From assembly GCA_001303705.1 (NCBI GenBank), contig LJUI01000009.1, positions 1-37,218 of the forward strand: a stretch of DNA of 37,218 nucleotides, read 5' to 3'. Below the pieces are notes generated by a model. It was not told the origin of the DNA. It saw only the letters and a program-made list of their open reading frames with translations, and made no database searches. Origin of the DNA: a candidate division TA06 bacterium SM23_40. Lineage in GTDB: Bacteria > LJUI01 > SM1-40. Within the stretch, counting starts at the first letter, position 1, and each line of letters begins with the position of its first letter. Position numbers and translations under genes: made by a program. Of the stretch, positions 1 to 37,218 are shown piece after piece.

Positions 1-665
1 ATGAGGATATCGTAGCGTCCGCGAATCCTGTGCAGCGCCGCCTCGATCGACGCTACCGGATCAGTGACAACGAGCTCAGGATCATCCGCTTCTACTCTCG
101 GGATCGCTCCGCCGGAGACAAGCCCCAGGATGGCAATGCGCACGCCCCCCACAGGGATACCGAATATGCGGGTAGCGCCGAAACGCTTGATGATCCAGCG
201 CTCGACAAATGGTGTCCGCCTGTCAGCATGGAAGATATTCGTCGACAGGAGAGGAAGTCGGTAGGCATCCCTCATATGGAGGAGGAAGTTACCGCCGAAT
301 GTCAGATCGAAGTGCCCGACGTTGATGGCCGCACACCCGAGAGCGCCGAGCGAGCGAGAGATGTATTCGGCGGCGAGACGCTTCCCCGGATCGTTCGACA
401 GGAATCCTCCCGAATCGACAACGAGGGTGTGGGAGTCTCGCGACGTCCTTTCCAGGACGAAGGTGGCCCTCCGGGCCATCCCGCCGTAGCGGCCGGACCG
501 TCACCCGCAGGGTATGAGGGCGCTCGCCATGTTCCCCGAGTAGAATATTTTCAGGTTCTCTTTTCGTTCCCCCGGCGAGACAGGCCGGCACCCGGCCATG
601 CTGCACGCCACAAACATGGCTCCGGCGATGACCGTGCTCAGGACCCGATTGATGCCTGATATCAT
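1..665 (-). CDS. Putative Sec-containing metallophosphatase-like lipoprotein, 3' end outside window
   Basis: The reading frame runs from ATG 665, which has an AGAGGG ribosome site, through an in-frame TGA at 501-503 to the window edge, giving 221 visible codons. Residues 1-26 form a signal peptide with a lipoprotein-type cysteine (SMAGC, Cys26). The segment FYSGNMASALIPCG leads to the TGA (residue 55), followed by RSGRYGGMARRATFV. The same layout occurs in the paralogue at 3087-4511, where TGA sits at the identical place. From memory, relatives in the 5'-nucleotidase/metallophosphatase superfamily have Cys there (EPCGC then GG..RRAT), so I read TGA as selenocysteine. The nucleotidase metal-site segments look degenerate: INVGHFDLTFG stands where GNHEFD is usual. 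Any C-terminal cytochrome domain would lie outside the window. The alternative is a pseudogene or a sequencing error, but two independent genes with the same TGA argue against it. Confidence 0.75.
464..503 (-). promoter_or_regulatory. In-frame UGA with SECIS-like hairpin (gene 1)
   Basis: The TGA occupies 501-503. Counting from the base after it, bases 23-37 (464-478) form a 6-bp hairpin, TGGCCC-GGA-GGGCCA on the minus strand, whose loop begins with G. Bacterial SECIS elements usually have a short apical loop with G in its first two positions, 16-37 nt after UGA, which fits. A second small hairpin, GCCG-CTA-CGGC, lies at 483-493. The hairpin overlaps the codons for MARRA. Confidence 0.6.
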
Positions 666-753
666 CCTGCCCTCTTGACCCGGATACCTACGCCTATCCC
701 GAGATCGCTCCGTCGATGGCTGATCTTGAAAATAATCCCTTGGTCTGTTCGAC

Positions 754-813
754 TGTCTGTCACACCGCTCGACCAATTGTCGGACCGCCCGAATGTCCGT
801 CACACCGCTCGAC
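754..813. repeat. Direct repeat of 20 bp, 40 bp apart
   Basis: TGTCTGTCACACCGCTCGAC (754-773) recurs at 794-813 with one change, a 40-bp period. The pair lies in the 215-bp gap between the FG-GAP gene and the first Sec-candidate gene, about 90 bp upstream of the start of the latter. It could be a pair of protein-binding sites or a small duplication. Confidence 0.6.
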
Positions 814-880
814 TACCCGTTCTCCGTCTCGCTTTCACCGTACGCCTGCACAGCCAGGTCCGGGATCCCTGCTGCGGCGC

Positions 881-2773
881 TCAGGGTCTGAGGAAGACAG
901 CCTTGCGCACCTGTCGATCCCCATGCACATCGAGCACGTACAGATAGAGGCCACAGGCTACCCTCACGCCCTCCTCGTCCCGGCCATCCCACTCAAACCG
1001 GCACCTACCGGGTATGGCTTCGCTGGCCTCGATCGTCCGGATGAGCTGGCCGGAGATATTGTATACCCGTATCGCAGGCAGCGGCGAATCCTCCGGAAGA
1101 GAGCAATTGATGGTCGTCAGTTGAGAGAACGGATTGGGGCAGTTCTGCCCCAGTCGAAGCAACCCGTCCGGGTTCGCCGCCGGCTGCTGCTCTCCTTCGA
1201 CCCCCACGCCCCCCAGCACCTCGAAGTCATACGTCTCCACGGGGGCCCCGGGAGGGGTCCGCGCCACGTTCCCCGGCCTATCTCTGGCCTCCACGTAGTA
1301 TCGGATCACAGTGCCCGGAGCCTGGCCGGGGATCTCGCCGCGGAAGAGACTCCCGCCGACCGGCCGCATCGCCAGGCTGTCGAACGTCGGCTCCTCCCCT
1401 GCCCGGTACAGGAGGTCGGCATCGAGGAGGAGCGTGTTGTCGAAACCGGTGACCGTGACCGCATAGGGCCCGAGGGTGTCGTATGTATCGGGCGGGTGCG
1501 AGCACGCGGCGAGAACAGGCGGGGTAGTGTCGGGAGCTCCGTACTGATTGATCAGCAATCTGTTCCGCTGCGGGCTGTTCGCCACCAGAAGATCGAGATC
1601 ATGATCCCCGTCGACATCTGAGAAGGCCGCGCCCTGACTGAAAGAGATATCCTCGGGCAGCCACGTCTCCGTGCTATCAACATAGACTCCGGCTCCTACG
1701 TTTATGTACATGCTGTTCTGTTCGTACCGCGCCACAAACAGATCGAAATCCCCGTCTCCGTCAACATCTCCGATCGCACCATCTGTCGCCTCGTCGAAGA
1801 ATGGTACAGACGGAATCCGCCAGCTCGTCTCATCCCGATACGCTCCTGCACCCGTGTTGATGAGCAGCCGGACATCATCTGAGTAACGGGCGAAGTTCGC
1901 AACGAATAGATCGAGCAGCGAGTCGCCACTCACATCACCGATTCTGATGTGGTAGGTCGTGTCGGCGAGGGCGGGCATGCGTCTGCGGCTGTCGTCCACA
2001 AATAGGCCGCTTCCGTCATTGATGAGCAACCGATTCTGGCGGGCGTCGTTACCGATGACGAGATCGAGGTCACCGTCGCCTTCGACATCACCGACGGCGA
2101 CGGCGCGGCTCGGGTTGCTGGCCGCGGGAAGGAGGGAGTCCGTCAGATCGCTGAAGTAGCCCAGACCATCGTTGACGAGCAGTCGGTTCTGTTCGTCCCG
2201 ATTCACGACCGCGATGTCGATATCGCCGTCACCGTCTACATCTCCCAGGGCAGCGCCGAAACTCAGCCCGTCGGCCGGAGGCAGTCGGAGGGCGCTCTCC
2301 TCGGCGAAATATCCGGAGCCATCGTTGACGAACAGTCTGTTCTGGTAGCCAACATTTGCGACAAGGAGATCGATATCGCCATCGCCGTCGATGTCGCCCA
2401 GCGACCCGTCGCGACTCGGCTCATTGGGAGCACCGGGCATGCGCGTATCCGTCTCGTCGGAGAAGAATCCGTCGCCGTCGTTTATGAGGAGAAAATTCTT
2501 GGCCCCTGCAGGCACGTAGTTCGAAATGTACAGATCGAGATCGCCATCACCGTCAATGTCGCCGGGCTCGATATCGAAACTGCTGTCGTTATAGTCCGGA
2601 AGCCTGAGGCTCGTCTCATCGAGGAAATGCTCCTGTGCCGCGGCCGCCGACGCCAGCGCTACCGCCGATAAGAGCACCATCGCGGCACGTCTGCGGCGGG
2701 CCCGCGGAAGCGGAGCGCACGGCGGGCAGACTGCGAACCGCGCTCCCGTTTTCGGATTCATCATCTGGTCCAT
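881..2773 (-). CDS. Exported FG-GAP/VCBS seven-repeat protein with C-terminal sorting-type domain
   Basis: A secreted repeat protein. After a signal peptide (hydrophobic run ending ASAAAAQ) come seven FG-GAP units, each with a calcium-binding-type loop such as GDIDGDGDLDLYISN, GDVDGDGDIDIAVVN or SDVDGDHDLDLLVAN. Seven such units suggest one complete seven-bladed beta-propeller. Then follows an Ig-like segment (residues about 430-530) and a C-terminal FlgD-like/Por-type domain with NCPNPFSQLTTINCSLP and VYNISGQLIRTI, as in the peptidases at 17068-30115. The start is uncertain: ATG 2773 has GGAGG 10 nt upstream, and ATGs at 2764 and 2761 are also possible. The arginine-rich extension to 2944 looks unreal and would bury the signal peptide. 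The gene lies between the two Sec-candidate genes on the same strand. The role is likely extracellular binding, not an enzyme I can name. Confidence 0.85.
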   Translation of the reverse strand: MDQMMNPKTGARFAVCPPCAPLPRARRRRAAMVLLSAVALASAAAAQEHFLDETSLRLPDYNDSSFDIEPGDIDGDGDLDLYISNYVPAGAKNFLLINDGDGFFSDETDTRMPGAPNEPSRDGSLGDIDGDGDIDLLVANVGYQNRLFVNDGSGYFAEESALRLPPADGLSFGAALGDVDGDGDIDIAVVNRDEQNRLLVNDGLGYFSDLTDSLLPAASNPSRAVAVGDVEGDGDLDLVIGNDARQNRLLINDGSGLFVDDSRRRMPALADTTYHIRIGDVSGDSLLDLFVANFARYSDDVRLLINTGAGAYRDETSWRIPSVPFFDEATDGAIGDVDGDGDFDLFVARYEQNSMYINVGAGVYVDSTETWLPEDISFSQGAAFSDVDGDHDLDLLVANSPQRNRLLINQYGAPDTTPPVLAACSHPPDTYDTLGPYAVTVTGFDNTLLLDADLLYRAGEEPTFDSLAMRPVGGSLFRGEIPGQAPGTVIRYYVEARDRPGNVARTPPGAPVETYDFEVLGGVGVEGEQQPAANPDGLLRLGQNCPNPFSQLTTINCSLPEDSPLPAIRVYNISGQLIRTIEASEAIPGRCRFEWDGRDEEGVRVACGLYLYVLDVHGDRQVRKAVFLRP

Positions 2774-2980
2774 GTGGACGAGGGCCTCCATCCGATATCG
2801 CCGGCGGCGTCTGTGGCACCCCGCCAGCAATCCTCCTGTGGGCCTCGTCCAGGAGTCGCCACGGATCCGAGCGCTGATCTGGTGCATGAACTCCCGGACC
2901 GAGCTGATCAGCAATGAGCGTGCCCGGTCTCGAAACTGAGACACATGACACGCTCACCAGGTTTCTCAGACAGTCCCGTC

Positions 2981-3002
2981 ATCTCAGCGAGCTCACTGAG
3001 AT
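2981..3002. repeat. 22-bp near-perfect palindrome
   Basis: ATCTCAGCGAGCTCACTGAG plus AT reads the same on both strands except for one pair, which would be a G-U wobble in RNA. It lies between the Sec-cytochrome gene and the FG-GAP gene. It could be an operator or a transcript hairpin. No T-tract follows. Confidence 0.55.
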
Positions 3003-3067
3003 AGGCAAGTCCATATCTTCCTGAGCCCCGCGGCCTCAAAGGTGTGTTCGCCATAGAAGACTCACAG

Positions 3068-3083
3068 CCTGAGCGATCTCAGG
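3068..3083 (-). terminator. Hairpin just after the Sec-cytochrome gene
   Basis: CCTGAG-ATCG-CTCAGG on the minus strand, four bases past the stop codon. There is no T-run, so it is more likely an mRNA 3'-end or processing hairpin than a classic terminator. Confidence 0.3.
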
Positions 3084-3086
3084 AAC

Positions 3087-4511
3087 TCAGTGAGCTACTT
3101 TCCGTCTATCCTCCGGGAAGTCGAATTCGGGATCCCGCTCCTGATTGTGACACCTCACACAGGTGTACATCGTGATTATAGGCAGCTCTGGCATCAACCT
3201 CCCGTCCGGGAGCTTATGTCGCTCGACGCCCTGCTCCCGGTTCAGGAGGTGCCGCATGCCGAAGCCGTGACACGTCTCGCACTGGACGTTGGCCATCTCG
3301 GGCGTGGTGTCTACGCTCCAGTATCCGTTATACTGGCGGAATCCGGTTGTGTGGCATGGCAGACATTCGAACTTCTTCCCTTCGTCCTCTCTCGTGCTGG
3401 ATTCCAGAGATGCATATGCATCGGCGTGTGCCGTCGTCTTCCACTGTTCGTATTGAGCCTGATGACACGAGCCGCAGCGCTCAGCCCCGGCATATACTTC
3501 CTGTACGTTCTCCGGCCTGGGCTGATTGATCTGAGCTTCGTGCAGTCCTTCCTTGTACTCAGCAATGAGTGCAACCATCGTCGAGTCCTCGCCGATCGAC
3601 TCATCGAGCCTCTGGAGCTTGCCCTCCCAGGACGTCACGCGATTCCTCTCATCGAGGTTGAGCAGAAGGTTGCCCTCGTTCTTTCCCTGCCACCCCGGCT
3701 CGACCATGGGGACACCGCTCCGGAGTTCGGGCTCCAAAGTTTGACGAGATGTGCGTCCGCCCACGAGGAGGTCGATGCCCGCCACCAGCTCCACCAGGGA
3801 GTCACACTGGGCCGTCGACATCTGGACGAGCGCGATGATGACATCACACCCATTCGCCTTCAGCGTCTTCATCGCATCACGCGCCGCCTCGTAGGGGTCT
3901 CCAACCATAAGCTTTCGATCATCCTCGGGCTGGGGCGGCATCTGCTGTGGCGGGGTCAACCCGTTCAATCCCAGAATGCCGACGGTCACATCTGGAGCAC
4001 GCCAGAAGAAGAAGCGAGGCCTCCCGAATTTCTTGATGATGAACGGTTCGGCAAAGAGTTCTCCTGTATCTTCATAGTAGACGTTCGCGGACACATAAGG
4101 CAGTCTGTACCTGCTACGGAGATCAGAGAGAAGGCTCGCTCCCAGTACCGTGTCCTTGAACCCGACGTTAATGGCGTCGTACCCGATCATCTTCATCGCC
4201 CGCAGAAGGTACCTGACTTTGATCTGGCTCATCCAGTCGCCCACATGGATGAAGTTCCCGGCGTCGACGATGAGCTGGTACGCATCCCCGCGACTGCTCT
4301 CCCGAATGTAGGTGGCTCTCCGAGCCATCCCGCCGTCACGGCGCCCGTGTCACCCGCACGGCTCCAGGTAATTCATCATGTTCCCGGAGTAGAAGACCTG
4401 GATTCCCTTCTTGGCCTCTCCCCCTTCAGAAGGAGAGCAGGAGAGAAGACCCAATGCCAGCAGCGCTCCGACGACGACTGCCGCACATAAACGTGTGTAG
4501 ATCCGATGCAT
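3087..4511 (-). CDS. Putative Sec-containing metallophosphatase-like / tetraheme cytochrome c554 fusion lipoprotein
   Basis: Reading the single in-frame TGA (4350-4352) as an amino acid gives 474 residues. ATG 4511, preceded by GAGGGTAGG, opens a signal peptide ending in the lipobox LLSC (Cys25). ATG 4550, which overlaps the upstream stop as ATGA, is the alternative start. FYSGNMMNYLEPCG is followed by the TGA (residue 54) and HGRRDGGMARRATYI. Residues 55-320 resemble the 5'-nucleotidase/metallophosphatase fold but lack its usual metal motifs: VDAGNF is kept, while GFKDTVLG and GGRTS replace GNHE-type and GGHTH-type motifs. The C-terminus carries four haem sites, CGSCH 346, CLPCH 383, CETCH 411 and CVRCH 451, in a cytochrome c554-like arrangement. 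It should sit on the cell surface or face the periplasm and transfer electrons. The Sec reading rests on the paralogue at 1-665, the hairpin after TGA, and recalled Cys homologues. Confidence 0.8.
4313..4352 (-). promoter_or_regulatory. In-frame UGA with SECIS-like hairpin (gene 2)
   Basis: The TGA is at 4350-4352. Bases 23-37 after it (4313-4327) form TGGCTC-GGA-GAGCCA on the minus strand, at exactly the spacing seen in the paralogue. The only difference is a T-A pair in place of C-G, made by two synonymous third-position changes (Ala GCT for GCC, Arg AGA for AGG). A second hairpin, CGCCG-TGA-CGGCG, lies at 4331-4343. Its loop TGA is not in the reading frame. Confidence 0.65.
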
Positions 4512-4546
4512 AACACCTACCCTCAACCTGAGCCTCCCTGGACTGG

Positions 4547-5704
4547 TCATTCGACTGCGTGAGTGCGTACTCGCTGCCCTCCTTCGCGACGAGCATCGAT
4601 GTCTGCTCCCTGATGACTACTGTCGATCCCGTACTGCGCGAACAATCTCCCCCACGGCGTCCGCTCAAATTGACGGATGCGCCTGCGCCCAATGGTTGGA
4701 TACCACAGGAGGTCGTGATAGATAGTCGATGCAACCGGCGCCCAAACCCAGAGCGGCGAATGGAGCGCAAGTCGCTTGAGCGGTCGGAGGGACCCCCGCC
4801 TCAGCATCTGGTCGCCACGGATCACCAGGCTCCGCTCACTCCGGAACCCAAGATTGACGTCCTCGATGCTGTCGCCGACGATCTCGACCTGCCGTGGATC
4901 AGCAACGCCCAGCCCGCGTTCCTGGGCCATCGCCAGATAGGGAATGGAGAGTGGGTCGAACCCCATTATCTCCGCTGCGACGGCGTCGATAGCAACCGAA
5001 TCGTTGCTCGCCAGAATAACATTCGCCACAACCGGCCTCATCGTTCGGGGCCCCGCGCCATCGCCCGCGACCGTTCCATCCATGACTGCAAAGATGCCGG
5101 TGTGAAGCTCCCGCTGCATGTACAGCAGATCGACCAGCACCTCGTGAATGAACTCGTGGCCGTAGTGACGAACCTCCTTCAGGAGTCCGCCGAATGCGTT
5201 CTTGATCGCCCCCGTGGTGACCGAGTGTCCGTGTGTCTTCACTGTCGGCAGATGGAGCACGTTCGTCCCGACAAACATCTTCGGGATCTCGATCCCGTCG
5301 GGGAATATCCGGGGTAGCTTCAACAGCGGCGCCTTGAACTCATACCGGATCCATTCCACCTCAGTCAGGGGTATGAAATCGAGGCCGTATCGCTCAAGCA
5401 CCCCCGCCCACTTGTTCTGTCTGGCTCCCTCAATGGGATTGGTGACGACTGTCTTGTTCTCGACGGGCAACAGATGGTCAGGGCTGTACCCATCTTCGAG
5501 CATGGTTCTGACTACACCCTCGAGTTGCCACGGCTGGCTCGAGCAGGCCGGAAAGTAGAGCGTCCACGAGAGGTTGAGTTTGAGGATCGTGTCGTGTTGA
5601 CGGAGAAGAGCCTCGTCGTAGCGAACGAGCCGCATCAACCGGGCATAGTCATCTAGTACAGTCTCTGGCGAAGTGAAGAGCACCCCGACGATTGCGTTTG
5701 CCAT
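4547..5704 (-). CDS. DUF362 family protein
   Basis: The signature HLPTVKTHGHSVTTGAIKN followed by AFGGLL matches DUF362 proteins, whose biochemical role is not settled. Many carry a ferredoxin-like domain; here no CxxCxxC clusters are present. The protein has about 385 residues and no signal peptide. Later segments, NVILASNDSVAIDAVAAEIMG and an Arg-rich C-terminus, also fit the family. I chose ATG 5704; a GTG at 5716 in the same frame is possible, and neither has a strong ribosome site. It is the first gene after the promoter at 5813-5841 and ends in a 4-bp ATGA overlap with an alternative start of the Sec-cytochrome gene, so the two are very likely co-transcribed. Confidence 0.85.
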   Translation of the reverse strand: MANAIVGVLFTSPETVLDDYARLMRLVRYDEALLRQHDTILKLNLSWTLYFPACSSQPWQLEGVVRTMLEDGYSPDHLLPVENKTVVTNPIEGARQNKWAGVLERYGLDFIPLTEVEWIRYEFKAPLLKLPRIFPDGIEIPKMFVGTNVLHLPTVKTHGHSVTTGAIKNAFGGLLKEVRHYGHEFIHEVLVDLLYMQRELHTGIFAVMDGTVAGDGAGPRTMRPVVANVILASNDSVAIDAVAAEIMGFDPLSIPYLAMAQERGLGVADPRQVEIVGDSIEDVNLGFRSERSLVIRGDQMLRRGSLRPLKRLALHSPLWVWAPVASTIYHDLLWYPTIGRRRIRQFERTPWGRLFAQYGIDSSHQGADIDARREGGQRVRTHAVE

Positions 5705-5812
5705 CGAGCATTCCACGGAAAGAGATTACCAGGCCGCGAGCCGCAATCCTCCAGCCGTACCTGCTGAAGACGGCTCTGGCGGCCTAACGTGAAAAAGTCA
5801 CCACGATAGGTG

Positions 5813-5841
5813 AATATAGCATGGCTTTATCGGCCAGTCAA
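5813..5841 (-). promoter_or_regulatory. Sigma70-type promoter for the DUF362 / Sec-protein operon
   Basis: On the minus strand TTGACT (5836-5841), a 17-bp spacer, then TATATT (5813-5818). A transcript would begin near 5806, about 100 nt before the DUF362 start. Just downstream, TCACC-TATCGT-GGTGA followed by CTTTTT (about 5795-5815) could be a weak terminator for the alkaline phosphatase gene or an early leader hairpin. Confidence 0.65.
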
Positions 5842-5876
5842 GCACAAACCCGAGGCCGGAAGCACCTACCAGAGCC

Positions 5877-7322
5877 CTACTTGGTCCTCTCTCTGGTCCT
5901 GTACTTCCTTCCGGACTCGGAGCCGTCTCCCCACGGGAACCCGAGCCGATGCTCGTGTTTCAGGTCCATCACCTGGAAGAGGAGGCGGCCGACCTCGGAG
6001 ACATGGTGAATACCGCGAAACCGTTCTGCTCGCGGCCCCGTGCCGAAGATAAGAACGGGCGTGGCGGTATGATCCGAACTCGCCCAGGTGACCTGCATGC
6101 TCGGGCCAACGGCCCACCCCAGGAGGTTGGATCTGGATGCCCCGAAGAAGGGCCTCTCCTCCAGCTCTGCGGCCCATGTCGCCTGCGCGATCCCGATATC
6201 GAGACCGTTCACGTCCAGGATGATCTGTCTGATCGCCTCGGCGGTCAGCGAGTCCCGCTCCCACGCCGCGCGCGCAAACGACGACGTCTGACTCCCGAGC
6301 AGCGCGAGACGATCAGAACCACCATAGCCTGTCTGATAGTCACTGCCGTCCCCGCCATTCGGCGGTGCCGGTGACACCCCCATGCCCCCCGTCTCGTGGT
6401 CTGCGGTGACGAGGAGGAGCGTGCCCCGGTGCCGATCCGCGTATGCCAGGGCCACTCCGACAGCCTCGTCGAACGCAAGGAGCCCGCGGAGAGTTGTTCC
6501 CGCGTCGTTGTCGTGGCAGGCATGGTCAATACGACCGCCCTCGACTACGAGGAAGAATCCCTCCCGGTCGCAGTCAAGCCGCGCCAGTGCCGCCTCGGTC
6601 ATCTCGGCGAGACTCGGTTCATCCGTCCCGGCTCGGTCGATCTCGTACGCCATATGGCCCTCGGCGAAGAGCCCCAGCACCTTATCGCACCGGCTGAGAT
6701 CGAGTTCGCGCAGTTCTTCGGCTGTCCGCACCACCGTATACCCGAGCATTGCTGCCGTATCGACGAGACCCTCGAAATGGCGGCTCCCCCCTCCCAGCAG
6801 GACGTCGATCCTATTGCGTACCAGTTCATGGCGTGCGATTACATCTTCGGTGTTCCGCGACAGAGAGTGCGCGGCGAACGCGGCTGGCGTGGCGTGGGTC
6901 AATCTGGTCGTCGTGACAAGTCCAACTGCCTTGCGCGCCGCATGGGCCCGCTCCAACACCGTCACCACGTCCCCCCCATCCTCGCTCCACGAGATAACCC
7001 CATTCTCGTAGATCCTTCCCGTAGCCAGAGCGGATGCAGACGCTGCCGAATCAGTCACTAGTGCGCCCAGCGGATTGGTCGTCATATACCCCGTGTTTCC
7101 TCGCTGCGCCAACTTCTCCATGTTCGCGGGCTCGCCCTTCACCAGGCGAAGATAATCGAGAACGAGCCCGACCTGCGCCGGCCCCATTCCGTCGCCTATC
7201 ATCAGTATCACCCGCCGTGCCTGCCCGCCAGCCCAACTCCACGAAACGAGGAGTGCGGCGACGAGGAGGACAACGAGGCAAGATTGCACTATCCTCATCG
7301 GTCCTGCATTACCTCTGGCCAT
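5877..7322 (-). CDS. phoA: Exported alkaline phosphatase (PhoA superfamily)
   Basis: Hydrolyses phosphate monoesters outside the cytoplasm. The family's catalytic landmarks are all visible: MIGDGMG (metal Asp), VTDSAASASALATG (nucleophile Ser at about residue 92), VEGGRIDHACHDND (metal Glu, Asp and His), TADHETGG and SSDHTATPV. A signal peptide lies near the N-terminus (about residues 9-31, ending SWSWA). I chose ATG 7322 because GGGAGGA lies 9 nt upstream; ATG 7298 would start directly at the signal peptide, and the longer frame to 7382 is less likely. The length of 481 residues is typical. It follows the TPR/transglutaminase gene by about 120 bp on the same strand. No clear promoter of its own and no Pho box were recognised. 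Confidence 0.92.
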   Translation of the reverse strand: MARGNAGPMRIVQSCLVVLLVAALLVSWSWAGGQARRVILMIGDGMGPAQVGLVLDYLRLVKGEPANMEKLAQRGNTGYMTTNPLGALVTDSAASASALATGRIYENGVISWSEDGGDVVTVLERAHAARKAVGLVTTTRLTHATPAAFAAHSLSRNTEDVIARHELVRNRIDVLLGGGSRHFEGLVDTAAMLGYTVVRTAEELRELDLSRCDKVLGLFAEGHMAYEIDRAGTDEPSLAEMTEAALARLDCDREGFFLVVEGGRIDHACHDNDAGTTLRGLLAFDEAVGVALAYADRHRGTLLLVTADHETGGMGVSPAPPNGGDGSDYQTGYGGSDRLALLGSQTSSFARAAWERDSLTAEAIRQIILDVNGLDIGIAQATWAAELEERPFFGASRSNLLGWAVGPSMQVTWASSDHTATPVLIFGTGPRAERFRGIHHVSEVGRLLFQVMDLKHEHRLGFPWGDGSESGRKYRTRERTK

Positions 7323-7443
7323 TGGACTTCGTCCTCCCTCCATATACTCCTCGGCCATGCGCCCGCCGAGGAGGAGCGTCACATTCCCGCCTCACCGGCC
7401 GGCCCCGCACCAACCGGACGTACTCAGCAACCTTATCGGGGTA

Positions 7444-9165
7444 TCATGAACCACGTCGCCACAGATCTCGGGGCTTCGCAAGCTTGTGGGTCCCGCTGAT
7501 ATGCCGCCACGTCACCCAGAGGAAGAAGAGAGCTGCGATGCCGACCACGTAGCTGAGGGGGATCCGTCTGCCGGTCATCGTGGGGAGCACGGAAACCGTA
7601 GGAGCACCGGCGATCTCCTCCGCCATCCACGTTTCGGTGCTATCCCCACTCGCACCACCCACTGGAAAGATCCTCGCGTACTCCCCGCTCACAAGAGATG
7701 CATCCTGGCTACCACGCACTGAGAAGTATGCGCGGTATGACCACGATCCCTCGAGCAGCCGTGACGGCACCCAGAGCGCAAGGTGGTGGGCGCTCACGCG
7801 GGCGAAGTACTCCTCACTGAAACGCTGGCCGAACGTCGGGTCTACCGGTATCCAACGTCCATCGGGAAGCAGGAACTCAGCCCAGGTATGAGCCTGTTCG
7901 CTCGTCGGATTCTCCTGATCGTAGATAAACCCGAAAACGATGCGGGCAGGAATCCTGATCGCTCGGGCGAGAGCCACGAAAAGTGCAGCAAACTCGGTGC
8001 AGTCTGTACGCTCCGGGGCCTTGAGAGCGGCGAGCGCACCATACGTTTCGGTCTGAACTTCGTAGTCGAGTGTGTCGATTACGAAGTCATAGAGCCTCCG
8101 GGCGGATTCGAGGCGGTCAGGGCCTCCGTCCGCATGTTCCAGGGCGACCTTCCTGACGAGCTGGGCATCCGACTCGATGAATCTCTCAGCCGACGTGTAG
8201 TAGGCATACTCGATCGACTCAGGAGCATAACCAAGGGGAGTCGACGGTGATGCCTTATACGATACAGGCCCTACGTTTATCTCGTACCCGAGCTGAGCGG
8301 ACCTGACCTCTCCAGGACCGATCTCCTCGAACTTGAATCCAGCCACAACATGCCCTATGCTGTCCCGCACCACTCGCTCCCACTCAGGATGACACTCGAC
8401 GAGCTCCACTCGTGTATGGGGCGGGAAATCGCGGCCGACCATCACCCAGAGTTCAACATCACGGGCAACACCTGGACCCCGATTGGAAAGCTCGACCGTA
8501 TACAGAAGCCGATATGCCGATCCGCTCACCTTTCTCAGATGTTCTGCGACCCACTCTTGATGATCATGGCGGGGGAAGTTCCGCTGGAGAAGTCGATAGT
8601 ACCGCCTGGCATTCTCGAAGTCCCCCCTCTTCTCGTACGCGTAGCCCAAGTTCATATAGTTAGTGAGATTCCAGGGAGCCAGTCGCTGAGCGCGCTCAGC
8701 GCACTCGATTGCGCGGTCCAGCTGGCGCACAGGATCCTGCTGGTACAGGTAACCCAGGTTGATGAGAGCAGTCGTATCATCGGGCACATGCTGCAACACC
8801 TGCTCAAACGAGGCGACAGCATCCTCGAGACGACCCGCACCGGCCTGGACTCTCCCCAGCTCCCTCCAATAGTCCATTGTCAACGGAGACAGCTCTATCG
8901 CCCGTGTGAGAGACGAAATCGCACCGTCATAGTCGGCCGGATCCATTTCAGCGTGGAGCGAGCCGAGAAAAGCCATAGCCCGGTGGTGGGTAGAATCGAG
9001 ATCGACTATCTCGGAAAGGAGAGCGATCGCCTCCGCATGTCGCTCCTCCTCCGCTCTCGCCACCGCCTGGCGGTATTGCGCCTCTATATCAGACGCCTCA
9101 GATGCCGCCGAGGGCACTCCGGATAACAGAGTAGCGAGGAGCAGTGAACCGCGAACCAACGACAC
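7444..9165 (-). CDS. Exported TPR protein with transglutaminase-like domain and C-terminal membrane segment
   Basis: 573 residues from a GTG start at 9165, chosen because AAGGAG lies 6 nt upstream and the frame opens straight into a signal peptide (SLVRGSLLLATLLSGVPSAAS). The longer frame to ATG 9231 would bury it. Residues about 25-200 hold tetratricopeptide repeats. Residues about 330-450 form a transglutaminase-like cysteine peptidase fold with the triad Cys389 (ERTDCTEFAALF), His426 (QAHTWAEFLLPDGRW) and Asp442 (PVDPTFG). A membrane helix (LSYVVGIAALFFLWVTW) close to the C-terminus anchors it, leaving a short basic tail. Substrate unknown; such domains cleave or crosslink peptide bonds. 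It is transcribed from the promoter at 9220-9248, divergent from rlmN. Confidence 0.85.
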   Translation of the reverse strand: MSLVRGSLLLATLLSGVPSAASEASDIEAQYRQAVARAEEERHAEAIALLSEIVDLDSTHHRAMAFLGSLHAEMDPADYDGAISSLTRAIELSPLTMDYWRELGRVQAGAGRLEDAVASFEQVLQHVPDDTTALINLGYLYQQDPVRQLDRAIECAERAQRLAPWNLTNYMNLGYAYEKRGDFENARRYYRLLQRNFPRHDHQEWVAEHLRKVSGSAYRLLYTVELSNRGPGVARDVELWVMVGRDFPPHTRVELVECHPEWERVVRDSIGHVVAGFKFEEIGPGEVRSAQLGYEINVGPVSYKASPSTPLGYAPESIEYAYYTSAERFIESDAQLVRKVALEHADGGPDRLESARRLYDFVIDTLDYEVQTETYGALAALKAPERTDCTEFAALFVALARAIRIPARIVFGFIYDQENPTSEQAHTWAEFLLPDGRWIPVDPTFGQRFSEEYFARVSAHHLALWVPSRLLEGSWSYRAYFSVRGSQDASLVSGEYARIFPVGGASGDSTETWMAEEIAGAPTVSVLPTMTGRRIPLSYVVGIAALFFLWVTWRHISGTHKLAKPRDLWRRGS

Positions 9166-9219
9166 AGATCGCTCCTTCCTGGCCGGGAATCGGGCCGGAT
9201 GCTCCCCCCTCTCATCACA

Positions 9220-9248
9220 AACATAGCCCAATCGGGCCGAAAAGACAA
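9220..9248 (-). promoter_or_regulatory. Sigma70-type promoter for the TPR/transglutaminase gene
   Basis: Minus strand TTGTCT (9243-9248), a 17-bp spacer and TATGTT (9220-9225). The predicted transcript starts near 9213, about 48 nt before the GTG start. Confidence 0.6.
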
Positions 9249-9281
9249 GAGGAGAGGATGCTCCGGAGACCTGTGCTCTCC

Positions 9282-9310
9282 TTGACTTCTGCGAGGGCGG
9301 GTGCTAGGAT
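9282..9310 (+). promoter_or_regulatory. Sigma70-type promoter for rlmN
   Basis: Plus strand TTGACT (9282-9287), a 17-bp spacer and TAGGAT (9305-9310), giving a leader of roughly 90 nt before rlmN. It stands back to back with the minus-strand promoter at 9220-9248. Confidence 0.65.
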
Positions 9311-9408
9311 CGTAACGACGTATTCTATGAGATAGGCGAACCTTCACGCGGCGGGCGGCTAGACTCCCGTCACTCGCCGGGATCCCCGGCCTTCGGAAGG
9401 ACCCTCAC

Positions 9409-10539
9409 GTGGAGCGCCGTAACATCAAACAGATGACACTTGAAGAACTGGAGGCGTTCCTCCTCTCTCTCGGTGTTAAGAGCTACCGGGCGAAACAGAT
9501 CTGGTCGTGGATCTACCAGAGGCACGTAACCGATTTTGCCTCGATGAGCGACCTTTCCAAAGATCTCCGTTCCCGGCTCGAAGATCTCGCCTCGATCGGT
9601 ACTCTCGCCCCCCACAGCGCGATGAGCTCCACGACCGACAGATCGGTCAAGTTCCTGTTCCATCTCGATGATGGGCTCCAGATCGAGAGTGTGCTCATCC
9701 CGGAGAGGCACAGGATGACCGTCTGTATTTCCACCCAGGTCGGCTGCGCGCTCAAGTGTCGATTCTGCGCCACCGGCCAGATGGGCTTCCGTCGCGACCT
9801 TGCCAGCTGGGAGATCGTCGAACAGGTGCTCGCCGCAGAAGAGTATATGGCGAACGCGGAACAAGAGGGAATGCGACGCATCTCAAACGTTGTCCTCATG
9901 GGTATGGGAGAACCGCTCCTCAACTACGATCAGACGTTGCGGGCCGTGCGTGTCATCAATCATGATCACGCACTTCGCATCGGGGCGCGCAAGATCACCG
10001 TCTCAACAGCAGGAATCGTTCCCGCCATCGATAGGCTGGCAGGTGAGGGTCTGCAGGTCAAGCTCGCCATCTCCCTGAATGCCGCAACTGATGATCTCCG
10101 TACCTGGCTCATGCCCATCAACAAGCGCCATCGGCTCTCGACACTCATCGACTCTGCAAAGCGTTTCGTCGAGACGACCGGCAAACGTATCACATTCGAG
10201 TACGTACTCATTGACGGCGTGAACGACTCGCGTGCCGACGCGCGAAATCTGGCGAGACTCGTCGGAGACATCCCGTGCAAGGTGAATCTTATTCCGTACA
10301 ACCCGCACCGCAGCACACCATTCCAGCCTTCATCGCCAGACCGCGTACAGGCCTTCAGGCAGTATCTCCTCCCCCGCTGCCCCGCCGTCACACTCAGAGC
10401 GAGCCGCGGACAGGACATAGGCGCGGCATGTGGCCAACTCTGCACTGACTCGGTCAAGCGGCCCCGGCGTGCCGGGACATCACGCAGACCGGCTGCCCAC
10501 CGCAGGGCCGCGATCTCCCGACCCAGGCAAAAGAAATGA
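9409..10539 (+). CDS. rlmN: Dual-specificity 23S rRNA A2503 / tRNA A37 C2-methyltransferase RlmN
   Basis: A radical-SAM enzyme that methylates C2 of A2503 in 23S rRNA and A37 in some tRNAs. The SAM cluster motif CALKCRFC (Cys113, 117, 120) is preceded by TVCISTQVG. GMGEPLLNYD and the late GQDIGAACGQL, with the catalytic Cys, are standard for the family. The start is GTG 9409, with GGAAGG 8 nt upstream; ATG 9433 is a less supported alternative. At 376 residues it is slightly long because of a basic, proline-rich tail (RRPAAHRRAAISRPRQKK) not needed for the fold. It is the only plus-strand gene recognised in the window. Confidence 0.95.
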   Translation: MERRNIKQMTLEELEAFLLSLGVKSYRAKQIWSWIYQRHVTDFASMSDLSKDLRSRLEDLASIGTLAPHSAMSSTTDRSVKFLFHLDDGLQIESVLIPERHRMTVCISTQVGCALKCRFCATGQMGFRRDLASWEIVEQVLAAEEYMANAEQEGMRRISNVVLMGMGEPLLNYDQTLRAVRVINHDHALRIGARKITVSTAGIVPAIDRLAGEGLQVKLAISLNAATDDLRTWLMPINKRHRLSTLIDSAKRFVETTGKRITFEYVLIDGVNDSRADARNLARLVGDIPCKVNLIPYNPHRSTPFQPSSPDRVQAFRQYLLPRCPAVTLRASRGQDIGAACGQLCTDSVKRPRRAGTSRRPAAHRRAAISRPRQKK

Positions 10540-10557
10540 CGCGGTGTCATCCGCGTC
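10538..10557. terminator. Bidirectional terminator between rlmN and the tsaD operon
   Basis: GACGCGG-TGTCAT-CCGCGTC, 7-bp stem, overlapping the rlmN stop. On the plus strand TCTCTATC follows; on the minus strand ATTTCTTTTG follows, the better T-tract. It would close both converging transcripts. Confidence 0.5.
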
Positions 10558-10592
10558 TCTCTATCAACCAGCTGATCTCGATCTACCCCACC

Positions 10593-10784
10593 TCACTCCC
10601 GCTCCATGAGATTACCCAACAGGCGCTCCTGCTCTCTCGCGAGCTGCCTGGCGAGCGCGTACTTGCCATCTGTTATGGCTCTCTCCATCTTCATGTCCAG
10701 CTCTCTGATCCTCTTCAGCAGGGGACTGGATGGAGATCTGCCGAACAGATCCAGCTGCTCCCTATCGTCTCTCACCGAACTCAT
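10593..10784 (-). CDS. Small UVR-motif-like protein
   Basis: 63 residues. The centre, LKRIRELDMKMERAITDGKY followed by ALARQLAREQERLL, resembles the UvrB/UvrC (UVR) interaction motif, a short antiparallel coiled coil. The ATG at 10784 has TGAGGA directly against it, closer than usual, so the start is not secure. It lies 180 bp after tsaD on the same strand and ends just before the terminator at 10538-10557, as expected for the last gene of that operon. Function unknown. Confidence 0.5.
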   Translation of the reverse strand: MSSVRDDREQLDLFGRSPSSPLLKRIRELDMKMERAITDGKYALARQLAREQERLLGNLMERE

Positions 10785-10964
10785 TCCTCAACCCAACCGC
10801 CGACGAATGCCCACGACATGAATTCCTACACGATCCCTGTACTGCCCTGATTCTCACCAGACCTCCGGGGCACACCCCGCCAGCCATGCGGGCCGCCGGC
10901 CCACCGACCTACCCGGGCCAATTCCAGAACCGGTCAACAATGATACCCGTTCCGGGAATCTGTG

Positions 10965-11978
10965 TCAACCCCGTTCACCGGAAAGGAGCGGCATCGAGGC
11001 CTGCGCCGCCAGGCCGAGAGCGGCCGCTTCCCCACGCCGCAATCGTTCGAACCCGGCAGCAGCCACCATCGCCGCATTGTCCGTGCAGAGTGACGGCGGC
11101 GGCACGGAGAATTGAAAGCCGCGGCCCGACGCCGCAGCACCGAGCTTCTCACGGAGGCGCAGATTGCTCGCCACGCCGCCCGCGACGACCAGCCGATCGA
11201 CTCTCACATGGTCAGCTGCCTCGAGGAGCCGACCAATGAGAGTGTCGACCACGGCCTCTTGAAAACTGGCCGCCACATCAGCCCGACGTCGCTCTACTTC
11301 CTCGGGAGAGAGATCGCGAAGGTAGTAGTAGACAGAGGTCTTCATGCCGCTGAAGCTGAAATCGAATCCGGGAACCGAAGGCCTGGGAAAGGAGACGGCA
11401 TCCGGGTCGCCCTCCGTGGCAAGCCGTTCCAGTTCAGGCCCTCCTGGGTAGGGAAGTCCGAGGAGCTTCGCCGCCTTGTCGAGCGCCTCGCCTGCCGCGT
11501 CGTCCAGAGTCTCGCCGAGCTTCGCATAATCGCACCGTTCGCTGACGTGTATGAGGTCGGTGTGTCCCCCCGATGCCACAAGACAGAGGAACGGAGGCGG
11601 GAGACCTTCTGAGTGGAGGAAGTTCGCGAAGATGTGGGCTTCAATGTGGTTGACTCCCACGAATGGGAGTCCGAGCGCGTAGGCGAGCGATTTGGCAACC
11701 GAGACCCCTACGAGCAGGCAGCCGATGAGCCCCGGCCCCTGGGTGACCGCGATCCCGTCGAGGCCGTCCAGAGTCGTTGATGCCTCTGCCACCGCCTGAG
11801 TGATGATCGGAACGACGAGCTCGACGTGCGCCCTCGACGCCAGCTCAGGTACTACGCCCCCGTATTCAGCATGGACACTCTGGGAGGCGACGATATTCGA
11901 GATGATCTCGGTCCCATTAGCGACGACAGCGGCGGCCGTCTCATCACACGAGGTCTCAATCCCCAACACACAGCTCAT
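10965..11978 (-). CDS. tsaD: tRNA N6-threonylcarbamoyladenosine synthase subunit TsaD
   Basis: Transfers the threonylcarbamoyl group to A37 of ANN-decoding tRNAs, with TsaB and TsaE, which are not seen here. Family landmarks: LGIETSCDETAAAVV at the N-terminus, VNHIEAHIFA with the metal-binding HxxxH pair, VASGGHTDL, and FSFSGMKTSV. I chose ATG 11978 (MSCVLGIETSC), 25 nt after the stop of the YbbR-domain gene; the frame to 12035 would overlap that gene. It has 337 residues, the normal length. Part of the operon 13686-10593. Confidence 0.95.
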   Translation of the reverse strand: MSCVLGIETSCDETAAAVVANGTEIISNIVASQSVHAEYGGVVPELASRAHVELVVPIITQAVAEASTTLDGLDGIAVTQGPGLIGCLLVGVSVAKSLAYALGLPFVGVNHIEAHIFANFLHSEGLPPPFLCLVASGGHTDLIHVSERCDYAKLGETLDDAAGEALDKAAKLLGLPYPGGPELERLATEGDPDAVSFPRPSVPGFDFSFSGMKTSVYYYLRDLSPEEVERRRADVAASFQEAVVDTLIGRLLEAADHVRVDRLVVAGGVASNLRLREKLGAAASGRGFQFSVPPPSLCTDNAAMVAAAGFERLRRGEAAALGLAAQASMPLLSGERG

Positions 11979-12003
11979 GGCACCATATCCACCCACGTAC
12001 ACT

Positions 12004-12939
12004 TCATCTCGCTCTTCCCTGCCTGCGGAGAGCAACAGAGAATACCTTCGGATCGGCCCTCACAAGTGCGATACCAGGAGGCAGGTCGATCCGCGCCGGC
12101 AGCACATATTCACCCGGCTCGAGGTCGGAGACGTCGATGAAGACCGATATCATGTCGGCCACGAGAGTCGCCATCTGACTCTCCGGGCCTGAGACCAGGA
12201 GGTTGATGGTGGAAGGGGAGACGAGACCTTCGAGGTTACGGCCGTGGACGAGACCAACCGGAATCGAATCGAATTGCTGCTGGCGTTCCGCCTCGATGAC
12301 GATGTGGACGAGTACCGACTCAGGCTCGATCTGGAACCCTCTCCCCCTGGGCGGGAGCACACTCGCCGTCATCGTTTCGGGCCCGGACAATCCCTCGATA
12401 CTCACCGGCTCGGTCTCAAGGCGGGGCACGACTCTGACGATACCCTCAGGTCCCCGCAGCGTGACCTCAGCGGGCTCTGCTGTCGCTCTGCCCACGACGA
12501 GACGCCCTCGGGCCGGCTCTCCGGCGGTCGAGGCAACGACCGGCAGCACCTTACTGGCGACACGATCGAATGTCAGTCTCATCCGTGTGGGCTCGATCAC
12601 TCCCGCCACCTCCACCTCGGGATCGGCCACGAGATCGAGCTGTTCGGGAGTTATCGGCAGGACGTTTTCGCCTCGTTCGACATCACGTGCCCAATAGTGC
12701 ACGAAGGGATGGCCGAATCTGAGCCGGAGCAGTTTCTTGCCGGTCCCCCGAAGCCTGACCTTGACGGCCTGGGGAGGATTGCTGGCCAGGACCAGATCAT
12801 TACCGGCCTCCGAGAGCTGCAGTGGAAGATCGAACTCCCACTCGTAGCGGCGCTCCGTCGTGACATGAGCCCAGAGAAGCAACGCCAGCAGCAGGGCAAT
12901 GATTTTCAGACCGAGATTCGTCCGGAGCCAATCCCACAT
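12004..12939 (-). CDS. YbbR (CdaR-like) domain protein
   Basis: An N-terminal membrane anchor (NLGLKIIALLLALLLWAHV) is followed by repeated YbbR beta domains across residues 30-305, exported to the periplasmic side. YbbR proteins are best known as CdaR, the regulator of the c-di-AMP cyclase CdaA, and usually sit directly after cdaA. Here the upstream gene is instead an ABC ATPase and no cyclase is visible, so I do not assign cdaR. 311 residues, ATG 12939 with a weak ribosome site. It lies 30 bp after the ABC gene and 25 bp before tsaD, clearly one transcript. Confidence 0.85.
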   Translation of the reverse strand: MWDWLRTNLGLKIIALLLALLLWAHVTTERRYEWEFDLPLQLSEAGNDLVLASNPPQAVKVRLRGTGKKLLRLRFGHPFVHYWARDVERGENVLPITPEQLDLVADPEVEVAGVIEPTRMRLTFDRVASKVLPVVASTAGEPARGRLVVGRATAEPAEVTLRGPEGIVRVVPRLETEPVSIEGLSGPETMTASVLPPRGRGFQIEPESVLVHIVIEAERQQQFDSIPVGLVHGRNLEGLVSPSTINLLVSGPESQMATLVADMISVFIDVSDLEPGEYVLPARIDLPPGIALVRADPKVFSVALRRQGRAR

Positions 12940-12969
12940 AGTCGATAGACCCTGGGTACGATGACGGGC

Positions 12970-13686
12970 TCACTCCTTGCGGGGGGGCTGACTGGGTCTC
13001 TGAGAGGTCCGCTCGTCTTCCGCTATCGTCCCGTCGAGGAGGTGGACGATTCTCGCTGCATGTTCCGCTACGTATCGTTCATGCGTCACGAGGATCATCG
13101 TCCTTCCCTCTGCATGAAGCGCCCGGAAGATGCGCAGTATCTCTTCTCCTGTCTTGCTATCGAGGTTTCCCGTCGGCTCGTCCGCAAGGATGATCTGGGG
13201 CTCGTTGACGAGCGCACGTGCGATCGCCACCCGCTGCCGCTCACCCCCTGACAGCTCATTCGGATGGTGCCGCATCCGATGAGACAGCCCCACTTTGTCG
13301 AGCATTTCGCGCGCGCGCTCCTGCCTCACCTTCCGAGCAACGCCGCCATAGATGAGAGGAAGTTCAACGTTATGGAAGCAATCCGTGCGGGAGAGAAGAT
13401 TAAACGTCTGAAATACAAACCCTATCTTCCTGTTTCTTATCGCGGCGAGCTCGTTGTCATCAAGAGTACTCACATCGACACCACCGAGCACATACTGACC
13501 TGACGTTGGCCTGTCGAGACAGCCGATCACGTTCATAAGTGTCGACTTGCCTGACCCGGAAGGGCCCATGATCGCCAATAGCTCCCCCCGCTCTACCTCG
13601 AGATCGACGCCCCGAAGCGCCTGGACCACCACCTCCCCGGTACGGTACTCTTTGACGATGCTCTGCATCGTGATCATCGCTTCCAT
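12970..13686 (-). CDS. ABC transporter ATP-binding protein, MacB/LolD type
   Basis: The ATPase subunit of a MacB/LolD-like ABC system, which drives lipoprotein release or substrate extrusion across the envelope. Walker [11 protein letters not shown]-loop [10 protein letters not shown], signature [15 protein letters not shown], Walker [13 protein letters not shown] and the switch His (LVTHE) are all intact, so it should be active. ATG 13686 is chosen because GAGG lies 5 nt upstream; GTG 13692 is also in frame. No FtsX-like permease is encoded nearby, so its partner must be elsewhere. First gene of the operon with the YbbR-domain gene and tsaD. Confidence 0.9.
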
Positions 13687-13817
13687 ATACACCTCGGTCT
13701 CTTCATCGCCGCCCGCCCTCTCTCAGTTCTGATGCTGCTCGCCGCAGGCCCTACAGAAATGGAGACTCGGGGACCATCCGCTTCGTTCCTGCTCGCGAAC
13801 CTCGCGCTGTTGGTCTC

Positions 13818-13846
13818 AATCTATGGAAGAGAGAGAATGGTGTCAA
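13818..13846 (-). promoter_or_regulatory. Sigma70-type promoter for the ABC ATPase / YbbR / tsaD operon
   Basis: Minus strand TTGACA (13841-13846), a 17-bp spacer and TAGATT (13818-13823), in the 185-bp gap after clpB. The transcript would start near 13811, about 125 nt before the ABC start. Confidence 0.7.
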
Positions 13847-13871
13847 GCCAAAAAGGGGGAACACCCGTGCG

Positions 13872-16454
13872 TTACCGGAAGACGATGTCGCCGTTCTTCC
13901 CGTCGACATCGACGGTAACTTTCGAGCCCTCGGGGTACTCTCCTTCCAGGATCTTGAGTGCGAGCGGATCCTGGATGGACTTCTGGATGACTCGCTTGAG
14001 CGGCCGAGCACCGTAGGTCGGATCGTACCCTCGCTCTGCAATGAGCTCCTTCGCCTCCGGGGTGAGCTCCAACTCGATCTTCCGTTCCTTAAGCAACTTC
14101 TTCAGGCGGACGAGCTGGATGTCGACGATCTCCTTTATGTCATCGCGACTCAGGTTGCGGTAGATGACAATGTCATCGATACGATTGAGGAACTCGGGGC
14201 GGAACTGCATTCTGAGAGCCTCCGTCACGCGACGCTCCATCTCCTCGTGATCCGACGACCCGATATCCTGAATGAACTGGCTCCCCACGTTGGAGGTCAT
14301 GATGACCACCGTGTTCTTGAAGTCGACGGTTCTCCCCTTCCCATCGGTGAGCCGACCGTCATCGAGTATCTGGAGCAGCACGTTGAAGACATCGGAGTGG
14401 GCTTTCTCGATCTCGTCAAAGAGGATGACCGAGTACGGTCGTCTCTTCACAGCCTCGGTCAGGTAACCGCCCTCTTCATATCCGACATATCCTGGCGGAG
14501 CGCCGATGAGGCGGGCCACGGAGTGCTTCTCCATGAACTCCGACATATCGACCCTCACCATTGCGTGCTCGTCATCGAACAGAAATTCGGCCAGCGCGCG
14601 GGCGGTCTCAGTCTTCCCCACGCCAGTCGGACCCATGAAGATGAACGAACCGATCGGGCGATTGGGATCGCCCAGACCCGAGCGGGCGCGCCGCACGGCG
14701 TTCGCCACCGCGAGCAGCGCCTCATCCTGCCCCACGACGCGTCTCGCCAGACGCTCCTCCATGCGGACGAGCTTCTCGATCTCGCCCTCCATCATCCGGG
14801 CCACAGGGATGCCGGTCCACTTCGACACGACCTCCGCGATGTCCTCGGCATCGACCTCCTCCTTCAACATCTTGGTATCTTTCTGCAGCTCGGCCAGACT
14901 CTTCTCTTCATCCTCGAGCTTCTTCTGGAGCTCGACAAGGGTCCCGTATCGGAGCTCGGCAGCTTTCTCCAGATCTCCAACCTTCTCCGCCGCCTGCGAG
15001 GCGAGCCTGGCGTCCTCGATCTGCTTCTTCAGACTGCGGAGTTTCCCGATCGCCTCCTTCTCATTCGTCCAGTGGCCTTTCAGCTGAGTCGACTTCTCGC
15101 GGAGTTCTGCTACTTCCTTCTCCAGCCTCTCCAGACGGGCCTTGCTCGTCGGATCCGACTCCTTGAGAAGCGCCTGGCGCTCGACTTCGAATTGCACGAT
15201 GCGGCGCTCAGCCTCGTCGATCTCCTCCGGCATGCTGTCGATCTCTATCCGCAGCCGGCTTGCAGCCTCATCCATCAGGTCGATCGCCTTGTCGGGCAGG
15301 AACCGGTCGGCGATATATCGATCGGAGAGCGTCGCGGCGGCGACTATCGCCGAGTCGAGGATCTTGACTCCGTGGTGCACCTCGTACCGCTCCTTCAGTC
15401 CACGGAGGATCGAGATCGTGTCCTCTACGGTCGGCTCCCCGACACGGACCGGCTGGAACCGGCGCTCGAGGGCCGCGTCCTTCTCGACGCGCTTCCGGTA
15501 TTCGTCGAGCGTCGTGGCGCCGACGCAGCGAAGATCCCCGCGGGCGAGGGCCGGCTTAAGCATGTTCGACGCGTCGACCGCGCCCTCGGCAGCACCGGCC
15601 CCGACGAGCGTGTGGAGCTCATCGATGAATAGAATGATCTCTCCCTGGGCCTCGGCGATCTCCTTCAGTACTGCCTTCAGCCGGTCCTCGAACTCGCCCC
15701 GGTACTTCGAACCTGCTACGAGCGCGCCGATGTCAAGGGCGACGATCCGCTTGTTTCGCAGCGTCTCGGGAACGTCCCCGTCTGCGATCCGCTGCGCCAG
15801 CCCCTCGGCGATCGCGGTCTTTCCCACGCCGGGCTCTCCGATGAGGACAGGGTTGTTCTTCGTCCTCCGGCTGAGGACCTGCATCACGCGCCTGATCTCG
15901 TCGTCTCGGCCGATCACCGGATCGAGCTTGCCGCGCCGGGCCAGGTCGGTGAGGTCGCGGGCGAACCGCTCGAGCGCCTGATACTTCTCCTCCGGCGTCG
16001 CATCCGTTACCCGTTGGGTGCCGCGGATCTCCTTGAGTACCTTGAACACACCATCGCGCACCACGCCGGCACCTTTGAGGATCGTGGCTGCCTCTCCTCC
16101 CGGCTCGTCGAGCATGGCGAGCAACAGGTGCTCGGTGCTCACGTACTCATCCTTGAGCGCCTCTGCCTCGGAGAACGCACGGTCGAACAACCGACCCAGG
16201 CGCTGCGAGGCGTAAGACTGGACCACCCCGGAAACCGTCGGCAGCCGTGAGATCGCCTCGCCCACCTGGTCGCGGACGGCAGGTGGGCTCACCCCCAGTT
16301 TCTGAAGGATGGGGACGATCACCCCCTCCGGCTGCCCGAGCAGGGCATAGAGGAGATGCTCCACGTCGACCTCCGGGTTCTTATGCTGACCGGCGAGGGA
16401 CTGCGCCTCCGCGACCGCCTCCTGAGCCTTGAGCGTGAACCTGTCGAGTCTCAT
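13872..16454 (-). CDS. clpB: Chaperone ClpB (AAA+ disaggregase)
   Basis: Hexameric ATPase that, with DnaK, extracts proteins from aggregates. At 860 residues it has the full ClpB layout: N-terminal Clp-N repeats (1-145), AAA-1 with Walker A GEPGVGKT (206-213) and FIDELH, the coiled-coil middle domain (about 400-520) that separates ClpB from ClpA, AAA-2 with GPTGVGKT and LFDEIEKAH, and the C-terminal D2-small domain ending GDIVFR. ATG 16454 gives the family's usual N-terminus, [14 protein letters not shown]. It has its own promoter at 16494-16522 and a tandem-repeat block behind it. No CIRCE element was seen. Confidence 0.97.
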
Positions 16455-16493
16455 CTCGTGTCTGTGCCCCCTTCAGTGCGCGTCTATAATCTC

Positions 16494-16522
16494 TTTATAT
16501 CATGAGTGCGCTTCGATGGCAA
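16494..16522 (-). promoter_or_regulatory. Sigma70-type promoter for clpB
   Basis: Minus strand TTGCCA (16517-16522), a 17-bp spacer and TATAAA (16494-16499), about 40 nt before clpB. It does not match the sigma32 consensus well. Confidence 0.6.
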
Positions 16523-16537
16523 GTCTGGTTCGATGAC

Positions 16538-16651
16538 AGGTGTGCCTCGGTGACAGGTACGTCTCGGTGACAGGTGCCCTCGATGACAGGTGCCCTCAAT
16601 GATAGGTGCCCTCAATGATAGGTGCCCTCGATGATAGGTGCCCTCGATGAC
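16538..16651. repeat. Seven tandem 16/17-bp repeats upstream of clpB
   Basis: Units AGGTGCCCTCGATGAC and close variants run head to tail: two of 17 bp (16538-16554 and 16555-16571), then five of 16 bp (16572-16651). Changes between copies are mostly transitions. They end 16 bp upstream of the clpB -35 hexamer. Open frames across the repeats on either strand are products of the repetition and are not called as genes. Confidence 0.9.
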
Positions 16652-17067
16652 ATGGATGCATCGAAAGCAGGCCTGCCCCCACCCTGCTTCCGCTCCCCCT
16701 GACGAGTCTCTTTCTGTCACATGGGATCGCAGTCTCGAAAGATCGACCCGAACGTACCCCACGAACAGGTCTCCCGGTCGGCCATCGGTATGCGCAAGGG
16801 ACCGGCTGCCAGTAGTATAGATTAGCAGGTTCGTCCCCGCATGGCAAGAGTCTGGTGTGCTCCCTCGAGGATCACTGCCGCCTCCCCCTCCCTCTCCTCG
16901 CCGGCCGACAACTCTGAGAGAACGCGGGGAGCCCTCCATCTTCGCCGGAGAAAAGAGCGAGGGGGCGCTCCTCTGAACGCCCCCACCGACGGAATGAGAC
17001 GAAAGCCTGCGCCCCGGTCGATAGACGATCTCCTTCCACCTCCCCTGAGTCGCCCTCGATGCCGCCG
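16652..17067. other. Intergenic region with a terminator for the peptidase gene upstream
   Basis: No convincing gene. The 16484-16939 minus-strand frame lacks a ribosome site and any recognisable sequence. The one clear element is the terminator at 16961-16984. Confidence 0.6.
16951..16984 (-). terminator. Terminator of peptidase paralogue 1
   Basis: Minus strand stem GGGGGCG, loop TTCAGAGGAG, stem CGCCCCC, then TCGCTCTTTTCTCC. It lies about 84 nt past the stop at 17068. Confidence 0.55.
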
Positions 17068-19995
17068 CTACTTCAGCATAACCATCTTCCGTACGAGCGA
17101 CCGCGAGCCAGCCTCAAGTCGGTACAAGTATATCCCCGAGGAAACACGAGCACCACGGTCGTTCCGTCCGTCCCAGTGGACCGTATACACCCCCGCATCC
17201 TGGGGCTCATTCATCAGCTCGCGAACGAGCTGACCGGCGATGTTGTACACACGCAGACAGACCCGCTCGCCTCCCCTCGGAAGCGCATATGAGATCGTGG
17301 TCGACGGGCTGAACGGATTCGGATAATTCTGATTTAGCATGAAGGCATGCGGCCGCTCAGGATCGAACGGCGGCTCCTCGCTCACCTCAGTCACCAGCGC
17401 CAGCCACGTGAGCACCGAATCCATGAGCTCTGCCTTATGCATCGTCACCGGTGACGAGTCGTCAATCCATCCGAAGTCGAACCCGAAATAGATAAGCCTG
17501 TGACCCGTCGCCCCCGGACCGACCGAATCGACGTATGTGAGTGCAGCAACACCTCCGTCGATATCCAGATAGACGAGCCCTGTGTCCGCCCCGGCAAGCG
17601 GCTCGATCACGTCCTTCGATAGCTCCTGACAGACGAGTACGGTGTCGCCCAGGGGGCTGCCGGGCACACCCTCCAGCACATAGTTCGATGTCGTGCCCGA
17701 TACCAGATCAGCGTGCAGACGATCTGAGTAGAACGGCCAGGCACTGATCTCCTCACCGACGTTCGCTCCCGTGATGAACAGGCCGCCGCCGCCATCGAGG
17801 AACGCACCCAGCGCGAGAGTATCATCAGCAGTGACTGTACTCGTCGTCGCATCTCCCGTCAGCCAGACGACGATCGTGAACTTCGACAGCAAGACGTCAT
17901 CGGGAGACCCCTCTGTCTCCACCTCGTGCTCATCCCAGAGGAAGTTCTCGCGGTCGCCAAAGACCTGCTGGAAGGGCTCTTCATTGTCATCGCCGCCATC
18001 GTCATCGACCAGGAGAACATCAGGCCTCCCGATCCGCTGGACGAAGCTGTCTGTCTCGGCATAACCACCCGCTGCCGTCATGGCGAGATGGAACGTGATA
18101 TCCTCGCACTCTGCACCAGGAGCGACCTCGAACGCAAACGGATCGTCGAACGTCACCGTCGCATTGTGCAGCACCGGCAGAGCACGTGAGGCCATCGAAT
18201 CGGTGATCGTCACTGACGACGGGTTGCTCGAGTGGAGCGTCGCAGCGAACGAGTCTGCTTGCGCCCCCTGGTTCCTGACTGTCACCCAGAGATCGACAGC
18301 CTCACCAGGATCGGGGCGTTCATCTCCATTCCCGGACGAGTCATCGATCGTGTGATCGACATAGGAGATCAGCGGCTCCGCTGTGCCGAACCCTGTGAAT
18401 CCCCAGGCCTCACCCCAACACCACGTCCGCACGAAGTCGTTCCCGAGCTCACCCCGGCCATCCCCGCTCCAGTACCCCCAGCTGTTCTGGAAATAGAACA
18501 CACTATCCGGAGTACTGAACCCGACGAAGTCCCAGGCGTGGCCGCCGCGCGAGGTACAGAGTTCACACGGGTTACACAGACACCCATAACTCGACCAGCC
18601 ATCGCACCCGGGCTGGCCCTCACAGACACCTGATGCCGTGAGGAGGATGCCGTGATGGTACAGCGCGTCGCGCAGCCCGACCAGATCGAAAGTGTTCTGT
18701 ATGAAGAACGACGCAAGGAGGAAGTCATCTCCGCACGGCCCCTCGACGTCGGGGCAATCTCCTATGCATAACCCACTGCCACCGTTCGACATCGGACACC
18801 CCGGGTTGCAGCCGTACGGGGAGCACTCCTCCGTGCAGATACCGTCGATCGTGAGTAACTGGGGGGCATAGGAAGGCGAAGACCCCTCGCAGAACCCGAG
18901 CGGACAGGTGCCGCACTGAGCCCCGCTCGTCACGAGAGAGGAGAGGCAGGCTCCACCCTGCCCCGGGCAGCCGAATCCGCACCATCCCATGCGGCAGTCG
19001 GACCACCCGAGAACGCGCAGATGGTCATAGGCATTCTGCCGGCTGAGGACGGGCTCGATACAGACGCAGGAACCGTCCCCGTCCTTCTCGCAGAGACAGT
19101 CGTACAGCTCCGAGTCGCCGGTCCCCAGGTAGCAGAGACTGCCGCACAGCCACCAGTCGGCAACCGAGGAAACCGCATGGCCGGTGCACGATCCGTAGCT
19201 CCCCTGGTTCTTGATCGGCGGCATCACCGAGAGGGAAAACGCGGGAGGAGGCTGCATCGGGCTCTGCCACAACGAGGATGGCGTGGGCGCCCACTTCGCC
19301 TGCTCGTCCGCAAGCTGCTCATGGTCAGGACTGAGCAACGACCGAAGCGGCTGTTCCACAGGCGCCCGGGTCAGAAGCCGCGGATCGAGGCCATCCGGAG
19401 CGAGAATCGAGCTGACATCTGCACGGACCACATCGCCGTCCCGCGGTGAGGCCAGATAGAGGAGGTACCCATCCTCCTGGGAGAGTACGACCAGACGGGC
19501 CTCATCGCCGAACTCCTCGCCGGTCCACATCGATGCCACGGACTCCATCTCCTCCCAATCGCTGGCATCTATCTCATAGATCGGACGTCCGCCAGGACCC
19601 CAGTTCGGCGTGCCCACTGCCCTGCCGCTATACGGATCGAACTTGATGAACCCGCCGATAATGTCGCCCCTCTGGAGCGGGACCGCCCAGTACTTCGGCC
19701 CGACAGGACTGCAGAAAAGACGCGGCTTCCCCGCTCGGGCTCCGCTATAGAGAGCGAATAGCTCCTGCTGGATGATATCGCGCGGGTTCTGCGCCAGCAG
19801 GTGCTCGGCCCTCATGGCCCGCTCGGCGACATAGTCCTCCGCGATCGCCGCCATCTCGTCCGCTGAGAGCACCCCCTCTCCCAACTCGCCGAGCCACATC
19901 ACCTCGCTGCGAAACGGCTCGCGTGCTCCCTCTGCGCCAAGAGCACAACAGAATAGAATCAACAGACTCATCCCGACGGTCATTCTCGCTCTCAT
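17068..19995 (-). CDS. Secreted papain-like (C1A) cysteine peptidase, paralogue 1
   Basis: 975 residues from ATG 19995, chosen for its AAAGGAG site and because it makes all four paralogues 973-976 long. Signal peptide 1-24, then a conserved N-terminal region (25-250) that may act as a propeptide. The peptidase domain has Gln264 and catalytic Cys270 in IKNQGSYGSCTGHA, His486 in RGGHAWDFVGF and Asn504 in YFQNSWGYW. Tyr replaces the papain Cys that normally bonds just before the active site. Between Cys270 and His486 lie about 26 cysteines, far more than in papain. Residues about 545-655 look like a CARDB-type beta domain. Residues 659-870 (VLLVDDDGG, LDGGGGLFITGAN) resemble a glutamine-amidotransferase-like fold without a recognisable active site. 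Residues 888-975 form the FlgD/Por-type sorting domain. The substrate is not known. Confidence 0.88.
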   Translation of the reverse strand: MRARMTVGMSLLILFCCALGAEGAREPFRSEVMWLGELGEGVLSADEMAAIAEDYVAERAMRAEHLLAQNPRDIIQQELFALYSGARAGKPRLFCSPVGPKYWAVPLQRGDIIGGFIKFDPYSGRAVGTPNWGPGGRPIYEIDASDWEEMESVASMWTGEEFGDEARLVVLSQEDGYLLYLASPRDGDVVRADVSSILAPDGLDPRLLTRAPVEQPLRSLLSPDHEQLADEQAKWAPTPSSLWQSPMQPPPAFSLSVMPPIKNQGSYGSCTGHAVSSVADWWLCGSLCYLGTGDSELYDCLCEKDGDGSCVCIEPVLSRQNAYDHLRVLGWSDCRMGWCGFGCPGQGGACLSSLVTSGAQCGTCPLGFCEGSSPSYAPQLLTIDGICTEECSPYGCNPGCPMSNGGSGLCIGDCPDVEGPCGDDFLLASFFIQNTFDLVGLRDALYHHGILLTASGVCEGQPGCDGWSSYGCLCNPCELCTSRGGHAWDFVGFSTPDSVFYFQNSWGYWSGDGRGELGNDFVRTWCWGEAWGFTGFGTAEPLISYVDHTIDDSSGNGDERPDPGEAVDLWVTVRNQGAQADSFAATLHSSNPSSVTITDSMASRALPVLHNATVTFDDPFAFEVAPGAECEDITFHLAMTAAGGYAETDSFVQRIGRPDVLLVDDDGGDDNEEPFQQVFGDRENFLWDEHEVETEGSPDDVLLSKFTIVVWLTGDATTSTVTADDTLALGAFLDGGGGLFITGANVGEEISAWPFYSDRLHADLVSGTTSNYVLEGVPGSPLGDTVLVCQELSKDVIEPLAGADTGLVYLDIDGGVAALTYVDSVGPGATGHRLIYFGFDFGWIDDSSPVTMHKAELMDSVLTWLALVTEVSEEPPFDPERPHAFMLNQNYPNPFSPSTTISYALPRGGERVCLRVYNIAGQLVRELMNEPQDAGVYTVHWDGRNDRGARVSSGIYLYRLEAGSRSLVRKMVMLK

Positions 19996-20084
19996 CGCAG
20001 GTTTCTCCTTTCCCGTCTCCGTAGACCTATCGAGTTCTCGGAAGTAGCCATGCACGCCGCCGCCCCAAATCCTGGAATCCCTCC

Positions 20085-20101
20085 GGCCTCTCCGTGAGGC
20101 C
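20085..20101 (-). other. Leader hairpin of peptidase paralogue 1
   Basis: GGCCT-CACGGAG-AGGCC, 5-bp stem, in the 5' leader about 90 nt before the start codon and downstream of the terminator-like hairpin at 20116-20149. Confidence 0.35.
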
Positions 20102-20115
20102 GAAGCCAGGGGCAG

Positions 20116-20149
20116 AAAAAATGGGCAGGGAGCACCTCAGCCCCTACCC
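20116..20149 (-). terminator. Terminator-like hairpin inside the leader of peptidase paralogue 1
   Basis: Minus strand stem GGGTAGGGGC, loop TGAGGT, stem GCTCCCTGCCC (one bulge, one G-U pair), then A and six T. It has the form of an intrinsic terminator, yet it lies between the promoter at 20232-20262 and the start at 19995, where it could attenuate transcription. Gene 2 already has its own terminator at 20624-20658, so this one is not needed to end that transcript. Confidence 0.6.
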
Positions 20150-20198
20150 CATAGGTGTCAGATTGAAGAAAGACTGGCCGCGCCCGAATCGGCCAATA

Positions 20199-20229
20199 CC
20201 CCACCCCCACCCTACCCTCCCCAACCCCC
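20199..20229 (-). other. G-quadruplex motif at the predicted transcription start
   Basis: Six G-tracts on the minus strand, of 5, 4, 3, 3, 5 and 4 G, separated by loops of 1 or 2 bases. This is a textbook quadruplex-forming pattern. It sits at or just after the predicted start of the peptidase 1 transcript. Confidence 0.75.
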
Positions 20230-20231
20230 TT

Positions 20232-20262
20232 ATCATACTAACCCCCGGCACGCTACTGTCAA
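20232..20262 (-). promoter_or_regulatory. Promoter of peptidase paralogue 1
   Basis: Minus strand TTGACA (20257-20262). The -10 could be TAGTAT (20235-20240, 16-bp spacer) or TATGAT (20232-20237, 19-bp spacer). Confidence 0.55.
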
Positions 20263-20623
20263 GTCCCGGGTCGGCCGCACCCGGAGAGCCGCTTTCCCCG
20301 TAGGCTCGTCCAAACAGAGGATCCCCTGGGGGACTGGCCCTCAGGATGACACAGATCCCCGCAGCCCGTACACTGAGCCCGAAAACCGAGGATCGAGGGA
20401 GACCGTGACCCCGCCTATTATGGGACCCGCGACAGAATGAGTACCGGCACCCCACCCCTGCCCGTTGAGGATCGAAGAAGTGAAGGGACAGACGTCACCC
20501 AATCCCTCCCCACGGAGCAGAGCCGAAGAGAGAATACATCGGGTCAACATACCCCTACCCACGAGGCAGAGCCGGACATGTGGATCCGTACCGGTCACCA
20601 TACCCTTATGCAAACAGCAGCGC
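20263..20623. other. Intergenic stretch, nothing recognised
   Basis: Short frames only, without ribosome sites or family resemblance. It lies between the terminator of paralogue 2 and the promoter of paralogue 1. Confidence 0.5.
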
Positions 20624-20658
20624 AAAAAGAACGGGTAGGGAGATCGAACTCCCTACCC
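20624..20658 (-). terminator. Terminator of peptidase paralogue 2
   Basis: Perfect 10-bp stem on the minus strand, GGGTAGGGAG-TTCGAT-CTCCCTACCC, followed by GTTCTTTTTG. About 70 nt after the stop at 20727. Confidence 0.85.
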
Positions 20659-20726
20659 ATTGAGTGAACCAGTGGCCGTAGCCCGTATGTTGACGCGCTT
20701 GCGGTGGCGTCGCCCACGCCCTCGTT

Positions 20727-23648
20727 CTACTTCAGCATCACCATCTTCCGTACCAGCGACCGCGAGCCAGCTTCAAGGCGATAGAAATACACTCCTGAGG
20801 AGACCCGAGACCCACGGTCATTTCGTCCGTCCCAGTGGACCATATAGGCTCCTGCCTCCTGCGGCTCGTCGACGAGCTCACGGACGAGCTGGCCTGCGAT
20901 GTTGTAGACACGCAGGCACACCCGCTCACCGTTGCTGGGAAGCGCATACGAAATCGCCGTCGATGGACTGAACGGATTCGGATGGTTCTGCTTCAGCATG
21001 AAGACATGGGGACGCTCAGGATCGAACGGCGGCTCCTCGGTCACCTCAGTCACCAGCATCAGCCAGGTGAGAATCGAATCCATCAGCTCGGGTTTGTGCA
21101 TCGCTATCGGCGACTGATCATCGATCCAGCCGAAATCGAACCCGAAGTACACGAGCCGGTGACCCGTTGCCCCGGGACCCACCGAATCGACATAAGTTAT
21201 GGCCGCCACCCCGCCGTCCATGTCCAGATAGATGAGAGCCGTATCAGCCTCCGCAAGCGGCTCGATCACATCTTTCGATGACTGCTCACAGATCAAGAAC
21301 GTGTCACACAGAGCGCTCGTCGGCACACCGTCCAGCACATAGTTCGCCGTCGTGCCTGATACAAACCCGGCGTGGAGACGATCCGAGTAGAATGGCCAGC
21401 TGTTGATCTCCTCACCGATGTTGGCACCCGTGAGGAAGAGGCCGCCGCCTCCATCGAGAAACGAACCAAGAACAACCGTATCAGCGGCAGTGACCGTGTT
21501 GGCCGTCGCATCTCCTGTCAGCCAGACGATGATCGGAAACTTCGACAGCAGAACTTCATCGGGAGATCCCTCTGTCTCCACCTCATGTTCATCCCAGAGG
21601 AAGTCCACGCGCCCCTCGAATACCTCCTGAAACGCCTCCTCGTTATCCGCTCCGCCGTCGTCGTCGACGAGGAGCACATCAGGCCTGCCGATCCGCTGTA
21701 CAAAGCTATCGGTCTCGGCATAGCCGCCCGCCGCGGTCATGGCGAGGTAGAAGGTAATATCCTCACACTCCGCACCAGGAGCAACCTCGAAGGCGAACGG
21801 ATCGTCGAAGGCCGCCGACCAGTTGTGGAGCACCGGCAGCGCACGCGATGCCGTGGCATCGGTGATATTGACCGCCGACGGATTGCTGCAGGAGAGCGTT
21901 GCCTGTAGCGAGTCGGCCTGGGCACCTATATTCCTCACCGTGGCCCAGAGCTCGACTGTCTCCCCGGGATCCGGCCTCCCGTCGTTGTTCCCCGAGGAAT
22001 CGTCGATCGTGTGCTCATCATAATAGAGCTTGGGCTCAGTCGGAGTGAACCCCCAGAAGAGATACGCCGCAGTTCCGCACCACCGCCGCACATAGCTATT
22101 GCCAAGCTCACCACGGCCGTCGCCGCCCCAGTACCCCCAGCTGTTCTGGAAGTAGAACAGGCTATCCGGCGCATTATACCCGACCAAGTCCCAAGCGTGC
22201 CCCCCGCTTGGCCCACACGAAACGCACGGATCACACAGACAGCCATAACTCCCCCAGCCATCACATCCAGCCTGTGCGCCGTTACATACAGTGCTGCTGG
22301 CGAGGAGGATCCCGTGATGATAAATGGCATCCCGCAATCCCGGGATATCGTCTGTCGACTGTGTCGCATATCCCTGGAGGAGAAAGTCGTCGCCGCATGG
22401 CCCTTCGACGTCAGGGCAGTCCCCGGTGCACTGACCGCTCCCGCCGTTCGACATGGCACATCCCGGATCACATCCGTAATGAACGCACTCCTCCGTACAC
22501 AGCCCGTCGAGCACGAAGATCGGACCTGCGTACTGCGGCGAGGAACCCTCGCACCGGTCGCAGGTGCCGCACTCGACGCCGCTGGTCACAAGCGAGCTGA
22601 GACACGACCCTCCTACGCCCGGACAGCCCGGCTCACACAGCCCCTGACGGCAGTCAGCATTGCCAAGGTACCGAAGGCGGTCATAGGCATTCTGTCGGCT
22701 CAGTACCGGATCGACGCAGACACACGCACCGTCCGAATCCTTCTCACAGAGACAGTCATATAGCTCGGAGTCGCCTGTCCCCATGTAACAGAGACTGCCG
22801 CACAGCCACCAGTCGCCGCACGATGAGGTTGCGTGCCCTGTGCATGATCCGTACCCACCCTGATCCTTGATCGGCGGCATCACGGTCAGAGAAAAGACGT
22901 CCGGCTGCATCGAACCCCGCCGTGACGGTGGAGTCTCCGGGACCTGACGAACCTGCTCTTGCCCCATCGGTCCCTGGTCCAGGCCGAGTGACGATCGAAG
23001 AGATCGCTCCACTGGCGCCGTTGCCAACAGCCGCGGATCGAGACCCGTGGGAGCGAGGATCGAACTGACGTCAGCTCGCACGACCCCATCGCCGCTCGGC
23101 GACGCAAGGTAGACCAGGTACCCATCCTCTTGCTCCAGGATAACCACCCGTGTCTCGCCGCCGAACCGCTCTCCAGTCCACGCCGATGCGAACGACTCCA
23201 TCTCATCCCATTGACGACCGTCAATCGAATAGAGAGGCTCACCGCCCGCTCCCCAATTGGGAGTCCCCACTGCTTTTCCACTATACGGATCAAACTTGAT
23301 AAATCCCCCTATCGTATCTCCTCGCTGAAGTGGCACCGCCCAGTACTTCGGGCTGAGTGCGGTGAAGAAGAGCCGCGGCTTTCCTGCCCTGGCTCCGTTG
23401 TACAGATTGAATAGCTCGCTCTGGATGATGTCGCGTGGATTGGCCGCCAAAAGACGCCTGGCCTTCACAGCCCGTTCCTCGATATACTGCTGCGCCACTG
23501 CGGCGATTTCCTCGGTCGATAGCGCACCGTCATGGAGCTCGCCGAGCGACATCACCTCGGTGCGAAACGGTTCCCGTGCCCCCTGGGCACCTAAGGCACA
23601 ACAGAGGAGGATGAGCACGCTCACCCCGATGGCCATCCTGGTCCTCAT
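20727..23648 (-). CDS. Secreted papain-like (C1A) cysteine peptidase, paralogue 2
   Basis: 973 residues. ATG 23648 has AAAGGAG 9 nt further up, a site nearly identical to that of paralogue 1. Signal peptide 1-23. Catalytic set: Gln263 and Cys269 (IKDQGGYGSCTGHA), His484 (SGGHAWDLVGY) and Asn502 (YFQNSWGYW). Differences from its sisters: an extra cysteine at 277 (SSCGDWW), a shorter cysteine-rich segment around GTCDRCEGSS, and NGAQAGCDGW instead of EGQPGCDGW. The downstream beta, VLLVDDDGG and sorting domains are nearly identical to the other copies, while the stretch before the active site (about 210-250) differs most. It is transcribed from 23802-23830 and ended at 20624-20658, so it forms its own unit. 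Confidence 0.88.
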   Translation of the reverse strand: MRTRMAIGVSVLILLCCALGAQGAREPFRTEVMSLGELHDGALSTEEIAAVAQQYIEERAVKARRLLAANPRDIIQSELFNLYNGARAGKPRLFFTALSPKYWAVPLQRGDTIGGFIKFDPYSGKAVGTPNWGAGGEPLYSIDGRQWDEMESFASAWTGERFGGETRVVILEQEDGYLVYLASPSGDGVVRADVSSILAPTGLDPRLLATAPVERSLRSSLGLDQGPMGQEQVRQVPETPPSRRGSMQPDVFSLTVMPPIKDQGGYGSCTGHATSSCGDWWLCGSLCYMGTGDSELYDCLCEKDSDGACVCVDPVLSRQNAYDRLRYLGNADCRQGLCEPGCPGVGGSCLSSLVTSGVECGTCDRCEGSSPQYAGPIFVLDGLCTEECVHYGCDPGCAMSNGGSGQCTGDCPDVEGPCGDDFLLQGYATQSTDDIPGLRDAIYHHGILLASSTVCNGAQAGCDGWGSYGCLCDPCVSCGPSGGHAWDLVGYNAPDSLFYFQNSWGYWGGDGRGELGNSYVRRWCGTAAYLFWGFTPTEPKLYYDEHTIDDSSGNNDGRPDPGETVELWATVRNIGAQADSLQATLSCSNPSAVNITDATASRALPVLHNWSAAFDDPFAFEVAPGAECEDITFYLAMTAAGGYAETDSFVQRIGRPDVLLVDDDGGADNEEAFQEVFEGRVDFLWDEHEVETEGSPDEVLLSKFPIIVWLTGDATANTVTAADTVVLGSFLDGGGGLFLTGANIGEEINSWPFYSDRLHAGFVSGTTANYVLDGVPTSALCDTFLICEQSSKDVIEPLAEADTALIYLDMDGGVAAITYVDSVGPGATGHRLVYFGFDFGWIDDQSPIAMHKPELMDSILTWLMLVTEVTEEPPFDPERPHVFMLKQNHPNPFSPSTAISYALPSNGERVCLRVYNIAGQLVRELVDEPQEAGAYMVHWDGRNDRGSRVSSGVYFYRLEAGSRSLVRKMVMLK

Positions 23649-23740
23649 CGCATGTCTCTCCTTTCTCCTGCCCGCAAACCTGTAAGAACTCCCGTCGCGA
23701 AGATGTAAGTGACTTCGTCATCGACGCTAACAAGAAACAA

Positions 23741-23791
23741 GCAGACCCATCCACCACCCCTTCGCCACTGGTCCTTGCCCGGGATCTGCCC
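23741..23791 (-). ncRNA. Structured 5' leader element, peptidase paralogue 2
   Basis: Right after the predicted transcript start, minus-strand GCAGATCC (23782-23789) can pair with GGGTCTGC (23741-23748), closing a loop of about 33 nt. The first part (23773-23791) is almost identical to 27096-27115 in the leader of paralogue 3. Possible regulatory RNA; the fold is by eye. Confidence 0.35.
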
Positions 23792-23801
23792 TCTCCTGCC
23801 T

Positions 23802-23830
23802 AGCTTACCGGATCCGCCTGCGATTGTCAA
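23802..23830 (-). promoter_or_regulatory. Promoter of peptidase paralogue 2
   Basis: Minus strand TTGACA (23825-23830), a 17-bp spacer and TAAGCT (23802-23807). The -10 is weak in its middle. The transcript would start near 23795. Confidence 0.55.
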
Positions 23831-23959
23831 CCATAATGAGCCACAAAAACTGAGAAAAAGTCCACACCTATCTGTTTCGGCAGCGACGGCTGCATCCATT
23901 TACAACACCGTAACTTCCGCCCCAGTTCCCCAGTACCGCCGGGACCGGACCGGGATCAT

Positions 23960-23981
23960 CCCTGGCGAGATCCGGCCAGGG
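23960..23981. repeat. Inverted repeat upstream of the paralogue 2 promoter
   Basis: CCCTGGC-GAGATCCG-GCCAGGG, 7-bp arms, about 130 bp upstream of the promoter. There is no T-tract, so it could be an operator-like site. The surrounding 23831-24030 holds no gene I can support. Confidence 0.4.
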
Positions 23982-24030
23982 CAGATAGCCCCAGAACATG
24001 AATGGGCAACGCCCCGGATGCGGCGAGGGG

Positions 24031-24051
24031 AAAACCGGGCCTTGTCGGCCC
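24031..24051 (-). terminator. Terminator of peptidase paralogue 3
   Basis: Minus strand GGGCC-GACAA-GGCCC, then GG and four T, three bases after the stop at 24055. The T-tract is short. Confidence 0.5.
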
Positions 24052-24054
24052 CCC

Positions 24055-26982
24055 TCACTTCAGCATTACCATCTTGCGCGCCAGCGAACGCGAGCCAGCC
24101 TCAAGGCGGTAGAAATAGACCCCTGAGGAGACTTGAGACCCACGGCCATTTCGCCCATCCCAGCGGACCGTATACATTCCCGCATCGTGTGGCTGGTCGA
24201 CGAGCTCACGGACGAGCTGGCCCGCGATGTTGTAGACACGCAGGCAGACCTGCTCACCGCTGCTGGGAACCGCATACGAAATCACCGTCGACCCGCCAAA
24301 CGGATTGGGGGAGTTCTGCTTCAACAAGAAGACATGCGGACGCTCGGGATCGAACGGCGGCTCCTCGCTCACACCCGTCACCAGCATCAGCCATGTGAGC
24401 ACCGAATCCATCAACTCCGGCTTGTGCATCGCCACCGGCGACTGGTCATCGATCCACCCGAAGTCGAAGCCGAAGTACACCATCCGGTGACCGGTCGCAC
24501 CCCGCCCTACCGAATCGACATAGGTGATGGCCGCCACCCCGCCGTCCATGTCCAGATAGATGAGCGCCGTATCCGCCTCGGCAAGCGGCTCGATCACATC
24601 CTTCGACGGCTCTTCGCAGATGAGGAGCGTGTCACACAGAGCGCTCGTCGGCACACCGTCGAGCACATAGTTGGCCGTCGTCCCCGAGACAAACCCGGCG
24701 TGCAGCCGATCCGAGTAGAACGGCCAGCCGCTGATCTCCTCACCGATGTTTGCTCCCGTGAGGAAGAGGCCGCCGCCGCCATCCAGAAACGCACCAAGCG
24801 CGAGCGTATCGTCGGCAGTCACCGTGTTCGCCGTCGCGTCACCCGTCAGCCAGACCACAAGAGGATACCTCGACAGCAGCGCCCCATCGGGAGATCCCTC
24901 AGTCTCCACCTCGTGCTCATCCCAGAGGAAGTCCTCGCGATCCCCGAATACCTGCTGGAACGGCTCCTCGTTGATCGCCCCGCCGTCATCGTCCACGAGC
25001 AGCACATCCGGTCTGCCGATCCGCTGGACGAAGCTGTCGGTCTCTGCGTAGCCGCCCGCCGCCGTTATGGCGAGGTAGAACGTGATGTCCTCGCACTCCG
25101 CACCGGGATCGACCTCGAAGACGAAGGGATCATGGAAGGACGCCGTCTGGTTGTGGAGGAGGGGCAACTGACGTGATGCAGTAGAGTCGGTGATGATCAC
25201 AGCAGAAGGATTGCTCGATGAGAGTGTGGCCTCGACCGAATCGGCCTGCACGCCGGCGTTCTTGACCGTGACCCACAATTCGATCGTCTCTCCCGGATCA
25301 GGCCTGCCGTCGGCATTGCCAGATGAATCATCAACCGCATGCGCCATGTAGAATATCCTGGGTATCGTCGCATTGTATCCCTCGAATCCCCATGTCTCAC
25401 CGTAGCACCACCGCCGTATGAAGCTATTCCCCAGCTCGCCCCTGCCGTCGCCGCTCCAATATCCCCAGCTATTCTGGAAGTAGAAGAGGCTGTCGGGAGC
25501 GTTGTACCCGACGAGGTCCCAGGCGTGGCCCCCACGCGACGTGCACGCCTCGCACGGATCGCACAGGCATCCATAGCTTGACCAACCATCGCACCCCGGC
25601 TGTCCCAGGCAGACCCCGGAAGCTGCCAGGATGATACCATGATGATAGATGGCCTCCCGCAGCCCGGGTAGATCGTTTGTCGACTGGATGAAGTATGACC
25701 GGAGCACGAAGTCATCACCACAGTCTCCCGCCACATCCGGGCAGACGTCCGTACACTGCCCGCTCCCGCCGTTCGAGAGCGCACAGCCGGGATCGCACCC
25801 ATATGAGGCGCACTCTTCGGTGCAGAGACCATCGTTCAGGAATATATGTGGAGCATACACGGGATCTGACCCCTCGCAGTACCCGTACGGACAGGTCCCA
25901 CACTCGACTCCGCTCGTCACGAGGGAGCTGAGACAGGCACCACCCTGCCCGGGGCATCCCCCTGCGCACAGCCCCTGGCGGCAGTCGGCACCGCCCAGGT
26001 AGCGCAATCGATCATAAGCATTCTGCCGGCTCAGGATCGGATCGATGCACTCACACGAACCGTCCGGATCCTTCTCACAGAGACAGTCATACAGCTCTGA
26101 ATCGCCCGTGCCCAGATAACAGATGCTCCCGCAGAGCCACCAGTCCCCGACAGAAGAGACGGCATGGCCGGTGCACGATCCGTACCCTCCCTGATTCTTG
26201 ATCGGGGGCATTACCGAGAGCGAGAAGACATCGGGAGGTTGCATCGCGCCCTGCCACAGAGACAGGAGAGCAGGCGCGGTCTCCGCCTGCTCGTCAGCTC
26301 GCCGTTGGTGGTCAGGGCTGAGCAGCGAGCGAAGCGGCCGCTCGGCCGGCGCCTTCGTCAACAGCCGCGGATCGAGGCCGGTCGGTGCGAGAATCGAACT
26401 GACATCCGCCCTGACCACATCGTCGCCCCGCGGCGACGCCAGGTACAATAGATGCCCGTCCTCCTGCATCAGAACCAGGAGACGGGTCTCATCTCCGAAC
26501 CGCTCGCCCGTCCACAGGGTGGCGATCGACTCCATCTCCTCCCACTGACGAGCATCTATCGAATAGAGCGGTCGGCCACCTGCACCCCAGTTCGGAGTGC
26601 CCACCGCCTTCCCACTGTACGGATCGAACTTTATGAACCCGCCTATCGTGCCTCCTCTCTGTAGCGGCACAGCCCAGTACTTCGGACCCAGCTGGCTGAA
26701 GAAGAGCCGCGGTTTTCCTGCCCTGGCCCCGTCATACAGATTGAATATCTCGTTCTGAATAATGTCGCGCGGATCACCCGCCAACAGGCGCTCGGCCTTC
26801 AGCGCCCGCTCCTCGATATAGCGCTGCGCAACCCAAGCCATCTCGTCAGCCGACATCACCCCCTCCTGGAGCTCGCCGAGCCAGGTCACCTCGGCACGAA
26901 ACGGCTGCCGCGCTGCCTGAGCCCCCAGAGCATAACAGAACAGGATGAGCACCATCACCCATGCGGTCCACCTGGCATTCAT
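24055..26982 (-). CDS. Secreted papain-like (C1A) cysteine peptidase, paralogue 3
   Basis: 975 residues from ATG 26982, which follows AGGGGGGAT; the frame to 27051 would bury the signal peptide (WTAWVMVLILFCYALGAQA). Catalytic residues align with paralogue 1: Gln and Cys270 in IKNQGGYGSCTGHA, His in RGGHAWDLVGY and Asn in YFQNSWGYW. The cysteine-rich insertion is conserved, with small changes such as SCECIDPIL and CAGGCPGQGG. The C-terminal sorting domain begins KQNSPNPFGGSTVISYAVP. Promoter at 27125-27153 with a structured leader, and terminator directly after the stop, so it can be expressed separately from its neighbours. Confidence 0.88.
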   Translation of the reverse strand: MNARWTAWVMVLILFCYALGAQAARQPFRAEVTWLGELQEGVMSADEMAWVAQRYIEERALKAERLLAGDPRDIIQNEIFNLYDGARAGKPRLFFSQLGPKYWAVPLQRGGTIGGFIKFDPYSGKAVGTPNWGAGGRPLYSIDARQWEEMESIATLWTGERFGDETRLLVLMQEDGHLLYLASPRGDDVVRADVSSILAPTGLDPRLLTKAPAERPLRSLLSPDHQRRADEQAETAPALLSLWQGAMQPPDVFSLSVMPPIKNQGGYGSCTGHAVSSVGDWWLCGSICYLGTGDSELYDCLCEKDPDGSCECIDPILSRQNAYDRLRYLGGADCRQGLCAGGCPGQGGACLSSLVTSGVECGTCPYGYCEGSDPVYAPHIFLNDGLCTEECASYGCDPGCALSNGGSGQCTDVCPDVAGDCGDDFVLRSYFIQSTNDLPGLREAIYHHGIILAASGVCLGQPGCDGWSSYGCLCDPCEACTSRGGHAWDLVGYNAPDSLFYFQNSWGYWSGDGRGELGNSFIRRWCYGETWGFEGYNATIPRIFYMAHAVDDSSGNADGRPDPGETIELWVTVKNAGVQADSVEATLSSSNPSAVIITDSTASRQLPLLHNQTASFHDPFVFEVDPGAECEDITFYLAITAAGGYAETDSFVQRIGRPDVLLVDDDGGAINEEPFQQVFGDREDFLWDEHEVETEGSPDGALLSRYPLVVWLTGDATANTVTADDTLALGAFLDGGGGLFLTGANIGEEISGWPFYSDRLHAGFVSGTTANYVLDGVPTSALCDTLLICEEPSKDVIEPLAEADTALIYLDMDGGVAAITYVDSVGRGATGHRMVYFGFDFGWIDDQSPVAMHKPELMDSVLTWLMLVTGVSEEPPFDPERPHVFLLKQNSPNPFGGSTVISYAVPSSGEQVCLRVYNIAGQLVRELVDQPHDAGMYTVRWDGRNGRGSQVSSGVYFYRLEAGSRSLARKMVMLK

Positions 26983-27058
26983 GGTTGCGATCCCCCCTAT
27001 ACTCCCGAAGACCCTGTTTGAGGATGCAGTATGCAACATCGATCCCTCCACAAGACCA

Positions 27059-27120
27059 GCAAGGGCAGATCCGTCAGCTGCCGCTCACGCGGGTACCTCT
27101 GCCCGGGACCTGCCCCTTGC
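27059..27120 (-). ncRNA. Structured 5' leader, peptidase paralogue 3
   Basis: The predicted transcript begins with GCAAGGGGCAG (27110-27120), which pairs with CTGCCCTTGC (27059-27068), a 10-bp stem with one bulged G. It encloses 41 nt that contain a CCGC-GTGA-GCGG hairpin with a GNRA loop. The arrangement resembles a riboswitch or protein-binding leader, but no known class was recognised. 27096-27115 matches 23773-23791 of paralogue 2. Confidence 0.4.
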
Positions 27121-27124
27121 CTCG

Positions 27125-27153
27125 ATATTATCGAATAGACGCTGAGGTGTCAA
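27125..27153 (-). promoter_or_regulatory. Promoter of peptidase paralogue 3
   Basis: Minus strand TTGACA (27148-27153), a 17-bp spacer and TAATAT (27125-27130), one of the best matches to consensus in the window. Start expected near 27118. Confidence 0.75.
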
Positions 27154-27184
27154 GCCTTGTGAGCCAACAAGCGGCGCGAGGCGC

Positions 27185-30115
27185 CTACTTCAGCACCACC
27201 ATCTTCCGCACAAGTGAACGCGAGCCGGCCTCTAGGCGATAGAAGTACACACCTGACGATACCCGAGACCCACGGTCATTTCGGCCATCCCAGTGGACTG
27301 TATACATTCCTGCATCCTGTGGCTCGTCGACGAGCGCACGGACAAGCTGGCCCGCGATATTATACACACGCAGACAGACCCTTTCACCACTGCTGGGAAG
27401 TACATACGAAATCGTCGTCCACGCGCCAAACGGATTGGGGGAGTTCTGCTTCAACGAGAAGACATGGGGCCGCTCGGGATCGAAGGGCGGCTCCTCGCTC
27501 ACACCGGTCACCAGCATCAGCCACGTCAACACCGAATCCATCAGCTCCGGCTTATGCATCGTCATCGGCGACTGGTCATCGATCCACCCGAAGTCGAAGC
27601 CGAAGTAGACGAGCCGGTGACCCGTTGCCCCGGGACCAACCGAGTCGACATAGGTGATGGCCGCCACCCCGCCGTCGATGTCCAGATAGATGAGCGCCGT
27701 ATCGGCCTCCGCAAGCGGCTCGATCACGTCCTTCGACGGCTCCTCGCAGATGAGGAGCGTGTCACATAAGGCGCTCGTCGGTACCCCGTCGAGCACATAG
27801 CTCGCCGTCGTCCCTGAGACAAACCCGGCATGGAGACGATCCGAGTAGAATGGCCAGCTGTTGATCTCCTCACCGATGTTCGCTCCCGTGAGGAAGAGAC
27901 CTCCGCCCCCATCGAGAAATGCACCCAGCGCGAGCGTATCATCGCCAGTGACCGTGTTCGTCGTGTCATCTCCTGTCAACCAGACTACGATTGGGAACTT
28001 CGACAGCAGCACCTCATCGGGAGATCCCTCAGTCTCCACCTCATGCTCATCCCAGAGGAAGTCCTCTCGCCCCTGGAACACGACCTGGAACGGCTCCTCG
28101 TTGCTCGCCCCACCGTCATCGTCCACGAGGAGCACGTCAGGCCGCCCGATCCGCTGCACGAAGCTGTCTGTTTCAGCGTAGCCGCCGGCCGCTGTCATGG
28201 CGAGATAGAACGTGATGTCCTCACACTCCGCACCGGGCACCACGTCGAAGACGAAGGGGTCATCGAACGTCACGATCGCGTTGTGGAGCACCGGCAGCAC
28301 GCGCGATGCCGTGGCATCGGTGATGTTGACTGCCGATGGATTGCTCGACGAAAGCGTCGCTTCGACCGAGTCGGCCTGAGCGCCGACGTTGCGCACAGAC
28401 ACCCACAGGTCGACTGTCTCCCCGGGATCCGGTCTCCCGTCGTTGTTGCCAGAGGAATCGTCTATCGAATGATCGGCATAGTACAGCCTCGGCGCGGTAG
28501 GGGTGAACCCCTGGAACCCCCATGCCGCACCATAGTGAGTCCAACGCCGTACAAAGCTGTTCCCCACCTCACCCCGGCCATCCTGGCTCCAGTACCCCCA
28601 GCTGTTCTGGAAGTAGAACAGACTGTCCGGCGCGTTGTACCCGACAAAGTCCCATGAGTGGGTCCCGCGCGAGGTACAGAGCTCACACGGGTCGCAGAGA
28701 CACCCATAGCTCGACCAGCCGTCGCACCCGGGCTGGCCCTCACAGACATGTGACCCTGTGATCATGATACCGTGATGATAGATCGCATCGCGCAGCCCGG
28801 GGATATCATCGGTCGGCTGAGCGAAGAAGGACTGAAGCATGAAGTCGTCGCCGCACGGCCCTTCGACATCAGGACAATCTCCCGTACACTGACCGCTCCC
28901 GCCGTTAGAGAGTGGACAGCCCGGGTCGCACCCGTAGTGCGTGCACTCCTCCGTGCAGAGACCGTCGAGGGTGAGGACCGCCCCGGCATAGGTGGCGGGA
29001 ACGCCCTCACAGTAGCCCTCGGGGCAGGTGCCGCACTGATACCCGCTCGTGGTGAGCGAGGTGAGACAGGTACCTCCTGCACCCGGACATCCGAATCCAC
29101 ACAGCGATTGGCGGCAGTCGCGGCCGGCCGAGTAACGCAGCCGGTCATAAGCATTCTGCCGGCTCAGCATCGGATCGATGCAGACGCACGCGCCGTCCTG
29201 ATCCTTCTCACACAGGCAATCGTACAGGTCGGAGTCGCCCGTCCCCATGTAGCAGAGACTCCCGCACAGCCACCAGTCACCAACTGATGAGGTGGCGTGG
29301 CCTGTGCATGATCCGTATCCTCCCTGGTCCTTGATGGGGGGCATCACGGAGAGGGAGAAGACGTCGGGGGGCTGCAGCGAGCCGCGCGCCCGCGGCCGGG
29401 CCTCCCGCGCCATTCTCATCTGTTCCATCTTCATCTGTTCATGACTCGGGTCGACGAGTGAGCCACGTGGCCGCTCGGCCGGCGCCCTCGTCAACAGCCG
29501 CGGATCGAGGCCGGTCGGAGCAAGGATCGTACTGACATCCGCCCGCACAACCTCGTCGCCCCTCGACGACGCCAGGTACAGCAGATATCCATCCTCTTGA
29601 GAGAGAACGATGATGCGCGTCTCATCGCCGAACCGCTCGCCAGTCCACAGGGTGGCGACGGACTCCATCTCCTCCCATTGACGGGCCTCGATCGAATAGA
29701 GCGGCCGACCGCCCGGACCCCAGTTCGGAGTGCCCACCGCCCTTCCGCTGTACGGATCGAACTTAATGAACCCGCCGATCGTACCTCCTCTCTGAAGCGG
29801 TACCGCCCAGTACTTCGGACCCAGCTGGCTGAAGAAGAGCCGGGGTTTTCCCGCCCTGGCTCCACTGTACAGATTGAATATCTCGTTCTGAATAATGTCG
29901 CGCGGATCACCCACTAACAGACGCTCGGCCTTCTGCGCCCGCTCCTCGATATAGCGCTGCGCAACCCGGGCGATCTCGTCAGCCGACACCACCCCGGCCT
30001 CTAGCTCGCCGAGCGAGGTCACCTCGGCACGAAACGGCACCCGCGCTGCCTGAACCCCGAGGACGAAACATGCCAGACTGAGTATGCATACTGCCGCGAT
30101 CAACCTGGCTTTCAT
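27185..30115 (-). CDS. Secreted papain-like (C1A) cysteine peptidase, paralogue 4
   Basis: 976 residues from ATG 30115, after GAGGGGGTGG; GTG 30124 is an alternative three codons longer. Signal peptide 1-24. Catalytic set: Gln264, Cys270 (IKDQGGYGSCTGHA), His486 (RGTHSWDFVGY, where the other copies have GGHAW) and Asn504. A methionine-rich linker, EQMKMEQMRMAREARPRARG, precedes the peptidase domain and is unique to this copy. The C-terminal sorting domain starts KQNSPNPFGAWTTISYVLP. The stop lies only about 30 bp from the -35 of paralogue 3 and no strong terminator separates them, so some read-through is possible. No clear promoter was found upstream. Confidence 0.88.
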   Translation of the reverse strand: MKARLIAAVCILSLACFVLGVQAARVPFRAEVTSLGELEAGVVSADEIARVAQRYIEERAQKAERLLVGDPRDIIQNEIFNLYSGARAGKPRLFFSQLGPKYWAVPLQRGGTIGGFIKFDPYSGRAVGTPNWGPGGRPLYSIEARQWEEMESVATLWTGERFGDETRIIVLSQEDGYLLYLASSRGDEVVRADVSTILAPTGLDPRLLTRAPAERPRGSLVDPSHEQMKMEQMRMAREARPRARGSLQPPDVFSLSVMPPIKDQGGYGSCTGHATSSVGDWWLCGSLCYMGTGDSDLYDCLCEKDQDGACVCIDPMLSRQNAYDRLRYSAGRDCRQSLCGFGCPGAGGTCLTSLTTSGYQCGTCPEGYCEGVPATYAGAVLTLDGLCTEECTHYGCDPGCPLSNGGSGQCTGDCPDVEGPCGDDFMLQSFFAQPTDDIPGLRDAIYHHGIMITGSHVCEGQPGCDGWSSYGCLCDPCELCTSRGTHSWDFVGYNAPDSLFYFQNSWGYWSQDGRGEVGNSFVRRWTHYGAAWGFQGFTPTAPRLYYADHSIDDSSGNNDGRPDPGETVDLWVSVRNVGAQADSVEATLSSSNPSAVNITDATASRVLPVLHNAIVTFDDPFVFDVVPGAECEDITFYLAMTAAGGYAETDSFVQRIGRPDVLLVDDDGGASNEEPFQVVFQGREDFLWDEHEVETEGSPDEVLLSKFPIVVWLTGDDTTNTVTGDDTLALGAFLDGGGGLFLTGANIGEEINSWPFYSDRLHAGFVSGTTASYVLDGVPTSALCDTLLICEEPSKDVIEPLAEADTALIYLDIDGGVAAITYVDSVGPGATGHRLVYFGFDFGWIDDQSPMTMHKPELMDSVLTWLMLVTGVSEEPPFDPERPHVFSLKQNSPNPFGAWTTISYVLPSSGERVCLRVYNIAGQLVRALVDEPQDAGMYTVHWDGRNDRGSRVSSGVYFYRLEAGSRSLVRKMVVLK

Positions 30116-30154
30116 CACTGCCACCCCCTCGTATAGTGTGTGTGAAATGCCAAT

Positions 30155-30194
30155 GGGGGATCAATCCCCCCCCAGCAATCAGTCGGGATTGCTG
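30155..30194. repeat. Two adjacent inverted repeats in the leader of peptidase paralogue 4
   Basis: GGGGGA-TCAA-TCCCCC (30155-30170) and CAGCAATC-AGTCGG-GATTGCTG (30173-30194). They lie 40-80 bp upstream of the start codon, where they could be leader hairpins or operators. The rest of 30195-30391 shows nothing recognisable. Confidence 0.5.
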
Positions 30195-30391
30195 GATCTC
30201 TCGCCGATTTTTGCCTCAAATCTATGGGAGGTCCCGTGTATCATGTCCGATGCATCAACGTGAATCGGACTGAGGAGGAAACAGCTGCACCCCCTTGCGG
30301 CTCCCGTATCGAAAAATCCACACGGCCTCCTTCCCAGAAGGCATTACCGGGTTCTTCAGGCAGCCAATCTAGGAGGCGAGGCCACCATCAC

Positions 30392-31273
30392 CTACTTCCG
30401 CCCTGAGCCTCTTCCTTCCTGAGCCTCGACCACAGCTTTCGCCCGCGCAGTCGCCTCGCTCAGATATTCCCGATCGATCTCAAACACGACAGCGGGGATG
30501 CCGAGCCCGAGGGCACTCACCGCCGTATTGCCGATTCCGAGGAACGGGTCGAGGACGAGTTTTGTCCGGTCCAGCCCGTGGAGGCGGATGCACATCTCGG
30601 CAAGAGCGGGAGGGAAGCTCGCCGGATGGGGACGCTCCTTTGTCCGGTTCTTTATGGTTTCGTATGGTATGAACCACGTGTTGCCCCGACAGTGGAGCCC
30701 ATCGCCGGCCCGCTTCCAGCGGGAGATATTCGACTTGTCCTGATAGGGGACGCCGATCGCCAGTCTGTCGAGCTTCACGTTCCCGTGTTTCGTGATGTGG
30801 AAGACGTACTCGTGGCAATCGTTGAGATAGCGGGGACTGTTGATCGGCTTGTAGTGCCCGACGGTGAGATCGTCGGACAGTATGCCATACCGCCCGACAT
30901 CTGCCTGGGGAATGTGGATTGACTTGATCCAGTGGATGACGTTCTGTAGCTTCAGGAGATCACGGATGGCACTCACCACTTCGAGAGGGACCCACGGATC
31001 TGATGGTTTCGCGCCGATGTTGAGGAAGAGAGAGCCATCGTCTGCCAGGACACCCTTTGCTGCCTCTATCCACTGGCGCGTCCAATCGAGATAGTCCTGG
31101 CGGGAGATGGTATCGTCGTAGGTCGAGTACCTGGTGCCGAGGTTGTAGGGCGGGGAGGTTACGATGACGTCGATACTGCCGGGCTCAAGACGCCGCCTCA
31201 TGCCGGCGATGCAATCCTCACAATAGAAGGTCGCCCGGACATGATCCCCACCGATGACTGTCTTCTTCCGCAT
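30392..31273 (-). CDS. Orphan DNA methyltransferase (N4-cytosine/N6-adenine type)
   Basis: A site-specific DNA amino-methyltransferase. Motif IV VTSPPYNLGT comes early (about residue 39), and the SAM-binding LDPFLGIGNTAVSA comes late (about 242), the order of the beta class, which includes both N4-cytosine and N6-adenine enzymes. The TSPPYN form leans to N4-cytosine. 293 residues; ATG 31273 with GGAG 7 nt upstream. No restriction endonuclease or specificity gene is nearby, so it may be a solitary regulatory or phase-type methylase, or a remnant of a restriction system. Its neighbours, a cytochrome and a peptidase, are functionally unrelated. Confidence 0.88.
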   Translation of the reverse strand: MRKKTVIGGDHVRATFYCEDCIAGMRRRLEPGSIDVIVTSPPYNLGTRYSTYDDTISRQDYLDWTRQWIEAAKGVLADDGSLFLNIGAKPSDPWVPLEVVSAIRDLLKLQNVIHWIKSIHIPQADVGRYGILSDDLTVGHYKPINSPRYLNDCHEYVFHITKHGNVKLDRLAIGVPYQDKSNISRWKRAGDGLHCRGNTWFIPYETIKNRTKERPHPASFPPALAEMCIRLHGLDRTKLVLDPFLGIGNTAVSALGLGIPAVVFEIDREYLSEATARAKAVVEAQEGRGSGRK

Positions 31274-31367
31274 GGGAACACTCCGAACAAAACCTCGATG
31301 ACTTCACCGCCCGTGGGCTCCGGTCTCAGGTTGAGCCGATATCAGAAGGCGAACGTGCCATCAGCCA

Positions 31368-31389
31368 GGATAGGGCACAACACCTATCC
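31368..31389 (-). terminator. 3' hairpin after the cytochrome c554 gene
   Basis: Minus strand GGATAGG-TGTTGTGC-CCTATCC, 12 nt after the stop. There is no T-tract, so it may stabilise the transcript end instead of stopping polymerase. Confidence 0.35.
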
Positions 31390-31401
31390 CGATCCCGTGT
31401 T

Positions 31402-31968
31402 CTATTTTCCCTTTTCTTTCTTCTCTTCCTGCGCCTCTTCTCCCGTCTCCTTCTCGATCATATGGATCCCTTCGGGACTGGCCACGTATTCTTCATAGTC
31501 GAAGCCCGTGAATTCAGGACTTCGCTCGTTATGGCACTTCACGCACACCTCCGGCCCCGGAGGGATGATTAGCCCCTTTGAGATGGCCAGTTCTCGATCC
31601 TTCATCACCGACGCGTTCCAGTAGTTGCTCCCCGCTCCGTGACACGCCTCACATTGCACGTTCACCATCTGCGGGGTACTCTCCAGATCGACGAACCCGC
31701 CCTCCTCTCCGTACCCGGTGGTGTGACAAGAGAGACACATCTTATTAGCCTTCGCCTCGTCGTCCAGGCTGTCGATGGCGTGGGCATGGACCGTCTTCTC
31801 CCACGCAGCGAAGATATCGGAGTGGCACATCTTGCATTTCTTCTGACCGACGTAAGTCGCTGGTGCTTCCTCTTCCTCGGCTTGCTCAGCAACAAGACCG
31901 CCCCAAGCAACAAGGCAGAGGCCAACAGCCAGCACGACAGCCAGATACCTCAACAGAGCAGCGTGCAC
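31402..31968 (-). CDS. Exported tetraheme cytochrome c554-like protein
   Basis: 188 residues with a signal peptide (about 1-27) and four haem sites: CKMCH, CLSCH, CEACH and CVKCH. The spacing and the segments TVHAHAIDSL, CHTTGYGEEGG and TPQMVNVQCEACHGAG closely parallel the C-terminal domain of the Sec-candidate protein at 3087-4511, so it is a stand-alone version of the same electron-transfer module. A charged Glu/Lys tail ends the protein. The start is GTG 31968 with a weak ribosome site, under the strong promoter at 32005-32033. It probably accepts or donates electrons in the periplasm; the partner could be the large cytochrome encoded just upstream. Confidence 0.9.
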   Translation of the reverse strand: MHAALLRYLAVVLAVGLCLVAWGGLVAEQAEEEEAPATYVGQKKCKMCHSDIFAAWEKTVHAHAIDSLDDEAKANKMCLSCHTTGYGEEGGFVDLESTPQMVNVQCEACHGAGSNYWNASVMKDRELAISKGLIIPPGPEVCVKCHNERSPEFTGFDYEEYVASPEGIHMIEKETGEEAQEEKKEKGK

Positions 31969-32004
31969 CGGATTCTCACCCCCTTCCGATCAATAGCGGA
32001 CTGC

Positions 32005-32033
32005 AGTCTATCAGGTTCCTCAGCCGATGTCAA
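32005..32033 (-). promoter_or_regulatory. Sigma70-type promoter for cytochrome c554
   Basis: Minus strand TTGACA (32028-32033), a 17-bp spacer and TAGACT (32005-32010). The transcript starts near 31998, leaving a leader of about 30 nt. A second TTGACA lies 23 bp upstream. Confidence 0.7.
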
Positions 32034-32041
32034 GGCTCCGA

Positions 32042-32093
32042 TCCGCTCGGTGTCAACCGCCAATAGAGATGTTGCGGTTCCCGACGGAGCGGA
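32042..32093. repeat. Nested inverted repeat upstream of the c554 promoter
   Basis: Outer arms TCCGCTC/GAGCGGA and inner arms AACCGC/GCGGTT, separated by 6-7 nt internal loops, with a 13-nt centre. It starts 9 bp upstream of the -35 hexamer, a common position for an activator site. The remainder of the gap, 32094-32354, shows nothing else. Confidence 0.5.
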
Positions 32094-32354
32094 AATGCCT
32101 GTTCAGACCGACCAGGGCAGGTCACCGCCGAAAAAGTAGAGGACGGCCAGCACCGAATCCGGTCGTCCCCTCAAAGCTATTGCCCAATGTAAGGCCGCTT
32201 ATCCCGATCCGTCGCCCCAATGCAGTGAGCGTTTTGCTTTGGAGATGCGACTGAAACGGTTCGGCTATCGACAACGCACGATCACGCACTCACGTCTCTG
32301 GAGCTCCGCGAACACCGACACATGTACCGTCCGTTCGATCAGCTCGCAGGCTGC

Positions 32355-34535
32355 CTATTCGATAAGCTGTCGCGCAACTCCCAGCAGACTGTCGGCCAGC
32401 ATGAAGTTGTGGACGCCCCTCGATCCATCATTCTCCACCCATTCGAGGATCGCGCGCGCACTCTGACTCGCCTCAACACCAGACTCCGCCTGCCCCAGAG
32501 CCTCCTCGAGTTCAGCAAGACCCTGACCGATCCCTTGCTGCCATCCGTCCATGACTGCGTCGTACCCGGAGCCGTGGCACTCGACGCAGCGGTCAGCACC
32601 GGGTCGGACAACCGCGCGGCCCTCACTGTCCCAGTGGCAGGCCGAGCAATCGATCCCTGCGACAGCCATGGGATTCTGGACTCCCTGATGGGATCGGTAC
32701 TGACCCCGGTACATCTCCGCCTGGACTGTATGACATACCTCACACTCGGCAGCCTCACGGTGGTGACAGCGTCCGCAATTGACATCCTCGATCGGGAACG
32801 CGGCCCCACGCCTGTGATGGCACGCGGTGCAGTACAGACCGCCCACCTCGATATGTGGCATATGAGGGAACTCTATCCTTTCATACAGTATGGGCTCGGC
32901 GATCTCGTCACTATGACATAGCCGACAATCGGCCCGGCTCCGCACGTGGTGACACCCCTGACACGCTGACCGATCGATGAGCGATGAGCCGTGTCCTACC
33001 TCGTCCGGTTCCAGGCCCTCGCGATGGCAGCGACCGCATTCCATTCCCCCATCGACGACATGGCGAGCATGCGGCATTGCTTTGTCGAAGAAGCGGACTG
33101 TCCGTGCCTCCACACCTGCGTGACAGATGAGACAGTCTGATCCCAGCGCGGCGACGGCGGATGCCATTCTGTGCGGGCGATAGCTCGATTCGACAAGACC
33201 CAGAGCCTCTTCGAGCTGAATTCCTGCCTGCGACAGGAGCGCCCGCGCGTATTCCAGATTGTGGATCGGATTCCCGTGAGCTCCCAGCATGACATTGTGC
33301 CTCGCGTCGCGCAGGAGCGCCTCGGCCTCAGCGACGTCTCGGCCCCGCCTCTCGGCCGCCCGAACCTCCCGCTCCGCCTGCTCGACCGAGGAGAGTGCCG
33401 CCTCGAGCATCGACCGCCCGGCCGTTCCCCAGTCCTCGAACAGAGATCTGTACCCCTCGCCATGGCAGTAGACACAGGCAGCGCCGTCTGCTTGGTAGAT
33501 CCGACCGGAGAGGTGGTCTCCGATCTGGACGGTATGACATGCTCGACAGGTCACGCTCCCGACGAACATCAGACTCGGCATTTCCTCGACACCGCTCCCA
33601 CCGGACCCGGTGTACATCGCGCGCTCGGCCCAATGGTGGTCGGGATGGCAGCTCTGGCAGTTCAGGGGCCCCCCCTCCGCGAATTCCGGAAGACCGTGCT
33701 CGATGTCAAGATGGCACTCAAAGCACTCTATCTTGTGGTCGCTGACGTGGTACTGATGGAGGAGGACGCTTCGGTCGTAGAAGGCGAGACGTTCCATCTC
33801 GCCATGGCAGGAGAGGCACTGCTGACGCGGCACAGCACCGTCTCCTCTCGTCACCGAATAGTGACACTGCTTGCAGGGAAGCCCACGGGACACGACCTCC
33901 CCGTGATCGTATCCGATCCTCCGGCCGGCCCCGATCTCCTCCGGCGCCCCATGACACGAGGGACAACCCGGCATCGCCTCCCCGGCCTCCATCCCTTTGA
34001 AATGGCAGAGAAAACAGGTCGTCTCAGTAACAGTGATGTGCTCGCCCTGTACGATCTGAGAATGGCAGGACGTGCAGCGCAGAACCTTTCCTCTCCGGAG
34101 TTGGGTCAGGTGTGGGCGATGGGCGAACAGTACCGGCTTGAACTGAATAGCCCCAGCGAGGAGCCGTTTGTCGTGGCACCCCTTTCGGAGACAACTTGCG
34201 TCCTCGATCTCTGCTACCGGCTTCGTCTTGTATGTGTTCAGCATATAGGTGACGAGCTGTGACGCGGCCTGGCGCTTTCCCTCGAACCACCCGTCGAGAG
34301 TCGGGGGATAGTGGCAGGTGACGCACCGTACCTGATTGTGGGTTGATGTCCGCCAGTTGTCGTAGTACGGAACCATGTAGTGGCAGGTGAGACAGAATCT
34401 GGGGAACATGCTCACCTCTGACATCACCATTATGAGGATTATGATCGCGAGCGCGACGGCGATGGCGAACCTCGCCTTCCTGTCGAGCCGCCACGACCAC
34501 CATGCTGCTACGTTATGGAAAAACCTCCTCACCAC
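32355..34535 (-). CDS. Membrane-anchored multiheme c-type cytochrome, about 21 haem sites
   Basis: 726 residues from GTG 34535, fixed by AGGAGG 6 nt upstream. A membrane helix (ARFAIAVALAIIILIMVMS) precedes a NapC/NirT-like start (FPRFCLTCHYMVPYYDNW). I count 20 CXXCH motifs plus one CLRKGCH (CX4CH), which would need special haem attachment. The protein has two similar modules: CVYCHGEGYRSLFEDW followed by a helical stretch with AHGNPIHNLEYARALLSQAG (about 360-440), and CVECHGSGYDAVMDGW followed by GVHNFMLADSLLGVA at the C-terminus. The HN..YA..LL pattern recalls the helical end of NrfA-type nitrite reductases. It is probably a periplasmic electron conduit from the quinone pool. The gene lies about 390 bp upstream of the c554 gene. 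Confidence 0.92.
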   Translation of the reverse strand: MVRRFFHNVAAWWSWRLDRKARFAIAVALAIIILIMVMSEVSMFPRFCLTCHYMVPYYDNWRTSTHNQVRCVTCHYPPTLDGWFEGKRQAASQLVTYMLNTYKTKPVAEIEDASCLRKGCHDKRLLAGAIQFKPVLFAHRPHLTQLRRGKVLRCTSCHSQIVQGEHITVTETTCFLCHFKGMEAGEAMPGCPSCHGAPEEIGAGRRIGYDHGEVVSRGLPCKQCHYSVTRGDGAVPRQQCLSCHGEMERLAFYDRSVLLHQYHVSDHKIECFECHLDIEHGLPEFAEGGPLNCQSCHPDHHWAERAMYTGSGGSGVEEMPSLMFVGSVTCRACHTVQIGDHLSGRIYQADGAACVYCHGEGYRSLFEDWGTAGRSMLEAALSSVEQAEREVRAAERRGRDVAEAEALLRDARHNVMLGAHGNPIHNLEYARALLSQAGIQLEEALGLVESSYRPHRMASAVAALGSDCLICHAGVEARTVRFFDKAMPHARHVVDGGMECGRCHREGLEPDEVGHGSSLIDRSACQGCHHVRSRADCRLCHSDEIAEPILYERIEFPHMPHIEVGGLYCTACHHRRGAAFPIEDVNCGRCHHREAAECEVCHTVQAEMYRGQYRSHQGVQNPMAVAGIDCSACHWDSEGRAVVRPGADRCVECHGSGYDAVMDGWQQGIGQGLAELEEALGQAESGVEASQSARAILEWVENDGSRGVHNFMLADSLLGVARQLIE

Positions 34536-34887
34536 GTGCCTCCTGGGCGCCTGACCAATCCTGCCCGCGATGCCGCCCCATCCCTGTCGATCGACTTCAT
34601 GGCTCCCACTGCCTCGAGTTCTCTAGCCGTCGCCGGCTCGCCTTCCAGATCATGTATCCCCTGCCAGACCGTGCGTCGACACGCCTCGATGATTTCCCAT
34701 GGGATGGCTAGACCCACGTCTTCGGACTCTCCACCAGGATCGAAAGCTCCGTTGAACCCGACCGGCGCGCCTCCTCGGCACCGGCGGCTCGCCGGTTCAT
34801 GGAACGAAGCCCCTCTCCTTTCAGGCCGAGGGGCTACACCAGCAACTGAGAATCATAGATGCTCCGTTCGAGACCGGCAACAAGTAC
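34536..34887. other. Intergenic region with a possible terminator
   Basis: A GTG-started frame of 62 codons (34529-34717, minus) has no ribosome site and no family resemblance and is not called. The useful element is the hairpin at 34808-34835. No clear promoter for the large cytochrome was seen. Confidence 0.5.
34808..34835 (-). terminator. Hairpin after the GcvH-like gene
   Basis: Minus strand AGCCCCTC, a 12-nt loop, GAGGGGCT, then TCGTTCC; 8-bp perfect stem, about 50 nt after the stop. The T-tract is poor. Confidence 0.4.
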
Positions 34888-35325
34888 CTATTCAGCTTTC
34901 TCCTTCTCAGCCTTCTCGATCTCGCCCTTGAGCCAGGGCTCGATGGTGCCGCCGTGGAAGAGGATGCCCAACTCGTCGTCGAGAGCAGAGGGTTCTAGCT
35001 TCATCACCCACCCTTTGCCGTACGGATCCTGATTGAGCAGGAGCGGATTGTCCTCGAGGGCTTCGTTGATCTCGGCGATCTCGCCGCTCAACGGCGCGAC
35101 GAGCTTACCCACCCACTTCGACGACTGGACCTTGCCGCAGGTCTCCCCCTGCTCGACATCATCTCCCTCATCGGGAAGATCGACGTATGTCGTATCGCCG
35201 GCCAGCTTGAAGTAGAACTCGTTGATCCCCACAGTCACCGTGCCATCATCGTTCTTGCGTGCCCAGGCATGGTCGGCATGGTAGTACAGCTCGTCCGGCA
35301 TGTTGTATCCAAGAATGTCAGCCAT
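34888..35325 (-). CDS. GcvH-like lipoyl-carrier protein
   Basis: 145 residues from ATG 35325, with AGGAGG 6 nt upstream; ATG 35343 is possible but weaker. It resembles glycine cleavage H protein: HAWARKNDDGTVTVGINEF at the N-terminus, and the lipoyl site VQSSKWVGKLVAPLSGEI, where Lys70 sits eight residues before the conserved AP as in GcvH. The C-terminal third (WVMKLEPSALDDELGILFHG) also fits. No P or T protein genes are near, and it lies 52 bp after hdrB, so a role as a dedicated lipoyl carrier for the Hdr-like complex, like the LbpA proteins of sulfur-oxidising Hdr systems, is more likely than glycine cleavage. A highly charged Lys/Glu tail ends it. Confidence 0.85.
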   Translation of the reverse strand: MADILGYNMPDELYYHADHAWARKNDDGTVTVGINEFYFKLAGDTTYVDLPDEGDDVEQGETCGKVQSSKWVGKLVAPLSGEIAEINEALEDNPLLLNQDPYGKGWVMKLEPSALDDELGILFHGGTIEPWLKGEIEKAEKEKAE

Positions 35326-35377
35326 CCTGACCCTCCTCTCCATCCCTTTGGGACGACGTCGTCACACACCTTCTCCG

Positions 35378-36250
35378 CTACAGAATCCCTTTCTCCCGTA
35401 ATACGGGGCGCGGATCGACGAAGTGACGTTCAAACCCGAGCGTGCCGGGGTCCAATCCGACGGCCAACCCGATAAGCTGTGAGTAATAGACAATCGGCAG
35501 GTCGAGCTCAACGCCGAATTCTTGCTCGATCTCGCGCTTCCTCGTATCGAGGTTTGCCTGACACATCTGACAGCAGGTACAGATGATCTCGGCCCCCTCG
35601 TCCCGCGCATTGACCATGATGTCGCACGACAGTTTACGGACAATGTCGGTCCTCGTCAAGGCAAAATTGGCGCCGCAGCATTCGGTCTTGTATGACCAAT
35701 CGATGGGCTCGCCGCCCAGGGTACGGACAAGACGATCCATGACCATCGGATATTCGTAGTCATCGTATCCCATGGTCTCCGGAGGCCGCACAAGCACACA
35801 GCCGTAGTACGAGGCGACCCGCAGCCCGTTCAGGCTTCGCACCAGTTTCGGTCTCATCTCATCGGAGCCGACGAGATCGACAAGCACATCGAGGGGATGC
35901 CGAGCCTCCACCCGCCCCTCGTACGCCCGCCCCAGGGTTCGCTCGAGCTTCTCCTTCAGAGCCGAATCCTCTTCCAGGTCGTGCTGCACACTCTTGAACC
36001 GATTGAGGCAGGCGGGACAGGGGACGAGAACGTCGCCTCCCCCCGCCTGTTCCACGAGCATCAGGTTCTCCAGGGGGAGCGCCGCCCCGACCGTCGGCGA
36101 CATGCTGATGCGCGAGGACGTCCCGCAGCAGATCCATCCCTCCACCTCCGCGAGTTCGACTCCCAGCGCCTTGCAGACCGATCTCAGCGAGTCATCGTAC
36201 TCCTTCGCCGTCCCGTGGAGGGAGCACCCCGGGTAGTAGTGATATCGCAT
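35378..36250 (-). CDS. hdrB: Heterodisulfide reductase subunit B-like protein
   Basis: 290 residues with two cysteine-rich CCG domains, the signature of HdrB subunits that bind non-cubane [4Fe-4S] clusters at the disulfide-reducing site. First domain: YPGCSLH, ICCGTSS and PCPACLNRF. Second: YYGCVL, ECCGANFAL and CTCCQMCQANLD. All expected cysteines are present. ATG 36250 overlaps the hdrC stop by one base (TGATG), with GGAGGGAG in front, so the two are translationally coupled. The catalytic partner disulfide is unknown; methanogen-type CoM-S-S-CoB is unlikely in a bacterium. Confidence 0.92.
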   Translation of the reverse strand: MRYHYYPGCSLHGTAKEYDDSLRSVCKALGVELAEVEGWICCGTSSRISMSPTVGAALPLENLMLVEQAGGGDVLVPCPACLNRFKSVQHDLEEDSALKEKLERTLGRAYEGRVEARHPLDVLVDLVGSDEMRPKLVRSLNGLRVASYYGCVLVRPPETMGYDDYEYPMVMDRLVRTLGGEPIDWSYKTECCGANFALTRTDIVRKLSCDIMVNARDEGAEIICTCCQMCQANLDTRKREIEQEFGVELDLPIVYYSQLIGLAVGLDPGTLGFERHFVDPRPVLREKGIL

Positions 36251-36816
36251 CAGATCGCTCCCTCCTCGTTCTTGATTCTATTCAGGATCGTACGGACGCG
36301 GAATCCCCGCCGCCACCCACTGGGGAGAAGGGAGAGCTTTCCTTTCCGGAACATCGTCAGCCCCAACCCTATGTCCTTGAAGAAGTCGCGAGTCGCAAGC
36401 TTGAGCCGCCCGATAAGCCCGATCTCGTACAGGCGGCCGAAGTTCTTGACCGTGAACAGCGCGGATCGATAGAATGCTGCTGCTTCCGGTACCTTCGGCT
36501 TGATACCCTCGCGCAGAGCGACGCGGCGTGCGGCGTCCATGATCTTGACGATCTCCACGTCCTGGGGACAGCGCGTCGAACACGTCTTGCACGCCGCGCA
36601 GATCCAGATCGTCTTACTCCCCAGCACGAGATCCTTCTGCCCCAGACGTACCGCATGCATGATCTCGGCAGGCGTGTAGTCCATCTCGTACGCGACCGGA
36701 CAGCCGGCAGCGCACTTTCGGCACTGGTAGCAGTTATTGACGAGGCTCTTCGCCTCGCCGAGAACCTCATTGACAAAGGGCGATTCTATTACGTCGCGCG
36801 AAAGCTGAATCTCCAT
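36250..36816 (-). CDS. hdrC: Heterodisulfide reductase subunit C-like ferredoxin protein
   Basis: 188 residues with two [4Fe-4S] motifs, CYQCRKCAAGCP (about 29-40) and CAACKTCSTRCP (about 73-84), the usual HdrC pattern that passes electrons to HdrB. The C-terminal half is basic and helical (LKLATRDFFKDIGLGL), as in other HdrC proteins. ATG 36816 with GGGAG 7 nt upstream. No HdrA flavoprotein is in the window; it could lie beyond the right edge. Confidence 0.92.
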   Translation of the reverse strand: MEIQLSRDVIESPFVNEVLGEAKSLVNNCYQCRKCAAGCPVAYEMDYTPAEIMHAVRLGQKDLVLGSKTIWICAACKTCSTRCPQDVEIVKIMDAARRVALREGIKPKVPEAAAFYRSALFTVKNFGRLYEIGLIGRLKLATRDFFKDIGLGLTMFRKGKLSLLPSGWRRGFRVRTILNRIKNEEGAI

Positions 36817-36891
36817 CTATGTACTCCCGTGCAACCCCGGGACAGAGAATTGCGCTCCACAGTTGTCGGTTCGCAAAAGCCCCACCTCCGC

Positions 36892-36931
36892 GGAGCCGGC
36901 TCTCGCCTCCCGGAACCCAACTCCCGGCTCC
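36892..36931. repeat. Inverted repeat before hdrC
   Basis: GGAGCCGG (36892-36899) and CCGGCTCC (36924-36931), 8-bp arms around 24 nt, in the 131-bp gap between the right-edge gene and hdrC. It could be an RNA hairpin or a regulator site. No convincing promoter was seen. Confidence 0.4.
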
Positions 36932-36947
36932 GGGAAGGCGTTGATCA

Positions 36948-37218
36948 TCATCGGACGAGTGCCTCGATGACCTTGCCTGCGGCCTCGCCCGTCGAGCCGA
37001 CCCAGACACTGATGCCAGCCACCCCCTTCAGTCCCTTCACCTTCTTCGCCAGCGGGTCTACCAGCGCGAAGACGCCATCGGGCCCCTTTCTCGCCGCCTC
37101 CGCCCACTCCTCTCCGAACGCCACACCTGGAAGTGTCCGCTCGAGGCGCTCGAAGTCTTCTCCCGTATCCGGAGCGGCCAGGCTGACGAGCACTGCAGGC
37201 TCGTTCAGCAGCCCCTCT
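36948..37218 (-). CDS. Unrecognised protein, C-terminal 89 residues, 5' end outside window
   Basis: The frame is open to the right edge and ends at TGA 36948. The visible part (LLNEPAVLVSLAAPDTGEDF, then residues including GVFALVDPLAKKVKGL and GISVWVGSTGEAAGKVIEAL) alternates hydrophobic strands and helices, like a small alpha/beta domain, with no cysteines. I do not recognise the family. It lies 131 bp upstream of hdrC on the same strand, so it may belong to the same transcript. Confidence 0.6.
   Translation of the reverse strand, partial: EGLLNEPAVLVSLAAPDTGEDFERLERTLPGVAFGEEWAEAARKGPDGVFALVDPLAKKVKGLKGVAGISVWVGSTGEAAGKVIEALVR

Follow-up and report, generated by a model that had tools for sequence, protein, structure and literature searches.

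A probable UshA-like tetrahaem selenoprotein with a degenerate phosphatase site in a candidate division TA06 bacterium

UshA-like selenoproteins with a CxU motif were described from ocean metagenomes in 2008, with 76 sequences carrying selenocysteine (Sec) and 92 carrying Cys (PMC2398784), and a 2026 review lists them with the family NF041198 (PMC13188914), for which a further citation is PMC9312934. A second group, NF049981 or 'UshA-like (seleno)protein family 2', has the motif CxxU (PMC13188914). We found no biochemical characterisation of the UshA-like CxU type, and the passages of these papers that deal with it contain no description of a haem domain or of a loss of metal ligands. The NF041198 profile itself is informative on the first point: its positions 1–272 correspond to the UshA-like domain and its positions 344–519 to a tetrahaem domain, of which 344–518 match the cytochrome half of the protein reported here. 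Because the profile already includes the haem part, the fusion of Sec to haems, which a preliminary description of this locus had considered unusual, is not in itself new; as far as the consulted passages go, it belongs to a catalogued type (NF041198, CxU; PMC2398784, PMC13188914) for which a tetrahaem domain is the usual architecture.

We analysed a window of 37,218 nucleotides from a draft genome of a candidate division TA06 bacterium (189 contigs, 89.8% completeness, 1.3% contamination). The target gene and its features are as follows.

3087 to 4511, minus strand: putative UshA-like selenoprotein gene, 474 residues plus a TGA stop (3089–3087), with Sec predicted at codon 54
4437 to 4511, minus strand: predicted signal peptide and lipobox candidate LLSC (Cys25), from sequence
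4350 to 4352, minus strand: in-frame UGA, TGA codon 54, predicted Sec54, with Cys52 two residues earlier (CxU)
4313 to 4327, minus strand: apical stem-loop of 6 bp with loop GGA, +23 to +37 nt after the UGA, a putative bacterial SECIS element
3639 to 4403, minus strand: 5'-nucleotidase/UshA-like domain (metallophosphatase fold) with its metal ligands gone, from profile matches and a ligand alignment
3117 to 3494, minus strand: tetrahaem cytochrome c554-like domain with four CXXCH motifs, from profile matches

Read from 4511 to 3087 on the minus strand, which the preliminary description had left unstated, and with the TGA taken as a residue, the gene gives a single unbroken protein of 474 residues with an ATG start, and apart from codon 54 the frame contains no other in-frame stop or frameshift. 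The motif at codon 54 is EPCG-U-HGRRDGGMARRAT, in which EPCG-U-H is followed further on by GGMARRAT. One continuous match to NF041198 covers residues 21–291 and runs across codon 54. Since both sides of the TGA match a single profile, the unshifted read-through frame that had been noticed at 4350–4352 is confirmed. After codon 54 come four CXXCH motifs in the order CGSCH, CLPCH, CETCH and CVRCH, and Pfam places a cytochrome c554 domain at residues 346–416. Signal peptides direct export and CXXCH motifs attach haem, and because both are present here the protein would be exported and carry haems; it is probably also lipid-anchored. The four CXXCH motifs and the export signal that mark a multihaem c-type cytochrome of the c554 type are thus both found in the sequence, which bears out the exported tetrahaem fusion proposed earlier. 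The TGA could instead be a true stop, giving a short peptide followed by a restart at the ATG of GGM, and an open reading frame of 413 residues with its ATG at 4328 (3087–4328) does exist. The restart product would lack a signal peptide, and its four CXXCH motifs could then not mature outside the cytoplasm. This possibility is highly improbable in our judgement, also in view of the relatives, the Sec machinery and the hairpin described below.

We found all four components of selenocysteine synthesis and insertion in the genome, as the proposed selenoprotein reading called for. The genes selA (557.9 bits) and selB (391.9 bits) are adjacent on one contig. A tRNA-Sec gene (selC) with anticodon UCA lies on another contig, shortly upstream of selD. 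The selD gene (L051, about 427–1470, contig C58) can be read only through an in-frame TGA at the usual active-site position, CAG-U-ASKVG, and read in this way it scores 380.7 bits to TIGR00476. It is itself a selenoprotein gene, and because it needs its own TGA read through, it serves as an internal positive control for Sec decoding. Between the contigs with the sel genes and the window, G+C (0.61) and tetranucleotide make-up (r 0.93–0.95) agree, so that a common genome is very probable. Reassignment or misreading of UGA, for example as Trp or Cys, would also leave the frame open, and the open frame is all that we found in its favour. A changed code does not explain it, in line with the earlier judgement: elsewhere in the window TGA terminates genes and Trp is encoded by TGG. 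The genome also contains the complete Sec machinery, and we give next to no credence to reassignment.

The target is accompanied in the window by a second gene of the same kind.

3 to 665, minus strand: second UshA-like selenoprotein gene (putative), 38% identical to the target, ended by the contig edge, with a signal peptide and a TGA at the target's column
501 to 503, minus strand: in-frame UGA (predicted Sec) of the second gene, motif IPCG-U-RSGRYGGMARRAT
464 to 478, minus strand: SECIS-like hairpin of the second gene, from comparison with the target hairpin

This gene, which the preliminary description does not mention, surfaced when the genome was searched with the target protein; a separate genome_contigs scan with the whole target protein returned two cytochrome-only relatives and nothing else. 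We also compared the codon-54 column across relatives, which were the best-scoring loci fetched from other genomes, so that the counts are not unbiased frequencies: 35 distinct sequences, including both window genes, have TGA in this column and 20 have a Cys codon. Relatives with Cys at this position, as the preliminary description had proposed, are thus confirmed. Four CXXCH motifs are present in 30 of the 35 TGA forms, and two of the remaining five end at a contig or locus edge; some Sec forms have no haem domain. In one phylum a match was found in 80 of 80 genomes, many of them flagged with a single internal TGA. In a tree of these sequences the two window genes are sisters (99/86), and the clade around them takes in one Sec form and one Cys form of other genomes (98/94), which places a Cys member inside the target's clade; the target groups with the divergent members L037 and L039. 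A sequencing error or gene decay could be suspected in a draft assembly of 189 contigs and 89.8% completeness. The recurrence of TGA at one column, in the second window gene and in dozens of independent genomes, excludes chance or sequencing error in practice, and the target shows no further in-frame stop or frameshift that would suggest decay, which makes this explanation extremely improbable. In every one of the 35 TGA forms, the two window genes among them, the conserved strand and PCGU motif come ahead of the TGA, which also speaks against a true stop.

A bacterial SECIS element is expected as a hairpin just 3' of the UGA with a G at the start of its loop, and the target has such a hairpin at +23 to +37, where a check for SECIS had been advised. 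All Sec forms except two can fold a common hairpin in the GG-ARRA codons, with a loop that is mostly GGA or GGC. The two exceptions, L020 and L023, are Sec forms without haems and have a different hairpin a few bases nearer the UGA; their loop, GTCT or GGTCTG, presumably resembles that of E. coli fdhF. Two pairs at third codon positions are always paired in the 30 distinct Sec sequences (30/30, perfect covariation), with G-C, G-U, U-A and U-G used at one and C-G and U-A at the other. Between the target and the second gene, one of these pairs changes from U-A to C-G, a compensatory exchange in which both changes are silent. Of the 35 Sec forms 33 retain both pairs, as against 1 of the 20 Cys forms; these counts are strong, although the sequences are not independent and some neighbouring residues are different in the Cys forms. 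None of 2,000 shuffles matched the observed hairpin pairing, a count that is not a probability because the sequences are related. We assessed the SECIS by covariation and by presence or absence across relatives in place of folding energy. By folding energy, Sec forms could not be told from Cys forms, and the known UGA of selD did not stand out either: after synonymous-codon randomisation, the share of sequences as stable as the native one was 31% for the target gene, 11% for its paralogue and 19% for selD. An Rfam search of the window at the gathering threshold gave no matches. Since the hairpin covaries at synonymous positions within the GG-ARRA codons, it separates Sec from Cys forms, a point absent from the passages of the papers cited above. 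A true stop would leave both this covarying hairpin and the sel machinery unexplained. Together, these data give us high confidence that the target is a real selenoprotein in which the codon-54 UGA would be read as Sec.

We next consider the N-terminal domain, which had been called metallophosphatase-like. The fold is indeed homologous, whereas all nine metal or catalytic ligand positions checked are substituted. The canonical 5'-nucleotidase of the same genome keeps 9 of 9 (DxH, GD, GNHxxxD, TH and GHxH) and the target 0 of 9, with N, M, N, F, K, L, Q, R and S in their place; these positions come from one MAFFT alignment of divergent sequences, in which single columns may be off. At the level of motifs the loss can be read directly in the target sequence (YSGNMMN, DAGN, VGFKDT, VQMS and GGRTS). 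Other family members vary in the number of ligands kept, and none of those aligned here keeps all nine. The CxU motif lies directly behind the strand on which DxH would be expected. Because all nine positions are substituted, the domain is, as judged from its residues, a pseudo-phosphatase with a 5'-nucleotidase fold and no metal site; the passages of the cited papers do not mention a degenerate site. Sec could be real and the domain still have phosphatase or nucleotidase activity; alternatively, Cys/Sec could bind a metal instead of forming a redox pair. The clear homology to 5'-nucleotidases, an alkaline phosphatase gene nearby (5877–7382) and a Cys relative, L055, in which the first ligand site still reads DxH are consistent with such a function, but the substitution of all nine ligand positions, the tetrahaem fusion and the CxU spacing point to electron transfer, and we regard it as unlikely.

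The target is most likely an exported redox protein in which Cys52 and Sec54 would exchange electrons with the haems. SelB and tRNA-Sec would decode the codon-54 UGA as Sec, directed by the hairpin that lies within the reading frame 23–37 nt downstream. The resulting Cys52-Gly-Sec54 would sit at the remnant of the active site, in the loop after the first strand; there the selenol/thiol pair may act as a redox centre that trades electrons with the fused tetrahaem domain of c554 type. This domain could in turn pass electrons to or from further cytochromes in the periplasm or at the surface. That Sec and haem are redox-coupled at all, with the electron flow that this implies, has in our view about an even chance; the Sec forms that lack a haem domain speak against it. 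An AlphaFold2 model of the target built from a five-sequence alignment had a pLDDT of 41, too poor for Sec–haem distances. More tentatively, and with slightly less confidence than in the coupling itself, we propose that a phosphatase fold lost its metal centre and became an exported oxidoreductase, with Cys-Gly-Sec wired to a tetrahaem domain, in many bacterial phyla. To our knowledge, no member of such a type has been characterised. Electron exchange between Sec and haem, if it occurs, would make the protein an unusual redox enzyme outside the cytoplasm.

The surroundings of the target contain several further genes. A gene for an FG-GAP repeat protein with a FlgD-Ig-like tail (881–2944) lies between the two selenoprotein genes. 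Directly upstream of the target, on the same strand, are a DUF362 gene and the alkaline phosphatase gene (together 4547–7382, minus strand). Four large genes in a row (17068–30124, minus strand), each encoding about 970–1,000 residues and a FlgD-Ig-like C-terminal domain, are probably tandem duplicates; one of them also matches a type IX secretion tail. At 31402–31968 on the minus strand lies a gene for a separate multihaem cytochrome with 40% identity to the target's cytochrome half; it adjoins that of a large NapC/NrfH-type multihaem cytochrome (32355–34535). At 34888–36816, again on the minus strand, a gene for a GcvH-like lipoyl protein stands beside HdrB- and HdrC-like genes, an arrangement that we take to recall lipoate-linked Hdr-like sulfur pathways.

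Compared with known systems, the target shares its fold with 5'-nucleotidase/UshA/CD73 and SoxB proteins over about 200–280 residues (phmmer 1.7e-9 to the 5'-nucleotidase PDB 5h7w; 8.6e-9 to the SoxB profile), but its ligands are substituted, a CxU motif is added and a tetrahaem domain replaces the C-terminal nucleotidase domain. The tetrahaem domain resembles Nitrosomonas cytochrome c554 (PDB 1bvb, PF13435; phmmer 1.1e-11, Pfam 4.3e-19) and, unlike it, is fused to a predicted Sec-containing pseudo-phosphatase. The multihaem cytochrome ExtKL (NF040886) is likewise a catalogued selenoprotein with multiple c-haems, but it belongs to a different family (13.9 bits, cut-off 250). NF049981 shows a weak likeness around the Sec motif (E 2.5e-9; 37 bits, cut-off 140), and its profile of only 262 positions leaves little room for a haem domain. 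The nearest family is NF041198, UshA_like_PCGU, 'UshA-like (seleno)protein' (COG0737 UshA-like, CxU; E 1.3e-74), which has in common with the target the PCG[U/C]...GG-ARRA motif, the UshA-like domain and the exchange of Sec and Cys in one column. The target scores 251.7 bits against the curated cut-off of 275, 23 bits short. Many other TGA-bearing four-haem relatives also fell below this cut-off in the genome searches, which suggests that it is strict. The target differs from NF041198 in this lower score, in its grouping with divergent members of the tree and in the loss of all nine ligands checked. Judged by its motif, hairpin and architecture, which are the same, the target is a divergent relative of NF041198 and not a certified equivalog. 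Together with its nearby paralogue, it adds a bacterial lineage that has been little sampled to the range of a known selenoprotein type.
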